DNA from: Asticcacaulis sp. AND118
Lineage (GTDB): Bacteria; Pseudomonadota; Alphaproteobacteria; Caulobacterales; Caulobacteraceae
DNA length: 64,000 nucleotides
Reading direction: 5' to 3'
NCBI RefSeq assembly: GCF_020535245.1
Contig: NZ_CP084910.1
Coordinates: 2,766,501 to 2,830,500, forward strand
Positions 1 to 64,000 of this stretch are shown here, piece by piece. A program made the translations under genes and the position numbers. Position 1 is the first letter of the stretch. Each line of letters opens with the position of its first letter. Below the pieces are notes generated by a model. That model searched no databases. It was not told where the DNA came from and was given only the letters and a program-made list of their open reading frames with translations.

Positions 1-1945
1 CTTCGGAGCAGTCCGCCGCCACCACATCGGCCCACAGATAGCTGTAATAGCCCGCTGAATAGCCGTCCGACGAGAAGACGTGTGCGAACTGCGGCGTGCG
101 ATGGCGCATGACGATCTCTTTCGGCATACCGAGCCTGGTCAGTTCGTCGCGCTCGAAGGCGTCCGGATCGATGTCGGCATTACCGGCGAGGTGCAACTTC
201 ATGTCGATCAGGGCCGAAGACAGATACTCGACCGTGGCGAAGCCCTGATTGAACGTGTCGGCCTTTTTGATCTTTTCCAGCAGCGCCGCCGGCATGGGTT
301 CGCCCGTCTTGTAGTGCAGGGCGAAACGCGACAGCACTTCCGGGGTCGACAGCCAGCGCTCGTTGACCTGCGACGGGAACTCGACATAGTCGCGTGCCAC
401 CGAAGTGCCCGATAGCGAGGCATAGGTCACGTCAGACGACAGGCCGTGGATGGCGTGGCCGAATTCATGGAAGAGGGTCGAGGCGTCGTCCCAGGAGATA
501 AGAATAGGCTCTCCCGGCGCCGCTTCGATAAAGTTGGAATTATTCGAAACAATCGGAAGTATCGCCTTGCCGCCTCCTTTCGACTGGCTGCGATAGGCGT
601 TCATCCACGCGCCCGAACGCTTGCCTTTACGGGCGAACGGATCGAAGTAGAACAGACCCGTCACCTTACCCTCGCGCAGCACTTCGTAAGTCGTCACATC
701 GTCGTGGAAGACGGGCAGACCGGTCACCTTCCTGAAGTCAAACCCGTAGGACTGGCTGGCGGCCCAGAACATACCCTCGACCAGCTTTTCGAGTTGCAGG
801 TAGGGCTTGATTTCATTCTCGTCGAGATCGTATCGCGCCTTGCGCACCTTCTCCGCGTAGAATCGGTAATCCCAGGGTTCGATGGTAATACCGGCTTTTT
901 CCGCATCGGCGACCTTTTGCATGTCGGCCACTTCTTCGTGGACGCGCTTGACCGCCGCCGGCCATACCGACTCCATCAGTTCCATAGCGTTTTCAGGCGT
1001 TTTGGCCATCGCATTTTCAACGCGCCAGTGAGCGTGCGTCTTGTAGCCGCGCAGGGTCGCGCGCTCATAACGCAGCTTGAGTATCTTTTTGATCAGTTCG
1101 TTATTGTCCCACTGATCGCCGTTGTCGCCGCGGTTGACATACTGACGCCACACCTTTTCGCGCGTCGCGCGGTTGGTGCAGAAGGTGGTCACCGGCTCCA
1201 TGGCCGAACGGGTGTTCGGAATGGCATAAAGACCGTCCTTGCCCGCTTCCCTGGCAGAGGCCGCGGCCGAAGCGAGGAAGCCGTCCGACAGACCCGGCAG
1301 TTCGTCCTTGCTCAGGTACAATACCTGCTCTTCGTCGTGCAGCAGGTTGTCGGAGAACTGGTTGAACAGGGTTGACAGCTCCTTGTTGATCTCCGCCACG
1401 CGGGTCTTGGCCTGCGGCGAGATCGCCGCGCCCGAACGCACGAAGCCGTTATAGGTCACCCACAACAGACGGTCCTGTTCTGGCGTCAGCTTGAACTCGG
1501 CGCGGCGCTCGTAAACGTTTCTGATTTTTTGGAATAGTTGTTCGTTCTGATTGATCTCATCGCCGAAGGCCGCCAGTTTGGGCGAGAGACGCTTGGCGAT
1601 GGCCTGAAGCTCCGGCGTCGACAGTCCGCCGCTCCACACACCGTAAAGCGTCGAGACGCGCTCCATTTCCGCGCCCGATTTTTCCAACGCGACGACAGTG
1701 TTTTCGAAGGTCGGCATGGATTTGACCAGGGTGATCGCCGCGATTTCCTTGCGCTGGGCGTTTATCGCCGCATCGAAGGCCGCTTCGAAATCGCTGATCC
1801 TCACCTTGTCGAAGGGCGGGATGCCGCCATAGGGGCCGGTCCATTCGGCGGTCAGCGCCGTTGCACCCGTGGCCGCCAAAGCCACGCCCGGCAGCAAGCC
1901 CGCCGAAGTCATCAGACCCATCACCATGCGACGATCCATTTCCAT
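1..1945 (-). CDS. M3 family zinc metallopeptidase (peptidyl-dipeptidase Dcp-like), 3' end cut by window edge
   Basis: The reverse strand is open from ATG 1945 to the window edge (at least 648 codons), so the C-terminus is missing. The M3 zinc motif HEFGH lies at about residues 493-497 (bases 455-469) and is followed by family-typical sequence (VEFPSQVNERW). Family members are thimet/Dcp-type oligopeptidases that cleave short peptides. The N-terminus has an RR pair at residues 5-6, a hydrophobic stretch and an ALA-A site near residue 24, so a secreted, possibly Tat-exported, periplasmic enzyme is likely. The start is supported by GGAGGAG six bases upstream. A palindromic repeat lies immediately upstream (1961-2003). 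Oligopeptidase A-like activity is an alternative, but the export signal favours a Dcp-like role. Confidence 0.9.
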   Translation of the reverse strand, partial: MEMDRRMVMGLMTSAGLLPGVALAATGATALTAEWTGPYGGIPPFDKVRISDFEAAFDAAINAQRKEIAAITLVKSMPTFENTVVALEKSGAEMERVSTLYGVWSGGLSTPELQAIAKRLSPKLAAFGDEINQNEQLFQKIRNVYERRAEFKLTPEQDRLLWVTYNGFVRSGAAISPQAKTRVAEINKELSTLFNQFSDNLLHDEEQVLYLSKDELPGLSDGFLASAAASAREAGKDGLYAIPNTRSAMEPVTTFCTNRATREKVWRQYVNRGDNGDQWDNNELIKKILKLRYERATLRGYKTHAHWRVENAMAKTPENAMELMESVWPAAVKRVHEEVADMQKVADAEKAGITIEPWDYRFYAEKVRKARYDLDENEIKPYLQLEKLVEGMFWAASQSYGFDFRKVTGLPVFHDDVTTYEVLREGKVTGLFYFDPFARKGKRSGAWMNAYRSQSKGGGKAILPIVSNNSNFIEAAPGEPILISWDDASTLFHEFGHAIHGLSSDVTYASLSGTSVARDYVEFPSQVNERWLSTPEVLSRFALHYKTGEPMPAALLEKIKKADTFNQGFATVEYLSSALIDMKLHLAGNADIDPDAFERDELTRLGMPKEIVMRHRTPQFAHVFSSDGYSAGYYSYLWADVVAADCSE

Positions 1946-1960
1946 TCTTTACTCCTCCGA

Positions 1961-2003
1961 GCGCATTCCGAAAAGTGTGTAACGGTTTTCGGAATCAATG
2001 CGC
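1961..2003. repeat. Intergenic palindromic repeat, copy 1
   Basis: The element starts GCGCATTCCGAAAAGTGTG and ends CGGTTTTCGGAATCAATGCGC, so its arms pair (CCGAAAA with TTTTCGG, GCGCATT with AATGCGC). It is followed by an A/T-rich tail that is also seen after the copy at 37669. It lies between the divergent M3 peptidase and glutamate racemase genes. Related copies are at 30979, 36785, 37669, 53629 and 56973. Confidence 0.8.
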
Positions 2004-2218
2004 GGTAACAAAAAATTTTGAGGCTGTTCCGGTCCAACAGGAGCGGAAACAGACTCAAATGGAATTCACGATCCCCATACGCACAGAGCCGCAAAATCCG
2101 TTCCACATGCAATCATCTAAGCATGCACCCTTGCTGGGGGCAAGGGCGCGGGTCTATAGACAGTATGACACCACAAGAGCGGCGATATCACCGCGTGTCC
2201 AGTTAAGGAAAGTTCAGA

Positions 2219-3082
2219 ATGGCCATTGGGGTTTTCGATTCGGGCGTCGGCGGTTTGAGCATTCACCGGGCGCTGGTGGAACGGATGCCCCAGGCGGACT
2301 TCATATATCTCGGCGACCAGAAGCATGCCCCCTATGGCGAGCGGTCGGGCGAAGAGATTGTCGAACTGACGCGGCAGGGCTGCGAAACCCTGTTCGACGC
2401 CGCGGCGTCCCTGGTCGTACTGGCCTGCAACACCGCTTCGGCCGTCGCCCTGCGCCGCCTGCAATCGACGTGGCTGTCCGACTATCGCAAAGGCGCCGGG
2501 CGTCCGGTCAATGTGCTGGGCATCATTGTCCCGACCATCGAAGCCGCCACGGGCCTGCCTTGGGAGCACGAGGCCGAACGCCGCGGCCCCAAGGTCGAGA
2601 ATGTCGATGTGCTGGGCATCTTCTGCACGACCGCGACGGCCCGTTCGCGCGTCTATGAGATCGAAATCGACAAGCGCCGTCAGGATCTGGCCGTGTTCAG
2701 CGAACCGTGCATCGGGCTGGCCGGCATGATCGAGGCCGGCGAGAGCGAAGACAAGCTGAAGGCCGTCGTAGAGAGTCGCGTTCAGGCGCTCAAGACCCGT
2801 ATCGGCCGCTATCCCGACCGCGCCATCCTGGGCTGCACCCACTATGAGATCATCGGCGACCTGTTCAAGGCCGCCCTGCCCGAAGGCACGCCGCTGATCC
2901 ATCAACCGTCTTCGGTCGCCGATGCGCTGGAACGCTATGTCGCCCGTCATCCCGACTACGACATCGGCACGTCGGGCCAGCGCCGCTTCCTGACCACGGG
3001 CGAGCCGGGACCGCAATCGCGCATCGTCGAAGCCTTCTGGGGCGCGCCGGTGACTTTTGACCCGGTGACCTTTGCCGTTTGA
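2219..3082 (+). CDS. murI: Glutamate racemase
   Basis: This 287-residue protein interconverts L- and D-glutamate for peptidoglycan synthesis in the cytoplasm. It begins IGVFDSGVGGL, the family signature. The two catalytic cysteines are visible in ACNTASA (C70) and GCTHYE (C206). The length is slightly above the usual 265-285, because of extra residues around 85-125 (for example TWLSDYRKGAGRPV). The ATG start has GGAAAG about six bases upstream. It is transcribed divergently from the M3 peptidase. A broader Asp/Glu racemase role cannot be excluded, but both cysteine motifs fit MurI. Confidence 0.93.
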   Translation: MAIGVFDSGVGGLSIHRALVERMPQADFIYLGDQKHAPYGERSGEEIVELTRQGCETLFDAAASLVVLACNTASAVALRRLQSTWLSDYRKGAGRPVNVLGIIVPTIEAATGLPWEHEAERRGPKVENVDVLGIFCTTATARSRVYEIEIDKRRQDLAVFSEPCIGLAGMIEAGESEDKLKAVVESRVQALKTRIGRYPDRAILGCTHYEIIGDLFKAALPEGTPLIHQPSSVADALERYVARHPDYDIGTSGQRRFLTTGEPGPQSRIVEAFWGAPVTFDPVTFAV

Positions 3083-3291
3083 TTAACGCGCTTTTACCCT
3101 AAATTTATATTTTCGCACCTGCGTCCACATTTACGCAGATGCAGCATTGATCCGTTAATGCAATCGTTAACGGTAAGCCCAAGCGTGCCCGGCAGAGCTG
3201 GTCCTGTTTCGCCCGAATGAGCGGGCCGGTCGCCGATAGAGTGCCTCAGACTCCCCATCCCCCTGACCACACCTCTATCCGGAGCAATTCC

Positions 3292-3474
3292 ATGGCCCAT
3301 GACCAAACCCAACCCGCCCTCGCCAGCCGCGTTTTCTGGGGCGGCCTGTCCCTGCTGATCGCCGGCCTGTTCTTCTACGCCGCCTCGACCGCCACCGGCA
3401 CGGGCGACGCCTATGCCGCCGGCATGGGCGAAATGTCGGCTTCGGCCTCAACCTCGGCGGACTCGTCCTACTGA
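3292..3474 (+). CDS. Small single-pass membrane protein, function unknown
   Basis: The 60-residue product has a polar N-terminus, one hydrophobic helix (about residues 14-31: VFWGGLSLLIAGLFFYAA) and an Ala/Ser/Gly-rich tail. The start was chosen because GGAG lies seven bases upstream; an in-frame upstream ATG (3217) has no such site. A strong intrinsic terminator follows at 3501, so it looks like a monocistronic gene. I do not recognise the family. Confidence 0.65.
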   Translation: MAHDQTQPALASRVFWGGLSLLIAGLFFYAASTATGTGDAYAAGMGEMSASASTSADSSY

Positions 3475-3500
3475 TCCGTCAAGACGCCCGGACATGAAAA

Positions 3501-3528
3501 CCCTCGCCATTCGTGGCGAGGGTTTTTT
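3501..3528 (+). terminator. Rho-independent terminator after the 60-residue membrane protein
   Basis: A perfect 9-bp stem CCCTCGCCA / TGGCGAGGG with a TTCG tetraloop is followed by six T residues. It ends transcription of the small gene at 3292 and insulates the glycosyltransferase at 3565. Confidence 0.9.
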
Positions 3529-3564
3529 GTCGACGCTGGTTTAAACTGCCGCCATAAGGAGGGC

Positions 3565-4887
3565 ATGAAACTTCCCAACCGTTATGACCTCTCTGCCGAT
3601 ATATTTTCTGCGCTTTCAAGCGAAAGCGATAATCGCGCCGTTCCCGGAAGGACAGAACTGGGACTTGAAGGCCTGTATAGGTTTGAAACGAACGGCCCCA
3701 TCATCGAAATCGAGTTGATGGAAACACGATCGCTGCGGCGCAGCGTCGTTTATACGTCTGCAACCCCCAGCTACCTCATATTGCCCAAAGGAAGGTATCA
3801 GGCCTTCTACCGCCCTATAGAAGGCCCGCTGCACCCATCATCCCAACTCTTGGCCGTACGCCTCGATCCGCTGGCGAAGATACAAATATACCTCAGCAAA
3901 CTCGTCGGCCTTGGCCTAAATCCCATGCGGTGGGCCAGTGCGTTACGCAGCCGTCGGGTCAGCCGGGCCCGCGCCGTCGGCCTCAGCATCGCAAAAAAGG
4001 CGATAAAACCTCAAAAGACCCTTCCCCCCCGCGCAGCTCTTGCACGCCTCCCGGTGCCCGCCGATACGGCGGTTTCGATCATCATTCCAACGAAAATCAG
4101 GCATGATCTTCTGTCGGAGTGCCTACGCTCGCTCAAACAGATCGAAGGCGTCACCTACGAAATCATCATCGTCGATAATGGTGCAACCGCTCCGGAAATG
4201 CTCACGCTCCTTGAGGCTCAGGCTCTCGAATCGACAACGCGCGTCATCCGATACGACATCCCCTTCAACTTCTCTACGCTGTGCAATCTGGGCGCCGTCA
4301 CCGCGCAATATCCGCTGCTTCTGTTTCTCAACGACGACATAGAGGCCCTGGAGGGGAACTGGCTCACATCGATGTGCGGCTTTGCCCTCAGGGAGGATGT
4401 GGGCGTCGTCGGCGCGCGGCTGCTCTATCCCTCCCGCGACCTGCAGCATGGCGGCATCGCCACCCACTTCCTTCCGGGTCCGGGACATCCCTGGCGTCAT
4501 CTCAAGGAAGAGGAATGGCGCAGCCATCCGCTTCTCGATACTGCCGGTGAGGCAGATGCCGTTACAGGCGCTTGTCTGCTTATCCGCAAAACCACGTTCG
4601 ATCAGGTCGGCGGATTTGATGAAAAGCGATTCGCCGTGACCATGAATGACGTGGACCTGTGCCTCAAAACGCGACGACTGGGTTTGAAGGTCGTGTACGA
4701 TCCAGGCGCAACGCTTCTGCATAAGGAAGGACAGTCGCGCCCGGATGATGAGCGCGAAGACCAGCAGGCGCGCCATGCGGCCGAATTACGCGCATTCTTG
4801 CAACTCTATCCCGATTATGCCCGTCAGTCCGTTTTTTATCCCTCCAATCTTCGACGCGATACGGAGAGAGCCGCCCCCATAGGCTAA
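3565..4887 (+). CDS. Family 2 glycosyltransferase with unknown N-terminal extension
   Basis: The 440-residue protein has a GT-A domain from about residue 165 to 420: AVSIIIPTK opens the nucleotide-binding fold, IIIVDNGA follows, NDD at 256-258 is the likely metal-binding motif, and FDEKRFAVTMNDVDLCLK is typical of GT2 rhamnosyltransferase-like enzymes. The first ~160 residues match nothing I recognise. It probably transfers a sugar from a nucleotide donor during surface polysaccharide assembly at the cytoplasmic face of the inner membrane. A weak AGGAGGGC precedes the ATG. It ends in a 4-base convergent overlap with the AhpD-like gene. Donor and acceptor cannot be read from sequence. Confidence 0.85.
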   Translation: MKLPNRYDLSADIFSALSSESDNRAVPGRTELGLEGLYRFETNGPIIEIELMETRSLRRSVVYTSATPSYLILPKGRYQAFYRPIEGPLHPSSQLLAVRLDPLAKIQIYLSKLVGLGLNPMRWASALRSRRVSRARAVGLSIAKKAIKPQKTLPPRAALARLPVPADTAVSIIIPTKIRHDLLSECLRSLKQIEGVTYEIIIVDNGATAPEMLTLLEAQALESTTRVIRYDIPFNFSTLCNLGAVTAQYPLLLFLNDDIEALEGNWLTSMCGFALREDVGVVGARLLYPSRDLQHGGIATHFLPGPGHPWRHLKEEEWRSHPLLDTAGEADAVTGACLLIRKTTFDQVGGFDEKRFAVTMNDVDLCLKTRRLGLKVVYDPGATLLHKEGQSRPDDEREDQQARHAAELRAFLQLYPDYARQSVFYPSNLRRDTERAAPIG

Positions 4888-5432
4888 TCGCGACACGCCG
4901 CTTCAGCCCGCAGAACGACCCCCACCGCCGTCACTATGGCTGCGATACGCAGGGCAAACTGTACTTCGACCGCCGTAACAGCATGAGATCGCAACACCTT
5001 CTCATGACTGTCCAGACAAAGCCCGCATCCGTTGATCGCCGAAACCGCAAAACACCAGAGTTCGTAATCAATCTTGGGCACCCCTGGATTCCCCAGCACA
5101 TTCATTCTCAACTTCGCAGGAAGCGCTGCATACTCTTGATTGTGCATCAGATGCAGTGCGCGATAATAGACATTATTCATGCTCATGATCGTCGCGGCAG
5201 ACCTTGCGGCATCAAACGCTTCCGGCGTGAGAAAAGCGCCGGCTTCACGCGCGACTTGCTTCAATACAGTGGTTTCGCCGCACGCGTAAGCACAGGCCAG
5301 AAACGCGCCCCACTTCTGAGCGTCGTTCAACACAACCTCGTCGGCGACAATTCGGAGATTTTGCGCCATGTCCCTGGCATAGGGCGGTAGCATATCGGCG
5401 AGAACGTCCAGAGCCATAGGGCTAAACTCCAC
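4884..5432 (-). CDS. AhpD-like alkylhydroperoxidase (carboxymuconolactone decarboxylase fold)
   Basis: The 182-residue length matches AhpD (about 174-177). The catalytic CxxC is at C136-C139 (INGCGLCLDSHE) with H143 four residues on, as in AhpD. AhpD reduces AhpC or peroxides directly with thiol electrons. No ahpC partner is visible nearby; the window's OxyR gene is 46 kb away. The gene sits alone on the minus strand, its 3' end overlapping the neighbouring glycosyltransferase by four bases. Assignment to the AhpD family is secure; the physiological substrate is not known. Confidence 0.85.
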   Translation of the reverse strand: MEFSPMALDVLADMLPPYARDMAQNLRIVADEVVLNDAQKWGAFLACAYACGETTVLKQVAREAGAFLTPEAFDAARSAATIMSMNNVYYRALHLMHNQEYAALPAKLRMNVLGNPGVPKIDYELWCFAVSAINGCGLCLDSHEKVLRSHAVTAVEVQFALRIAAIVTAVGVVLRAEAACRD

Positions 5433-5468
5433 TAATCTTACCCGTGAGGGGGCACAACCGCTTCTGCC

Positions 5469-6224
5469 TTAGCCACGCGTTGCCTCTTCCGACGGGTTCT
5501 CCTCCGCAGATAAAGGCAAACTTTGGCGGAAGAGCGCCGTGGGGGAAGGTATGGCGCCTGCAGCATTTGCAGACTTGCCCAACGAAGAAAGCTTGACCCG
5601 GATGGCATGGCCCGTGCCCTTGACCACCTTGTGAATCATACCCGCTTCAATACCAAGGCGGTGCCACCCCCAGTCCTCGAAACCGATCCTGTTCGCAAGG
5701 TCCGTTTCCGGATATGGCACCTGCCGCAACAGCGACGTCTGCGTCAGACACAGGGCGGTCCAGGGATTTGCGGCGACAAGCGACAGAGTGTCGAAGTCTT
5801 CTGCTTCCATGTCCGGATGGGTCATGATTTCCCTGCGGGCGCCGAAATAAACGCTGATTTCCGGATGCCACACTATGGGGCGTGAATCGGCAATAGCGGC
5901 ATCCAGGCCCATTTTCAGCCAGGTCTCCCCCCAAAGATCATCCCCGTCCAGGAAGGCGATATACCTGCTATTCGCCGCCCCGACACCGGCATTGCGAGAG
6001 CGGCCCAGATCGCCGTAGTCGACCTCAAGCAGCTTCATGTCCAACTGGGCGGCCCCCTGCGCCACTTCGCGTGTCAGCGATCCGGGACGATCGAGCACGA
6101 CCAAAACCTCCACCGTGTAGCCTGCGGAACGGGCAAAGGCGGTGGCACGCGCCGCACTGAGCAAAGAGGGGGTCAGCAGCAAGCCTTCATTGTGAGCATT
6201 CACGATCACACTGAGATGGGTCAT
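5469..6224 (-). CDS. Family 2 glycosyltransferase
   Basis: This 251-residue compact GT-A protein opens with LSVIVNAHNEG and has RSRNAGVGAANSRYIAFLDGDD, where DGDD is the nucleotide-sugar/metal motif. It overlaps the upstream gene (6221-7453) by four bases, so the two are translationally coupled. A similar N-terminal glycosyltransferase domain occurs in the 753-residue protein at 7654 (SLAKSRNSGTQAARGKYV...DADD). The acceptor sugar is unknown. Confidence 0.85.
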   Translation of the reverse strand: MTHLSVIVNAHNEGLLLTPSLLSAARATAFARSAGYTVEVLVVLDRPGSLTREVAQGAAQLDMKLLEVDYGDLGRSRNAGVGAANSRYIAFLDGDDLWGETWLKMGLDAAIADSRPIVWHPEISVYFGARREIMTHPDMEAEDFDTLSLVAANPWTALCLTQTSLLRQVPYPETDLANRIGFEDWGWHRLGIEAGMIHKVVKGTGHAIRVKLSSLGKSANAAGAIPSPTALFRQSLPLSAEENPSEEATRG

Positions 6225-7453
6225 GCGGGGACCTTTCGGAAGATATTCAGCCAGTCGCTTCGATTGGCGACCGTCACGAGCTTGGCCTGCATCGCCGCAG
6301 GCAAGCGCAATGCCCGCCCCAGGGTTTCCGCATTTTCGAAACTATCGAGTATAAGCCCTTCCACAAAAGACAGCACGTCTCGGACATAGGCATCGCCCCC
6401 AGGCAAAGCCTGCGCACCAAGGTGCGCCCATATCGGCGTGACCTGCGCCAATGTCTGGACCTGCGCCCTCAACAAATCACGTCCGGTTTTGCTGTCGAGC
6501 ACCACAAGGCCAATGGGTTTCAGCGCCTGTATAAACCAGGACAGAACGACGATCCGTTCCTCCAAAGACAAATTCACCGGCAACTGTCCGCAAGAGGGCG
6601 ACGCCTCACAGAGGGTAAGCGAATCCGGGTCGAGAAGAAGTACCGATTTTTGCGCCCCCGCAAACAGATCAGCGACTTCCCTGTATGCCGGGGTGTCTAC
6701 GCTTCCGAGCACCAACACATCATACCGGCGCTTCAGCCCTTCGAAGAGCGATTTGAATGCCATATAGCTCCGCCCCCCAGGACGCCCGCTGTGGATGGGC
6801 AGGCGTCCGGCTTCGGCAAGCGTGACGACCTCCGTCACGTCGGAATCGAGATCGGCGACAGACTGCAAAACGGAGTGGGCGAGATCGTAAACGCCATCCG
6901 GCGCTTTTGCCAGGCGTCCTTCGTCCCGACCACTGCTCAGATAGTGTCCAAATGGATGAACCACCCGGACGTCAACATCCGGATATTGCCGCAAATACCA
7001 CTCCGTGTCGAATAACGGCCCGGGGGAAAGCCGACGATCGGCTCCGTACAGCACAAAATGATCCAGCGGCGAAATGACGTCGGTAGGTGTGTCCGGATAG
7101 GTGGCGACATACCAGTCCGCATCGAACCATCCCGAGGATGAAATCCGGCTGCGAAGTTGCTCAAGCCCTGCACGCCCCTCCACCGGTAGTGGAAAACGCC
7201 CTTCTGCGCGGCCATAATCGAGATAATGGACGAGAGGAATATGACCTGCGGCCAAGACATCGGGATACTCGTAGACGTACCACGCCGCATTGAACCTCGG
7301 GCCGGGCGAAAAACCTGCCGGCCCGCCGGTCTTCACAAAATGATCGAGCGCCGCCCCCTCTTTGCAATTCAGGTCATAGGTTCGCATGTACCACTCTGCG
7401 TCAAAAAAGCCCGACTCGGCTATCCGCCTATGGAGTCTCTTGTCACCGAACAT
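6221..7453 (-). CDS. Protein with four FDxxWY-type repeats plus an unassigned C-terminal domain
   Basis: The 410-residue product has four repeats at about residues 17-53, 54-91, 110-147 and 148-182. Each reads roughly FDxxWYxxxYPDV, a short linker, PLxHYxxxGxxEGR. The C-terminal ~225 residues look like a Rossmann-type fold (YDVLVLGSVDTPAY, KSVLLLDPDSL) and could be a GT-B-like half, but no catalytic motif is clear. The same repeat occurs at the C-terminus of the 783-residue protein (12450) and the N-terminus of the 700-residue glycosyltransferase (26648). It is the first gene of a two-gene unit, coupled to the downstream GT2 by an ATGA overlap. The repeat probably acts as a binding or docking module; this is inference. 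Confidence 0.75.
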   Translation of the reverse strand: MFGDKRLHRRIAESGFFDAEWYMRTYDLNCKEGAALDHFVKTGGPAGFSPGPRFNAAWYVYEYPDVLAAGHIPLVHYLDYGRAEGRFPLPVEGRAGLEQLRSRISSSGWFDADWYVATYPDTPTDVISPLDHFVLYGADRRLSPGPLFDTEWYLRQYPDVDVRVVHPFGHYLSSGRDEGRLAKAPDGVYDLAHSVLQSVADLDSDVTEVVTLAEAGRLPIHSGRPGGRSYMAFKSLFEGLKRRYDVLVLGSVDTPAYREVADLFAGAQKSVLLLDPDSLTLCEASPSCGQLPVNLSLEERIVVLSWFIQALKPIGLVVLDSKTGRDLLRAQVQTLAQVTPIWAHLGAQALPGGDAYVRDVLSFVEGLILDSFENAETLGRALRLPAAMQAKLVTVANRSDWLNIFRKVPA

Positions 7454-7653
7454 ATCACTTTCACCCCTCTCCGGTCACCAAAACGACCGAATCCGTCGAA
7501 ACCCGTCTCGTCTTTTGTCACCGCAAACGCAAAAACACCACCCCATTAGTCATGGCCAATTTAGGTTTGACGCCTCTGGCGCCAGCGGGCTAAACAAGGG
7601 TCGCTCGATATATTTCACAATATCGAAATATATGCCGAAATCGTGAGAACGAC

Positions 7654-9915
7654 ATGCGTGAAGATGATGTATATCCATGTCAATTTCCGGTTTCAGACGA
7701 TATAGTCCACGAATTCGGTCTCGATAAAATTAATCAGGAAACGCGCTGGCGGCCTCAAATTAATCCTCTCAGGGTTTCCGCTTCGCTTGACATTTCACTT
7801 ATACTTACATTGCATCGCGAAGCCCGTTATCTGAAGCGGACTCTCGCATCGTTGACCGCTGCCGCTCAGTATGCCCGCCACAAGCATGCTCATCTACGTC
7901 TCGAATTGGTGGTGGTGCTCGACAATTCCGACGAACCAACAAGGCGCGTCCTTACATCAGAGCCCTTCGACGTCTTCGAAAGTCACCAGATAATAGCCGT
8001 TAGCCATGGCTCCCTAGCCAAGTCTCGAAACTCCGGTACTCAGGCCGCCCGCGGCAAATACGTCATGACTTGTGACGCGGACGACCTGATTTCCTTCAAC
8101 ATGATCGCTGGCCTCTACGCTACGGCTGAAGAGAATGCAGGCGAAGCCGCCGTATTCCCTGAGTTTTTGATGGGATTTGGTGATACGTCTTTCCTGTGTC
8201 GTTACTATGATAGTAAATACCTGCCTGCATGGGCTTTTCTTGATCGCCATCCGTATATTTCTCGCCTGCTTCTTCCCGTCGAATATGCACGCTCACATCC
8301 CTATCGCGATTCCGATCACAAATCCGGGTTTGCTTATGAGGATTGGTGGTTCAATTGTGAACTGGTCGCTGACGGCGTACAGATCGTCATTGCTCCCGAC
8401 ACGACCCTTTATTACCGGCAACGCCCAGGCACTCTGAGCCGCGACGCCGCGGCCACCGCCGCCCGGGTTATCCACGCGACACGACTCTACGAACCCAGGA
8501 CATTCGTGGCCGCCGCCGGCCGTTGGGAAGAAATCGTTCAGGGCGCTGAATGGACGCCCCCCCCACCGTCTGATGTTGCACGCGCTTTTTTTGAAAACCC
8601 CACAACGGAGTTGGCGGCCCACTACGCCAACCAGATTGATCCGGCGATCCGGTTCGACCGTGAAAAGGCAGGCGCCTGTTTCACCAATCTAGGACCGCCC
8701 TCGCCTGCCGGTCTGGCTTATTATAAAGCCTGCCATCTCACACTTCAGCAAGATTACACGGACATCTTCATTTTTCCCAACATGCAGGAGAATGAACACT
8801 ATTTCGCGGATTTGCTCACGGGGTTATATACGCAGTCCATCGGCAAACGCTTCCTTGTCCTCACAGGTGAAACGCCCAGCCTGCCGGCCAATTTGGAACA
8901 CCTACCTCCGAACACCGATTTTATCGACCTGTTCTCGACATGCCATGGCGATAAAAACACGATCGATCTCGTCGCTTACCGTCTTGTCGAGGCCGTGGGA
9001 ATGTCAGCTCGCATCCATGTGGGAAGCTGCGCCTTTACCCACAGGCTTCTCGGAAAGTATAACCGCACCCTCGCAGATCAATTATACTATTATCGTCGCA
9101 GCTATACGACCCATATCGCAGACGGCAAGCCATGGGTTTTTGATAGAGATTTTGAGATACTGAGCGAGTTTCTGGACTCGCTCCACCTTATCGTATGCGA
9201 TCATCAGGCAATTATCGACGCAGATCATAATCGGCTGGCTTTGGCGCCGGAACGATGGGCGTGTCTGCGGCCGGCCTGCCCTTTGCCGGAAAAGAAATGG
9301 ACGCCGGCAAAACGATCGGCAGAAAAGCCTCTGCGACTGCTCTGGTTCGCGCCCCTTAGTCCGGAAAGCCGCCCGCAGCTCATACAACCAATATTTGAAA
9401 CATTGCAGACCCTGGGGGTTCGCGTGACCTTTGATATATATGGTAGGCGGCCATGTCGCGAATTCGATGCAGCCCCCTGCGAAATCGATTTGCCACAAAC
9501 AACGAATGAAGCCTGTCGATACATGGGCGCAAAGCTTACACTGAAGGATGTGGACATCGACGAATATGATGCTTTTGTCTGCGCACCACTCTCTACCCAT
9601 GCGCCGAAAATCATTTTGGAAGCTATGGCCTGCGGACTGCCCGTTATTGCCTCCGATACTCACGCGCTTTCCGAAATCATCGAGACCGGCAGGTCGGGAT
9701 GGCTAGTCGCCTCGACGGGAAAAGACGACGCGGACAGCCTGAGTTACGCTCACTGCATTCTGGATCTTGTGAATTGCGGTGAACGACTTCATCAGATCAG
9801 CATCACGGCAAGAGAAACCGTTGAGCGCCGCCATAACCCCGATTTATTTGACGAAGTCCTGCGCAGTCTTTTTGCCGGCCCGTCTATTAACCCTTTGAAA
9901 AACGCTCGCCAGTGA
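7654..9915 (+). CDS. Two-domain glycosyltransferase (GT2 N-terminal, GT4-like C-terminal)
   Basis: The 753-residue protein has an N-terminal GT-A domain (about 45-300): ISLILTLHREARYL, LVVVLDNSDEP and CDADD with DADD at 141-144. The C-terminal part (about 535-740) is GT-B-like: LRLLWFAPLSPESRP and the GT4 sequence EAMACGLPVIASDTHALSEI with its conserved acidic residues. One polypeptide could therefore add two sugars in sequence. It is transcribed divergently from the 410-residue repeat protein and overlaps the next gene by four bases. The middle region (about 330-530) is unassigned. Confidence 0.8.
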   Translation: MREDDVYPCQFPVSDDIVHEFGLDKINQETRWRPQINPLRVSASLDISLILTLHREARYLKRTLASLTAAAQYARHKHAHLRLELVVVLDNSDEPTRRVLTSEPFDVFESHQIIAVSHGSLAKSRNSGTQAARGKYVMTCDADDLISFNMIAGLYATAEENAGEAAVFPEFLMGFGDTSFLCRYYDSKYLPAWAFLDRHPYISRLLLPVEYARSHPYRDSDHKSGFAYEDWWFNCELVADGVQIVIAPDTTLYYRQRPGTLSRDAAATAARVIHATRLYEPRTFVAAAGRWEEIVQGAEWTPPPPSDVARAFFENPTTELAAHYANQIDPAIRFDREKAGACFTNLGPPSPAGLAYYKACHLTLQQDYTDIFIFPNMQENEHYFADLLTGLYTQSIGKRFLVLTGETPSLPANLEHLPPNTDFIDLFSTCHGDKNTIDLVAYRLVEAVGMSARIHVGSCAFTHRLLGKYNRTLADQLYYYRRSYTTHIADGKPWVFDRDFEILSEFLDSLHLIVCDHQAIIDADHNRLALAPERWACLRPACPLPEKKWTPAKRSAEKPLRLLWFAPLSPESRPQLIQPIFETLQTLGVRVTFDIYGRRPCREFDAAPCEIDLPQTTNEACRYMGAKLTLKDVDIDEYDAFVCAPLSTHAPKIILEAMACGLPVIASDTHALSEIIETGRSGWLVASTGKDDADSLSYAHCILDLVNCGERLHQISITARETVERRHNPDLFDEVLRSLFAGPSINPLKNARQ

Positions 9916-10274
9916 CCCATCCAGCCCCACCCGCCATTCACCCAGACGACCTTATGGCCGCCTATGCTCATGAACGTGCGAGAGCCACAGCCCTTTGCGA
10001 TCGCCTCAACGTCGTCGAAAGACAGCTCGCCGCAAAGTCTGAGGCTCTGCTTGTACTTCAGACCTCCAGCTCCGATCGATGCAGCCGACTGGAAAATGAC
10101 GTGTGCATAGCTTACGGCCTCATTCACAAGCCGGAAGACGGCGATCCCGCTTCAAGTGAAGAAGCGCTGCAGCGTATTCAACAGGCCCTGCGTGAATTAC
10201 AGGCCCTGCAAAACTCCAAGGTTTTAAAAGTAGCGCGGTGGATGAAATCGAAGCTGTCGAGCAGGGCGAAATGA
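9912..10274 (+). CDS. Small predicted coiled-coil protein, function unknown
   Basis: The 120-residue product is rich in Ala, Leu, Glu and Arg with heptad-like spacing (residues 15-55 and 80-105) and a basic C-terminus (VARWMKSKLSSRAK). Similar short coiled-coil segments are often appended to glycosyltransferases in such loci. Here it is a separate gene starting inside the stop of the upstream two-domain enzyme (4-base overlap), so it is probably made with it and may be a partner subunit. No family recognised. Confidence 0.65.
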   Translation: MTHPAPPAIHPDDLMAAYAHERARATALCDRLNVVERQLAAKSEALLVLQTSSSDRCSRLENDVCIAYGLIHKPEDGDPASSEEALQRIQQALRELQALQNSKVLKVARWMKSKLSSRAK

Positions 10275-10411
10275 GACGATTTACACGTGTGTTTCTTTTT
10301 CATTTGCGTGGTCACGCGCTTGTGCTCCACGGCAAAATTGACTAATAGCTCTTTCGCCTGCTAGGCGGCCGCCGCCGGAAGCAACCGTTTTAGGGGGACG
10401 AGGTAAATATT

Positions 10412-11191
10412 ATGAACAAAACAATAAAGGATCTAATTTCGGGAGCGAAATTATATCCTGTTTGGCTTCACCAAGCGTACCATATTTTAAGCACAAAGTA
10501 CAAACGCACTATATTCGGCACCTTATGGATAGCCGGAAACTTTGTATTTACCTCACTCGCCATTACGCTGGTATTCGGTCTGCTTTTCAAGCAAGATTTG
10601 AAGGTGTTTCTGCCTTATGCAATGCTCGGAAACCTGGCCGGAAGCGCATGCCTTTGGGTGTTATCCGAAGCGCCAGAAATATACATAAGCAACAGCAGCA
10701 TTATTAAAAACCACGCGTACCCATTTACATACTATTCCTTTGAGGCCGTTGCCAGGAATATTATGCTTTTTTTGCATAATCTGATTGTTTTCTACGTGTT
10801 CATGCTTTTCAATGGCACGCTTACGGTGCCGGGCTGGACCTTTGTACCTGGCATGATCATTGTCATAGGCTGCATGCTAACCTGGGGTACGGTCATCGGC
10901 ATGCTGTCCGCCCGATACAGAGACCTTCGCTATCTCATTCCCAACCTCTCTGCGCTCCTGTTCTTCCTGACGCCGCTATATTGGCGCGTCGAAACGCTCG
11001 GCCCGGATCACCAATGGGTGGCAGAGGTCAATCCTCTATACCATCTGGTGAGCATTATAAGATCGCCCCTGCTCGGAGTACCCGTCACCCAGCTAAACTG
11101 GATGTATTCCCTGGGCATGCTCGCAGTCGGCGCCGTGTTGTGGCTGGCCACATTCACTCCCTTCCGCAGACGAATTCCGTTCTGGATTTAA
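10412..11191 (+). CDS. ABC-2 type polysaccharide export permease (Wzm-like)
   Basis: This 259-residue integral membrane protein has about six hydrophobic segments and the usual ABC-2 exporter layout (N-terminal YKRTIFGTLW, C-terminal LTPLYWRVETL...VNPLYHLVSIIRSPLLG). With the downstream ATPase it should export an undecaprenyl-linked polysaccharide across the inner membrane. GGGGGACGAGG precedes the ATG. Bases 10441-10740 are A/T-rich (hand counts of 35-40% GC in two 60-base lines), while the 3' part is near 60%, a sign of mixed ancestry. The ATPase starts 15 bases after its stop. Confidence 0.88.
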   Translation: MNKTIKDLISGAKLYPVWLHQAYHILSTKYKRTIFGTLWIAGNFVFTSLAITLVFGLLFKQDLKVFLPYAMLGNLAGSACLWVLSEAPEIYISNSSIIKNHAYPFTYYSFEAVARNIMLFLHNLIVFYVFMLFNGTLTVPGWTFVPGMIIVIGCMLTWGTVIGMLSARYRDLRYLIPNLSALLFFLTPLYWRVETLGPDHQWVAEVNPLYHLVSIIRSPLLGVPVTQLNWMYSLGMLAVGAVLWLATFTPFRRRIPFWI

Positions 11192-11206
11192 GAGAATATA
11201 ATTTCT

Positions 11207-11977
11207 ATGTCTAAGACTGTTATAGATCTTCACGGCGTGGAACTGGCCTACCCTATATACTCGGTACGGGCCCAGTCTCTCCGGAACACGATCGCCAACC
11301 TTGCAGTTGGCGGTAAGCTGCTGAAATCCGGGCAAGATGTCATCCACGTCGGCGCGCTGAATGGGCTATCCTTTTCGCTTCAGGACGGCGATCGTCTGGG
11401 GTTGATCGGGCATAATGGCGCAGGCAAAACCACGCTTTTGAAAGTCTTGGCCGGCGTCTACGAGCCTGACCGCGGCAAGGTCGAAATCAATGGTCGAATT
11501 TCGTCTATGATCGATCCCGGACTTGGGTTGGATCTCGAACTGACCGGCCGTGAAAACCTCATTAATATGGGGCGCATTCGCGGCTACACGACCAAGCAAA
11601 TCCTCACGAAGATGGCCGACATCGTCGAATTTACGGATTTGGGCCACTTTATAGATCTGCCGGTAAAAACCTACTCCGCCGGTATGTTGACCCGACTGAT
11701 CTTTGGCGTAGCCACCAGCCACGATCCGGAAATCCTGCTGATGGACGAATGGATTGGTGCCGGGGACAAATACTTCTTTGATAAGGCCACGGCGCGTCTC
11801 AACGACATTCTGACGCGCTCACGCGTTATCGTGCTGGCCAGTCATAATTATGCGCTCATTCAAGAACTGTGTAACAAGCTTCTTGTTCTTGACGGTGGCC
11901 GTCAAGTCTATTTTGGTGACATCAAGGGCTGGGACGAACACAACAACCGCCCCGTAGAAACAGCGCAGGCCAATTAA
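11207..11977 (+). CDS. ABC transporter ATPase for polysaccharide export (Wzt-like), no C-terminal carbohydrate-binding domain
   Basis: The 256-residue protein has Walker A GHNGAGKT at 68-75, an ABC signature reading YSAGM at 156-160, and Walker B ILLMDE at 176-181. The N-terminal VELAYPIYSVRAQSLRN extension is typical of Wzt/KpsT-type ATPases. It lacks the ~150-residue C-terminal carbohydrate-binding domain of Wzt proteins that recognise capped O-antigen, so it resembles the short type. It pairs with the permease immediately upstream. A hairpin with a T-run follows at 11985. Confidence 0.88.
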   Translation: MSKTVIDLHGVELAYPIYSVRAQSLRNTIANLAVGGKLLKSGQDVIHVGALNGLSFSLQDGDRLGLIGHNGAGKTTLLKVLAGVYEPDRGKVEINGRISSMIDPGLGLDLELTGRENLINMGRIRGYTTKQILTKMADIVEFTDLGHFIDLPVKTYSAGMLTRLIFGVATSHDPEILLMDEWIGAGDKYFFDKATARLNDILTRSRVIVLASHNYALIQELCNKLLVLDGGRQVYFGDIKGWDEHNNRPVETAQAN

Positions 11978-12449
11978 TCACTTGCAGGACGACAGTTCGC
12001 ACTATCGACTGTCATCCTGTGATTTTTTGCACCCAGAGACGTCTGGCGCTTTTGCGCGGTTAACGATGCGCATCATAGGCCTATTACTCTCCGGGACCAA
12101 TTGCAGGGTGGGTATGACAAACCTGGCCCACGTCAAAAAAACGCGCCCGGCACCGGTGACGGCATCAGCATACCACGGCCTTGGTATATTTTCGCCCCGC
12201 CTGCGCCCAGGCACTTTGCCGCCTATGCGTGCATATGGGTAATTGTCACTCTTCTTTAGGTCGCCGCTTCATAACTCCCGGAAATTTCCCTTTTCGACGG
12301 GCCTGATGCCTATCCTTGCTTGCATTTCTCCAGACAAACCGTCAAATAGATCAGCTAAGGCGAATGATACCGTTATAGAAAAGCAATACCCGTACCTATT
12401 TTAAACTGACTATGTTCAGTTAAGTCTAAGGCCTCTAAAGGAGCACCCT
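11978..12449. other. 472-base intergenic region between the exporter and the 783-residue protein
   Basis: Apart from the terminator at its left end I see no convincing gene. An 86-codon open frame (11982-12242) begins inside the hairpin and lacks a ribosome-binding site, so I do not call it. The right 150 bases are A/T-rich and probably contain the promoter of the gene at 12450, although no sigma-70-like pair is clear enough to name. AAAGGAG at 12437-12443 is the ribosome-binding site of that gene. Confidence 0.6.
11985..12028 (+). terminator. Probable intrinsic terminator after the ABC exporter genes
   Basis: A 12-bp stem with one mismatch (CAGGACGACAGT / ACTGTCATCCTG, 11985-11996 and 12008-12019) with an 11-base loop is followed within two bases by a six-T run. 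It lies eight bases after the ATPase stop. Confidence 0.75.
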
Positions 12450-14801
12450 GTGAAAAGAGAACACTTCTTTTCCAACCCCAAAGATGTCGTTTTTTATATG
12501 GCGCGCATGAATATATACGCGCTCGTTCAGGGTTTTGCTAAGGGTAAACGTGTTTTAGATTGGAATGGCTCCGAAGTCGCCGGCGTTAGCCTGTTGTCCG
12601 AGGTAGCGGGTAAATTGACCGTTTGCACCCATTCACACCTGCTCGCCGCTGAGTTGAAGCAAAAATTTGGCCGAAGCAAGGATATTGTCATTGCCCACAG
12701 CGATCCGATGGTCGACGACCTTCCCAAAGGCGCCTTCGACCTGATCGTCATAACGGTTCCCCCCAAGGGCCACTTCGTGAAGGCCACCGAACGAGCCAAA
12801 ACGCTCCTCACGCCGTCGGGTATGCTCGCTATCGCTATAGAAGATGATTTGCTTTTTGAGGATGTCGACGAAACTCAGACGTCCTCCAGGCTCGCATTGA
12901 ATAATCTTTTCAAAAACTGTGAATATTTAAATGTAAGGGCCAGCCCTTTTACCCTTATATCGTCTACAGAGGATGGAGATTTCGGGAGTAACGAGCCGGG
13001 CAAACAGGTTTCTATCTCCATTAATCCGCGTCTGGATTCCCCGCTTGAACCTCTCCAAACCAAATCAGGCATGGTTCAAGCGGCCTTTTGTTCCGATGCA
13101 CCGTTTGAACCACTTGAGCCTCGCACCCTATCCTTGATGGGTGTAGACATCTACAGCGAGCTTGTTGAAAAACTGGACAAAACGTCCGCAAAGTTTGAAG
13201 CCAGTCAAACCGATTTGTTTTTTCTGGAGAAGCGACACGACGCTGCCTTCACCGAACTGCTCGATCTGCGTAGCACCGCTGAGGCCTGTGCCAAGTGGGA
13301 GCAGGCCCATCAGAATGAATGCGCCAACCATGATAAATCACGCGATCAGATAGAAGTTTTGAAAGCTGAGGCTGCAGAGAGTCGGGAAAAACTCCAGGAA
13401 AGCCAAAGGCAAACCGCTGAGGCGTTCGATCAGGTTTCCAATCTTGAACGTGTATTGGCTGAGCATCGGGCTGAACTGGCTGATAACACTGCCAAGATAG
13501 ACGCTTTGAAAGCTGAGGCTGCAGAGGGTCGGGAAAAACTCCAGGAAAGCCAAAGACAAGCCGCTGAGGCGTTCGATCAGGTTTCCAATCTTGAACGTGT
13601 ATTGGCTGAGCATCGGGCTGAACTGGCGGATAACACTGCCAAGATAGATGCTTTCGCAAAGGAAGCCCTGGTGCAGGAAGCCTTGCAAGTCGAACTTGCT
13701 AAGCTCGATGCTTCCCTTTCGAGCGCCCACGCACAAATAGAAACCTTTGAAAAGCAAGCCTTAGAGCACAGGGCCCTGCACGCCGAACTTGCCGAGCTTA
13801 ATGAAAAAGCTTCCGAAGAGATTCAGGACCTGAAATCTGTACAGGACGCACTCCTGCGTGAGAAGAGCTGGATAATCCAGGAACTTGAACAACTCCGGAC
13901 CACGCACCTCAACGAAATCGCGTCTCGTGACGCTTTGGCTAATGAACTCGTCAGGGCGCGCTCGTCTCTCGAACAAGCCGCTCTTGAAAATGAAACCCTG
14001 CGTGGCGAACACGTCGAATTGGAACGGTTGCGCGCTTCGCTAGAGCATGCCGTTGGGGACAACGACCATTTGCTTGCTGAAAATGATGCCCTGACGCGGG
14101 AGAGGGTTTGGATCACGCAAGAATTGGAAACAACGCGGGCAGAACTTCATAATACAGAACATAAAGCACGCATGGCGTTGGACACGATTGCGCAGTTGCG
14201 CACCACGACGCACGTCACCTCCATATTTGAGCAAAGACCTCAGCGAGGCAATTCGCAGATCGACGCGGCAAAGCTCGAAATCAACAACTTGACAAGTCAG
14301 GTCGAAATCGCTCGACGCCATCAGGATCAGCAAACGAAAGAAGCTGAAAAGCAGGCCGTCGTTCTCAGGGCGAAGCTAAAGCGTTCGGAAGCCAATTACA
14401 AAAGGCTTGAGGAACTCATCACTTCCCTGCCCGCTGTCGTGCGCAAATCGCTCGGCATGTCACTGCCTCGCAAAGCCGCAAATATCGCGCAGATCAGCAA
14501 AATTATCGGTCCGTTTTTTGACAAGGCTTGGTACGCCGAGCAGTATAAAGACGTGCGCCAATCCTCACTGGACCCCCTTACGCACTACATAGTCTACGGA
14601 GAGCCTGAAGGGCGTGATCCACATCCGAAATTTTCGACGGAGTGGTATCTCGAAAGCAACCTGGACGTTATGGAAGCTGGCGTGAATGCGTTCGCGCATT
14701 TTATTGAGATGGGTCAGTATGAAGGCCGTGATCCGTCGCCTAACCACGCTTTGTCGACATTCGGGGGCGCGTTTCCGCCAGTCGTCGCTTCGGATATCTA
14801 G
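12450..14801 (+). CDS. Methyltransferase-like / long coiled-coil / FDxxWY-repeat protein; candidate polysaccharide chain-length ruler
   Basis: The 783-residue protein starts at GTG with AAAGGAG upstream. Residues 33-135 look like a class I methyltransferase fold (KRVLDWNGSEVAG in the motif I position, FDLIVITVPP, then LLTPSGMLAIAIE), but motif I is degenerate. Residues ~235-660 are a long charged coiled coil. Within it, residues 304-352 and 353-401 are an almost exact tandem duplication. Two FDxxWY...HY..G..EGRDP repeats sit at 689-727 and 728-765. Methyltransferase plus coiled coil beside an ABC exporter recalls WbdD of Escherichia coli O9a, whose coiled coil sets O-antigen length. No kinase domain is visible and the neighbouring ATPase lacks the domain that reads a terminal cap, so the mechanism would differ. 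Confidence 0.7.
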   Translation: MKREHFFSNPKDVVFYMARMNIYALVQGFAKGKRVLDWNGSEVAGVSLLSEVAGKLTVCTHSHLLAAELKQKFGRSKDIVIAHSDPMVDDLPKGAFDLIVITVPPKGHFVKATERAKTLLTPSGMLAIAIEDDLLFEDVDETQTSSRLALNNLFKNCEYLNVRASPFTLISSTEDGDFGSNEPGKQVSISINPRLDSPLEPLQTKSGMVQAAFCSDAPFEPLEPRTLSLMGVDIYSELVEKLDKTSAKFEASQTDLFFLEKRHDAAFTELLDLRSTAEACAKWEQAHQNECANHDKSRDQIEVLKAEAAESREKLQESQRQTAEAFDQVSNLERVLAEHRAELADNTAKIDALKAEAAEGREKLQESQRQAAEAFDQVSNLERVLAEHRAELADNTAKIDAFAKEALVQEALQVELAKLDASLSSAHAQIETFEKQALEHRALHAELAELNEKASEEIQDLKSVQDALLREKSWIIQELEQLRTTHLNEIASRDALANELVRARSSLEQAALENETLRGEHVELERLRASLEHAVGDNDHLLAENDALTRERVWITQELETTRAELHNTEHKARMALDTIAQLRTTTHVTSIFEQRPQRGNSQIDAAKLEINNLTSQVEIARRHQDQQTKEAEKQAVVLRAKLKRSEANYKRLEELITSLPAVVRKSLGMSLPRKAANIAQISKIIGPFFDKAWYAEQYKDVRQSSLDPLTHYIVYGEPEGRDPHPKFSTEWYLESNLDVMEAGVNAFAHFIEMGQYEGRDPSPNHALSTFGGAFPPVVASDI
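13359..13652 (+). repeat. Two-copy 147-bp in-frame tandem duplication inside the coiled coil
   Basis: Bases 13359-13505 and 13506-13652 are nearly identical direct repeats of 147 bp, exactly 49 codons and seven heptads. The few differences are single substitutions (for example GAGAGTCGGG versus GAGGGTCGGG). High identity at DNA level implies a recent duplication. Confidence 0.93.
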
Positions 14802-14930
14802 CACCGGGTATCTTGCATTATTCCTCGTGGGGCTGGGCGAGCCTCCGCGAACAGGCTATGAATATAGCTGCAGAGGCAAAGATGAAAGAATCGTGCCCGC
14901 TACGACAATCAACTTCAAGGGAATGGGGCA

Positions 14931-15791
14931 ATGGATATCGTAATGGTTCGTCTGCTGGGTGGGCTCGCCAATCAGCTTTTTCAGTACGCACTGGGAAGGA
15001 CATTGGCCATTCGCACCGGCGCCCTCCTGCGCTTTGATACCCGCGACCTTGATAACGACACCCTGCGGGATTACGCGCTCGATGTGTTGAACGTGCGCGG
15101 ATGCAAAGCCTCGCTCGCCGAACTTGATTATTTCCGTCCTGAAAATTCGAGCAAGATCACCTTGCTACAGGAAAAGAGCTTTACGTATGATCCGACCATC
15201 CGTTTGGCTCAGGCGCCCATTTACCTGTCGGGCTATTGGCAGTCGGAGAAATACTTTTTCGACATGGACTCGGTCTTGCGTCAGGACATTACCCTTGCGA
15301 CCCCCCTGTCGCAGCTTGGAAATGAATTGGCAAAGCGGATGGAGGCTACAAACTCCGTTTCCGTACATGTCCGCCGTGGCGATTACGTTACAAACAGCCA
15401 CACCAACACCTACCACGGCGCTGTAGGGGTGGATTATATAAATAAATCCATCCAGCATATCCATACCACACATCCGTCCTCCGTTTTCTTTGTGTTTTCT
15501 GACGATATCGAATGGACGAAAGCAAATCTGAAAAGTGAGGCGGAACTGGTTTTTGTGCCCGCCCGCCCAGATGCGTGCGACGCCGAAGACATGATCCTGA
15601 TGGGAAGATGTAAACATCACATCTTATCGAATTCCTCTTTTAGCTGGTGGGGCGCGTGGTTGAACCCCAGTCGTAGAAAGATTGTAATTGCGCCGTCTCC
15701 CTGGTTCAGAAATCCGGAAAACGACACCCGCGACCTCTACGGAGAGCGTTGGCTGAAACTGTCTATTCAGACTGGGGATAAGGTGGCCTGA
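14931..15791 (+). CDS. GT11-family fucosyltransferase-like protein (alpha-1,2-fucosyltransferase)
   Basis: The 286-residue length and motifs match bacterial GT11 enzymes: N-terminal GGLANQLFQYALGR, HVRRGDY at 146-152 and NSSFSWWGAWL at 234-244. GT11 enzymes transfer fucose from GDP-fucose, usually to the O-2 of galactose. No GDP-fucose synthesis genes (gmd, fcl) lie in the window, so the donor would come from elsewhere; GalE at 19489 could support galactose supply. GGGGCA lies shortly upstream of the ATG. It follows the 783-residue protein by 129 bases in the same direction. Confidence 0.9.
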   Translation: MDIVMVRLLGGLANQLFQYALGRTLAIRTGALLRFDTRDLDNDTLRDYALDVLNVRGCKASLAELDYFRPENSSKITLLQEKSFTYDPTIRLAQAPIYLSGYWQSEKYFFDMDSVLRQDITLATPLSQLGNELAKRMEATNSVSVHVRRGDYVTNSHTNTYHGAVGVDYINKSIQHIHTTHPSSVFFVFSDDIEWTKANLKSEAELVFVPARPDACDAEDMILMGRCKHHILSNSSFSWWGAWLNPSRRKIVIAPSPWFRNPENDTRDLYGERWLKLSIQTGDKVA

Positions 15792-15942
15792 CCGGAATAA
15801 TCACGCATCTTTACCATTCGCATTAATATACCGGTCGACATAGTTCCGATAGAAATAGTGTGGGGAATAAGCTATTGGCAAACCTCCGATTCATTCGCAG
15901 ATCGGATTATTGAGACCCGCTATTTCAGGAATACTTTGCACC

Positions 15943-16683
15943 ATGCGGACAGTTAGAATTGTACACCATCTGGCGTCGTCAGGGGGCACATTGGTAAGCC
16001 GGTGCCTTGCGTCAATGACGCAGGTTGGCCTTCTTAGCGAGCAACACCCTCTCCGAGCCATGCGTGAGCGCTACGACCCCTACCTTCACGCTTTTTGGCA
16101 AGGCTGGGGCTCTGAAAACGAGTTTATCGAGGGATTTCGAGCGCAAACGCAGATATTGCACGATGCCGCGGCGAAACACGATAAGACTCTAGTTATTCGT
16201 GACTGGACACACGCTGACTATTTCGGCAGTGAACGACTACGATCGATGACGGCTTCGTCGCTGGAAGGTCACTTCAATCTTATTCGAGCCGCGACCGTAC
16301 GCCACCCGATCGATACGTGGCTCTCGATGACCGCAAGCCGCTTTCTGGAATTTGATCACGCCGAGTTTTTGCGCCGGTTTCTCGCTTTTGCGGAAATGGC
16401 GGTCTCGATGCCTGTCATCCGCTACGAGGATGTCTGCCGTAGCCCGCAAAAAGCCATTGCCGAACTATGTACGGCCCTCGATATCAACTTCGAAGAAGAC
16501 TTTCTCGACCGCCTCACAAGCGTGATCTGGGTTACAGGCGCCAGCGGGCGAAAAGGTGACCTGCCTGAGCCTCGCCCCCGGCAACCGATCTCCAATGAAG
16601 ATTATGATAAGCTGGTGAGTAACCCCATGATGGCGGAAATCTGTTCACGGCTTGGCTACTCCGTCGAAGAGGATCCCAACTGA
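15943..16683 (+). CDS. Sulfotransferase-family protein (PAPS-dependent)
   Basis: The 246-residue product contains a PAPS 5'-phosphosulfate loop-like segment near the N-terminus (HHLASSGGTLVSRCLA) and a 3'-phosphate-binding segment (TVRHPIDTWLSM), followed by VIRYEDVCRSPQKAI, as in bacterial carbohydrate sulfotransferases. It would move a sulfuryl group from PAPS to a glycan hydroxyl. The ATG at 15943 is preferred to an in-frame TTG at 15910, though the upstream AGGA is 12 bases away. PAPS synthesis (cysD, cysNC) and PAP removal (cysQ) genes lie 17-21 kb downstream. Confidence 0.8.
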   Translation: MRTVRIVHHLASSGGTLVSRCLASMTQVGLLSEQHPLRAMRERYDPYLHAFWQGWGSENEFIEGFRAQTQILHDAAAKHDKTLVIRDWTHADYFGSERLRSMTASSLEGHFNLIRAATVRHPIDTWLSMTASRFLEFDHAEFLRRFLAFAEMAVSMPVIRYEDVCRSPQKAIAELCTALDINFEEDFLDRLTSVIWVTGASGRKGDLPEPRPRQPISNEDYDKLVSNPMMAEICSRLGYSVEEDPN

Positions 16684-16710
16684 TAATGGGCCGGCAGTGA
16701 AAGCCACGTC

Positions 16711-16746
16711 CCTATCATCCCGCCCAACCCGGAGCGGGATGATAGG
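16711..16746. terminator. Hairpin between convergent sulfotransferase and glycosyltransferase genes
   Basis: A perfect 12-bp inverted repeat (CCTATCATCCCG / CGGGATGATAGG, loop 16723-16734) sits between the two stop codons. Neither side has a long T-run, so it may act as a weak bidirectional terminator or 3'-end stabiliser. Confidence 0.6.
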
Positions 16747-16765
16747 TCGAATTTCCGCTCGACGC

Positions 16766-19387
16766 CTACAGATACCAGTGCATGGATAGAGACCGATAAC
16801 TGTCTCCAAACTCTTGAGCCAAACTGTCAAGGCCCCGCTCCAGCGCTTTGGAACGCGCCATCGCCAGATTGCGGAAGTGCTCACGATGAAGCTTTCCGCC
16901 AAAATTTTCCAAAGCCCACTGCGCATAGGTTTCATATTCTGAGAAGCCCGACGCATTATCGTAGTCAACGACATCCAGAATTGCGCGGAACCAGGGCTTA
17001 TGCCATTTGCGCTCCAAGAAGGACTGCAAATCTCCGAGGATATTGCGGTTAATCAGCGCCTGATGGGATACGCTGCTGGTATAGGTGACAGGTTCGCGCC
17101 CCGTGAGACGGCCATAGGTCAGGAAGTAGGGCACATGAAACTCGTCAGAATGCAGAACCAGATCCCGCCCTCCGGCTTGATATACCTGCGGCTTTAACAG
17201 GATAGTATCGGCATCCATGACAAGGTAATGGCTGCCGCTGGCCAGTTTCGCAGCTCCGAATTTCAGAAGTTGCTGGAACATCCATCCTGACCGGTCCACA
17301 TCATCGACCGTATACGAAATGTCGGTCCGGCGCAGGCCAATAACTTCATTCTCAGGCACAAACCGCAGGCCATTGTCACGCGCAAACTCCGGCAGGCGCG
17401 AATTTTCATCGCCTACGACGACAAAGCTGGAGACAGGATGACGAAGGAATTTGCGTACGGACTCCACCGACAGTCCCATCGTGTCAACATCGGCTTCACG
17501 CGCGACATATACCACATCCAGAGGCAACTCACTTCTCACCTCATCCCCTGTCGTGGTTGAGCCGGCTACAGACTGATAGTAGCCCAAGGTCTGCCATCCC
17601 ACGATGTTTGACGGCCAACCCGTTTTTGCGGCTGACAGCCCATGCACCGCCCTTGAGACAGCGGTAGGACGCCACTTATTGAGGACAGAGTTTTGACCGA
17701 GATGCTCGACGTAAGAGGTCATGGTCGAAAAGTTCCACCAGCCTTCGCTCTGGAACCTTCGCGTCATCTCGGTCTCATCGTCGCGATGTTCGGGGAAAAA
17801 GCCGATGCGCTTGAAATCCTCGATGCAGAACATATAGTTCAGCGCACCCATGCGCTTTTTAACAACGAACTGGCCATGTGGCGTATCATAGACGCCCTGC
17901 CATTCGTGAAACTCGTCGTCGCTGGAATTGAACCCTGAAAGCGGTCCGATACGATGCGCCGTATGGTTTTGTTTAGCCCAAAGGGCCGTCTCCAGAAGAC
18001 GCTGTAACCAAAGCGGGTGAAACAGTGCGTCGGAGTCGCTGGACCCCACTACATCAAAGTCATCAACCGCCAGAACCAGCTTCATAGCCTTGTTATAGGC
18101 CGCGCCCCAGTTGTTACCCGTCTTCTGCGTGTAGACGCGTACGCAGCGCGTCTCTCCTGCATGGGCGAGTTCCATATATTGCTGGACGCGATCATCTAAG
18201 GAGCCGTCATCAACCAGAACGACCGTCAATTCGTAGTCCTGCGAAGCGGCCGTCTGGAAGACGGAGGTCAGGCAGTTTTCGAGATATTCTGGTCGCTCAT
18301 GGATAAGGATTGCCATGCCAACTTTCAGTTTTTCCTTTTTCCACTTCGAAAGCGCACGACACCCTTCATCGGGAAGCCGATTGAAAATCTCTTCCGTATA
18401 CGGCGGGATTGGATCCGAAACCTTCACGTTACGGTCGGCAAGAAATATGCGGCTCCTGGTGGTCAGCTCTGCATGCTGCTCCACAGGCGCCGACTCAATC
18501 AGCCATTTCCGTCGGGCGTCCAACTGGCGGCGTAAGGCGAAAAAGTCCAGGCGGCGACTCTGCCGGTTGGCATCTTCGAGCATGGATAGCCAGTCGAAAG
18601 CGCGGGAAATAAAGTCGTCCTCGGCACCCCGCTCCCAGTGCGAAATCTGTGAATGCAGCCGTAACGCCGTGTCATCCGTAGGCGCTCCGATCCATTGAAG
18701 CTGCCGCAATAACACCTTGTCCGCCAGATGCCGCACCTTTTCAGCCCAGACCGTGGTCACGGCTTGTGGATGGCGGCGATATCTCAATAAGACCTGGGGT
18801 ACGTTCGCGCATCGAAGTAATTTGCTGGCGCGGGTGAATAGCTCGAAATCTTCCGAAGTAGGGTAGCTCTCGTCGTACCGAAGATTAAACTCGTTCAGGC
18901 GGCTTTTACGGAAAGCCACTGCCGGGTGTGCCATAGCGCCACAGAACAACATTTGAGACGTAATATCTTCATGTTGAACAGGCAGCTTCCAGAGGTGGCT
19001 TCCGTCCCCAAAGGTCCTGACCCACGATCCCAAAATGGACACGTCGGGATTTTCATCGAAATAGTGCAGTTGAGCCTGTATTCGACTGGGATGACACAAA
19101 TCATCGGAATCCATTCGAAAAACAAAGTCTCCGCGCGCTAAATCAATGCCTACATTATAACTATTTGATAGGCCGCCATTTCGAGAATTATCTATATAGA
19201 CCAGCCTGCTGTCACGCTGCACCATGGACTTGACATAGTCTTGGGCGCCGTCTGTCGATCCCGTATCGATCAGGAAAATTTCATACTCAGAAAATGTTTG
19301 CTGAAGCAGGTTTTCAAGAGTTTGGACAAGAAGCTCTTTTCTGTCCTTGAACGGCATGACGATAGAAGCAACGGGCCTTGTCCGCAT
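16766..19387 (-). CDS. Three-domain glycosyltransferase (GT2 - GT2 - GT-A-like)
   Basis: The 873-residue protein contains three apparent GT-A units. Residues 1-230: ASIVMPFKDRKELL, MDSDD at 92-96. Residues ~355-600: KVGMAILIHERPEYL, VLVDDGS, then SSDSDA at 449-454. Residues ~622-870: LDVVYVAREADVDTMGLS with MDADTILLKP (DAD at 725-727), resembling DUF6492-type putative glycosyltransferases. Such multi-domain enzymes can build a repeat-unit segment on one scaffold. The first gene after it on this strand is separated from it by 101 bases (galE lies upstream). Sugars transferred are unknown. Confidence 0.82.
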   Translation of the reverse strand: MRTRPVASIVMPFKDRKELLVQTLENLLQQTFSEYEIFLIDTGSTDGAQDYVKSMVQRDSRLVYIDNSRNGGLSNSYNVGIDLARGDFVFRMDSDDLCHPSRIQAQLHYFDENPDVSILGSWVRTFGDGSHLWKLPVQHEDITSQMLFCGAMAHPAVAFRKSRLNEFNLRYDESYPTSEDFELFTRASKLLRCANVPQVLLRYRRHPQAVTTVWAEKVRHLADKVLLRQLQWIGAPTDDTALRLHSQISHWERGAEDDFISRAFDWLSMLEDANRQSRRLDFFALRRQLDARRKWLIESAPVEQHAELTTRSRIFLADRNVKVSDPIPPYTEEIFNRLPDEGCRALSKWKKEKLKVGMAILIHERPEYLENCLTSVFQTAASQDYELTVVLVDDGSLDDRVQQYMELAHAGETRCVRVYTQKTGNNWGAAYNKAMKLVLAVDDFDVVGSSDSDALFHPLWLQRLLETALWAKQNHTAHRIGPLSGFNSSDDEFHEWQGVYDTPHGQFVVKKRMGALNYMFCIEDFKRIGFFPEHRDDETEMTRRFQSEGWWNFSTMTSYVEHLGQNSVLNKWRPTAVSRAVHGLSAAKTGWPSNIVGWQTLGYYQSVAGSTTTGDEVRSELPLDVVYVAREADVDTMGLSVESVRKFLRHPVSSFVVVGDENSRLPEFARDNGLRFVPENEVIGLRRTDISYTVDDVDRSGWMFQQLLKFGAAKLASGSHYLVMDADTILLKPQVYQAGGRDLVLHSDEFHVPYFLTYGRLTGREPVTYTSSVSHQALINRNILGDLQSFLERKWHKPWFRAILDVVDYDNASGFSEYETYAQWALENFGGKLHREHFRNLAMARSKALERGLDSLAQEFGDSYRSLSMHWYL

Positions 19388-19488
19388 TTTCTTTATTCCT
19401 TATTATCAAAGGCAAACCAACGGATGCCGCTCATCTAATCCAGTAAAACTGTGGAAATTAATCTTCAGACAGCCATTGCGATCGCAAT

Positions 19489-20559
19489 TCAATCGAAACC
19501 AGTCTTGTTCATGGATTGCCAACGCCACGTATCGGCACACATTTCTTCTATAGTGTGCTGTGCTCGCCAATTCAGTTCCTCCGCTGACCGTGTGCAGTCC
19601 GCATAGCTGGTGGCGACATCACCCGCACGACGCGGGCCGACGACGAAGGGAACGTCCCTGCCCGAAGCCTTCTCAAACGCCTCACGCATTTCCATGACAC
19701 TATAGCCTCGTCCGGTCCCCAGATTTAGGGTTAAACAACCAGTGCGTTTGAACAGGGCCTCCAATGCACGCACGTGTCCGCGGGCAAGGTCCACCACATG
19801 GATGTAGTCCCGGACGCCCGTACCATCAGGCGTCTCAAAGTCATCACCATGAACGGTCAGTTTCTCACGCCGCCCCACCGCGACCTGAGACACATACGGC
19901 ATAAGGTTATTAGGGGTGTCGTTAGGGTCCTCACCAATCAGACCGCTTTTATGCGCGCCTACAGGGTTGAAGTAGCGCAAGATAGCCACCGACCACGCCG
20001 GATCGGAGGCCATCAGGTCACGCAACATGTCTTCAACCACCAGCTTCGTGCGGCCGTATGGATTGATAGGATTGGTTTGGTGGTCCTCAGTCAACGGCAA
20101 CGCCTTTGGAAGGCCGTATACAGTCGCCGACGAGCTGAATATTAATCGTTTGTGACCCGTCTCTTGCATGGCCTGTAGAAGGCGAAGACTTCCGGTGACA
20201 TTATTATCGTAATATTTAAGCGGATGCTGAGCGGATTCTCCGACGGCTTTCAGTCCCGCAAAATGAATAACACCGCCGAAAGCGTTTTTTTTCATCAAGC
20301 CGACCAGAAGTTCAGCATCGAGAATATCGGCTTCGATGAACTCGACGGCCTTGCCGGTTATTTGTTCGACACGTTCCAGAGACCGTTTGGACGAATTTGA
20401 AAGATTGTCGATGACTGTTACACGATAACCTGCGTTGAGCAGTTCTACACACGTATGAGATCCGATATAACCGGCTCCGCCGGTGACCAAAACAGATGTG
20501 TCCGTCACCCCAATAACCCCATCATCACATGATACCGGCGTGCCTACCCCGCTGGTCAT
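19489..20559 (-). CDS. galE: UDP-glucose 4-epimerase
   Basis: The 356-residue SDR protein interconverts UDP-glucose and UDP-galactose. It has the NAD-binding VLVTGGAGYIGSHT, the active-site SSSATVYG and the YGRTK tyrosine-lysine pair, and GALE-specific YFNPVGAH. Its ATG at 20559 overlaps the stop of the FkbM gene by four bases and has GGAAG seven bases upstream, which supports the longer N-terminus (18 residues before the core). It probably provides UDP-Gal (or UDP-GalNAc) for the surrounding glycosyltransferases. Confidence 0.95.
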   Translation of the reverse strand: MTSGVGTPVSCDDGVIGVTDTSVLVTGGAGYIGSHTCVELLNAGYRVTVIDNLSNSSKRSLERVEQITGKAVEFIEADILDAELLVGLMKKNAFGGVIHFAGLKAVGESAQHPLKYYDNNVTGSLRLLQAMQETGHKRLIFSSSATVYGLPKALPLTEDHQTNPINPYGRTKLVVEDMLRDLMASDPAWSVAILRYFNPVGAHKSGLIGEDPNDTPNNLMPYVSQVAVGRREKLTVHGDDFETPDGTGVRDYIHVVDLARGHVRALEALFKRTGCLTLNLGTGRGYSVMEMREAFEKASGRDVPFVVGPRRAGDVATSYADCTRSAEELNWRAQHTIEEMCADTWRWQSMNKTGFD

Positions 20560-21281
20560 GTATTTGCTTCCAAAAGCTTACAACGATCTTGAAACCAAGA
20601 CAGATCCACAAAAAGAGTTCCCGTCTCTCCTGCATACGGCTCAACATACCCGGCGGAGATCATACGCGCCCTCACGCTTGCCGCGGTGGCGGATATGCGA
20701 TGATTAGTCGCAAAATCCCCGTCGGGATCATCAGCGCCAACGACAACAACCTTGGGGCGCCAGCGCTCCAATTGAAAACCGTCAAGCACCAAAGACTCCG
20801 CGCCCTCCACGCTTATGACCAACAGGTCGAATCCCGTCGGCACCCCCTCTTCAGATAGTGCGGCGTCCAACGTCCGGGTTTCAACAACGATTTCTTCCCC
20901 CTTGTGAAACCGTCTTGCCCAACCGACCCTCGCATAGTCCTCAACCTGCTGTTTGATCAAGGTGGACAATGCGCCGCCGACGTAAAGCGCACTCGTCCCG
21001 GAGCGGTTCGAAACAGCATATTCCGCTACGGTCACGGCATTCGCTTCATGACGTTGCCGACAGAGTTCGGCAAAGGCCGGAACAGGCTCTATATACCAAC
21101 CGCGCCATCCGAAATCTGCCAGACAGGCGGTCGCAGAAGCGGTCTCCCCGTCATAGGCACCCACCTCGACAAAAGTAGCGCGGCGGCGCCGGCCAAAAAG
21201 GAATGTCCACTTTTCACTTAACCCCGGAATTTTGCCGGCAGGGCCAACTCTCAGAAGCGTGTCGTCCTGATAATCTTGCAT
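20556..21281 (-). CDS. FkbM-family SAM-dependent methyltransferase
   Basis: The 241-residue protein begins its fold with ATFVEVGAYDGETAS (motif I) and WYIEPVPAFAELC, and carries the FkbM-typical LLVISVEGAESLVLDGF. FkbM-type enzymes O-methylate sugars and other metabolites. It is translationally coupled to galE (4-base overlap) and lies 29 bases downstream of the larger methyltransferase fusion, so these genes form one operon running leftwards. Likely task is sugar methylation of the surface polymer; acceptor unknown. Confidence 0.85.
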   Translation of the reverse strand: MQDYQDDTLLRVGPAGKIPGLSEKWTFLFGRRRRATFVEVGAYDGETASATACLADFGWRGWYIEPVPAFAELCRQRHEANAVTVAEYAVSNRSGTSALYVGGALSTLIKQQVEDYARVGWARRFHKGEEIVVETRTLDAALSEEGVPTGFDLLVISVEGAESLVLDGFQLERWRPKVVVVGADDPDGDFATNHRISATAASVRARMISAGYVEPYAGETGTLFVDLSWFQDRCKLLEANT

Positions 21282-21310
21282 TTTATCGCTCTAACGAACC
21301 TTCACGCATA

Positions 21311-22627
21311 TTATTTGTACATTTCGCACAACATCTCTTTCGGCACAATCAGGTTCGTCCCGGGCTTCTTCGCCACCACCATTTGCAGGCAATTTGGAAG
21401 ATCGACGATCCCATGCGCCACGATTTCGAAAATGCTCCCGATCAGGCGGCGGAATTCCGGAGTCGTCCATTCATGGAGAATATCCGTATTCAACGGAGCG
21501 CCTTCCAACCTGGACAGATTTCGACTGGCTAATAATTCCAGAGCGGGAACCGTAAAACTTATCGCCTTTAGATTGCTTCTCGCGAAAAAAGCGAGTACGT
21601 CTTCCGGCTTTTCAGCATACTCCAACATGTCACAGCATATGATCATGTCGCAGTCGACGATGGTGCGGTCGAAATGCGAACCATCACGCCAAATACGGTC
21701 AGGATATGTCTTGCGAAGGTAGGAGAGGTAAGGTTCGATCTCGTAGCCGATAGTATTGTGGTTATCAAACAGACGCATGAGGTTATCACCCGATCCGGCG
21801 CCGAAATTAACTATCTTCTGGAAACCGTTGGCGTCACTGAAACGACGCGCATTCGCATAGGTGCTCAGTTGATAAACACGCTGAAGATGCTGCGCCTGTC
21901 CGGAAAAAAGGTTTTCCACGTCACGATGAATGACGAAGCCGGCATACTCATGAAGCGTGCCTGCCCACAACCCGTCGCGATGTGCCAGAACACCAAGCAA
22001 GGCTTGATCCTGCCTATGGTTGGCACGCGATGAACCTCTAGGCGCTATGGCGCTGCGTACCCTTGCCAGGCGCGCCCATTCCAAACAGAGCCCACGGCCG
22101 GCTTCGTGCGCGGGGTCGAAGGCCACGCAAGCCCCGTTGACGTTCTCCTTTCCTTCCGCCCAAGCCTTGTCCAGGCCAAAAAAAGCCAAGGCCGAAGGAT
22201 GTGTCCAGTCTGCAAGCGTGCCGGACGAACGCGGCGAGTAGAAACCGTTACGAACCACAGCGTCATAAAGGGCGTCCAGTGGACACAGAATAAGATTGCC
22301 GGAATCCATCCAAACGACCGGCCCCCTCGCTTCCGTAAAAAGCGAGGCGATAATCGTCGGCTTCCAGGCATACTGCCCCGCCTCGCTGCGAATATCGAAC
22401 CAGGCCGGATGATGTTCATAATCGAAGCTACGCAGTTCCACGGCCGGCGTCAGGGCCAGGATTTTCGCACGTTGATCGGGCCGCAAGCCAAGGTCATAAG
22501 CAATGATCTGAGAGCGCGACTCGTGTTGCAAAGCGCTCGATAAAAACTGCAGCAATGAATCGCCGTGCGTGTGATCGGCCCCCGTGACAAGGGTCATCCG
22601 CCGTCGAGTTCCCATACCTTGTTCCAT
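21311..22627 (-). CDS. Fusion: GT8/DUF1647-like N-terminal domain plus SAM methyltransferase C-terminal domain
   Basis: The 438-residue protein (ATG 22627; an in-frame TTG at 22645 is possible) has an N-terminal ~235-residue domain with TLVTGADHTHGDSLLQFL, GQYAWKPTII, VVWMDSGNLIL and SSRANHRQDQALL, resembling glycosyltransferase-fold proteins in which WMDSG would be the donor site. The C-terminal ~190 residues form a class I methyltransferase: KIVNFGAGSGDNL (motif I) and CDMIICCDMLEYAEKPEDVL. The next gene upstream shares the first domain but carries an unrelated FkbM-type second domain. Enzyme activity of the first domain is inferred only from fold-like motifs. Confidence 0.72.
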   Translation of the reverse strand: MEQGMGTRRRMTLVTGADHTHGDSLLQFLSSALQHESRSQIIAYDLGLRPDQRAKILALTPAVELRSFDYEHHPAWFDIRSEAGQYAWKPTIIASLFTEARGPVVWMDSGNLILCPLDALYDAVVRNGFYSPRSSGTLADWTHPSALAFFGLDKAWAEGKENVNGACVAFDPAHEAGRGLCLEWARLARVRSAIAPRGSSRANHRQDQALLGVLAHRDGLWAGTLHEYAGFVIHRDVENLFSGQAQHLQRVYQLSTYANARRFSDANGFQKIVNFGAGSGDNLMRLFDNHNTIGYEIEPYLSYLRKTYPDRIWRDGSHFDRTIVDCDMIICCDMLEYAEKPEDVLAFFARSNLKAISFTVPALELLASRNLSRLEGAPLNTDILHEWTTPEFRRLIGSIFEIVAHGIVDLPNCLQMVVAKKPGTNLIVPKEMLCEMYK

Positions 22628-22698
22628 GTTCACGAAATTTTCCAATTTTTACACAGTTGCGATATCAGATAAGAGTATTGGAAAGTTTGGCTTGGCTT

Positions 22699-24108
22699 CT
22701 ACTTTAAAGACCAACCCTCCCATACAAATGGATAGTTAAATATATTCCGATGCGTAATACTGAGACGATCATTCATTAAACGTCGCCTTTCTACAGATTT
22801 TGCTTCGTACAAATTATACTTAATATAAATTTTGCTTATAACTGGAAGAAAATCCTGGAGCTGATCCAAGACATCATATTCCACCCCTTCGGCATCAATT
22901 TTAATTAAATCAAATTTATTGAGCCCAAAATCCGCTACCAGACCATTGATATTTAAAATGCGAACGATTTCTACACGCGTAGATTCAGAAATTGGATAAA
23001 TGGAGGAACTGTCTTCACTCAAGTGAATTTTATAAGTTCCAAAATTACCCAAGCCATATGGCGCAATATTTACATTCTCACATTCTGAAAATTTTCTTTC
23101 CAGCGTCTGCAAAAATTCGCTCGCAGGTTCGATGAGGTATAATCTCGGATGAAAACGGTTGTTAATCCGTTCGGCCCACGCTCCGCGATGCGCGCCAATA
23201 TCGACCACAACACTCTCTTCATTCAACCCATCGGGGATCAGAAAAGCCGCCTCGCCACCGTCGGCCTCAAACTTGGCAGCCGCCAGTTCTCGCACCTGTA
23301 ACGCCTCGACTTCATAGTCCAGCATCAGGCCGTCGACTTCGACGCGTCCGCTCACCATCTGCGGACGCGGATTGTCGTCGATGTCACAATGGACAATATA
23401 GTCGACAAACGACCTTTGGCAGGTATCAGCCAAACCGGCACGATGAGCCAGCACGCTAAGCAAGGCCTGATCCTGGCGGTGATTGGCGCGCGAAGAACCA
23501 ATTGGGGCAATGGCGGCTTTGTCTTGCGCCAATTCGCACCATTCCCTGCCAAGCTTTGCGCCCGCCGGATGCCAGGGATCGAAACCGACGCAAGCCCCGT
23601 TTACATTGTGCTTGTGTTCGCCCCACGCCTTATTCAGGCCAAAATGGGCAAGCGTTTTTTCGTGAGTCCACGTCGCAACGGTCCCGGCCGACTCCGGCGA
23701 ACTGAAGCCGTTGCGTACTATCCGTCCATAGAGGCTGTTCAGGGGACGTAAAATCAAATCTCCGGAATCCATCCAAAGGACCGGTCCCCACGCGTCCTTC
23801 ATCACCTCACCGATAATCGTCGGTTTCCAGGCGTATTGACCGGCCTCGACCCGAATATCGAACCAGTCCGGATATTTGGAGAAATCAAATGTGCGAAGTT
23901 CGATCTTACCGCCCAGCGCCAGAACATCCAGCCTCTGTTTCGTGGTGAGGCCCAAGTCATAAGCGATAATACGCGACCGGGATTCATGGCGAAGCGCACT
24001 TTTCAAAAACTGCAAGAGAGATCGGCCATGCGTGACGTCGGCACCCGTAACGATGGTCAAGGGCCGCGGACGCACCTTCCCCAGAAAGGCTTCGGATACA
24101 AAGCTCAT
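22699..24108 (-). CDS. Fusion: same GT8/DUF1647-like N-terminal domain plus FkbM methyltransferase C-terminal domain
   Basis: The first ~240 residues of this 469-residue protein parallel the neighbour at 21311: LTIVTGADVTHGRSLLQFL, GQYAWKPTIIGE, VLWMDSGDLIL, SSRANHRQDQALL. The C-terminal part is FkbM-like: SVVVDIGAHRGAW, LYLIEPASEF, DLIKIDAEGVEYDVL. Base composition changes inside the gene: 22741-22860 counts 39 G+C of 120 (33%), while 23521-23580 counts 38 of 60 (63%). The break, near 23,100, lies just inside the methyltransferase domain. Its ATG overlaps the stop of the 133-residue gene by four bases. Confidence 0.75.
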   Translation of the reverse strand: MSFVSEAFLGKVRPRPLTIVTGADVTHGRSLLQFLKSALRHESRSRIIAYDLGLTTKQRLDVLALGGKIELRTFDFSKYPDWFDIRVEAGQYAWKPTIIGEVMKDAWGPVLWMDSGDLILRPLNSLYGRIVRNGFSSPESAGTVATWTHEKTLAHFGLNKAWGEHKHNVNGACVGFDPWHPAGAKLGREWCELAQDKAAIAPIGSSRANHRQDQALLSVLAHRAGLADTCQRSFVDYIVHCDIDDNPRPQMVSGRVEVDGLMLDYEVEALQVRELAAAKFEADGGEAAFLIPDGLNEESVVVDIGAHRGAWAERINNRFHPRLYLIEPASEFLQTLERKFSECENVNIAPYGLGNFGTYKIHLSEDSSSIYPISESTRVEIVRILNINGLVADFGLNKFDLIKIDAEGVEYDVLDQLQDFLPVISKIYIKYNLYEAKSVERRRLMNDRLSITHRNIFNYPFVWEGWSLK

Positions 24109-24506
24109 GACAGCCCTCTCAGGAAGGCGTCACCGACTGAGAAAAAGCCCGTCGACGTCGTGGGCGAGAGCCTTAAAGCCAGAACGTTCTCAAAGGTAAG
24201 TTCGAACTCAGCCGCGATCCCGCCGGAGACGGATTTGAAATCCAGACCGATCTGCAGATGCCTGTCGTTGTAAAAGCCGTACCCCCACGAACAGGTCAAA
24301 TGCGGGGCGACAAAAGGACTGTCGGAAACCCCGGAAGGCAGCTTGAACGAAAACTCATACCGTCCCACATGCACAGGCGGGCCAGCGTTTTCCATCAAAA
24401 ACTGGGGGTTCGGCCCCAGCACTTGCCAGTCACGAAAAGACCCCTCCTGCCCCAGCAGTTTCAGGTCGGTCATAGGGACAAGATTTATGCTCTGTATCGT
24501 CCCCAT
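24105..24506 (-). CDS. Conserved-looking hypothetical protein, translationally coupled to the fusion methyltransferase
   Basis: The 133-residue product has no membrane segment or signal peptide and an alternating hydrophobic pattern suggesting a beta-sandwich (RYEFSFKLP, LQIGLDFKSVSGGIAAEFEL, VLALRLS). It could be a carbohydrate-binding or accessory subunit, but I recognise no family. It is the promoter-proximal gene of the leftward operon and overlaps the next gene by four bases. Confidence 0.6.
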   Translation of the reverse strand: MGTIQSINLVPMTDLKLLGQEGSFRDWQVLGPNPQFLMENAGPPVHVGRYEFSFKLPSGVSDSPFVAPHLTCSWGYGFYNDRHLQIGLDFKSVSGGIAAEFELTFENVLALRLSPTTSTGFFSVGDAFLRGLS

Positions 24507-24660
24507 CTGCCTCTCCAGCCCCAGAATGCACGCATCTACTATTATATTGATTGGAGAACAAGCGCGGGGGTAGACTCTCCGCCTGATTGATTGGCATATC
24601 AGCTATTGACCGGCGCTCAGCTCTGCGGCAAGCCGTCTGATAGATGCTTCTGGGGACGCA

Positions 24661-25650
24661 ATGTTGACGACCGACACATCTTCTTCGGCCCTTCCGCTGG
24701 ACAAAATACTCGCGGCGGACTGTCTGCGCCCATTGGTCGGACTGCCCTGGTTCACTCCACCCAAGGCCCAGGTCAGGCACTTTAATCGCGTTTCGGCGGA
24801 TTACACGGCAATCATTCCGATCTTCAATCAGGAGGCGATTATCGGTCGCTTCCTGAAAGATTTTTTCCTTCACAGCAGGCTACCGCACAATATTGTCGCC
24901 ATATTTGACTGCTGTGCGGACGAAAGTCGGAAGGCATTCTGGGCCGGTATAGAGACATACGCGACCGCCAAGCTCGGCTCCGTGATCGAGGTGATCACAC
25001 CGGTGCCCTATTTCGAAACCGCTTGCGACAATCTCGGCTTCTTGCTCGCCGACGCCCCTCGGGTGATCGAATTTCAGCCTGACCTGATTCTGGGCACGCC
25101 GGGCTATGACGCCAAAATGATGGGCGTCCTGGATGACCCCCGCGTATTTTCGGCATCCGGCCGGTGCGGCCATTCCCTTTTGAACGTTTACGGCCCCGCT
25201 GCCGGCCAAGATCTCGCTGAGTTTCAGGCCGAAGAAGCCGCACTTGAGATTGGCCTGACGGGTCGAAAGATCGAGACTGACGGGTTCGACGTCGATGACG
25301 CCAACGATACGGCCTACTTCTGCGAGACCGTAAACCGAGGCCCGCTCGCCTTTCGACTTTCCGATCTGAAAAGACTGAACTATTTCGACCATGCGAACTT
25401 CTTTTTGGGCGACGATGATCACGACTTGAACCTCCGTGCCCGTCAGGATTTGGCATTACAGGCCGCATATGTTCCGATGAAGGTGCGCTCAAACCTCTCG
25501 GAGGGCAGCACGAGAAAGCCGCGCGACCCACTCAACGCGGATATTTTTGCTAAACTAAATGCGCGGGAAAACGCCTCGCGATTGGCTCAGTTCAAATCAT
25601 ACTATATTCAACCGGCCAAGCCTGAAGCTTTTGAATTCACCTCGTGGTGA
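24661..25650 (+). CDS. Glycosyltransferase-like protein (GT-A fold, GT2-type)
   Basis: The 329-residue protein has YTAIIPIFNQEAIIGRFLKDF at the start of the fold, NIVAIFDCCADES in place of the usual VDDGS segment, and FFLGDDDHDLNLRAR near the end, where an acidic cluster resembles the GT2 base/metal region. Glycosyltransferase identity is likely but not certain because the central DxD is not obvious. GGGGA four bases before the ATG supports the start. It is divergent from the 133-residue gene. Confidence 0.68.
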   Translation: MLTTDTSSSALPLDKILAADCLRPLVGLPWFTPPKAQVRHFNRVSADYTAIIPIFNQEAIIGRFLKDFFLHSRLPHNIVAIFDCCADESRKAFWAGIETYATAKLGSVIEVITPVPYFETACDNLGFLLADAPRVIEFQPDLILGTPGYDAKMMGVLDDPRVFSASGRCGHSLLNVYGPAAGQDLAEFQAEEAALEIGLTGRKIETDGFDVDDANDTAYFCETVNRGPLAFRLSDLKRLNYFDHANFFLGDDDHDLNLRARQDLALQAAYVPMKVRSNLSEGSTRKPRDPLNADIFAKLNARENASRLAQFKSYYIQPAKPEAFEFTSW

Positions 25651-25764
25651 GCCGACTTCACACTCACCGATAGCGCTTTTGCGTTAAGAAAATCTCTGAT
25701 ACAGATTTTGCAGTAACTTAGACGTCTAACGACGACCTTATACAAATCTGAAGTGGGGGAAACG

Positions 25765-26541
25765 ATGGTCATGTTCTGGGCCGATCTCGACAACGCCGAG
25801 ATCAAAAATCATACCTATGGACGTTACCAGTTTGACGTATGTATTGCGGACGATAATGGCCGTGATTGGTACGATCATGATTGGCCGGAAAGCCAAATGT
25901 GCGAGGTTGTAGAGTTAACTCGGTCACGGCTGAAGCCCGGTGCAACCGTCTTTGATCTGGGTGCCCACCAAGGCATTGTTGCGATGATGCTGGCGCGGGA
26001 AGTCGGCCCAACTGGTCGCGTCATAGCCGTAGACGCGCATCCGCACAATGTGCAGGTAGCGCGGCGAAACTTCGATATAAATGGTTTTCTCCATTGTGAA
26101 ATCATCAATGCAGCCGTCAGTAATGCGCCAGGCCGGATAAAATTTGTTTCCGACCTGAATGGACAGGTTGATAAAGGCGACGTCAGAGAAAAGAATCCTT
26201 GGGCGAGTTTCTTTGAAGTCGATGCCATCACTATTAATGCTTTGATCGAGCATTATGGCCATCCGGATGTCATTATGCTTGATGTCGAAGGCGCCGAGTT
26301 TCTCGCCCTTGAAGGTGCTTCAAAAGCCTTCGAAAAACCGATCGATTTTTATGTCGAAATCCATCAGACCACTGGTCTCGAAACCATGGGCGGCAGCGTG
26401 CAGCAAGTCCTGTCCTATTTTCCGGAAGATCGATTCGATATGACTATTCGGACGGGTTGGGATGACGCCTTCAGGGCACGTCGACTTGATGAAGACTTCT
26501 CACAATTCGGTCATTTCTGGATTGTCGCTACAGCGAAATAA
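25765..26541 (+). CDS. FkbM-family SAM-dependent methyltransferase
   Basis: The 258-residue protein shows TVFDLGAHQGIVAMML (motif I), RVIAVDAHPHNVQVARRN (motif II acidic residue) and VIMLDVEGAEFLALEGA, the FkbM hallmark. The ATG at 25765 with GGGGGA five bases upstream is preferred over an in-frame GTG at 25753. It follows the glycosyltransferase at 24661 by 114 bases and may methylate the sugar that enzyme adds. It is the second stand-alone FkbM enzyme of the locus. Confidence 0.86.
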   Translation: MVMFWADLDNAEIKNHTYGRYQFDVCIADDNGRDWYDHDWPESQMCEVVELTRSRLKPGATVFDLGAHQGIVAMMLAREVGPTGRVIAVDAHPHNVQVARRNFDINGFLHCEIINAAVSNAPGRIKFVSDLNGQVDKGDVREKNPWASFFEVDAITINALIEHYGHPDVIMLDVEGAEFLALEGASKAFEKPIDFYVEIHQTTGLETMGGSVQQVLSYFPEDRFDMTIRTGWDDAFRARRLDEDFSQFGHFWIVATAK

Positions 26542-26647
26542 GCCCGTCCTTTTTCCATCATGTGCATCGGGCCCCCGCTCATACGAATTTAATTCGCCGC
26601 TTTCCACGCCTAAACTTACAGTATCTATAAAAAGCGGGCAGAAGGCA

Positions 26648-28750
26648 TTAGCTACGGAGCGCCATTAATCTATCCCGTACGCTCTGTACCCGCGGCGGGA
26701 AGGCTAAGGTCATATCCTCCCGTACCAATGTCAGGTTAGGATTATACGCATCGTCGTCAAGGAGACCATCGCCGTACCGGGACTTGATAATATTGATTTC
26801 CGAGTTTTCACGTGCCTTCTTGGCTGGTGAATCCTCGGTCCCTCGCGATGCTGATTCATAGTGATACATTTGGGCGTAGGGCGCATAGATGTTGCGATAG
26901 CCCGCCGCTCGGACCTTGAGACAGAAATCAACGTCGTTGAACGCCACGGCAAGGCTTTCGTCCAGACCGCCCACCTGTTCATAAATGGATTTGCGAACCA
27001 GCAGTACGGCTGCTGTCACTGCGCCGAGCGACTGATGGACAACGGCGCGACCGCCATACCCGATGTCACCCTTCTTCAAAAACTTGTGCATGTGCCCGGC
27101 CACTCCATGGAACCCCAGGAGAACACCGCCATGCTGAAGAGTGTCGTCAGGATACCAAAGTCTTGCGCCCACACACCCGACATCTGGCTGAGCGGCAAAG
27201 GCAAGCATTTCCTCAATCCAGTCCGGTGTGATGATTTCAATATCGTTGTTCATCAGACAGACATAATCGCCGCGCGACGCGCGGACCGCGGCATTATTGA
27301 GTGCGGAAAAGTTGAACGGACGCTCGTCGCGCAGAACCCGTATACGGCTGTCCTCAAGGGTCTGGAAATAAGCCAGGGATTCTGGCTCAACCGAGCCGTT
27401 ATCGACGACGATAATTTCAAAATTTGCATAGGTCGTGCGCGTGATAACAGAATCGATGGCCATGCTCAAAAGTTCTATACGATCCCTTGTGGGAATAATA
27501 ATACTAACGAGCGGCCAAGGCTGAGGTATGGCAAATCGCACCCGGTTGAATTGGGGCGCCTCTTCAAGGACCAGCACATCGCCCGCGCGCCCGGTACGCG
27601 CAAAATGTTCACGGACAACATCCGGATCTGCCGTCTCGCTTTCGATATTCATGGTCTTATGGTTCAAAAGGCGCGGGACGTGGAGAAACGCTTCGCGCCC
27701 TTCGGCCTCAAATATACGCAGCGCCATGTCACGCGAAGAATCCGCGCCATTACGCCACCCGCCCAGGGATTCGACAAGTTCTCTACGGTAGACGAGAAAA
27801 CGTCCCAAATAATTGTGGCTCAGCAATAGCTCGTAATTAAAACGCGGTCGAAATTCCGGATCATAGCGAAAGCCCGCCGTGATCTCCAACCGATCCTCGT
27901 CTCCATAAACCAGTCCTGCGCCCGGCTGATCATCAAGCGCCAGCGCAACCCAGAAAAGCGCCCCGACGCCTAGAACGTCCTGGGCGTCAAGAACGGCGAC
28001 ATAGTCACCCGACGCCTCATCCAACAGCTTGTTGGCGGTCTCTTCACGCGACCAGTCATCAGGCACCTCTCGAATACGCAGGCGTTCATCATCAAGGATC
28101 AAATCTTCGATGAGACGGCGATTGTCTTCGGGCAGGGTCTCCGGCAGGGCCAGAAGACCTTCGAACTGGCTGTAGGCCTGATGCTTCAAGCTGTCGAGAC
28201 TGGCACGCAATTCCATCGGACTATCGGTCGGCCGAACGATCCAAATTACGCTGAACCACGCGGTTAAACCGGCTTGGTCGGCAAACGCTTCCATGTCGGG
28301 CCTTATATCCGTCTCCGCATCCTCATACATGGCCAGCCAGTCGCGATATTCCGGGCGGACGCTACGCTGTTCTTCTGCATTTATGTAGAGGAAACGGGCA
28401 GGCCGTCCTTCACGCCTCCCGAACTGTTTGTAATGGCTCCATCCATCGATGCGCGCACCGGCCAGATTGGGATTTTGCTTAAAATACCAGTTGGGGTCGA
28501 AAAAACGGGCAGATAGGCCGGTGTCCAGGCCTTCATGCAGAAAATGACGCCAGGCCGGGCCGGGATAGCCGGCAACTTCTGGATTTTGCTCCAGATACCA
28601 TTGCTCATCGAAATTGTGCGCACGCAGCGCAACAGATCTGTAGAACCTATCGACTGTAGGAAAAACGATATCTGTCACCCGATGCTTCAGTCGCGCCAGT
28701 GGCGCCATTACCCGAAACAGTTTGGATCGGATTCCATGCATCATTTTCAT
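26648..28750 (-). CDS. Tandem GT2 glycosyltransferase with two N-terminal FDxxWY repeats
   Basis: The 700-residue protein has two FDxxWY repeats at about 47-83 and 84-119, a divergent first GT-A domain (about 165-400, SGDYVAVLDAQDVLG and YGDEDR at 282-287), and a canonical second one (about 413-660: VSIIIPTRDRIELL, IIVVDNGS, MNNDIE with NND at 501-503, AFNDVDFCLKVR). The layout matches large rhamnan-type GT2 proteins. The first domain may be structural or have a different donor. It lies five bases downstream of the gene at 28756 on the same strand. Confidence 0.85.
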   Translation of the reverse strand: MKMMHGIRSKLFRVMAPLARLKHRVTDIVFPTVDRFYRSVALRAHNFDEQWYLEQNPEVAGYPGPAWRHFLHEGLDTGLSARFFDPNWYFKQNPNLAGARIDGWSHYKQFGRREGRPARFLYINAEEQRSVRPEYRDWLAMYEDAETDIRPDMEAFADQAGLTAWFSVIWIVRPTDSPMELRASLDSLKHQAYSQFEGLLALPETLPEDNRRLIEDLILDDERLRIREVPDDWSREETANKLLDEASGDYVAVLDAQDVLGVGALFWVALALDDQPGAGLVYGDEDRLEITAGFRYDPEFRPRFNYELLLSHNYLGRFLVYRRELVESLGGWRNGADSSRDMALRIFEAEGREAFLHVPRLLNHKTMNIESETADPDVVREHFARTGRAGDVLVLEEAPQFNRVRFAIPQPWPLVSIIIPTRDRIELLSMAIDSVITRTTYANFEIIVVDNGSVEPESLAYFQTLEDSRIRVLRDERPFNFSALNNAAVRASRGDYVCLMNNDIEIITPDWIEEMLAFAAQPDVGCVGARLWYPDDTLQHGGVLLGFHGVAGHMHKFLKKGDIGYGGRAVVHQSLGAVTAAVLLVRKSIYEQVGGLDESLAVAFNDVDFCLKVRAAGYRNIYAPYAQMYHYESASRGTEDSPAKKARENSEINIIKSRYGDGLLDDDAYNPNLTLVREDMTLAFPPRVQSVRDRLMALRS

Positions 28751-28755
28751 AACAG

Positions 28756-29598
28756 TTAAACGTTGGCGATGGCGCTTAATTCAGCCATCTCGGCTTTCAC
28801 AGCATCATAAATCCGAAGGATAGAGCGATCTTCCTGATCATTTCGATTATGCGCCGCGAAGGATTCATCATTATACCAGTATTTCAACTCCGGTTTGTTA
28901 TCACCGGCGCCCCCCTGCCCGCGCGCCTTCTTCATCTGATATTCTTCAACAGTCTTGGTGTAATAGTGATTCACCTGCGCGACATCGAGCTCAACCGTTT
29001 CGGAAAGCCCCCAGTTGGGCATGGTTAACGGCTTGCCCGAAGCATGGACCCGTTCGCCCCCCTTGGTGCCGCAAGCGTGCATATGAACCGGGTTTGCCAC
29101 GGACTTGACGCGGGCGAAGCTTTTAAGGTGGTTATTGACTGGAAAATCAGGCTCAGCCGCCAGCAAGAAGCGTTCCATGACCGGGCGGCTATCCCATTTT
29201 TCAATATGAGAATCTCCAAATATCCGCCAGTTAACACCGATGCTGGTCACTTCCGAACGTGCGTGCAACGGGGCCAGAAACTCGTTCACGGTCAGCGCCT
29301 GATGCAGCACCAGAAACTCGTCTGCATCAACGAACAGAACCCAATCCGTCTTGGCCTTGCGAAGCGCATCCTGATAGGCCGTTGTTTGCGGCGATTCGTT
29401 ACGGCCCAGCTTCCACGGGCGATGCTTGATCTTACCGTTAGCAGCAAGAGCCTTCAAAATATCTGCTGAATTATCGGTACTATTATTTTCGTAGACGACG
29501 ACCTCGTCGAATCCCAACACGCGATAGTAAGCTACCCATTCAATAAGATACGGCGCCTCATTTTTTGCGATCAAACAAACCATGCTGGTTACTGGCAC
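28756..29598 (-). CDS. Glycosyltransferase of the Glyco_tranf_2_4 / GT92-like type
   Basis: The 280-residue protein starts SMVCLIAKNEAPYLIEWVAYY, continues VVVYENNSTDNS and WVLFVDADEFL (DAD metal site), and ends its fold with VNHYYTKTVEEY, all typical of this group. The GTG start at 29598 has GAGG six bases upstream. It heads a two-gene leftward unit with the 700-residue enzyme. Substrate unknown. Confidence 0.84.
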   Translation of the reverse strand: MPVTSMVCLIAKNEAPYLIEWVAYYRVLGFDEVVVYENNSTDNSADILKALAANGKIKHRPWKLGRNESPQTTAYQDALRKAKTDWVLFVDADEFLVLHQALTVNEFLAPLHARSEVTSIGVNWRIFGDSHIEKWDSRPVMERFLLAAEPDFPVNNHLKSFARVKSVANPVHMHACGTKGGERVHASGKPLTMPNWGLSETVELDVAQVNHYYTKTVEEYQMKKARGQGGAGDNKPELKYWYNDESFAAHNRNDQEDRSILRIYDAVKAEMAELSAIANV

Positions 29599-29995
29599 GT
29601 ATAACCTCGTATTTTATTTTGATTCTATGCTAAATTGGACAAAGCCAAGAAATACTCGTCGCGGAGACCTTCTATTGGCTAAAATTCTTTGAACAATGCA
29701 GCCAGACATCCTGTCTACACAGGCCGATTTCACAAGCACTGCACCCCCCCGCAGTGTACGGCTCTGGCTGTCCCTAATACGCAGGTAGATAAGCACAAGC
29801 AAGTGTGATTAGACGCCTTACCGCAATTATAAAGACGCCTTGCCGGTTGTGCATCCAGCCGATCTCGCTAATCCAACCGGTTTACGTTGATGTAAAATTC
29901 CTAGGTTGAATTGCGTGCACCTAGACGTTAGAGCGTTGTAAGGCCCCGGCTAAATCGCCGGTACGGTTAGTTGGATTTAAGCGGTTCGAGGCGCG
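29599..29995. other. 397-base divergent intergenic region
   Basis: This A/T-richer spacer separates the leftward glycosyltransferase unit from the rightward UDP-xylose synthase and should hold both promoters. I see only a small hairpin CACTGC / GCAGTG around a C-run (29737-29756) and a 5-bp hairpin CCGGC / GCCGG at 29946-29961 in the probable leader of the gene at 29996. No convincing gene. Confidence 0.5.
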
Positions 29996-30934
29996 ATGAA
30001 ACGAATTCTGGTGACGGGGGGTAGCGGTTTTCTGGGGTCGCATCTGTGCGACCAGCTGCTGGCGGAAGGTAACGAGGTCCTTTGCGTCGATAACTATTTC
30101 ACGGGCCGCCGAGAGAATATCGCGCATTTATTGCAACACCCACGCTTTGAGGCCATGCGTCACGATGTGACCTTTCCGCTTTTCGTTGAAGTCGATCAAA
30201 TTTACAATTTGGCCTGCCCGGCCTCCCCGGTACATTACCAGTTTGACCCTGTTCAAACGACCAAGACGAGTGTGATCGGCGCCATCAATATGCTCGGCCT
30301 GGCGAAGCGTATAAAAGCGCGCATCCTGCAGGCCTCCACGTCGGAAGTGTATGGCGATCCGGAAGTGCACCCACAGGCGGAAGACTATTGGGGTAGAGTC
30401 AATCCGATCGGCATCCGCAGTTGCTACGATGAAGGTAAACGCTGCGCAGAGACCCTGTTCTTTGACTATCACCGCCAACACAGGCTCGATATAAAGGTCA
30501 TGCGCATTTTCAACACCTACGGGCCGCGCATGCACCCGAATGATGGGCGCGTGGTCAGCAACTTTATCGTTCAGGCGTTAAGCGGCGATGATATCACCAT
30601 TTACGGCGACGGCTCGCAGACCCGGTCTTTTTGCTATGTGGATGACCTGATTTCGGGCATGGTCGCGCTTATGAAAAGCCGCGACGATTTCACCGGGCCC
30701 GTCAATATCGGCAATCCCGGTGAATTCACAATGCTGGAACTGGCTGAAAAGGTCCTGAAACAAGTTGGCGGTACATCAAAAATCACCTTCCGGCCTCTGC
30801 CACAGGACGACCCCAAGCAACGCCAACCGGACATCTCTCTTGCCAAATCTGAACTAGGCTGGGAGCCCAGGGTCGCGCTTGAGGATGGTCTGCAGGAGAC
30901 CATCGCCTATTTCCGTTCACTATTGAACGCCTAA
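29996..30934 (+). CDS. UDP-glucuronate decarboxylase (UDP-xylose synthase)
   Basis: This 312-residue SDR enzyme converts UDP-glucuronate to UDP-xylose. It has the NAD-binding [15 protein letters not shown], the UXS-typical [12 protein letters not shown], active-site STSEVYGDP, and YDEGKR with the catalytic tyrosine and lysine, followed by [10 protein letters not shown]. The length matches bacterial soluble UXS. GAGG lies four bases upstream of the ATG. No UDP-glucose dehydrogenase is present in the window. It suggests that xylose (or a xylose-derived sugar) enters the polymer. Confidence 0.92.
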
Positions 30935-30978
30935 ACCATGCCCCGACGTCTAATCTTACGTGTCTGCATACCTACCAG

Positions 30979-31054
30979 AGCAATATGCCGAAAAGTGTAC
31001 GCGGTTTTGACGGCGTCGAACTTCGTTCCGCCAATCATATTGTTACAGACAAAC
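30979..31054. repeat. Intergenic palindromic repeat, copy 2 (long form)
   Basis: This copy reads AGCAATATGCCGAAAAGTGT then GCGGTTTTGACGGCGTCGAA, CTTCGTTCCGCC and AATCATATTGTT, so outer arms CAATATG and CATATTG pair. Its insert TCGAACTTCGTTCCG is shared with the copy at 36785 (CCGAACTTCGTTTCGG on the reverse strand), defining a longer subtype. It lies between the UDP-xylose synthase and kpsF stop codons. Confidence 0.7.
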
Positions 31055-31094
31055 GTCTAAAGGGGACGACGCCTCTATCTAAAGTCATTCTGCT

Positions 31095-32093
31095 CTAAGC
31101 CACGCCCGCGCGCAAGATTTCGTGCAGGTGGATCACGCCAACTGGCCTGCCATTTTCAACCGCGAACATGCCGGTAATGCTGCGGGCGTTCATCTCGGCC
31201 AGAAGCTGCGACGCCAGCGTGTCCGGCGTCGTTACGCGCGGCGCACGGGTCATCATCCCGGACACGGCAAGGTCGGTAAAGCCTTCGCTGAAGGCCCGGC
31301 GCAGGTCGCCGTCGGTCACGATACCGGTCAGACGGCCTTGGGCATCCACCACACCGGTCATGCCGTAGCGTTTGGACGACATCTCGACGATGGCCTGCGA
31401 CAGCGGCGTGTCTTCGCCGACCAGCGGCATGGCCTCACCGCTGTGCATCAGGTCGCGCACCTTGAGCAGGCGCGAGCCCAGCTTGCCGCCGGGATGGAAC
31501 TGACGGAAGTCCTGCGCCGTGAACTTTTTGAGCGACAGGAGCGCCACGGTGATGCAGTCGCCCATGGCCAGTTGCATGGTGGTCGACGTCGTCGGCGCGA
31601 GACCATTGGGACAGGCTTCGGCCATCTTGGGCAGGACCAGCGCAATGTCCGCCGCAGACCCCAGCGCGCTTTTTGGGCCTGAGGTAATGGCGATCAGCGG
31701 CACCTCGAAGCGGCGCGTATAGGCGATGATGTCGGCCAGTTCGGGCGCTTCGCCGGACCAGGACAGGGCCAGCACCACATCATTGCCGCCGACCATGCCG
31801 AGATCGCCGTGGCTGGCTTCGGCCGGGTGGACGAAATGCGACAATGCGCCGGTCGAAGCCAAAGATGCGGCGATCTTGCGCCCGATATGGCCCGACTTGC
31901 CCATGCCGGTAACGATAATTCGCCCGCCCTTGCCCTGAGCCGTGAGGATGGCGTCGATGGCCGCTTCGAAGCGCTGCCCCAGTTCACCATTCAGCGCGTC
32001 GCGCATAGCGCTCAGGCCGGCAGTTTCGATCTCCACGGTCTGTTGTGCGGCCTGAAGGGCGGATGTCGCGTCGAGGGCGGTTTCAAGAGCCAT
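31095..32093 (-). CDS. kdsD: D-arabinose 5-phosphate isomerase (KpsF/GutQ family)
   Basis: The 332-residue enzyme interconverts ribulose 5-phosphate and arabinose 5-phosphate, the first Kdo precursor. An N-terminal SIS domain is evident (GMGKSGHIGRKIAASLASTG, LALSWSGEAPEL) followed by two CBS domains (KVRDLMHSGEAMPLV; MMTRAPRVTTPDTLAS). The ATG at 32093, with AGGA just upstream, is chosen because a longer open frame extends only through antisense kdsB sequence. It lies two bases downstream of kdsB. Confidence 0.93.
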   Translation of the reverse strand: MALETALDATSALQAAQQTVEIETAGLSAMRDALNGELGQRFEAAIDAILTAQGKGGRIIVTGMGKSGHIGRKIAASLASTGALSHFVHPAEASHGDLGMVGGNDVVLALSWSGEAPELADIIAYTRRFEVPLIAITSGPKSALGSAADIALVLPKMAEACPNGLAPTTSTTMQLAMGDCITVALLSLKKFTAQDFRQFHPGGKLGSRLLKVRDLMHSGEAMPLVGEDTPLSQAIVEMSSKRYGMTGVVDAQGRLTGIVTDGDLRRAFSEGFTDLAVSGMMTRAPRVTTPDTLASQLLAEMNARSITGMFAVENGRPVGVIHLHEILRAGVA

Positions 32094-32095
32094 AT

Positions 32096-32827
32096 TTACT
32101 TTCCTGCGAGGCGGCGGCGCGCCTCTTCCAGATCGGCCAGTGTATCGACCCCCAGAGGCACTTCGCCCACCTCGACGGCATCGATGCGCATACCGTGCTC
32201 CAGCGCACGCAACTGCTCCAGCTTTTCCCGCAGCTCCAGCGGCGACGGGGCCAGCGTCACGAAGCGCTCCAGCGCCGAACGTCGCCAGCCATACAGACCG
32301 ATATGGTGATATAGCGCCCCTTCGCCCCAAGGCGCGGTGGCGCGCGTGAAATAGAGGGCGCGGAAACGGCCCGGCGCGATCGGCGTGCCGATCATCTTCA
32401 CCACCGACGAGGCATTGCGCTCTTCGTCGGTGCGGATTTCCACCACCGGGGTGGCGATATCGACCTCGGCGTCTTTCAGTGGCTCGAACACGGCTCGGAT
32501 GGTTTCCGGCGACACGGTCGGCAGGTCGCCCTGTACATTGAGCAAAATGTCGTACTGCCGGTCCGGATCGATACGGCTGATGGCTTCAAAAATGCGGTCT
32601 GAGCCCGACGGGTGGTCAGGCTTCGTCATCACGGCATTGCCGCCGACGGCGCGGATGGCCTCGGCGATTTCCGGCGTATCGGTAGCGACCCATACAGCGG
32701 CCAGATCGGCCTCGATGGCGCGCCGCCACACGGCGACGATCATCGGCTCCCCATTGAGGTCGGCCAGCGGCTTGTTCGGCAGGCGGGTCGAAGCCATGCG
32801 CGCCGGGATGAGGATGACCGGCTTCAT
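32096..32827 (-). CDS. kdsB: 3-deoxy-manno-octulosonate cytidylyltransferase (CMP-Kdo synthetase)
   Basis: The 243-residue protein activates Kdo with CTP for lipid A-core assembly. It begins [18 protein letters not shown], the family nucleotide-binding motif, with [12 protein letters not shown] and VQGDLPTV downstream. It sits one base after the kdsA stop and two bases before kdsD, forming a compact kdsA-kdsB-kdsD operon. Confidence 0.95.
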
Positions 32828-32828
32828 A

Positions 32829-33689
32829 CTACTCGGCGGCGTCGCGGGCAGTGATGGCCTTGGCCACCTGATCGATGGCCATGAGGTCGCGCATCAGGCC
32901 TTCGAACGAGGCCAGCGGCACCATATTCGGGCCGTCAGACGGCGCATGGTCCGGGTCCGGATGGGTTTCGATAAACAGGCCGGCGACACCGACAGCGACC
33001 GCCGCACGCGCCAGAACCGGCACGAATTCGCGCTGACCGCCCGACGAACCGCCCAGACCACCGGGCTGCTGCACCGAATGGGTGGCGTCGAAAATCACCG
33101 GCGCGCCCGTCGAGGCCATGATCGGCAGGCCGCGGAAGTCGGAAACGAGCGTGTTGTAACCGAAGCTGGTGCCGCGGTCGCACAGCAGCACGTTCGGATT
33201 GCCGCCCAGAACGATTTTGTCGAGGACGTTTTTCATGTCCCAGGGGGCGAGGAACTGCCCCTTTTTGACATTCATGGCACGGCCGGTCGCGGCGGCGGCC
33301 AGCAATAAGTCGGTCTGACGGCAGAGGAAGGCGGGGATTTGCAGCACATCGACGGCTTCGGCCACCGGCGCGCACTGCTGGGATTCATGCACGTCGGTCA
33401 GGACAGCGAGGCCGAGGCTTTCGCGGATTTCGGCGAAGATCGGCAGGGCGTCTTTCAGCCCGATACCGCGCGCGGCCTTGGCCGAGGTGCGGTTGGCCTT
33501 GTCGAACGAGGTCTTGAAGATCACCCCGAAGCCCAGACGCTCGGAAATCTCCTTCAGCGCCGACGCCACTTCGAGCGCGTGTTCCCGGCTCTCAAGCTGG
33601 CACGGCCCGGCGATGACTGAGATGGGCAGGTGATTGCCGAACTTCGCGGAGGTGAGTTCGACGACGGGATTGGCTTGTAATTCGGACAT
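32829..33689 (-). CDS. kdsA: 3-deoxy-D-manno-octulosonate 8-phosphate synthase
   Basis: The 286-residue enzyme condenses phosphoenolpyruvate with arabinose 5-phosphate. Visible signatures are [51 protein letters not shown] and [14 protein letters not shown]. It is the first gene of the Kdo operon. A kdsC phosphatase is not seen in the window. Confidence 0.95.
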
Positions 33690-33810
33690 GGCTGTACTCC
33701 AGACTTTCGGGGTCTAGTGCATTACGCGATACACTTCAACCCGCCGCTTGAAGCGCAGATGTGGGGCCATTTAATGACCAATGCAAGCCGTAACCCAGCG
33801 TCGAACGGCA

Positions 33811-35733
33811 TCAGATAACGTAGGTGGGTTCCGTCGGCAGGTAGCCGTTCTCGTACAGCCAGGCGAAGATGCGTTCGGCCTCGGCCTCAGGCGACTCGCC
33901 GTTCTGCGCCACCACGATTTCCGGGTTTTCCGGGGCTTCGTAGGGGCTGTCGATACCGGTGAAGTTCGGAATTTGACCAGCGCGGGCCTTTTTATAAAGA
34001 CCCTTGACGTCGCGCGCTTCGGCGACATCCAACGGCGTAGCCACATGGATTTCGACGAACTCGCCGTCCTGCAGCAGCTCACGCGCCATCTGGCGCTCGG
34101 CGCGGAAGGGCGAGATGAAGGAGACGAGCGTGATCAGACCGGCTTCGGTCATCAGCTTCGACACCTCGGCGACGCGGCGGATATTTTCAACCCGATCCGC
34201 ATCTGAGAAACCAAGATCCTTGTTCAGGCCGTGGCGCACATTGTCCCCGTCGAGCAGGGTCGTGTGATAGCCGAGGCTGAGCAGCTTCTTTTCGACCAGA
34301 TTGGCGATGGTCGACTTACCCGCGCCAGACAGGCCGGTGAACCACAGAACCGCCGGCTTCTGGCGCTTGATGCCTGCGCGCGCTTCCTTCGACACCTCCA
34401 GCGCCTGCCAGTGTACATTGCTGGCGCGGCGCAAGGAGTGATCGATCATCCCGGCGCCCAGCGTCAGGTTGGAGATGCGGTCGATGAGGATGAACGCGCC
34501 CGTCGCCTTGTTTTCCGTGTACGGATCAAAGGCGATCGGCGACTGGGTGGCGATCAGGACCGTGGCCACTTCGTTGAGTTGCAGCGTCTTGGCCGCCAGC
34601 CTCTCGAACGAGTTGACGTCGGTCTTGTGGCGGACTTCGGTGACGGTCGCTGAGACGGTGCGCGCGCCGATCTTGAGCAGATACGGGCGGCCCGGCAGCA
34701 GTTCGTCTTCGTTCATCCAGATCAGGCTGGCCTGAAACTGTTCGCAGACTTCGGGACGAGCGTCCGGTGCCGCGATGATGTCGCCGCGCGAAATATCTAT
34801 CTCGTCTTCCAGCGTCAGGGTGACGGCTTCGTCGGCCCCGGCAACGGGCAATTCGCCGTCAAAGGTGACGATAGCCTTGACGCTCGAGGTCTTGCCGGAG
34901 CCGGCTACGACCACCTCGTCGCCCGGACGCACCGTGCCCGAAGCGATGGTGCCGGAAAAACCGCGGAAGTTCAGGTCCGGACGGTTGACCCACTGCACCG
35001 GCAGACGGAAGGGCTTTTTCGTCTCGTCGCGGTCGATTTCTACCGTTTCAAGGTGCTCGACCAGGGTCGGGCCATTGTACCAGCCGAGCTTCTCGCTGCG
35101 ATCCAGCACGTTGTCGCCGAAGCGCGCCGACAGCGGGATCGACACCAGCGTCTCGAAGCCGAAATCCGCCGCGAAGGCGCGGTAATCCGCGGTGATCTGC
35201 TCATAGACCTCTGGCGAATAGTCCATCAGGTCGATCTTGTTGACCGCCAGCACGACGTGCTTGATGCCCAGCAGGGAGACGATGAAGGAGTGACGGCGGG
35301 TCTGGGTCAGGATACCCTTGCGTGCATCGATCAGGATGACGGCGAGGTCGGAATTCGACGCCCCCGTGGCCATGTTGCGCGTATATTGCTCGTGGCCCGG
35401 CGTATCGGCGACGATGAACTTGCGCTTTTCGGTGGTGAAAAAGCGATAGGCGACATCGATGGTGATGCCCTGTTCGCGCTCGGCCTGAAGCCCGTCGACC
35501 AGAAGCGCCAGATCGATCTCTTCGCCGACCGTGCCGAAGCGCTTGGAGTCCTTTTCAAGCCCCGCCAACTGGTCTTCGAAGATCAGCTTGGTGTCGTAGA
35601 GCAGACGGCCGATCAGGGTCGACTTGCCATCGTCCACGCTGCCGCAGGTCAGAAAGCGCAGCAGGCTTTTCCTCTCGTGCGTCGACAGATATTCGGTAAA
35701 GGCCGAGGTATCGATTTTTTCCAGAACACTCAT
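33811..35733 (-). CDS. cysNC: Bifunctional sulfate adenylyltransferase large subunit / APS kinase
   Basis: The 640-residue fusion has a CysN GTPase domain (GSVDDGKST at 31-39, [26 protein letters not shown]) and a C-terminal CysC APS kinase domain with GLSGAGKST from residue 467 and [16 protein letters not shown]. With CysD it makes APS from ATP and sulfate, then phosphorylates it to PAPS. This NodQ-like fusion is common in alphaproteobacteria. Its start shares one base with the cysD stop (TGATG), so the pair is coupled. Confidence 0.95.
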
Positions 35734-36644
35734 CAGAAATAACCCTCGCGCTTCTTCTTCTCCATCGACCCGGCTTCATCGTGGTCGATCAGGCGGCCGG
35801 AACGCTCAGACGTGCGCGCCACCAGCATTTCAGCGACGATTTCTTCCAGCGTCGTGGCTTCGGATTCGATGGCCGCCGTCAGCGGATAGCAGCCCAGGGT
35901 GCGGAAGCGGACATTGCGCACTTCCGGCGTTTCGCCGTTCAGCGGCAGGCGCTCGTCATCGACCATGATCCACTGACCCCCGCGCTTGACCACTGGACGC
36001 GGCGCCGAGAAGTATAGCGGCACGATAGGGATATTCTCAACGAGGATATATTGCCAGATGTCCAGCTCAGTCCAGTTGGATAGCGGGAAGACGCGGATCG
36101 ACTCGCCCGGCTTGATGCGGGCATTGTAGAGGTTCCACAGTTCCGGGCGCTGGTTCTTGGGGTCCCAGCCGTGGTTCTGCGTGCGAAAGGAGAAGATGCG
36201 CTCCTTGGCGCGCGACTTTTCCTCATCGCGGCGCGCCCCGCCGAAAGCGGCATCGAAACCCTGCGCCGTCAATGCCTGCTTCAATGCGTCGGTCTTCATG
36301 ACATTGGTGTAGACCGAGCTGCCGTGATCGAACGGGTTGATATTGTCGCGCACACCGTCGGCATTGGTGTGCGTGATCAGGTTCAGGCCCAGCCGCGCGA
36401 CCGTGTCGTCGCGGAACTTGATCATCTCGCGGAACTTCCACGTCGTGTCGATGTGCATCAACGGGAAGGGCGGCTTCGACGGATGGAAGGCCTTCATCGC
36501 CAGATGCAGCATGACCGACGAATCCTTGCCGATCGAATAGAGCATGACGGGGTTTTTGAACTCCGCCGCCACTTCGCGCATGATATGGATCGACTCGGCT
36601 TCCAGACGCCGCAGGTGAGTCAACCGGTCAGGGGTAATCGACAT
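35733..36644 (-). CDS. cysD: Sulfate adenylyltransferase small subunit
   Basis: The 303-residue protein is the catalytic ATP-sulfurylase subunit partnered with CysN. It has [16 protein letters not shown], the PP-loop-like [33 protein letters not shown] and [18 protein letters not shown] 36644 is chosen; an in-frame GTG four codons upstream is possible, and neither has a strong ribosome-binding site. Confidence 0.94.
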
Positions 36645-36784
36645 GCCTTGCCACACACTCTTTTTCGCGAACCCTCGGTCCGTTCTCTTGTGCGGCTTTT
36701 ACGAAGGAAGCGTTCGGCAAACAAACGTAAAAGGCTGGCGACACGGTTCAGTCTGACTAATCTTTCTCAATTGAGAGGCGCGCA

Positions 36785-36846
36785 TCTATATCCGAAACGA
36801 AGTTCGGCGAAGCCAAAACCGCTTCACACTTTTCGGGATGTGCTTA
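36785..36846. repeat. Intergenic palindromic repeat, copy 3 (long form) overlapping the cysQ 3' end
   Basis: Read on the reverse strand this is AAGCACATCCCGAAAAGTGT, GAAGCGGTTTTGGCTTCGCC, GAACTTCGTTTCGG. It is the long subtype also seen at 30979. It overlaps the cysQ reading frame: the last residues STSRKV and the TGA stop of CysQ are encoded by the repeat. Confidence 0.75.
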
Positions 36847-37633
36847 GCTTCCGATCGCCATACGCAACAAAGTACGGATTGGCGAAGTCGGTCTCATCCG
36901 TCCGCCCGCGCTTGCCATAGCTCAGCGGCTGACCATCGAGCGTCGTCACCAGACCTCCGGCCGCGCGCAGGACCGCATCGCCCGCCGCCGTGTCCCATTC
37001 CATCGTCCGCCCGTGACGCGGATAGAGGTCAGCCGCCCCTTCGGCCACGCGGCAGAATTTCAGCGACGACCCTGCGGCGATGAAATCGCCGACCGTATAT
37101 TGCTTGAGCCAGTCTTCGGTTTCGGCGCTGCCGTGCGAGCGGCTGCCGATAGCGGTCAGAGCCGCCGGGGCTTCGCGCACGCTGATGGCTTCCTGCGTAC
37201 CGATCACACCATTGGTCACCGGCGCGCGGAACGCACCCTTGTCACGCCCGCCCCAGAACATCTCACCCAAAGCCGGGGCATAGACGACGCCCGCTACCGG
37301 CACGCCGTTTTCAATAAGGGCGATATTGACGGTAAACTCGCCATTGCGCGAGATAAATTCACGCGTGCCGTCCAGCGGATCGACCAGATAGAAGACGGCG
37401 TCGGTATCGGGAATATCGCCCTTCGACACGGCCTCTTCGGCCACCACCGGAATATCGGGCGACAGCTTGGCCAGTTCGGCCAGAATGATCTCTTCCGCCG
37501 CGCCGTCGGCCTCGGTCACCGGTGAGGCGTCGGATTTGGAGTCGACCGAGAAGCCCGCTTCGTAGATGTCCATGATTTTCGCCCCGGCCTTGAGCGCGAT
37601 CAGGGTGAGCAATATCAATGGCGTATCGGACAT
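36824..37633 (-). CDS. cysQ: 3'(2'),5'-bisphosphate nucleotidase
   Basis: The 269-residue member of the inositol monophosphatase superfamily has AEEAVSKGD, the metal-binding DPLDGTREFI and the C-terminal WDTAAGDAVLRAAGG. It hydrolyses PAP to AMP, clearing the by-product of PAPS-dependent sulfation or reduction. It stands next to cysD-cysNC in the same orientation. The C-terminal six codons and stop come from a palindromic repeat, suggesting that the original end was replaced by repeat insertion. Confidence 0.92.
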   Translation of the reverse strand: MSDTPLILLTLIALKAGAKIMDIYEAGFSVDSKSDASPVTEADGAAEEIILAELAKLSPDIPVVAEEAVSKGDIPDTDAVFYLVDPLDGTREFISRNGEFTVNIALIENGVPVAGVVYAPALGEMFWGGRDKGAFRAPVTNGVIGTQEAISVREAPAALTAIGSRSHGSAETEDWLKQYTVGDFIAAGSSLKFCRVAEGAADLYPRHGRTMEWDTAAGDAVLRAAGGLVTTLDGQPLSYGKRGRTDETDFANPYFVAYGDRKLSTSRKV

Positions 37634-37668
37634 TATGCGGACTCCGGACAGAACTTACGGGCTTTTGA

Positions 37669-37713
37669 GCGCATTCCAAAAAGTGTGCAACGGTTTTTGG
37701 AAGCAAATGCGCG
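37669..37713. repeat. Intergenic palindromic repeat, copy 4
   Basis: GCGCATTCCAAAAAGTGTGC followed by AACGGTTTTTGGAAGCAAATGCGC. It closely matches the copy at 1961, including compensating changes in the arms (CCAAAAA pairs with TTTTTGG here, CCGAAAA with TTTTCGG there) and a similar downstream tail AAAACAAAAGTTTAGAG. It lies between cysQ and the AGE-family gene. Confidence 0.8.
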
Positions 37714-37771
37714 GCAAAACAAAAGTTTAGAGCGCCGTGAGGGCGCACTCAAGCCCGTAAGCTTATCGGTC

Positions 37772-38932
37772 TCACATTTCGACGCGCGCCATTTCGTCGA
37801 TGGCGCAGATGATATGGTAGAGGGTCGAGGCCGGGGCGGGCTCCTGCACGAAGCTGCCGTCCGGATTCATCTTGTCGCGATAGAGCCCGCGCACCGGCGC
37901 ATCGAAATAGAGTTCGAGGCCTTCGGCGCCCTTGATCAGCTTTTCGACGTAACCCGCCTTCTCTTCCGGTGTCGCGGCGACGGATTGCAGGGCGACATAG
38001 GCCTTCATGCGCTCGGTCTGGGCCCACAGGCGCGCCTTGTTGTCCTTTACCGAGAAGTCGTCCCACAGCTCGAAGATGGTCGCATTGCGCACATGATCCG
38101 TGCCGTGGTCCTCGGCGATCTGCGTCAGGCGCTTGGCCGGCGCGATGAACTTATCGTCGCCGCTGATCGCCGCCCAGCGCACCAGCAGCCAGGCCCACTC
38201 GAACTGGTGACCCGGTTCGATAATGCGACCCATCTCGCCTTCCAGCGGATTCCAGTCGCCGTCGAAATATTCGCGCAAGGAGCCCGTCACCGGATGCAGA
38301 AATTTGTCGAGGCAGAGCTGGGCGATTTCCCCCGCAATGTCCTTCCAGGTCTGATCCCCACCCGCTTCGATCCAGGCCAGCGAGGCCTCGAACATGTGCA
38401 TGTGCGGATTGGTCTTCAGCGGCAGGGTGCGCGGATTGGCTTCCTCGAAGCCGCGCACCGGATGCTTGTAGGTCGTCATCAGCGTATCGCGGATGGCGAT
38501 GGCCTTCTGTTCAAGGCTCTTGTCGGTCGGACGCACTTTGAAAGCCGACGCGTAGGCCAAGAGCGCGAAGGCGTGATCGTAGAAATCGAACTCGGCCTTC
38601 ACCACCTCGCCCTGCGGCGTCAGCACGGCATAGACCAGACCGCCCGGCGCGGCGGCCGGCCCGCTCAGCCAGTTCAGGCCGGCGTCGATGACGGTATCGA
38701 CATCGCCCTGATAGCCCATCTGCTTAGCCAGAGCGTAAGAATAGACCTGACGGGCGGCGACGCGCGTGCGGCGATTGACATCGGCGGGGGTGCCCTCGAG
38801 GGCCAAGGTTTCAAATACGCCGCCTTTGGCCTTATCGACACCCGTATCGCGCCAGATGGGCAGCGCCGCCTCGAAAAGCCAATCCTTCAGTCGCGCCTGA
38901 ACCTCAGCCAATGCCTTCGCCGTATCGCCCAT
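37772..38932 (-). CDS. AGE-family sugar epimerase/isomerase (N-acylglucosamine 2-epimerase or mannose isomerase type)
   Basis: The 386-residue protein has the (alpha/alpha)6-barrel pattern of this family, with RVAARQVYSYALAKQMGY, FDFYDHAFALLAYASAF, NPHMHMFEASLAWIEA and the histidine motif EPGHQFEWAWLLVRWA. Members isomerise mannose/fructose, mannose 6-phosphate or N-acylglucosamine. Its place among Kdo and sulfate-activation genes beside a polysaccharide locus suggests precursor supply; the substrate cannot be decided from sequence. Confidence 0.85.
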   Translation of the reverse strand: MGDTAKALAEVQARLKDWLFEAALPIWRDTGVDKAKGGVFETLALEGTPADVNRRTRVAARQVYSYALAKQMGYQGDVDTVIDAGLNWLSGPAAAPGGLVYAVLTPQGEVVKAEFDFYDHAFALLAYASAFKVRPTDKSLEQKAIAIRDTLMTTYKHPVRGFEEANPRTLPLKTNPHMHMFEASLAWIEAGGDQTWKDIAGEIAQLCLDKFLHPVTGSLREYFDGDWNPLEGEMGRIIEPGHQFEWAWLLVRWAAISGDDKFIAPAKRLTQIAEDHGTDHVRNATIFELWDDFSVKDNKARLWAQTERMKAYVALQSVAATPEEKAGYVEKLIKGAEGLELYFDAPVRGLYRDKMNPDGSFVQEPAPASTLYHIICAIDEMARVEM

Positions 38933-39015
38933 GATCTGTCCTTAAAAAATAGCGGAAATATAGTCCGTCACAGATAACTGAACTCGCCGCCATTTCTCAA
39001 GAGCGAACATCTTTA

Positions 39016-39897
39016 TTATTGCGGAGGCGGCGCCACCTGGAACTGAACCACCAATATCTTGCCCGATCCACCGGTTGGCGCATTGACCGAGGAATTACCC
39101 ACGGACACCACCCGCAACAGCGGCTCTCCACCCTGAGGCTGATTACGCAATTGCCCTAACACCGGCTGCGCGGCGATCAGGGCCTGATGGAAGGCCACTG
39201 TACGTTCAAGCGACAACGCCTGAGCCGCGCGGCCTTCGGCGGTGAAGGCGTTGATATTGGCGTGGGCGACGATCGTGACGGCGCTCATCTTCGTATCATT
39301 ATTACAGTCGGAAGCGTCCACGCCATAAGCCATGCACGGAAGTCTTTCCGCCAGGCTGCGGGCCAACTCCAATACTGCCGATTGGCCTTCACTGGAAAGC
39401 GTGGCTGTGCCGGCATTGAACAGGCGGTCGGGATCGAAAGTCGTTGAACCATCAGACAGATTGACGCTGGCCGCAGGCACGGTGCGGCTGATGTCCCCAT
39501 TGAGGGTGGAGGCGAACAGCGCCTGAGCCGCGGCTGTCTTTTGCGAAGCTTCGCTCTGCACATCGGTCGGCGCCGCGCCGGAATAGGCAAAACAGCGGCG
39601 CTCGCCCGCCGCACCGGATTCCAGCAGATCGGTATCTTTCAGACAGACAATTCTGTTCTTATAATCGACTTCGATATCGGCATTATGCGTACGCAACTCG
39701 GTCGCGACCTTCATCAGGGCCGTTGTCTGCGCGTCCTTGGCGCTGGTCAGTTCTTGGGTCGTATCCCGGAAATGCAGGGCGAAATAGGCCAGCATGATGA
39801 TGAAGACGAACAGCACGCCGACCATCAGGTCGGTCATGGAGACGTAATAGCTTTCGCCTTCTTCCAGTTCGTGCGCGCGACGGTGCCGGAAACGCAT
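39016..39897 (-). CDS. ZorB/MotB-like inner-membrane protein with OmpA-type periplasmic domain
   Basis: The 293-residue protein has a basic cytoplasmic N-terminus, then YVSMTDLMVGVLFVFIIMLAY: one helix with Asp23 at its start, as in MotB and ZorB, where this residue carries protons. A helical linker (45-65) and a periplasmic domain with four cysteines (in IVCLKD, RRCFAY, LPCMAY, SDCNND) follow, then a degenerate OmpA-like peptidoglycan-binding region (SSEGQSAVLELARSLAERL, IVAHANINAFTAEGRAAQALSLERT). It starts two bases after the stop of the MotA-like gene. No flagellar, tol or exb genes are near. Confidence 0.75.
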   Translation of the reverse strand: MRFRHRRAHELEEGESYYVSMTDLMVGVLFVFIIMLAYFALHFRDTTQELTSAKDAQTTALMKVATELRTHNADIEVDYKNRIVCLKDTDLLESGAAGERRCFAYSGAAPTDVQSEASQKTAAAQALFASTLNGDISRTVPAASVNLSDGSTTFDPDRLFNAGTATLSSEGQSAVLELARSLAERLPCMAYGVDASDCNNDTKMSAVTIVAHANINAFTAEGRAAQALSLERTVAFHQALIAAQPVLGQLRNQPQGGEPLLRVVSVGNSSVNAPTGGSGKILVVQFQVAPPPQ

Positions 39898-39899
39898 GA

Positions 39900-40667
39900 T
39901 CAGCCCTCCGTACGGACAAGCGCCGTCTCAAGCCGTTTCAGGCTCTTGAGTTGCTCCATCGACACTTTTTCCGGCGGCATAAAACCGACGCAGCCGTCCA
40001 GCGCCACAAACAGACCAGCCTCGGCGCTTTCAATGGCGTGACGGCGGAAGCGGGCGACGACCCGCAGGATGATCGAGGCCAGCACGCCGGCGATCGAGGT
40101 CCAGAATTTGGTCGCGGCGATGGCCAGCAGTCCCATCAGCGCCGCCTGCATACCCTCGCCGCCGTTACCCGAGGCCATGGCCGAGGTCGCTTCGGACAGG
40201 GCGGCCACGATACCGAGGAAAGTCACCACCAGACCCACAGCCACCAGAATATTTGCCCACCATTCCAGCGCCCGCGCCGGCTCATCCAGCCGATCGAAGG
40301 CTTCGGCCGCACGGATGGAGGTGATGAACCCGTCGCCCTCACTGTCCACCAGCAGGCTGCGGTAATTGGCCCAGCCCAGCACCAGAGCGGCGGAAGACTG
40401 ACCGTCGACGCCCGTTCCGGAAAAACGCGTGTCGATCTTGGGAAACTGTTCAAAAAAGGCTTTGCGAGTGCTCTGCCCGCCGATGCCCGTCAACAGGTTC
40501 CAGCGATCGCGGATTTCCCCCAGCAAAGGGCGGTAGGATTTCATACCGGAATAGACGATCAGCCCGACCGCAAAGACCAGTATGGCCCCGGCGAGAAGTA
40601 GTGCCACGCCGGGCGAACCGAAGGCCATAACGACAAGTTGGGTTATCGGATCGGTTTTCGCGGCCAT
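39900..40667 (-). CDS. MotA/TolQ/ExbB-type proton-channel protein (ZorA-like, short form)
   Basis: The 255-residue protein has three hydrophobic segments: residues about 9-38 (VVMAFGSPGVALLLAGAILV...), about 155-185 (ILVAVGLVVTFLGIVAALS) and about 195-225 (GLLAIAATKFWTSIAGVLAS). This three-helix layout with the TFLG and TSIAG segments matches the ExbB/TolQ/ZorA pattern. ATG 40667 has AGGAG five bases upstream. ZorA proteins of Zorya defence systems carry a long cytoplasmic tail; this one ends soon after helix 3. With the gene at 39016 it probably forms an ion-driven motor complex of unknown purpose. Confidence 0.78.
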   Translation of the reverse strand: MAAKTDPITQLVVMAFGSPGVALLLAGAILVFAVGLIVYSGMKSYRPLLGEIRDRWNLLTGIGGQSTRKAFFEQFPKIDTRFSGTGVDGQSSAALVLGWANYRSLLVDSEGDGFITSIRAAEAFDRLDEPARALEWWANILVAVGLVVTFLGIVAALSEATSAMASGNGGEGMQAALMGLLAIAATKFWTSIAGVLASIILRVVARFRRHAIESAEAGLFVALDGCVGFMPPEKVSMEQLKSLKRLETALVRTEG

Positions 40668-40749
40668 GGTGTCTCCTGAGATTGTGCAACCTCTCTTGCC
40701 ACCAAACATGGCAAAAAAGGGGCGGGAGGAATAAGGATTTAATGCAGCC

Positions 40750-41733
40750 CTACCAGGGCAGTTGTGTGAGATGATCTTCCGCCCATATCTGCCGCAGTGT
40801 TTCGGCAGCGATATTGCCGCCCGACAGTATGACCAGCACAGTACGCGGCGCGGTTTGGGTTTTGAGCCATCTCGTCACACCCGCCATCGACATGGCCGAG
40901 GTCGGCTCGATGGTCAACTTGAGCAAATGCGTGAGCCATTGCGTCCACAGGATGATCTCAGCCTCATCGACTTCGTAAAAGCCGTCGAGCTGACTCAGGT
41001 AAGACAGGGTGCGTTCGGACACCGCAAGGGTACGCACGCCATCGGCAATGGTCCGTGGCGTCTCGTTCAGACGCACGATTTCGCCGGTCTGAACCGAACG
41101 ATGCGCATCATTGGCCATGGACGGTTCGCAGGCGAATATCTTCGCTTGCGGGCGCGCCAGTCGCGTCGCCAGATAGGTGCCCGACATCAGCCCGCCGCCC
41201 CCGCACGGCGCAAAGACAGCATCCGCCTCAACCCCATCCTGCAAAGCTTCAAGACAGGCCGTACCTTGACCGGCAATGACGTAAGGATTGTCGTAGGGAT
41301 GGACAAAGGTGGCCCCGCGTTCGATATATTCGGCCACCGACGCCTCGGCAATCTGCCGCGTTTCGGTCAGCACGACTTCGGCGCCACAGGCGCGGGTAGC
41401 GGCGATCTTCACACCCGACGCCTGCTTCGGAATGAAGATGGTCGCCTTGACGCCCAGAGCGCGCGCCGCATAGGCCACGGCCTGGGCATGATTGCCGGAA
41501 GAAAAGGCGCAGACTTCGTCAGACAAAGCCTTCTGTTCTTTCAGGGCGCGCAGCGTATTGGTCGCCCCGCGCAGCTTGAACGCCCCAATCCTTTGCAGAT
41601 TTTCGGCCTTGAAAACAATGCGATGCCCCAGCGCGCGGTTCAGCGTTTCCGATTGAAACAACGGCGTGCGATGCACATGTCCGGCAATGCGCTCTTGGGC
41701 CGCGGCAATTTCTTCAGGCCGAACGTCGGTCAT
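40750..41733 (-). CDS. Threonine/serine dehydratase-type PLP enzyme
   Basis: The 327-residue fold-type II PLP protein has the Schiff-base lysine in GAFKLRGATN (K53), SSGNHAQAVAYAA, the phosphate-binding CGGGGLMSG and SGGNIA. It has no C-terminal ACT domain, so it resembles catabolic threonine dehydratases or serine racemases rather than feedback-controlled IlvA. It overlaps tdk by four bases (41730-41733). Confidence 0.88.
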   Translation of the reverse strand: MTDVRPEEIAAAQERIAGHVHRTPLFQSETLNRALGHRIVFKAENLQRIGAFKLRGATNTLRALKEQKALSDEVCAFSSGNHAQAVAYAARALGVKATIFIPKQASGVKIAATRACGAEVVLTETRQIAEASVAEYIERGATFVHPYDNPYVIAGQGTACLEALQDGVEADAVFAPCGGGGLMSGTYLATRLARPQAKIFACEPSMANDAHRSVQTGEIVRLNETPRTIADGVRTLAVSERTLSYLSQLDGFYEVDEAEIILWTQWLTHLLKLTIEPTSAMSMAGVTRWLKTQTAPRTVLVILSGGNIAAETLRQIWAEDHLTQLPW

Positions 41734-42341
41734 GCGGGCAATCTATCCGTTGCTTTGGCCTCTTCAGGGCCACGCGTCATGGCGATCAGCGGCAGTTCGG
41801 AGAACCAGTGCCGGTTGCAGCGCGGCTCGTAGATGTCGCCATGCCCCAGTTGAATCTCGGCCTCGTCCTCGACCTTCTTGAACGACTTGTGCGCCGGCTG
41901 GCCGCAGACCGCGCAATGGGCGCGTAACTTGACGACCTCGTCCGCCATGGCCAGCAGCAGCCCGGTCACCGCAAAGGCCTCGCCCTTCCAGTTGGTGTCG
42001 AGCCCGGCTGCCACTACGTCCGTGCCCGCTTCCAGCAGCCGCTTGACGACCTCGACCACGTCGCGGTCCATGTTCTGGAAAAACTGCACCTCGTCGAAGC
42101 AGACCAGATCCGCCTCCTGAAAGCGCGCATCGATATCGGCGAAAGCGTGCAGCACCACCGCCTCGGCCGCCAGACCGTCATGGGTGATGACCTCGGTGCG
42201 CGAATACCGCACGTCGAAGGCCGTCTTGACCACCAGCACGTCCTTGCGCTCGCCGTTGCGCGCCCACAGGATACGTTTGAGCAGTTCAGTGGTCTTGCCC
42301 GCGAACATCGGTCCGCAAATCACTGTCAACCGGCCATACAT
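41730..42341 (-). CDS. tdk: Thymidine kinase
   Basis: The 203-residue type II enzyme phosphorylates thymidine with ATP. Walker A GPMFAGKT is at 10-17, VCFDEVQFF carries the Walker B acid, and CAVCGQPAHKSFK is part of the zinc-binding lasso. ATG 42341 is chosen because GGGAGG lies eight bases upstream; a second ATG seven codons earlier has no site. It overlaps the downstream dehydratase gene by four bases. Confidence 0.94.
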   Translation of the reverse strand: MYGRLTVICGPMFAGKTTELLKRILWARNGERKDVLVVKTAFDVRYSRTEVITHDGLAAEAVVLHAFADIDARFQEADLVCFDEVQFFQNMDRDVVEVVKRLLEAGTDVVAAGLDTNWKGEAFAVTGLLLAMADEVVKLRAHCAVCGQPAHKSFKKVEDEAEIQLGHGDIYEPRCNRHWFSELPLIAMTRGPEEAKATDRLPA

Positions 42342-42379
42342 GCCAAACGCCTCCCGTCGCATTACGAATCGATGACAGT

Positions 42380-43381
42380 TTACACATCCCTCGCCATCGG
42401 CTCACGGCAAATCCAATCCGTGACCGCCGTGTCTGTGGAGAGGAAATGCTGCAGCATCAGATAATGGTCCTCGAACATGTGCGCGCGCATTTTCAGCGCA
42501 CAGGTCACGCCCGTCCATTTCAGCGCCGCTGCGTCATCGCCGGCCTCCAGTGGCGGCAGTTCCAGCCCGCTAAGGTCGAAATAGCAGACATGGCTGAGGG
42601 TCCGCCCCCGCGCGCTGCGTTCCGGCTGATCGAACACCCGCTGCCCCTTGAGGCATTGACGGGCTTGCGATTCAGATAAGAACAGACCGGTCTCCTCGCG
42701 CAGTTCCCGCAACGCCGCCGCAACCAGTGTTTCGTGCGGATCGAGGAAGCCGCCGGGCAGGGCCCACTGCCCCCGCCCCGGCAGACCGCCGCGTTTAATG
42801 AGCAGGATACGATCGTCTTGCCGGATCAAGGCGTCGACCGTCACATGCACCGGCGGATAGGGCGCCACGGACCAGCTTTGGTGATACTGCGCGATATAGG
42901 CATCTTCTTCGGCCAGCGCCTGGTGGATATCCTGATCGACCTGCATAAGGCCGCGTACAGCATCCGACACACCTGTAAACGGCACACCCTGCAACCACGC
43001 CGAACAGATAGCCGCAGCATGGCGGCTAATAACTGGATCGGCCGTGACGATGTCTCCGGTCCAGAGCCCTTTCAGTTCCCCGCCATAACCGACATCGAAC
43101 GATAGCAACGGCCCCCCGTCAACTATCGCCCTCAGTTGCCGCACGCGTGCTTCCGGCAGCAGGGCTTCCTCAATGGCCACGGCTTCGAACCCCGCAGCCT
43201 GCAGCATAGCGAACTGCTCCTCGGCCCTGAACGGATAACGCGCCGAACGCGACATGTTCGCGCCGATGACCACCACGATCATCTCACCACCGCCGCGCCA
43301 GTCCTTGAGCGCCCGGAGATAATCATCCGTCAGCGGATGAAACCGCCCTGCCGCCAGCCGCACCTGTCTATCCCGCGTCAT
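42380..43381 (-). CDS. NadM-like / Nudix hydrolase fusion with degraded NadM active site
   Basis: The 333-residue protein has the two-domain plan of bifunctional NMN adenylyltransferase/Nudix enzymes. The C-terminal Nudix box is intact (GGFLDPHETLVAAALRELREETG). The N-terminal domain keeps GRFHP and SARYPFRAEEQF, but where nucleotidyltransferases have HxGH this protein reads TDDY (GRFHPLTDDYL). Adenylyltransferase activity is therefore doubtful, whereas Nudix hydrolysis (ADP-ribose or a related NAD breakdown product) is likely. The nearby NAD synthase (44388) fits an NAD-related role. It precedes tdk on the same strand. Confidence 0.82.
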   Translation of the reverse strand: MTRDRQVRLAAGRFHPLTDDYLRALKDWRGGGEMIVVVIGANMSRSARYPFRAEEQFAMLQAAGFEAVAIEEALLPEARVRQLRAIVDGGPLLSFDVGYGGELKGLWTGDIVTADPVISRHAAAICSAWLQGVPFTGVSDAVRGLMQVDQDIHQALAEEDAYIAQYHQSWSVAPYPPVHVTVDALIRQDDRILLIKRGGLPGRGQWALPGGFLDPHETLVAAALRELREETGLFLSESQARQCLKGQRVFDQPERSARGRTLSHVCYFDLSGLELPPLEAGDDAAALKWTGVTCALKMRAHMFEDHYLMLQHFLSTDTAVTDWICREPMARDV

Positions 43382-43484
43382 ATCCGCCTCTGTCCGTTAC
43401 CGCGACCATAGCCACCATGAAAGGGCTTGTCAGTTTCCTTTCCGCGGCTAAACTCGTTAACCATTCGGGTCGGGGAGCATTCAG

Positions 43485-43688
43485 ATGCAGGATACCTACA
43501 AGGCAACGCAACGCATCGAGCCGGTGAAATGGCTTATCGCCGCGCTGGAAACCGGGCTGGGGCTGATCGGCGCTCTGGCGCTCATCCTTTATTTCTATAC
43601 GGGTTCCTTTGCCGGGGCGGGCCAAAAGCTCGATGCAGGCCTCAAGGCCATCTGGCTGTTCGTGGCGCCTTTCCTGGGCCAAAACTAA
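43485..43688 (+). CDS. Small membrane protein, function unknown
   Basis: The 67-residue product has one strong hydrophobic helix (about residues 17-40: LIAALETGLGLIGALALILYFY) and a second weaker one near the C-terminus (AIWLFVAPFLG). GGGGAG seven bases before the ATG supports translation. It precedes the carbonic anhydrase gene by 82 bases in the same orientation. No family recognised. Confidence 0.62.
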   Translation: MQDTYKATQRIEPVKWLIAALETGLGLIGALALILYFYTGSFAGAGQKLDAGLKAIWLFVAPFLGQN

Positions 43689-43770
43689 GTAAAGCCGTGA
43701 CGTTAAAAAAGGGGTTGACCCCGCGGCGCATCTGCCGTTTAAGCCCGCCCACAGCTATGGAGAGGCAGGC

Positions 43771-44391
43771 ATGGTTCAGAACCTGATCGAGAACAACCGC
43801 CGCTGGTCACGCGAAAAAACGCGCGTCGATCCCGATTTCTTCTCTCGTCTGGTGCGACAACAACACCCGGAATATCTATGGATCGGCTGTTCGGACTCGC
43901 GCGTGCCGGCCAACGAAATCGTCAATCTCGATCCGGGCGAGCTGTTCGTTCACCGCAACGTCGCCAATCTGGCCCCGCAGCAGGACGCCAACTATCTCAG
44001 CGTGTTGCAGTACGCGGTCCATGTCCTGAAGATCAAACACGTGCTGGTCGTCGGTCACTACGGCTGCGGGGGCGTGCGCGCGGCCATCGAATCGACCGAC
44101 CACGGCCTGATCGATCACTGGCTCTCGCCCATCCGCGACGTGGCGCACGAGCATCGCCATGAGCTGGATGCCTGTGAGACGCAGGAAAACCGCGTCGACC
44201 GCCTGTGCGAGTTGAACGTGATCGCTCAGGTGCGCAATGTCGCCACCAACCCGATCATCCTTCATGCCTGGCGTGAAGGCCAGCCGCTGGCTATCCACGG
44301 CTGGGTCTATTCGATCGCCAACGGGCTGGTCACCGACATGAACATCTCGGTGCGCAATCTGGCCGAACGCGAGCGCCTGTTCGGGGTTTAA
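43771..44391 (+). CDS. Beta-class carbonic anhydrase
   Basis: The 206-residue enzyme hydrates CO2 to bicarbonate. All zinc ligands and the Asp-Arg dyad are present: C40-S-D42-S-R44 and H96-Y-G-C99. Additional family sequence FVHRNVANL and VLQYAVHVLKIKHVLVVGH. It ends in a 4-base convergent overlap with the NAD synthase gene. Confidence 0.94.
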   Translation: MVQNLIENNRRWSREKTRVDPDFFSRLVRQQHPEYLWIGCSDSRVPANEIVNLDPGELFVHRNVANLAPQQDANYLSVLQYAVHVLKIKHVLVVGHYGCGGVRAAIESTDHGLIDHWLSPIRDVAHEHRHELDACETQENRVDRLCELNVIAQVRNVATNPIILHAWREGQPLAIHGWVYSIANGLVTDMNISVRNLAERERLFGV

Positions 44392-46439
44392 GCCTCAGGC
44401 ACATTCGCCCTTAGTTCATTCAGCCACAGAGTCGCCGCCGAATCCGACGGCGCGCGCCAGTCGCCGCGCGGGCTCAACGCCCCGCCGGAGATCAATTTAG
44501 GCCCGTTCGGCACGGCGGAGCGCTTGAACTGCGAGAGGGTGAAGAAGCGGAACAGGAAGACCTCCATCCACTTGCGGATATCCGCGATGCCATAAGCGCG
44601 ACGGTCGGCCTCCGGATAGTCGGGCGGCCAGTTGCCGGCCGCAGCGTTCTTCCATGCCTGGTATTGCAGGAAGGCGATCTTAGACGGCTTCAGGCCATAG
44701 CGCGTCAGGTAGAACAGGGTGAAGTCCTGCAACGGATAAGGCCCGACCTTGTCCTCGGTGCGCTGCGCTTCGCCATCGGTCACCGGGATCAGTTCCGGCG
44801 AAATTTCACGCTCCAGCACCGAGCGCAGCACACGCGCCGCCTTCGGATCGAACTCCGTTCGCGCCGCCCAGCGGATCAGGTGCTGGATCAAAGTTTTCGG
44901 GGCCCCGCAATTGACATTGTAGTGGCTCATATGGTCGCCGACGCCATAGGTGCACCAGCCGAGCGCCAACTCCGACAGGTCGCCCGTGCCGACCACAAAG
45001 CCCTTGTGCTGGCCCGCCAGTCGGAAGAGGAAGTCGGTGCGCAGCCCCGCCTGCACATTCTCGAACACCACGTCGTAGACCCGTTCGCCCTGGCCATAAG
45101 GGTGGCCGATATCCATCAACATGCGCTTGGCGGCCGGGCGGATGTCGATTTCCTCCGCCGTGACGCCCAAGGCCCGCATCAGCTTGTGCGCATCGGACTT
45201 CGAGCCTGAGGTCGTGCCGAAACCGGGCATGGTGTAGCCGCGGACCTGCGTGCGCGGCAGACCCAGCCGGTCGAAGGCCTTGCACGCCACGATCAGGGCA
45301 TGGGTGGAATCAAGCCCCCCTGATACGCCGATGACCACGCTTTCGGACTTCGTGCTTTTGATGCGCTGCATCAGGCCGTGAACCTGAATATTGAAGGCTT
45401 CGTAGCAGTCTTCGTCCAGCCGCTCGCGATCGTTCGGCACATAGGGGAAGCGGTCGACGGTGCGGTGAAAGTCGGTTAGGGTATGAGGGACATAATCGAA
45501 GGGCATTGCGGCCTCGACAACTTCGAGACCGAGAGCCGCGTCATGGAAGGTGCCATTGCGTTGCCGCTCAAGCGCAATACGTTCCACGTCTACGTCTGCA
45601 AAGGTCAGGCTGTCAGAGACAAACCGGTCACCTTCGCCGATCAATTCTCCCATTTCATAAATAAGAGATTGACCATCCCACGCTAAATCCGTCGTGGATT
45701 CTCCGTTGCCGGAAGCCGAATAGGCGTAGGCACAGATGAGACGTTCCGAAGTTGCGGAACAAAGCGCTTTGCGGGCGCGGGATTTGCCAATCAGAACATT
45801 CGAAGCGGAAAGGTTTATGATAATGTTGGCCCCTTTAAGGGCAAGCTTTGTCGATGGCGTAACTGGCGACCACAAATCCTCGCAGATTTCCACGCCAAAG
45901 GAGAACTGCGGAAAATCACTGGCCTGAAAGACATGGTCGGTGGAAACGATGGTAAACTGGTCATTGACCCGCACACTACCGAGAGGAAGCGTCGCCCCGG
46001 AGGCGAAATACCGTTTTTCGTAATATTCCCGATAGTTCGGCAGATAGGTCTTGGGAACAATCGCCAGACAACGGCCACGGTGAATAATAGCTGCACAGTT
46101 ATAGAGGGCACCGCCAATGCGCAGGGGAACACCGGCAAAAATGGTGCAGCGATAAGCGCCGGAAAGATTGGTCAGTTCGTCCAGCGCATCCTTGGCCGCA
46201 TCCAGAAGGGTCTGCTGGTTGAACAATTCATCGAGGGTGTACCCCGTCAGGCTGAGTTCCGGAAACACAACAAGATCAGCCCCCCGACGTTCAGCCTTTT
46301 TAATCAGAGTAATATGCTCCGCCAGATTGGCCTTAGGGTCGGCGATATGCACGTCCGGCGTAGCACAGGCGACCCGCACGAAGCCATGCGAAGCGGGCGA
46401 ATAAAAGTTTTTGCCAAAATTCGTCACAATTTGCCCCAT
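44388..46439 (-). CDS. nadE: Glutamine-dependent NAD+ synthetase
   Basis: The 683-residue protein has an N-terminal nitrilase-type glutaminase domain (LVVFPELSLTGYTLDELF; SFGVEICEDLWSP with the catalytic cysteine) and a C-terminal NAD synthetase domain with the PP-loop GVSGGLDSTHALIV and GTGDLSELALGWCTYG. It amidates deamido-NAD using ammonia from glutamine. The length fits the long glutamine-hydrolysing form. Confidence 0.95.
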   Translation of the reverse strand: MGQIVTNFGKNFYSPASHGFVRVACATPDVHIADPKANLAEHITLIKKAERRGADLVVFPELSLTGYTLDELFNQQTLLDAAKDALDELTNLSGAYRCTIFAGVPLRIGGALYNCAAIIHRGRCLAIVPKTYLPNYREYYEKRYFASGATLPLGSVRVNDQFTIVSTDHVFQASDFPQFSFGVEICEDLWSPVTPSTKLALKGANIIINLSASNVLIGKSRARKALCSATSERLICAYAYSASGNGESTTDLAWDGQSLIYEMGELIGEGDRFVSDSLTFADVDVERIALERQRNGTFHDAALGLEVVEAAMPFDYVPHTLTDFHRTVDRFPYVPNDRERLDEDCYEAFNIQVHGLMQRIKSTKSESVVIGVSGGLDSTHALIVACKAFDRLGLPRTQVRGYTMPGFGTTSGSKSDAHKLMRALGVTAEEIDIRPAAKRMLMDIGHPYGQGERVYDVVFENVQAGLRTDFLFRLAGQHKGFVVGTGDLSELALGWCTYGVGDHMSHYNVNCGAPKTLIQHLIRWAARTEFDPKAARVLRSVLEREISPELIPVTDGEAQRTEDKVGPYPLQDFTLFYLTRYGLKPSKIAFLQYQAWKNAAAGNWPPDYPEADRRAYGIADIRKWMEVFLFRFFTLSQFKRSAVPNGPKLISGGALSPRGDWRAPSDSAATLWLNELRANVPEA

Positions 46440-46674
46440 CAGGGTTTGAGTTTCGGTGAATATAGACCTTTTTCATGAAACTTGACACAGCGCGGATCGC
46501 AAAATTCATAGAAAATGGCTCAATATCGGACACAATGATTTCAAAAAATCGAAATATAGTTTCTATTTATACTTTTTGACCCAACCCGGAATAACTGGAC
46601 ACCCTTTTTGACTTTGGCCCCTGCGCGGCGGTCTGATATGGGAACACAACTTCAAACCTGTGTGTGTTGCCGTC

Positions 46675-47877
46675 ATGAGCCTGAGTCTGGAAGCGATCCA
46701 AGCCGCCGCTGAGCGGTTAAAGGGTCATATCGTCGAAACCCCCTGCGCCTTTTCGCAGAAGCTGAGCGCCATTACCCGCACCCAGCTATGGATCAAGTAC
46801 GAGAACCAGCAATATACCTCAGCCTTCAAGGAACGCGGCGCACTGAACAAGCTGGCGACGCTGAGCGCCGATGAACGCGCGCGCGGCGTCTATGCGGCCT
46901 CCGCCGGTAACCACGCCCAGGGCATTGCCTATCACGCGCAGCGCCTTGGCATCCCGGCGACCATCGTCATGCCGCACGGCACGCCCTTCGTGAAGGTGCA
47001 GAAGACCCAATCTTATGGCGCCCGCGTGGTGATCGAAGGCGCCAATTACGACGACTCTTCGGCCCATGCGCAAAAGATCTGTGCCGATGCCGGGGCGGTC
47101 TATGTCCACCCGTTCAACGATTACGACGTCATGGCCGGACAAGGGACGCTGGCCATCGAAATGCTGGAGGCCGTGCCGGACCTCGACGTGCTGCTCGTCC
47201 CCATCGGCGGTGGCGGGCTGATCGCCGGAATGGCGACGGCGGCCAAGGCGCTCAAGCCGTGGATCAAGGTCATCGGCATCGAAGCCGCCATGTATCCGTC
47301 TTTCGCGGCGCGTCGTCGCGGCCTGAACATGCCGACGGGCGGATCGACCATCGCCGAGGGCATCGCGGTCAAGGCCGTCGGCGACCTGAGTTTTACCACC
47401 GCCAATCCGCTGGTCGACGACGTGCTGGTCATCGACGAGGCGGATTTCGAGCGCGCCATTGCTGCCTTTGTCAATGTCGAGAAGACTGTGGCTGAGGGTG
47501 CGGGGGCGGCGGGTCTGGCCGCCGTCATGCGCTATCCGGAAAAGTTCGAGGGGCAGAAGGTCGGGCTGATCCTGTGCGGCGGCAATATCGATATGCGCCT
47601 GCTGGCCTCGGTGCTGCAACGCGAACTGGTGCGCGAAAAACGCCTGGTCACCTATCGTATTCTGGGCGACGATCGTCCGGGCATGTTGTCGCTGGTGGCC
47701 GATGTCATTTCGCGCAAGGGCGGCAATATCGTCGACGTGGCGCACAATCGCCTCGTGCTCGACGTGCCGGCCAAGGGCGCGGAATTCGACATATTGGTCG
47801 AGACGCAGGACGCCCGTCACGCCCACGAAATCGCCGACGCCCTGCGCGCCACGGGCTATGCTTTGAGAATGGAATAG
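46675..47877 (+). CDS. ilvA: Threonine dehydratase (threonine ammonia-lyase) with ACT domain
   Basis: The 400-residue PLP enzyme converts threonine to 2-oxobutanoate for isoleucine synthesis. It has the lysine in SAFKERGALNKL (K52), SAGNHAQGIAYHA, PIGGGGLIAGMA and CGGNIDMRLLASVL. The C-terminal ~75 residues (VTYRILGDDRPGMLSLVADVI) form an ACT domain, which usually mediates allosteric control. ATG 46675 is preferred to GTG 46660; neither has a clear ribosome-binding site. Confidence 0.92.
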   Translation: MSLSLEAIQAAAERLKGHIVETPCAFSQKLSAITRTQLWIKYENQQYTSAFKERGALNKLATLSADERARGVYAASAGNHAQGIAYHAQRLGIPATIVMPHGTPFVKVQKTQSYGARVVIEGANYDDSSAHAQKICADAGAVYVHPFNDYDVMAGQGTLAIEMLEAVPDLDVLLVPIGGGGLIAGMATAAKALKPWIKVIGIEAAMYPSFAARRRGLNMPTGGSTIAEGIAVKAVGDLSFTTANPLVDDVLVIDEADFERAIAAFVNVEKTVAEGAGAAGLAAVMRYPEKFEGQKVGLILCGGNIDMRLLASVLQRELVREKRLVTYRILGDDRPGMLSLVADVISRKGGNIVDVAHNRLVLDVPAKGAEFDILVETQDARHAHEIADALRATGYALRME

Positions 47878-47890
47878 AGGAACAGGATCA

Positions 47891-48394
47891 ATGGCTTTGA
47901 ATAGGATCAGACCGGTCTGTCTGTCGCTTGTTTTGGCTTCGGCGCTGTCGCTGGCGGGGTGCAACCGCACCGATCCGGCGGCCGAGGCCGCGGCGGAGGC
48001 CAATGTGAAGGCTGGTGAAGCCTTCCTCGCCGAAAAGGCCAAGGAGCCGGGCGTTCAAAAATTGCCTAAGGGCCTGATGTACAAGGTCCTTACCCCGTCC
48101 ACTGACCCGAACGCGCCCAAGCCGACCGCGCGCGACACGGTGAAAATCCATTATGAAGGCCGACTGATCGACGGGACCGTCTTCGACTCAAGCTTCGAAC
48201 GCGGCATGCCGGCGGCCATGGCCCTCGACGGCCTGGTCGAAGCGTGGAAGATCGCCGTGCCTGAAATGAAGACGGGCGAAACCTGGGAACTCTATGTCCC
48301 GGCGCAACTTGGCTACGGCGAAATGGGCATGGGCCCCATCCCGCCGAACAGCGTGCTGGTGTTCAAGATTCAACTGATCGGCATTCAGCCCTAA
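47891..48394 (+). CDS. FKBP-type peptidyl-prolyl isomerase, predicted lipoprotein
   Basis: The 167-residue protein has a signal peptide ending in the lipobox LSLAGC, a short Ala/Glu-rich linker and a C-terminal FKBP domain: DTVKIHYEGRLIDGTVFDSS, PEMKTGETWELYVPAQLGYGE and IPPNSVLVFKIQLIGI. It should be membrane-anchored in the periplasm and assist protein folding. It lies 13 bases after ilvA with a GAGG/AGGA site. Its stop faces the serine hydrolase stop two bases away. Confidence 0.93.
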   Translation: MALNRIRPVCLSLVLASALSLAGCNRTDPAAEAAAEANVKAGEAFLAEKAKEPGVQKLPKGLMYKVLTPSTDPNAPKPTARDTVKIHYEGRLIDGTVFDSSFERGMPAAMALDGLVEAWKIAVPEMKTGETWELYVPAQLGYGEMGMGPIPPNSVLVFKIQLIGIQP

Positions 48395-48396
48395 AA

Positions 48397-49815
48397 CTAA
48401 ACAGCCTTAGCCGCTGCGCGCGCCGATATCAGGACGGAGGCGACCGCCGTCAGGGTGTCCGGTGCGGCGTCGTTGGCGCAGGCCGCCGCGACCGTGCCGG
48501 TTTTGGGATCGACCAGCACCTCACCGTACCAGATCGTGTTCGACCCGTTGTGCCATAGCGCGCCGTCCGGACGCACCATCCAGCCCAGCGCGTAGGTATC
48601 GCCGAAGTGCGGTGTGTGCAACGCGCCCCAGCTTTCGCTTTTCAGGAAGCTGGCCGGACGATCACGGTGGGCCTTCAGATATAACAGCATATCCGGCACC
48701 GACATGTGTACGCGACCCGCTGGCCCCAGCGCCACAGGGTTGTCGTTGGGCTGGCCCGATCCGGGGCCGATCGGTTTGCGCGTATGGCCCTGTACGGCGT
48801 GACCCAGCGGCTGATCGATCTCACGCGGACGTCCCGGTGCGCCATAGCCGGCGCTCTCGATCCCCAGCGGCGTGAACAGCTCTGTCTGCATCAACTCTTC
48901 CCAGCTCTTGCCGGTCAGTTGCTCCAGCATCGCACCGGCGATGATGTAGCCGTTATTGGCGTAGACATTCTGTGCGCCGAGCGGCCCGACGGGCTTCTGC
49001 TTCAACGCGGCCAGCGCCCATTTGCGGCGCTCCGGGCGCGGGTCGGGCAAAGGATCGCGGCTATAGAAGACCATATTCATCAGATCGAGATTCGGCTGCA
49101 AACCGGCGCGGTGACTCAGCAGGTGCAGCAGGGTGGCGTCGCGATAGGCCGCGGACACGGGGCTGCCGCGTTCGTCGAGCACTTCGCCCACCGTGGTCTT
49201 CCACTGGATCGTCCCCGCCTCGACCAGACGCGCACAGAGGGTCGCGGTCATCGATTTGGTGATCGAACCCCAATGCCACTGATCTTCCGGCTGCACGACA
49301 ATCTCGTCCTCGCTGGAGCGCGCCCCGACGGCGTAAAATTCCGCGTGGTCCCCGCGTGTCCACGCCGCCGCCATGGCCGGCGTATAGGCCGCCAGCCGCT
49401 TGTCATTGAGTAGGTCGCGCGTCAGCGGCGGATAGACCGGCTCAGGCGCGGCCTCGGCCACCTCTCCGCGCGTGAAGCGCATCGCCATGGCCTGTCCTTG
49501 GGTGAAGGTCCCGTCGATATGGCGCGCGTCGCTCAGCATCCCGTCGAATTTTGCCTTGATGGCGGCAAAGGCCAGCCTGATGCGCTCGTCTTCGATGGAG
49601 ACGCTGGTCGCCGGAATACGCGCATTGCCCTGATCGACGCTGAACAGGGTCACGCCCTTGGCGTCAATCTCCAGACGCAAGGTCAGGCGCACAGGCCCGG
49701 CGTCGAGTATACCTGTCCAGCGCCCGTAAAAGGGGCTGTCGGCCGCCACCGCACGCGTCGCACCTACCAACCCGAATGCCGCCAGAAGCGACTGCATGTG
49801 CCGGCGTGTCATCAT
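48397..49815 (-). CDS. Exported beta-lactamase/penicillin-binding-type serine hydrolase
   Basis: The 472-residue protein (ATG 49815, GGGGAGG seven bases upstream) has a Tat-like signal MMTRRHMQSLLAAFG ending VAA, an N-terminal ~100-residue beta domain, and a class C-like hydrolase domain. The nucleophile motif is SITKSM (SxxK), the tyrosine motif YANNGY (YxN), and the third motif reads HNG instead of KTG, as in many esterase or D-aminopeptidase relatives. Probable substrates are peptides or esters in the periplasm; true beta-lactamase activity is uncertain. Confidence 0.85.
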   Translation of the reverse strand: MMTRRHMQSLLAAFGLVGATRAVAADSPFYGRWTGILDAGPVRLTLRLEIDAKGVTLFSVDQGNARIPATSVSIEDERIRLAFAAIKAKFDGMLSDARHIDGTFTQGQAMAMRFTRGEVAEAAPEPVYPPLTRDLLNDKRLAAYTPAMAAAWTRGDHAEFYAVGARSSEDEIVVQPEDQWHWGSITKSMTATLCARLVEAGTIQWKTTVGEVLDERGSPVSAAYRDATLLHLLSHRAGLQPNLDLMNMVFYSRDPLPDPRPERRKWALAALKQKPVGPLGAQNVYANNGYIIAGAMLEQLTGKSWEELMQTELFTPLGIESAGYGAPGRPREIDQPLGHAVQGHTRKPIGPGSGQPNDNPVALGPAGRVHMSVPDMLLYLKAHRDRPASFLKSESWGALHTPHFGDTYALGWMVRPDGALWHNGSNTIWYGEVLVDPKTGTVAAACANDAAPDTLTAVASVLISARAAAKAV

Positions 49816-49920
49816 CGAAAAGCCTCCCCGAATAGGCTCACACCATAATGACATGCGGTATTGGGTCGCTACTGAAATAATTGTAATGCGGCGCCCGACC
49901 GCAAGAGCTAAGATAGGCGC

Positions 49921-51168
49921 ATGAATACGCAGGCAGATCTCATCATCGTCGGAGCCGGTATGGCCGGTATGACCGCGGCTCTGGCCCTGGCCAAGGGCGG
50001 ACTGAAGCCGCTTCTGGTCGAGCGTCAGCCCCTGTCGGAGCAGACCGAGCCGACCTTCGACGGCCGCGCCTCGGCCATCGCCTATTCGTGCTTCCGGCAA
50101 TGGCAGGCGCTCGGCGTCAGTGACGCGCTGGAGCCTCTGGCCTGCCGTATGGACGAGATCGTCGTCACCGACGCCCCTCTGCCCGGTGCGGCGACGCCGC
50201 GCCCTTCGCCGTTTTTTCTGCACTTCAATGCGGGGGAAATCTCAGACCGGTCCGGCAACGAACCCCTGGGCTACATGCTGGAAAACCGCCATATCCGCGC
50301 CGTCCTGTACGAGGCCGTGCTGAAGGCCGGTATCCGTGTCATCTGTCCGGCCAGCGTCACCGGCATCGAGGAAACCGCCACCCGCATCACGCTGACGCTG
50401 AGCACCGGCGAGACTCTGACCGCGCCGGTGGCCGTGGCCGCCGAAGGTCGCAAGTCGGGCCTGCGTGAGTATGCGGGCATCAGGACTATCGGCTGGGATT
50501 ACGGCCAAAGCGCCGTCGTCGCCACGGTGAAGATGCAATACCCGCACAACCACGTGGCCTACGAGTATTTCCTGTCGTCAGGCCCCTTCGCCATACTGCC
50601 GCTGACCGATAATCGCGCCTGCCTCGTCTGGTCGGAAAGTCATGCCAAGGCCAAGGCCCTGTTGCAGGTGCGCCCGGAACTGTTCCACGCCCATCTGATG
50701 CAGCGCTTTGGCGATTTTCTGGGTGAAGTCGAACTGGCCGGGCCGAAATTCATCTATCCACTGTCGATGGCGCTGGCCGAAAACATGTATCGCGGGCGCA
50801 TCGCGCTACTGGGCGACGCGGCGCACGGCATCCACCCCATCGCCGGTCAGGGCCTCAATCTGGGTCTGAAAGACGCGGCGGCCTTTGCCGAAGTTATCAT
50901 CGAGGCGGCGCGTCTGGGCGAAGACCTCGGCTCGGAACTGGTGCTGGAGCGCTATGCGCGGTGGCGGCGGTTCGAGAACGTCTCGACCTCGATGATCATG
51001 GACGCCTTCGTGCACCTGTTCTCGAACAACAATCCGCTAATCCGCCCGCTGCGCGATCTGGGCATGGGCATCGTTAACAATATCGGTCCCGCCCGCCGCT
51101 TTTTCATGGAAGACGCCGGCGGCGCGACGGGCGACCTGCCGAAATTGCTGCGTGGCGAGTTAGTCTAG
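49921..51168 (+). CDS. UbiH/UbiF-family FAD-dependent hydroxylase
   Basis: The 415-residue flavoprotein has the FAD motif IVGAGMAGMTAALALAKGG, AAEGRKSGLREYAG, and the second FAD motif LLGDAAHGIHPIAGQGLNLGLKDA, which is characteristic of ubiquinone-ring monooxygenases. Which ring position it hydroxylates cannot be read from sequence. It is divergent from the serine hydrolase and overlaps the oxyR stop by four bases. Confidence 0.9.
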   Translation: MNTQADLIIVGAGMAGMTAALALAKGGLKPLLVERQPLSEQTEPTFDGRASAIAYSCFRQWQALGVSDALEPLACRMDEIVVTDAPLPGAATPRPSPFFLHFNAGEISDRSGNEPLGYMLENRHIRAVLYEAVLKAGIRVICPASVTGIEETATRITLTLSTGETLTAPVAVAAEGRKSGLREYAGIRTIGWDYGQSAVVATVKMQYPHNHVAYEYFLSSGPFAILPLTDNRACLVWSESHAKAKALLQVRPELFHAHLMQRFGDFLGEVELAGPKFIYPLSMALAENMYRGRIALLGDAAHGIHPIAGQGLNLGLKDAAAFAEVIIEAARLGEDLGSELVLERYARWRRFENVSTSMIMDAFVHLFSNNNPLIRPLRDLGMGIVNNIGPARRFFMEDAGGATGDLPKLLRGELV

Positions 51169-52073
51169 GCCGCGCCAATTACGCCCGCCAGCAGACGCGC
51201 CTCCGCCGTCCGCGACGAACCGGCGCGCCAGATGACGACGATATCGCGATAGGCGTGGTCCGAATGCAATGGACGAATGGCCACCGACGAACGATCGGTA
51301 ATACCGGATTCGATAGCCATGCCCGGCAGCAGCGAGACCCCCAACCCGGCATCGACCATCTGGACCAGCGTATTGAGCGAGGTTGCCGCGAAACCGCCAT
51401 TGAGCGACTGATTGACCTCGGCCGCACCCGGCGCGTTCCACTGACAGGCGGCCAGCGCATGGTCGCGCAGACAATGCCCGTCTTCCAGCAGGATCAATTC
51501 CGTGGATTTCAGCGCGTCCGGTTCGACCTGATCCGCGTGCGACAACGGATGGTCCTTCGGCATGACGGCCAGGATTTCATCCTTGCAGATGAAGGCGTGA
51601 TCGAGTCCGCTGAGATCGTAAGGCAGGGCGATGACCGCCGCATCCAAACTCCCGCTCTTGAGCGAGGCAATCAGGCGCGAGGTCTGGTCTTCGCGCAGGA
51701 ACAGCCGCAATTGCGGAAACTCCTGACGCAGTTTCAGCAAGGCCTGCGGCAGCAGAAACGGCGCGATCGTCGGAATGACTCCCAACCGAAAACGCCCGGC
51801 CAGAGGGCTGTTGGCGCCCTTGGCGGCTTCGACCAGATCTTCGGTGCGCGCCAGTATGTCTTCGGCTCGGCGCAGGATGTCTTCACCGATGGCCGTCATG
51901 ATAACCTGCCCGCGCGAACGGTCGATCAGGCGTACGCCGAGAGCCTTTTCAAGCTCGGCAATGCCGGACGACAGGGCGGGCTGCGAGACGAAGGCGGCTT
52001 CGGCGGCGGCGACGAAGCTTTTGTGCTCGTTGAGGAGCTTGAGATAATGAAGCTGGCGCAGGGTCGGTAACAT
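51165..52073 (-). CDS. oxyR: OxyR, LysR-type peroxide-sensing regulator
   Basis: The 302-residue protein has an N-terminal winged helix (LRQLHYLKLLNEHKSFVAAA, VSQPALSSGI) and an effector domain with LLEDGHCLRDHALAAC. C201 and C210 occupy the positions of E. coli OxyR C199 and C208, which form the peroxide-sensing disulfide. ATG 52073 is preferred over one three codons upstream because the family starts MLPTLRQL or similar. Targets such as the AhpD-like gene at 4884 are possible but not shown. Confidence 0.93.
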   Translation of the reverse strand: MLPTLRQLHYLKLLNEHKSFVAAAEAAFVSQPALSSGIAELEKALGVRLIDRSRGQVIMTAIGEDILRRAEDILARTEDLVEAAKGANSPLAGRFRLGVIPTIAPFLLPQALLKLRQEFPQLRLFLREDQTSRLIASLKSGSLDAAVIALPYDLSGLDHAFICKDEILAVMPKDHPLSHADQVEPDALKSTELILLEDGHCLRDHALAACQWNAPGAAEVNQSLNGGFAATSLNTLVQMVDAGLGVSLLPGMAIESGITDRSSVAIRPLHSDHAYRDIVVIWRAGSSRTAEARLLAGVIGAA

Positions 52074-52218
52074 GCGTCCCATATAAGCAATGTCTATCGA
52101 AATCGCAAATTGGCGACATCGCCCTTATGCCGAGAGCCCGTGCAGGTCGCAAACCATTCCATAGTGAAAATTTAGGCCGCGTCAGTCAGAATAAGGTTCT
52201 GGTTGAAGGAGGTGCTTT

Positions 52219-52473
52219 ATGACCGATCGCTTCGAACAGCAATCCCAGTCCCTTGTGGACTATGCTGAACCCCCGACCGAGCCCTTAAAGGCGCATTCCC
52301 TCGAAACAACAGACCCGTCCGTCCCGGATGACGATCTGGGCGAAACGCTAAGCGAGCATAATGCCGGCGATCTGGTGGGACCGGCGACCGGCCCCCTTAT
52401 CGACGCCAAAGCCGAAGAAGAGGCACTTAAGCCTTTTGCGGTTCGAACCGCCGTGCCTGATCGACCAGCATGA
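52219..52473 (+). CDS. Small acidic hypothetical protein
   Basis: The 84-residue product is hydrophilic and rich in Asp, Glu, Pro and Thr, with no membrane segment and probably disordered. A strong GAAGGAGG lies six to seven bases before the ATG. Its 3' 47 bases run antisense through the end of the Trm112-like gene. No family recognised. Confidence 0.6.
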
Positions 52474-52663
52474 TCGGCACGCCCGAACGGATCGGAAAAG
52501 CCAGACCGGCAGTCGGTGACAGCAGTTCCTGCGCGGCCTTGTCGTAGGTCAGCGGCCGGCGCGTCACCGGACACACCAGCGCCTCCAGCAGCCGCGGGTC
52601 TATTTCCGACGTGTCGGGCACGGGTGAATCGCTGACCGGGGTTTCGATTTCGATATCGGGCAT
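52427..52663 (-). CDS. Trm112-family protein (YcaR-like)
   Basis: The 78-residue protein shows [17 protein letters not shown] and [15 protein letters not shown], as in Trm112/UPF0434. Eukaryotic Trm112 activates methyltransferases; the bacterial role is less clear. Unlike four-cysteine homologues only one cysteine is present here, so zinc binding is doubtful. It lies 12 bases downstream of cnoX in the same orientation. Confidence 0.87.
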
Positions 52664-52675
52664 AGAGTTCCCCCC

Positions 52676-53551
52676 TTAGCTGAACAGCAGCGATGACAGT
52701 TTGCGGCGACCGGCCTTGGTGACGTCCGACATCTGACCGGCGGCAGCGAAAATTTTGAACAGGTACTCGCGCGCCTTCTGGTTTTCCCACTCCGGCTCGG
52801 CCTTGATGAGGGTCAGAAGCTCGTCGATGGCCGGGGTCAGCTCGCCTTGCCCGGCCAGACCGCGCGCCAGATCGTAGCGTGCCTGATGATCGGCAGGATC
52901 GGCATTAAGACGCACGCGGAATTCGTCCAGTTCGGTCGGCGCGCCTTCGGCCAGTTCCAGCGCCGCGCGCAGGCCCTGAATATCGGCGTCCTTGGTGTCG
53001 GCCGGGGCCTGATCGAGGACGGCCTTGGCCTGTTCCGGCTGACCGATCTTCATGTACATCTTGGCCACGCCGGCGATAGCCTTGAGGTTCTGCGGATCCT
53101 GATCGAGCACGAAGGAATAGGCTTCCATCGCCCCGCCCAGATCGCCCTGTTCGAACGACTGCGCGGCCAAGGCCAGCGCGTCCTCGATCGATGGCGCGCC
53201 ATCGTCACCACCGACGCCCAGCTTTTCGATGAAGGCTTTCAGTTCCGACTCCGGCTTGGCCCCCATAAAACCATCCACCGGTCGGCCGCCGACAAAGGCG
53301 TAGACGGTAGGGATCGACTGCACGCGCAACTGACCGGCGACGGCCGGGTTCTTGTCGACATCGATCTTGACCAGCTTCACCTTGCCATTGGCCTCGGTGA
53401 CGACCTTTTCCAGCGCCGGGCCCAGTTGACGGCATGGCCCGCACCAGGTGGCCCAGAAATCGACGATGACCGGAACGGTCTGCGAGGCTTCGATCACGTC
53501 GGCGACGAAGGTGGCGTCCGAACCGTCGATGATGTGGGGACTGCTGGCCAT
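52676..53551 (-). CDS. cnoX: Thioredoxin-TPR co-chaperone (CnoX/YbbN family)
   Basis: The 291-residue protein has an N-terminal thioredoxin domain with WCGPC (C37, C40) and VQSIPTVYAFVGG, and a C-terminal TPR-like region (residues ~125-285). The domain order and length are those of CnoX/YbbN, a holdase that passes clients to chaperones under oxidative stress. Here both active-site cysteines are present, so redox activity is possible, unlike E. coli YbbN. A palindromic repeat lies 77 bases upstream. Confidence 0.9.
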   Translation of the reverse strand: MASSPHIIDGSDATFVADVIEASQTVPVIVDFWATWCGPCRQLGPALEKVVTEANGKVKLVKIDVDKNPAVAGQLRVQSIPTVYAFVGGRPVDGFMGAKPESELKAFIEKLGVGGDDGAPSIEDALALAAQSFEQGDLGGAMEAYSFVLDQDPQNLKAIAGVAKMYMKIGQPEQAKAVLDQAPADTKDADIQGLRAALELAEGAPTELDEFRVRLNADPADHQARYDLARGLAGQGELTPAIDELLTLIKAEPEWENQKAREYLFKIFAAAGQMSDVTKAGRRKLSSLLFS

Positions 53552-53628
53552 AATCTGCTCAACCTTTTTAAGTGTCGTTCTTCCTACTCAGGATGGGAAG
53601 AGAAGGCAATCTTTGCAAGGTTTTAAAA

Positions 53629-53672
53629 GCGATATGCCAAAAAGTGTGAGCGGTTTTTGGCGATAATATCGC
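53629..53672. repeat. Intergenic palindromic repeat, copy 5
   Basis: GCGATATGCCAAAAAGTGTG then AGCGGTTTTTGGCGATAATATCGC. Inner arms GCCAAAAA / TTTTTGGC and outer arms GCGATAT / ATATCGC pair. It lies between the cnoX start and the drug-exporter stop. Confidence 0.8.
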
Positions 53673-53687
53673 GATGCTTAAAGTCTA

Positions 53688-55307
53688 TTATTCTGGCGAG
53701 GGTTGGCGCGGCGGCTCTCCGGGAGCCTCACCCAGAGGCTCCGGATCTTGGAAGGACTTCAGCGGCAGTTCCGGGATGAAGAGCGTGGCCAGAAGCCCCA
53801 GCAACGAGACGAGGAATCCTGCGAACATCACGCCCTTGATGGCGTCCGACACCGTATCGCGGATCACCGGATCGAGCGGTGTGCTGCTCTCCTCTGTCTG
53901 GCTGGCTAATGCCATGCGCTCCAGTTCGGCCAGCGACAGAACCTGTTCGTGCGCGGCATCTGCCTTTGGGGCCATGACCATCAGATTGTGCGTCAGCACC
54001 GCACCGAACACCGCGACGCCGATGGTCGAGCCGATCTGACGGAAGAACTGCCCGGCGCTGGTCGCCACGCCCAGTTCGGAGCGTTCGACGGCGTTCTGAA
54101 CCGCCAGATTGAACAGGCTCTGCGCCGGGCCCAAGCCTATGCCGATCAACGCTACGCGCCACACCACGTCCCACGCGCCGGCTATGTTGGGTAGGGTCGC
54201 GAGGCACAGCGCGCCGATGGCCGTCAGGGCCGCGCCACCCAGCATGATGAAACGATACTTGCCGAATTTATGCACCAGCAGACCCGACAGAGTCGCCGAA
54301 CCGATCAGGCCGACGGTCAGCGGCATCAACGCCAGCCCCGAGGTCGTCGCCGACAGGCCGAGCGCCAGTTGCATCAGCAGCGGCAGGAAGGAGACCAGCC
54401 CCATGAAGGCCATGAAGATCAGCACCGAGGCGAGATTGGCGCTGGCGAACGTCCGGTTACGGAACAAGGACAGAGACAGGATCGGATTTTCGACCTTCGC
54501 TTCGACCCCCAAGAAAGCCACCAAGGCGATGGCGGCGCCGATAAACAGACCCAGCACCAGCGGCGAAGTCCAGCCTGATGTACCGCCCAGACTCAGACCC
54601 AGCAGGAAGGGCAGGAAGGCGGCGACCAACAGAACAGCCCCGGCGAAGTCGATCTTGCCGCCCGTGCGGTGCAGCAGCTTCGGCGTCTTGACGAGGATCA
54701 TAAACAGGGCCAGCCCCGCCAGCGGCAGGTTGATGTAAAACACCCAGCGCCAGCCCGCGACCGGCAGGCCGAACAGGTGGATCGTGCCCATATCGGTGAA
54801 AAAGCCGCCGACCAGCGGCCCGACCACGCTGGCGATACCGAAGGTCGCGCCGAACAGCCCGCCCAGCTTGGCGCGCTCACGCGGCGGGTATAGATCGGCG
54901 ATCACCGCGAAGGCCGAGGTCATCAGCGCCGCTCCACCCAGGCCCTGAATGGCGCGAAACACGATCAGTTGCACCATGCCGCCGCCCAGCAGCGGCAGGT
55001 CGCCGAACTCGCCCGCCAGACCGCACAGGCCCGAACCGAGGATGAAGATGACCACGCCGATGACCAGAATCGGCTTGCGGCCATAGATATCCGACAGCTT
55101 GCCGTAGATCGGCACCATCACGGTCGAGGCCAGCAGATAGGCCGTCGTCACCCAGGCATAGAGATCGAGCCCCGACAGATGCGCCACGATGCGCGGCATG
55201 GCGGTGGAGACGATGGTCTGATCCAGCGCCGAGAGCAGGAAGACGATCATCAGCGCAATGACCGTCACGCGCCGCTCGGCAGAGGTGAAGGTTTGTGCGG
55301 TGTCCAT
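53688..55307 (-). CDS. MFS drug exporter, DHA2 (14-helix) family
   Basis: The 539-residue integral membrane protein has the DHA2 signature sequence in helix 1 ([18 protein letters not shown]), the loop motif [13 protein letters not shown], and [12 protein letters not shown]. About 14 hydrophobic segments are visible. It probably exports hydrophobic drugs or toxic compounds in exchange for protons. No membrane-fusion partner or regulator is adjacent; the next upstream gene is divergent only in function, being phoB on the same strand at lower start. Confidence 0.9.
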
Positions 55308-55378
55308 GTGCGCTCCCTGTGTTCAATCGTCGTCTAACACAGGCGCTTACCGAGCAACAATCGGTTTCAGGCGGCGTC

Positions 55379-56074
55379 TCAGCCCTGCATATCGAGCGAA
55401 TAGCCCGCCGAGCGCACGGTGCGGATCGGATCGTAGTCCGTATCGGCATTGAGCGCCTTGCGCAGGCGGCCGATATGGACATCGACCGTACGGGCTTCGA
55501 CATAGACGTCGTTGCCCCACACGGCGTCCAGAAGTTGTTCGCGGCTGAACACGCGCTTGGGGTGCTGCATCAGATAGTCGAGCAGCTTGTATTCCGTCGG
55601 CCCCAGATGCACATCGCGGCCCGAACGCTGAACCCGGTGCGACAGACGGTCGATGATGATTTCACCGAAGATCACCCGATCTTCCGACAGACCCGGACGG
55701 ATGCGACGCAGCACGGCGCGGATGCGCGCCACCAGTTCGACCATCGAGAACGGCTTGATCACATAGTCGTCGGCGCCCGTATCGAGGCCGCGGATGCGGT
55801 CGGTTTCTTCCGAGCGCGCCGTCAGCATGACGATCGGCAGGTTGCGCGTTTCGGTCTGGGCGCGCAGGCGGCGCGTGACCTCGATGCCCGACACCTTGGG
55901 CATCATCCAGTCGCAGACCAGCAGGTCGGGCTGACGTTCGTTGATCATCATGAGGGCTTCGTCGCCGTCGGTGGCGACCCCAACCTCATAGCCCTCTTTT
56001 TCGAGATTGTATTGCAGAAGGGTGGACAGGGCGTCTTCGTCTTCGGCGACAATGATGTAGGGCTTCACGCTCAT
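55379..56074 (-). CDS. phoB: Phosphate regulon response regulator PhoB
   Basis: The 231-residue OmpR-class regulator has a receiver domain (EDEDALSTLLQYNLEKEGYE, phospho-acceptor D55 in LLVCDWMMPK, TARSEE, conserved lysine in DDYVIKPFS) and a winged-helix DNA-binding domain (LGPTEYKLLDYLMQHPKRVFSREQLLD, RTVDVHIGRLRKAL). It activates Pho genes when phosphorylated by PhoR. It lies 54 bases downstream of phoU. Confidence 0.95.
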   Translation of the reverse strand: MSVKPYIIVAEDEDALSTLLQYNLEKEGYEVGVATDGDEALMMINERQPDLLVCDWMMPKVSGIEVTRRLRAQTETRNLPIVMLTARSEETDRIRGLDTGADDYVIKPFSMVELVARIRAVLRRIRPGLSEDRVIFGEIIIDRLSHRVQRSGRDVHLGPTEYKLLDYLMQHPKRVFSREQLLDAVWGNDVYVEARTVDVHIGRLRKALNADTDYDPIRTVRSAGYSLDMQG

Positions 56075-56128
56075 GATGTGCTCTGTATCCCGAGCCTCGG
56101 CCCCGTTGGGGAGACGGAGGCGGCGTCT

Positions 56129-56815
56129 TTAAAAGGTGGAACTTTTCGGGCGATCCTCGACATAGTCTTCGCCCGTGATTTCGTAGTGGATATGCTCGGC
56201 CATATTGGTCGCATGGTCGCCGATGCGCTCCAGATTCTTGGCCATGAACAGGATGTGCGTGCAGGCCGAAATGGTGCGCGGATCGCCCATCATGTAGGTC
56301 AGCAGTTCGCGGAACAGGGCGTTATAGTGCTCGTCCACCTCGGTGTCCGACGACCACACGGCCATGGCCATGTCGAGCTTGCCCGACTTATAGGCGTCCA
56401 GCACGTCGCGCAGGCGCGAGGAGACCAGCTTGCCCATGCGCTCGATCGAACGGGTCAGCGGCGACATCGGCTCGGCTTCGGCGATGACCAGCGAACGCTT
56501 GGCGATGTTCTTGGCCAGATCGCCGGTGCGCTCCAGCGACGTGGCGATCTTCATCGCCGCCACCGTCTTGCGCAGGTCGGCCGCCATCGGCTGACGCAGG
56601 GCGATCATGCGGATGCACTTGCGTTCGACGTCGCGCTCAAGCTCGTCCAGCTTGCGGTCGCGCTCAATCACGCTCTGCGCCAACGCCACATCACGACGCG
56701 CCACCGCCTCGACGGCGTCGGCGACCTGCGCTTCGGCGAGCCCGCCCATCAGCACGACTTCCGCGCTGAGCTGGTCGAGTTCTTCACCGTAGGTTTTGAC
56801 GATGTGGTTGTTCAT
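56129..56815 (-). CDS. phoU: Phosphate signalling protein PhoU
   Basis: The 228-residue all-helical protein has two PhoU repeats with metal-binding-type segments (ATSLERTGDLAKNIAKRS and AKNLERIGDHATNMAEH). PhoU links the Pst transporter to PhoR and keeps PhoR in phosphatase mode when phosphate is plentiful. It lies between phoR and phoB on the same strand. A candidate Pho box lies 40 bases before its start. Confidence 0.95.
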   Translation of the reverse strand: MNNHIVKTYGEELDQLSAEVVLMGGLAEAQVADAVEAVARRDVALAQSVIERDRKLDELERDVERKCIRMIALRQPMAADLRKTVAAMKIATSLERTGDLAKNIAKRSLVIAEAEPMSPLTRSIERMGKLVSSRLRDVLDAYKSGKLDMAMAVWSSDTEVDEHYNALFRELLTYMMGDPRTISACTHILFMAKNLERIGDHATNMAEHIHYEITGEDYVEDRPKSSTF

Positions 56816-56854
56816 AACGCAAATATCCTTGCCCGAAGCCCATATGTTGAATTT

Positions 56855-56872
56855 GTGACAGGCTTATTACAA
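56855..56872 (-). promoter_or_regulatory. Candidate Pho box upstream of phoU
   Basis: On the minus strand the site reads TTGTAAT-AAGC-CTGTCAC: two 7-mers with the 4-base spacing of PhoB sites (consensus CTGTCAT). The right half matches six of seven positions, the left half five of seven. It lies 40 bases before phoU. Confidence 0.35.
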
Positions 56873-56908
56873 CACACCGCCCACGACGGCAAAACTGTCA
56901 TTTTTCTC

Positions 56909-56960
56909 CCTGAAGCCGATTTAAGCCTGTTTCAGACCTCAAGGTTAAATCGGCTTCAGG
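56909..56960. other. Perfect 16-bp hairpin in the phoR-phoU spacer
   Basis: CCTGAAGCCGATTTAA (56909-56924) and its exact complement (56945-56960) flank a 20-base loop. There is no T-run on the minus strand after the stem, so it is not an obvious terminator. It may fold in the phoR-phoU transcript and affect processing or stability. Confidence 0.7.
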
Positions 56961-56972
56961 ACATTGGTTTAT

Positions 56973-57019
56973 CAGCACATTTACACCGGAAAAGTGGTCT
57001 CCACTTTTCCGGATGTGCT
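56973..57019. repeat. Intergenic palindromic repeat, copy 6
   Basis: AGCACATTTACACCGGAAAA then GTGGTCTCCACTTTTCCGGATGTGCT. The inner part CCGGAAAAGTGG / CCACTTTTCCGG is a perfect 12-bp inverted repeat around TCT. It ends directly at the phoR stop, so it may also serve as a 3'-end hairpin. Confidence 0.75.
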
Positions 57020-58543
57020 TCAACGCGCGTTCACAAAGCCGATAACCGGGCTTTCCTTATACCGGCCGGCCTGCGGGAAGCAGGCGCTGAAGCTGGTATA
57101 GGTCTCTACCGGTCCCGTCGGCCCGACGTCCAGCCCGCCATAGGGTAACAGGTCCTTGTCGGCGACCGAAGGCTGCGCCACCGACTCGACCACCAGCGCG
57201 CCGCGATGGCGGTTGATGATGTGCTTGACGATGGCCAGACCCAGACCGGTGCCCAGACGGTCGCCGGACTTCTGACCCTCGACGCGATAGAAGCGCTCGG
57301 CCAGACGCGGCAGGAATTCGCGGCGAATGCCGGGCCCGCGGTCGGTCACGCGCACCACCGTATACCAGGCGTCGCGGCGGTCGGGCCGCAGCAGCACCAG
57401 CTTGGACGCCGACGGGTCGCGCGCACCGAAGGCCTCTTCCAGCGTGCAGTCGTTGAAGATTTCCAGCTCTACTGTCGAACCGCGCGGCGCGTATTTCAGC
57501 GCATTGTCCGACAGGTTCTGCACCACCTGCAGCACCTGATCGCGGTCGGCGGTCAGGAAATACTGCCCCGGCGGCGGGCCCTTTACGGTCAGCGAGACCT
57601 GCTTTTCCTGCGCCAGAATGCTGAGGCCGTCCATCACGTCGCGCGCGCACAGGGCCAGATCGGCCTCGCCCGACGGCGGCACATGCTCGTTCATTTCGAT
57701 GCGGCTGAGCGACAGCAGATCCTGAATCAGACGGCCCATGCGGTCGGCCTGCGACGCCATGATATTGAGAAACTTGTCGCGCGCCTTGATGTCGTCCTTG
57801 GCATGGCCGCGCAGGGTCTCGATGAATCCGGTCAGCGAGGCCAGCGGCGTGCGCAACTCGTGCGAGGCATTGGCGAGGAAGTCGGCGCGCATGCGCTCGA
57901 TGCGGCGGATGTCGGTTTCGTCGCGGATGACCAGCAGCGACAGGCGTTTCATGCCGCCTTCGGCCACCGGCAGGGGCGAGGTCCAGGCGCGCCAGAACTT
58001 GTCCTGCGCGCCGGAGGTTTCGAAAACCGTATCGCGGGCAATGCCGCCGAACAGAGCTTCGTCCACAGCCTCCAGCACTTCGGGATAGCGCAGGGACGAA
58101 ACGAGCAGACCGCCTTCCTTGACGATGCCGAAGGCTTCGACCGCCGCCGTATTGGCGAAGACGATCCAGCGGCCGGCAATATCGTTGGGCTCGACGCCCG
58201 ACACGATCATCACCGGATCGGGGATGGCGCGCAGCACCTCCTGAAAGCTGGGGCCTTCCGGCTGAACGCGCACGGGCTCAGGCACAGGCGTGGCGGGGAC
58301 ATCCTGCGTCTTCTGGCGCTGCAACTCTCCGTAGGTCATATAGAGGCTTAAGGTCAGGACACCGACGGCCACCCATATCAGCCACGGCGCCGCGGGCGTC
58401 AGGAAGGCAAGCGCGATCAGCACCGTGAGGCCTGCGACCAAGGGCAATACAATACGCTTACGGGGTTGCGCCGCCATATACGCTGGTTCCTGATAATGCG
58501 GAGCCCATAAGACTCCGGCGTGCGTTAACAACCTGTTAGCCAT
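57020..58543 (-). CDS. phoR: Phosphate regulon sensor histidine kinase PhoR
   Basis: The 507-residue kinase has two N-terminal membrane helices (IVLPLVAGLTVLIALAFL; WLIWVAVGVLTLSLYMTY), a PAS-like domain (residues ~80-200), a HisKA domain with the phospho-accepting ASHELRTPLASLTG, and a HATPase domain (NLSDNALKYAPRG, DRGPGI, GTGLGLAIVKHIINRH). ATG 58543 is chosen because GGAGG lies five bases upstream; ATG 58477 (residue 23 of this frame) with a weaker AGGA is the alternative. A Pho box sits 47 bases upstream, implying autoregulation. Confidence 0.93.
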   Translation of the reverse strand: MANRLLTHAGVLWAPHYQEPAYMAAQPRKRIVLPLVAGLTVLIALAFLTPAAPWLIWVAVGVLTLSLYMTYGELQRQKTQDVPATPVPEPVRVQPEGPSFQEVLRAIPDPVMIVSGVEPNDIAGRWIVFANTAAVEAFGIVKEGGLLVSSLRYPEVLEAVDEALFGGIARDTVFETSGAQDKFWRAWTSPLPVAEGGMKRLSLLVIRDETDIRRIERMRADFLANASHELRTPLASLTGFIETLRGHAKDDIKARDKFLNIMASQADRMGRLIQDLLSLSRIEMNEHVPPSGEADLALCARDVMDGLSILAQEKQVSLTVKGPPPGQYFLTADRDQVLQVVQNLSDNALKYAPRGSTVELEIFNDCTLEEAFGARDPSASKLVLLRPDRRDAWYTVVRVTDRGPGIRREFLPRLAERFYRVEGQKSGDRLGTGLGLAIVKHIINRHRGALVVESVAQPSVADKDLLPYGGLDVGPTGPVETYTSFSACFPQAGRYKESPVIGFVNAR

Positions 58544-58589
58544 CAAGGCCTCCGCCCCGGTTTTTATGCACAGGGGGTAAGCCGATTTG

Positions 58590-58607
58590 ACGACAGGCGC
58601 GTGACAG
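58590..58607 (-). promoter_or_regulatory. Pho box upstream of phoR
   Basis: On the minus strand the site reads CTGTCAC-GCGC-CTGTCGT, two direct 7-mers at 11-base periodicity, each one mismatch from the CTGTCAT PhoB consensus. It is 47 bases before the chosen phoR start and points to PhoB-dependent transcription of phoR. Confidence 0.65.
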
Positions 58608-58664
58608 GAAAGTTAAGAAACGCGACAACCGTGCCGATAGCCAGACATGCGGTAATCAGAGAGT

Positions 58665-59936
58665 TTAAGGCCGGGTCTGACCGGCGCCGCGCACCACATA
58701 TTTAAAGGTGGTCAATTGCTCGGCCCCCACAGGCCCGCGCGCGTGCATGCGGCCCGTGGCGATGCCTATTTCCGCCCCCAGTCCGAACTCACCCCCATCG
58801 GCAAACTGCGTCGACGCGTTCCAGATAACGATGGCCGAATCGACTTCGTTGAGGAAGGCTTCGGCGGCCTCCGGGTCTTCGGTGATGATGGCTTCGGTAT
58901 GTTGGGTGCCGTAGATGCGGATATGCTCGACCGCTTCCGCGAGGCCGTTGACCACGCGCACGGCCAGCACCTTGTCGAGATATTCGGTGCGCCAGTCGTC
59001 TTCGGTCGCTGCCGCCATTGGCTGGATGGCGCGGGCGGCCTCATCGCCGCGCAGTTCGCAGCCCTTGTCGATCAGGGCCAGGGCGATGCGCGGCAACAGG
59101 CTGTCGGCCACGGCCTTGTCGATCAGCAGGGTCTCGGTCGCACCACAGACCGAGACACGGCGCATCTTGGCGTTCAGCACGATGGCCACGGCCTTGTCCG
59201 GATCGGCGTCGGTGTGGACATAGGTATGGTTCAGCCCTTCGAGGTGCGCCAGAACCGGCACGCGGGCCTCCTGCTGCACGCGCGCCACCAGCGACTTGCC
59301 GCCGCGCGGAATAATCAGATTGACCGTGTCGTTCAGCCCGCCCAGCAACAGGCCTACGGCATCACGGTCGGCAGTCGGCACCAGTTGCACGGCGGCGGGA
59401 ATATCGGCCTCGGCAAAGGCCTGCTCAAAGGCCACGAAGATGGCTTTCGCCGAATTCAGGGCTTCCGAACCCGTGCGCAAAATGGCCCCGTTGGACGAGC
59501 GGATGCACAGGGCGGCTGCGTCGGCGGTCACGTTCGGACGCGACTCGTAGATGATGCCGATGACACCGATGGGTGTGGACACGCGGGCGATATCGAGACC
59601 ATTGGGGCGATCCCAGCGCGCCAGTTCCTTGCCCACCGGATCGGCGAGCGCCGCAACCTCTTCTAATCCCTTGGCCATGGCTTCGACGCGATCGGGATTG
59701 AGCACCAGACGCTCGACCATGGCGCTGGACAGACCCCTCTGTGAGGCCGCTTCGACATCGGCGGCATTAGCGGTCAGAATGGCGTCCTGCTGGGCGCGGA
59801 TATGCTTCGCCGCGCTGAGGATGAGTTTGGTGCGCGCCTCTGGCCCGGCCAGACGCAGGGCTTCAGCGCCCGCCTTGGCCTTCGCGGCCAGATCGGTCAT
59901 CAGTTGCGTCAGAGAAAGGTTGCCAGAGGTGTCCAT
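58665..59936 (-). CDS. proA: Gamma-glutamyl phosphate reductase
   Basis: The 423-residue aldehyde-dehydrogenase-fold enzyme makes glutamate 5-semialdehyde in proline synthesis. It has GVIGIIYESRPNVTADAAALC, LIIPRGGKSLV, the catalytic cysteine in RRVSVCGATETLL, and EFGLGAEIGIATGRMHARGPVG. It is the last gene of proB - membrane protein - proA, 42 bases after the middle gene. Confidence 0.95.
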   Translation of the reverse strand: MDTSGNLSLTQLMTDLAAKAKAGAEALRLAGPEARTKLILSAAKHIRAQQDAILTANAADVEAASQRGLSSAMVERLVLNPDRVEAMAKGLEEVAALADPVGKELARWDRPNGLDIARVSTPIGVIGIIYESRPNVTADAAALCIRSSNGAILRTGSEALNSAKAIFVAFEQAFAEADIPAAVQLVPTADRDAVGLLLGGLNDTVNLIIPRGGKSLVARVQQEARVPVLAHLEGLNHTYVHTDADPDKAVAIVLNAKMRRVSVCGATETLLIDKAVADSLLPRIALALIDKGCELRGDEAARAIQPMAAATEDDWRTEYLDKVLAVRVVNGLAEAVEHIRIYGTQHTEAIITEDPEAAEAFLNEVDSAIVIWNASTQFADGGEFGLGAEIGIATGRMHARGPVGAEQLTTFKYVVRGAGQTRP

Positions 59937-59978
59937 ATCGGTCTCCCGGAAGTTTGGAATGCCAAGACCTTCATCCGG

Positions 59979-60395
59979 TCAGGTCTTAGTGTTGTAAATG
60001 GTGACGAAGCACTCTTTTTCATCAGAAAGGGCCGACTTCATGAACGCATCTCCGTCGGATCCCGGAAGCGTCATGAGTTTCGGCACCCAGAACGCCATTT
60101 TCTTCGCTTTAAGCGGCAGAGTTAAGTCCCCATTCGTGTGCGCCACGTGGTAAAAACAAACATCTGCCCAAGGCCCCCGCTCCGTCTTAATCACGGTAAC
60201 GGTTTTTACGTCTACCCACCGAACGTGCACCTGTTCACGCCCTTTTACGACAACCTTAAAGGCGTCACCCGTCAGGTGAACCGTTACAGATTTGGGCGAC
60301 TCACCCTTTCTTCCGGGGCGCATTATAATCCGGGTGACCAGCAGCGCTGCCAGCACAGCGCACACCAGCAGAATAGCAATATCCCAGCTCAACAC
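59979..60395 (-). CDS. Membrane-anchored hypothetical protein between proB and proA
   Basis: The 138-residue protein has one N-terminal helix (WDIAILLVCAVLAALLVTRII) and a soluble beta-rich domain with KSVTVHLTGDAFKVVVKG and VRWVDVKTVTVIKTER, a pattern resembling small PH-like domains facing the cytoplasm. It starts 17 bases after the proB stop and should be co-transcribed with proA. I do not recognise the family. Confidence 0.7.
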   Translation of the reverse strand: MLSWDIAILLVCAVLAALLVTRIIMRPGRKGESPKSVTVHLTGDAFKVVVKGREQVHVRWVDVKTVTVIKTERGPWADVCFYHVAHTNGDLTLPLKAKKMAFWVPKLMTLPGSDGDAFMKSALSDEKECFVTIYNTKT

Positions 60396-60412
60396 ATCCC
60401 CCTTGGCGATGC

Positions 60413-61558
60413 TTAAACCATCACCATATCGTCGCGGTGAATAACTTCATCCCCCGAAGTATAGCCCAGTATCGTCTCGATGTCCTTGCTCGCGCGGCCC
60501 TTGATGGCGGCGATGTCGTCCGAGCCATAGGTGGCGATGCCACGCGCCAGTTCGCGCCCGTCGTGCAGGACCGACACGCTGTCGCCCTTATCAAACAGAC
60601 CCGTTACCGAGGTAATACCCGACGGTAGAAGCGACTTGCCGGACGCCAGCGCCTTGGCCGCACCGGCATCGATATGGACCTGCCCGGCCGGCACCACCGT
60701 CCCGGCGATCCATGCCTTATAGGCAGCCCCCGAAGAGGCCTGAGCCGCAAACAGGGTATAGCGCGCCCCTCGACCCAGCGCCGACAGCGGGCGCAAGACC
60801 TGACCGTTCATAATGGTGGTAGAACACCCGGCTGCCCCGGCGATGCGCGCCGCGGCAATCTTGGTCGCCATGCCGCCCGTGCCGACGCCTGCGGCGGCAT
60901 TGGCACCACCCGCCATGGCTTCGATTTCGGGGGTTATGGTGTCCACGAGCGCAATATGCTCCGCAGACGGATTATTGCGCGGATCGGCCGTATAGAGCCC
61001 GTCGATATCCGACAGCAGAACCAATGCTTCCGATCTTACCAGCATGGCCGCGCGCGCGGCCAGCCGGTCGTTATCGCCGTAACGGATTTCCTCGGTCGCC
61101 ACCGTATCGTTCTCATTTACGATCGGCACGATCCCAAGCTTCAGAAGGGTATCCGCCGTTTCCCGCGCATTGAGCCAGCGACGCCGGCGCTCGGTATCTT
61201 CGCGCGTCAGCAGCACCTGCGCGACCTTTATACCGTGTTCGGAGAAAACCTCGTCCCAGGCGCGCATCAGGATCGGCTGCCCCGCCGCCGCCGCCGCCTG
61301 CTTCTTTTCGAGCGGTAATTGGCGCGTGGTCAGTCCCAGATAACGCCGCCCCAGGGCCCCGGCCCCGGACGAGACGATCATCACTTCCGCCCCTGTCGCA
61401 CGCAACCGCGCTACATCCTCAGCCAATCCGCGCATCCACAACGTATTGGCCGCCCCGGTTTCCGGATTGACGATCAGCGCCGACCCGATCTTCAGCGTCA
61501 CGCGCTTCGCCCGCGCAATGTGCGCCGGAAAGTCGGATTTTGTCGCCGCGGACGTCAT
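60413..61558 (-). CDS. proB: Glutamate 5-kinase
   Basis: The 381-residue enzyme phosphorylates glutamate. The kinase domain shows [53 protein letters not shown] and [15 protein letters not shown]; a C-terminal PUA domain (residues ~280-375) follows. ATG 61558 is chosen with AAAAGG six bases upstream; the frame is open further, but without supporting family sequence. It is divergent from thrC. Confidence 0.95.
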
Positions 61559-61644
61559 GGAAAGCCTTTTCTCAGGCGTCTGAAAATGATAGGCCCGCCG
61601 CGACAGTTTTATCGCGGGCGAACCCCTTGCGCCTATTAGCGGAC

Positions 61645-61671
61645 AAACCCTTCTCGAAGCAAGAAGGGTTT
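61645..61671. promoter_or_regulatory. Hairpin in the thrC leader
   Basis: A perfect 10-bp inverted repeat AAACCCTTCT / AGAAGGGTTT with a 7-base loop lies 27 bases before the thrC ATG. It could be an attenuator, an operator or a protective 5' hairpin; no T-run follows, so I do not call it a terminator. Confidence 0.4.
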
Positions 61672-61697
61672 GAAAGCTTTTAAGAAATGGTAACAAA

Positions 61698-63083
61698 ATG
61701 AACTATATCGGCACGCGCGGTTTCTCGGATCAACGCAGCTTTGCGGGCGCTCTGCTCGACGGTCTGGCGCCCGATGGCGGTCTGTACGTGCCGCAGAACT
61801 GGCCGACCCCGGATTTCGACCTCGCCGCCGCCTCAAAGGGCGGTTATGGCGACCTCACGGTGAAGCTGCTCAACCTGTTCGGCGTCAACGTCCTCGGCGA
61901 TCAGGCTGTCAAGGCCGCCGCCCAGCGCACCGAAGACGCCTTCCTGCGCAATGGTGCGGTGCCGCTGACCAAGCTTGAGGACAATCTGTGGCTTCTGGAG
62001 CTGTATCACGGCCCGACCCACGCCTTCAAAGACATGGCCATGCAGATGATGGCCCCGCTGACCGACGCAGCCCTGGCGCAGCGCGGCGAAAAGCTGACTC
62101 TGGTCACGGCCACCTCCGGCGATACGGGCGCCGCCGCCGTGCGCGCCTTTGCAGGTTCCAAGCACGTCAAGCTGATCGTCTTTCATCCGCTCGGCCGCGT
62201 CTCGCCCGTGCAGCGCCTGCAGATGACCACGGTTCAGGCCGACAACGTTTTGAACGTCGGCGTGAAGGGCGATTTCGACGACTGCCAGAAGATCGTCAAG
62301 GCGCTGCTGTCCGAGCCGTCGCTGAAGGCGCAAGGCCTGATTTCCTCGGTCAACTCGATCAACTGGGGCCGTCTGCTGGGACAGGTGCCCTACTATCTGG
62401 CCGCCGCCGCCCATTCCGGCGCGGACAAGCCGGAATTCATCGTGCCGACCGGCAATTTCGGCGACGCCTTCGCCGGCTGGGTGGCGCGCAAGATCGGCGG
62501 CAACGTCGGTCACCTGCACGCCGCCGTGAACCAGAACGACGCCCTCAATCAGGCCATCAACAACGGCCGCTACGTCCGCCGTCAGGCCGTCGAAACCGCC
62601 TCCGTATCGATGGACGTCCAAGCGCCGTCGAACTTCGAGCGCCTGGTGTTCGAAGCCTCGGGCCGCGACGCCGGCGCCACCCACGACCTGTTCGATACCT
62701 TCGCCCAATCGGGCGAAGCCACCCTGTCCGGTAATCTGCAGGACGCGCTGAAGGCCGAGGTCTCGGCCTCTACCGTCTCCGAAGAACAAACCAAGGCAAC
62801 GATCAAGCTTGCCTACGAAAAGTACGGTCAGATGATCTGCCCGCACACCGCCGTCGCGCTTTCGGCAGCGTTGGAGCGTAAAGGTGACACCCCGCAGATC
62901 GTGCTTTCGACGGCGCACCCGGCCAAGTTCCCGTCCTTTGTTACCGAGGCTCTCGGCTTCGAACCCAAGGCCCCGGACGCCATCACCGACCTCTACGGCC
63001 TGACCGAAACCCTGACCGAAATGCCCGCTGACATCGCTGCGGCCGTCACCACGGTCAAGGCCTTCATCGAATGGATCGATTAG
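61698..63083 (+). CDS. thrC: Threonine synthase
   Basis: The 461-residue PLP enzyme converts O-phosphohomoserine to threonine. It begins YIGTRG, has the PLP lysine in [12 protein letters not shown] (K111), [15 protein letters not shown] and [15 protein letters not shown], and [15 protein letters not shown], typical of the long class found in alphaproteobacteria. It makes the substrate of the threonine dehydratases at 40750 and 46675. An inverted repeat lies in its leader. Confidence 0.95.
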
Positions 63084-63175
63084 CAGAGGCAGGGGCCCGC
63101 GCTCGAGCAGCGCAGCGGTAGCGCACCAAAATGCGCCTGCACCCATAACTGGGAGCAGACGTTCAGGACTGCGTT

Positions 63176-64000
63176 CTAATTTTCAGGCGCAGAGACGCGG
63201 TAACCCTTGGCGCGTAGCTGATCGAACACGCCGCCCTTGCGCAGTAGTAAAGCCATAGGCAGCACCGCCACCGTCTTGCCCGGCTTCTTCAGCGCCGCAT
63301 TCACCGCATTGACCGAGTCGGTGACGCTGCGGTTCAGCGTCGCTGTGGCCACCGGCGAACCCGACAGGCACTTCATCAGCACCGATCCCTGATACAGGCT
63401 GCGCACCGTGGCGATATCCCCGACCGACCAAGCCTGCGCCGTCCGCGGCGCGCGATCGATATCGAAGTCGATGTCGTCGAGCGTATAGTTCAGACACGCC
63501 GCGCTCGCCTGATCGCTCATGGCGTTGACCGCCTTGAACAGAGGGCCACTGTCGTACCGCCCTGCCGCCTTGACCGGAACGCCCGCCGACCGTGCCAAAC
63601 GTTTGATGGTGGCGACCGGCTCATTCTCGCTCAGCCCATATTTTTGCAGCACTTCGCGCCGCAATCGCGCCCCGGCCCAGACCGGTTTGTCTTTGGCAAA
63701 ATCCTTGATCGGAATACCCGCCCGCCGGGCCGTTCGTTCATACCTCGCATAAAGATCGTCTGACAGCGCCTCTTTCAGCGTACCGCGGTCGGGAAGCCCT
63801 TTGTTGCGCATCAGCGACCACAGATCGCCAGCCCCCGTGCTGTTGTCGGCAGGCGTGATCAGGCCATTGGCCCCGCGCAGCGCATTTTCAATGCGGGTGG
63901 TTTTCCACGTTTGCTTTTTCGGAAAGACGGGCAAAACGCCGATAATGATGACCTGACTGTCGCCATCGGTGACGCGCCACAGGGCCGGACCACCGGCGCT
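63176..64000 (-). CDS. TraB/GumN family protein, N-terminus cut by window edge
   Basis: The reverse strand is open from the window edge to the stop at 63176 (275 codons visible). At the edge the frame reads PALWRVTDGDSQVIIIGVL, the usual GumN/TraB beginning, then domain sequence through LKKPGKTVAVLPMALLLRKGGVFDQLRAKGY, equivalent to the C-terminal loading motif of the family. The usual glutamate/histidine active-site residues are hard to locate (the GxxH position reads GVLP), so it may be inactive. The true start is outside the window. Function is poorly known; some relatives are putative extracytoplasmic proteases. Confidence 0.75.
   Translation of the reverse strand, partial: SAGGPALWRVTDGDSQVIIIGVLPVFPKKQTWKTTRIENALRGANGLITPADNSTGAGDLWSLMRNKGLPDRGTLKEALSDDLYARYERTARRAGIPIKDFAKDKPVWAGARLRREVLQKYGLSENEPVATIKRLARSAGVPVKAAGRYDSGPLFKAVNAMSDQASAACLNYTLDDIDFDIDRAPRTAQAWSVGDIATVRSLYQGSVLMKCLSGSPVATATLNRSVTDSVNAVNAALKKPGKTVAVLPMALLLRKGGVFDQLRAKGYRVSAPEN

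What the first reader, a model, noticed from the sequence alone, without database searches (positions are those of the whole stretch)
12450..14801. Candidate WbdD-like chain-length ruler beside a Wzm/Wzt exporter
Seen: a degenerate methyltransferase-like domain, a ~425-residue coiled coil and C-terminal FDxxWY repeats in one 783-residue protein, following the ABC exporter genes. Known: in E. coli O9a, WbdD caps the chain and its coiled coil sets chain length, and its polymer is exported by Wzm/Wzt. Inference: this protein could be a distinct ruler type. The absent kinase domain and the Wzt lacking a cap-binding domain mean it would not be a simple WbdD homologue.
Basis: partly seen in the sequence, partly recalled or inferred. 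Interest (0 to 1): 0.75.

Follow-up and report, generated by a model that had tools for sequence, protein, structure and literature searches.

The report
Candidate coiled-coil sugar-chain length ruler
Next to the pump that exports a surface sugar chain, this bacterium carries a long rod-shaped protein of the kind that can measure the chain, but the capping enzyme at its tip looks worn out, so it may be a ruler that no longer puts on a cap.

Summary
In detail: an intact 783-residue ORF (12450-14801, +) with a methyltransferase-like head, a real coiled coil (353-434 residues by threshold) and two FDxxWY-type repeats, 472 bp behind wzm/wzt. It is not a WbdD homologue. It fits better the kinase-free methyltransferase-coil proteins beside ABC exporters. 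The closest studied case is E. coli O101/O162: the Wzt of an O89/O101/O162-type locus also lacks a cap-binding domain and is 44% identical to the window's, and there an intact MTase-coil protein is needed for terminal methylation and its loss changes chain length (PMC13168486). A Shinella plasmid locus has the same domain order after wzm-wzt, with a much shorter coil. The window's head is strongly diverged (8 of 17 alignable near-invariant family positions kept, 11 more not alignable; GEGYG read as SEVAG), so it is probably inactive. The coil carries a 147-bp tandem duplication (49 residues, 7 heptads); a sister-species coil protein has 3.9 copies of a 270-bp unit. The FD module gives a confident helical model with no solved relative found. 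Best reading: polymerase scaffold and length ruler whose cap comes from elsewhere or is not needed. Activity, length control and binding partners are inferred.

The parts
12450..14801 (+). 783-aa candidate coiled-coil ruler/scaffold gene
   Evidence: ORF and ribosome site
12507..12869 (+). Diverged class I methyltransferase-like core (residues 20-140); SAM-site motif eroded
13146..14447 (+). Coiled coil (residues 233-666 at the loosest threshold)
13348..13641 (+). Tandem duplication, 2 x 147 bp, 96% identical, 49 residues = 7 heptads per unit
14463..14516 (+). Helix with basic residues (672-689) between coil and FD module; candidate membrane or partner contact (inference)
   Evidence: model; sequence
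14517..14750 (+). FD module: two repeats (FDKAWY, FSTEWY), helical, confident model, no solved relative found
10412..11191 (+). Wzm, ABC-2 permease (nearest NCBIfam model galactan export, below its cut-off)
11207..11977 (+). Wzt, 256 aa, no Wzt_C cap-binding domain; 44% identical to Wzt of an E. coli O89/O101/O162-type locus
11982..12022 (+). Probable intrinsic terminator after wzt
6221..7453 (-). 410-aa protein with N-terminal FD repeats, unknown C-terminal domain
26648..28750 (-). 700-aa GT2 glycosyltransferase with N-terminal FD repeats
7654..9915 (+). GT2-GT4 fusion, candidate polymerase component (inference)
14931..15791 (+). GT11 family glycosyltransferase, next gene after the ruler

Best explanation
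The protein is a coiled-coil scaffold and chain-length ruler of the polymerase-terminator kind, built on the kinase-free methyltransferase-coil plan. Its C-terminal FD module sits at the membrane-near end and gathers glycosyltransferases; the same module is fused to a GT2 enzyme of this locus and to glycosyltransferases of sister species. The rod (353-434 residues, about 52-64 nm if fully helical) holds the N-terminal domain away from that end. That domain descends from a methyltransferase but has probably lost SAM binding, so it would touch or hold the far end of the chain rather than cap it, or leave capping to a partner. Export needs no cap because this Wzt has no cap-binding domain. Shown: domain order, coil, duplication, motif loss, exporter type, shared FD module. 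Inferred: membrane end, docking, length control, loss of activity.
For: Real coil. Profile link of the head to MTases most of which are followed by a coil. Same order of domains after wzm-wzt in Shinella sumterensis: wzm, wzt, MTase, then MTase - coil of only 28 scored residues - two FD-type repeats. MTase-coil directly after wzm-wzt in Rhizobium rosettiformans. Methyltransf_24 - coil of about 370 scored residues - one FD repeat in another Shinella plasmid. CBM-free Wzt together with an MTase-coil protein in an E. coli O89/O101/O162-type locus; in O101/O162 strains loss of that protein changes methylation and chain length (PMC13168486). Coil proteins with other heads near Wzm in the order: Capsule_synth (a family with Kdo transferases, by recall) in G006, FkbM MTase in A. 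benevestitus, MTase-like in an Aquidulcibacter MAG. Coil repeat duplication here and in G006. In this genome the FD module is found only in this locus: 4 places in 3 proteins at E up to 1. Rule from the literature that a coil protein marks terminator systems (PMC11231755).
Against: No close relative of the head was found, so conservation cannot be tested. Single-sequence AlphaFold2 of it failed (pLDDT 36). The segment after the core that family members share did not test positive (1289 of 5000 shuffles reach the window's score). Other class I MTases of the genus match the same profile better than the window does, so the tie is to class I MTases at large. The nearest NCBIfam models for Wzm and Wzt are galactan exporters, which by recall work without a terminator, and Wzm is only 29% identical to the O89/O101/O162 one. 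Long coils are not general here: 6 of 21 Wzm loci have one of 100 residues or more, against 2 of 40 control stretches, and in G006 and A. benevestitus the coil gene lies about 9 kb from the exporter genes. The G006 repeat unit, 90 residues, is not a whole number of heptads. A probable terminator separates the gene from wzt. FD docking rests on co-occurrence only.
Confidence: 0.55

Rival explanations
1. An ordinary capping terminator: the N-terminal domain still binds SAM through an unusual site and methylates the chain end, as proposed for E. coli O101/O162.
For: Profile match to active-looking MTases; VLD, one Glu and one Gly of the motif remain; published parallel.
Against: 8 of 28 near-invariant family columns kept, 17 being alignable; two of three motif glycines and the acidic residue after strand 2 are replaced; the ETxEH motif is not aligned. 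The 25 genus MTases listed in the same test keep 6 to 22, most of them 11 to 13.
Confidence: 0.2
2. A scaffold only: it assembles the glycosyltransferases through the FD module, and coil length has no effect on chain length.
For: FD module shared with glycosyltransferases and other enzymes; in O101 the authors suggest the MTase-coil protein is also needed for a glycosyltransferase step.
Against: A scaffold alone would not seem to need so long a rod (inference); the window coil and the G006 coil both grew by repeat duplication, though this happens in coils of any function.
Confidence: 0.2
3. A coiled-coil cell-organisation protein (polarity or envelope) that only happens to lie beside the exporter.
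For: Both control coil proteins look, by eye and recall, like polarity or stalk proteins of this order; a separate transcription unit is likely.
Against: FD module and MTase-like head belong to glycan proteins; the FD module was found only in this locus of the genome.
Confidence: 0.05

Closest known systems
MTase-coil protein (MT) of the E. coli O101/O162/Onovel32 O-antigen locus
   Same: No kinase; MTase then coil; in the O89/O101/O162-type locus examined the Wzt has no Wzt_C and is 44% identical to the window's; MT published as needed for terminal O-methylation and for the normal chain-length profile (PMC13168486)
   Different: Intact GEGYG motif; shorter coil (74 residues, 265-338, against 353 by the same scorer and threshold); no FD module; Wzm only 29% identical
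WbdD of E. coli O9a / K. pneumoniae O3
   Same: N-terminal catalytic head, coil, C-terminal membrane and polymerase-recruiting end; Wzm/Wzt export (passages of PMC3482155 and PMC11231755)
   Different: WbdD has a kinase and an active MTase, and its Wzt has a cap-binding module; no sequence match in the PDB search
Shinella sumterensis plasmid locus wzm-wzt-MTase-[MTase-coil-FD] (L138)
   Same: Same domain order and nearly the same place after wzm-wzt
   Different: Active-looking MTase, coil of only 28 scored residues, Wzt with Wzt_C; function untested
WbbB (K. pneumoniae O12) and ORF7 (O4), Kdo-adding terminators with coils (PMC11231755)
   Same: Terminator head separated from the membrane end by a coil
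   Different: Heads are glycosyltransferases; the nearer parallel is the sister-species protein in G006, not the window protein

Membership tests
WbdD-type kinase-methyltransferase terminator | Kinase domain between MTase and coil | tested here: not met
   No kinase family at E up to 1 in Pfam or NCBIfam; residues 141-232 look too short for one (inference)
WbdD-type kinase-methyltransferase terminator | Sequence relation to WbdD | tested here: not met
   None of the 18 PDB matches at E up to 10 is a WbdD entry (codes 4AZS/T/V/W)
WbdD-type kinase-methyltransferase terminator | Extended coiled coil | tested here: met
WbdD-type kinase-methyltransferase terminator | Wzt with cap-binding C-terminal module | tested here: not met
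Kinase-free MTase-coil terminator (O101/O162 type) | MTase domain related to that family | tested here: met
   hhalign 93.4%, E 2.5e-7, residues 20-140; 16.7 bits against 2.9 best of 500 shuffles; does not single out this family among class I MTases
Kinase-free MTase-coil terminator (O101/O162 type) | Intact SAM-binding and catalytic motifs | tested here: not met
   8 of 28 near-invariant columns kept, 17 alignable
Kinase-free MTase-coil terminator (O101/O162 type) | Conserved segment between MTase core and coil | tested here: not met
   1289 of 5000 shuffles reach the window's score
Kinase-free MTase-coil terminator (O101/O162 type) | Coil behind the MTase domain | tested here: met
Kinase-free MTase-coil terminator (O101/O162 type) | Location beside wzm/wzt | tested here: met
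   Same strand, 472 bp after wzt, with a probable terminator between
Kinase-free MTase-coil terminator (O101/O162 type) | Caps the chain and sets its length | not testable with these tools
   Needs enzymology and mutants
Proteins with the FD (FDxxWY) module | Two or more repeats of the type FDxxWY...H...G..EGR | tested here: met

The most novel reading that the evidence does not exclude
A cap-independent ruler: a pseudo-methyltransferase on a rod of about 52-64 nm sets polysaccharide length by holding or blocking the chain end, without chemical capping, in a system whose exporter does not read a cap; rod length is tuned in evolution by duplication of coil units (49 residues here, 90 in a sister species).
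Probability: 0.25. Interest if true: 0.75.

Novelty: new variant of a known kind. Interest (0 to 1): 0.5.

Why it matters
In the terminator systems described in the passages I saw, length control, capping and cap recognition by Wzt go together; O101/O162 already loosens the last link. A protein that keeps coil and polymerase-side module but has lost the enzyme motif would separate ruler from cap and make it possible to ask whether the rod alone sets length. The repeat duplications (7 heptads here; 3.9 copies of 90 residues in a sister species) are candidate natural length variants. The FD module, found on glycosyltransferases, a sulfotransferase, methyltransferases and these rods, hit no Pfam model in the window proteins tested and no solved structure, and looks like a general assembly module of alphaproteobacterial glycan loci.

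Tried and rejected
Pfam and NCBIfam on the window protein gave only coil noise. The search for relatives of the head failed: own genome only among 41 genomes; 2 of 385 class genomes, the second by eye an RsmB-like rRNA methyltransferase; 15 of 398 order genomes at E up to 0.1, the 14 others with E 0.0014 or worse and 6 of them with stops inside; no relative among 48 candidate stretches of the genome-contig scan; 2 and 6 plasmid records at E 1 and 10, of which 3 are annotated as DNA repair exonucleases. The hit at E 10 in R. rosettiformans (H43) was the useful lead. AlphaFold2 without alignment failed, and I did not feed it an MTase alignment because that would push the fold. My guess that residues 207-224 match a conserved segment of the family is not supported (in one search the peptides were out of register; note 3 states the guess as if settled, which it is not). 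Coil enrichment at Wzm loci is modest and was not given a p-value: 8 coil proteins of 100 residues or more in 21 loci (708 kb; 19 Asticcacaulis loci with the closer Wzm type, and 2 others) against 2 in 40 control stretches (800 kb); the window is one of the 8, and one, in G011, is a glycosyltransferase with an N-terminal coil. Of 25 genus genomes 6 were left out of that count: 4 with only a distant Wzm and 2 with none at E 1e-10. Fold search with the FD model gave no match. Of 13 MTase loci that I picked from longer hit lists, Skermanella (no coil) and Aquicella (different N-terminus, no coil found) were left out of the 11-member HMM; among the 11, the scored coil begins soon after the MTase in 9, later in Pseudodesulfovibrio and Methylobacterium.

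Full report
What is there. The window comes from a genome of the genus Asticcacaulis: several of its genus neighbours (G009, G021, G016, G017, G007) have contigs of the same length as named Asticcacaulis contigs of the genome-contig scan. The ORF at 12450-14801 is intact, 783 residues, with a good ribosome site. It lies 472 bp behind wzt; a stable hairpin followed by six U (11982-12022; -19.6 kcal/mol, z -4.2, none of 200 shuffles as stable) probably ends the wzm-wzt transcript. The simple scanner did not list this hairpin, and its count of terminator-like sites was no more than in shuffles.

The coil. With a heptad scorer of my own the coil spans residues 233-666 at the loosest threshold and 353 residues at the default one. 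The stretch 235-660 scores 8 standard deviations above its shuffles, 0 of 200 reaching it. It contains a 147-bp tandem duplication, 96% identical, that is, 49 residues or seven heptads, so the register is kept.

The head. No Pfam family matches at E up to 10. In the PDB sequence search 8 of 12 listed matches are named SAM-dependent methyltransferases, best E 0.033; the top match, E 0.003, is named hypothetical. A weak plasmid hit led to a Rhizobium rosettiformans locus, wzm-wzt-MTase. This 355-residue MTase has a coil behind it and aligns with the window head at 29% identity over 92 columns (E 2e-4 for the single comparison). A profile of six such MTases matches residues 20-140 (93.4%, E 2.5e-7), and an HMM of eleven gives 16.7 bits against at most 2.9 bits in 500 shuffles. 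This shows a methyltransferase origin; other class I MTases of the genus match the same HMM with higher scores, about 49 to 108 bits, so it does not prove that the head belongs to this family rather than to class I MTases at large. Of 28 near-invariant family columns the window can be aligned in 17 and keeps 8: GEGYG is read as SEVAG, the acidic residue that follows as threonine, and the SFETxEH motif is not aligned. Loss of activity is an inference from this. The idea that the next segment (207-224) also matches was tested and failed.

The tail. Two repeats, FDKAWY and FSTEWY, form a small helical module. With 15 rows the model has mean pLDDT 83, 72 of 132 residues at 90 or more, and a helix with basic residues in front of it. 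No solved structure matches by fold or convincingly by sequence (best E 0.11). In the plasmid collection the module matches 126 records at E up to 0.1; among the 40 listed are glycosyltransferases, a sulfotransferase and methyltransferases. It is found in 19 of 25 genus genomes and, in the window's genome, only in this locus: 4 places in 3 proteins at E up to 1, the fourth weak. One of these proteins, 26648-28750, is a GT2 glycosyltransferase. In the loci held there are 47 distinct proteins with the module; in 22 it is not N-terminal, and 13 have a coil ending within 105 residues before it (this replaces a first count of 27, which held duplicates). Seven of the 13 are plasmid proteins that I had picked, five are Caulobacterales proteins not picked for coils, one is the window's.

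Relatives by architecture. Shinella sumterensis: wzm, wzt with Wzt_C, MTase, then MTase - coil of 28 scored residues - two FD-type repeats. Shinella sp. WSC3-e: Methyltransf_24 - coil of about 370 scored residues - one FD repeat, with no exporter gene in the 16 kb shown. Azospirillum: Methyltransf_24 - short coil - FD repeats - glycosyltransferase, between the ABC ATPase and permease genes. Novosphingobium: sulfotransferase-coil-FD. Methylovirgula and Aminobacter: MTase-coil-FD followed by more sequence. Near Wzm in Caulobacterales: G006 has a Capsule_synth head (23.8 bits, cut-off 20) on a coil with 3.9 copies of a 270-bp unit at 99%, about 9 kb from wzt on the other strand; the unit of 90 residues is not a whole number of heptads, and the coil shows an 18-residue rhythm. 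A. benevestitus has an FkbM head, about 9 kb from the exporter genes; an Aquidulcibacter MAG an MTase-like head (weak PCMT and Methyltransf_31 hits below cut-off; PDB methyltransferases at E 0.001) on a 383-residue coil; G023 an unknown head right after wzt. So where there is a rod, the head differs. Yet most loci lack a rod: 6 of 21 have one of 100 residues or more, against 2 of 40 control stretches.

Comparison with the literature. From the first part of the discussion and passages of PMC11231755: a coil protein marks polymerase-terminator systems, the terminator sits at the distal end, and the terminated examples have a cap-binding module on Wzt. From passages and the first part of the discussion of PMC13168486: in E. 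coli O101/O162 an MTase-coil protein is needed for terminal O-methylation, its loss changes chain-length profile and composition, and the authors suggest a ruler. Here I find that the Wzt of an E. coli plasmid locus annotated O89/O101/O162 has no Wzt_C and is 44% identical to the window's, while the Wzm proteins share 29%. The nearest NCBIfam models for the window's Wzm and Wzt are galactan exporters, below their cut-offs. WbdD data are from passages of PMC3482155; passages of PMC10629545 were also seen. The survey by Mann, Kimber and Whitfield (Glycobiology 2019) was seen only as a reference; the 2015 ruler paper is not held.

Verdict. Likely a variant of the wider coil-ruler kind, with a decayed head and an FD tail. 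Whether it measures, scaffolds or both is open. I looked for prior description; the titles and abstracts listed (only the top few of thousands) name no such protein in Asticcacaulis and no FDxxWY module, and the library covers open-licence papers only. The checking round changed several facts (alignable columns, FD count, PDB names, the 90-residue unit) but none that requires other odds.

Noticed in passing
window 8000-30000: GC falls to 0.51-0.55 against 0.56-0.64 outside, as in an acquired polysaccharide island.
   Followed up: no
window 33811-37633 (-) and 15910-16683 (+): Sulfate-activation-type genes (GTPase fused to APS kinase, PAPS_reduct-family protein, inositol-phosphatase-family protein) lie beside the locus and a sulfotransferase-like gene (Sulfotransfer_3 E 2e-4, below cut-off) lies in it: the glycan may be sulfated.
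   Followed up: partly
window 6221-7453 (-): FD repeats followed by about 200 residues with no Pfam or NCBIfam match beyond chance level.
   Followed up: no
L067 9917-13282 (-): Sister-species coil protein: Capsule_synth head and a coil with 3.9 copies of a 270-bp unit, 99% matches; a natural candidate for coil-length variation.
   Followed up: partly
window 21311-24108 (-): Two neighbouring proteins with DUF1647-like N-termini, one fused to an FkbM methyltransferase.
   Followed up: no
window 9912-10274 (+): Small 120-residue ORF before wzm, no family above cut-off; coil-like by eye.
   Followed up: no
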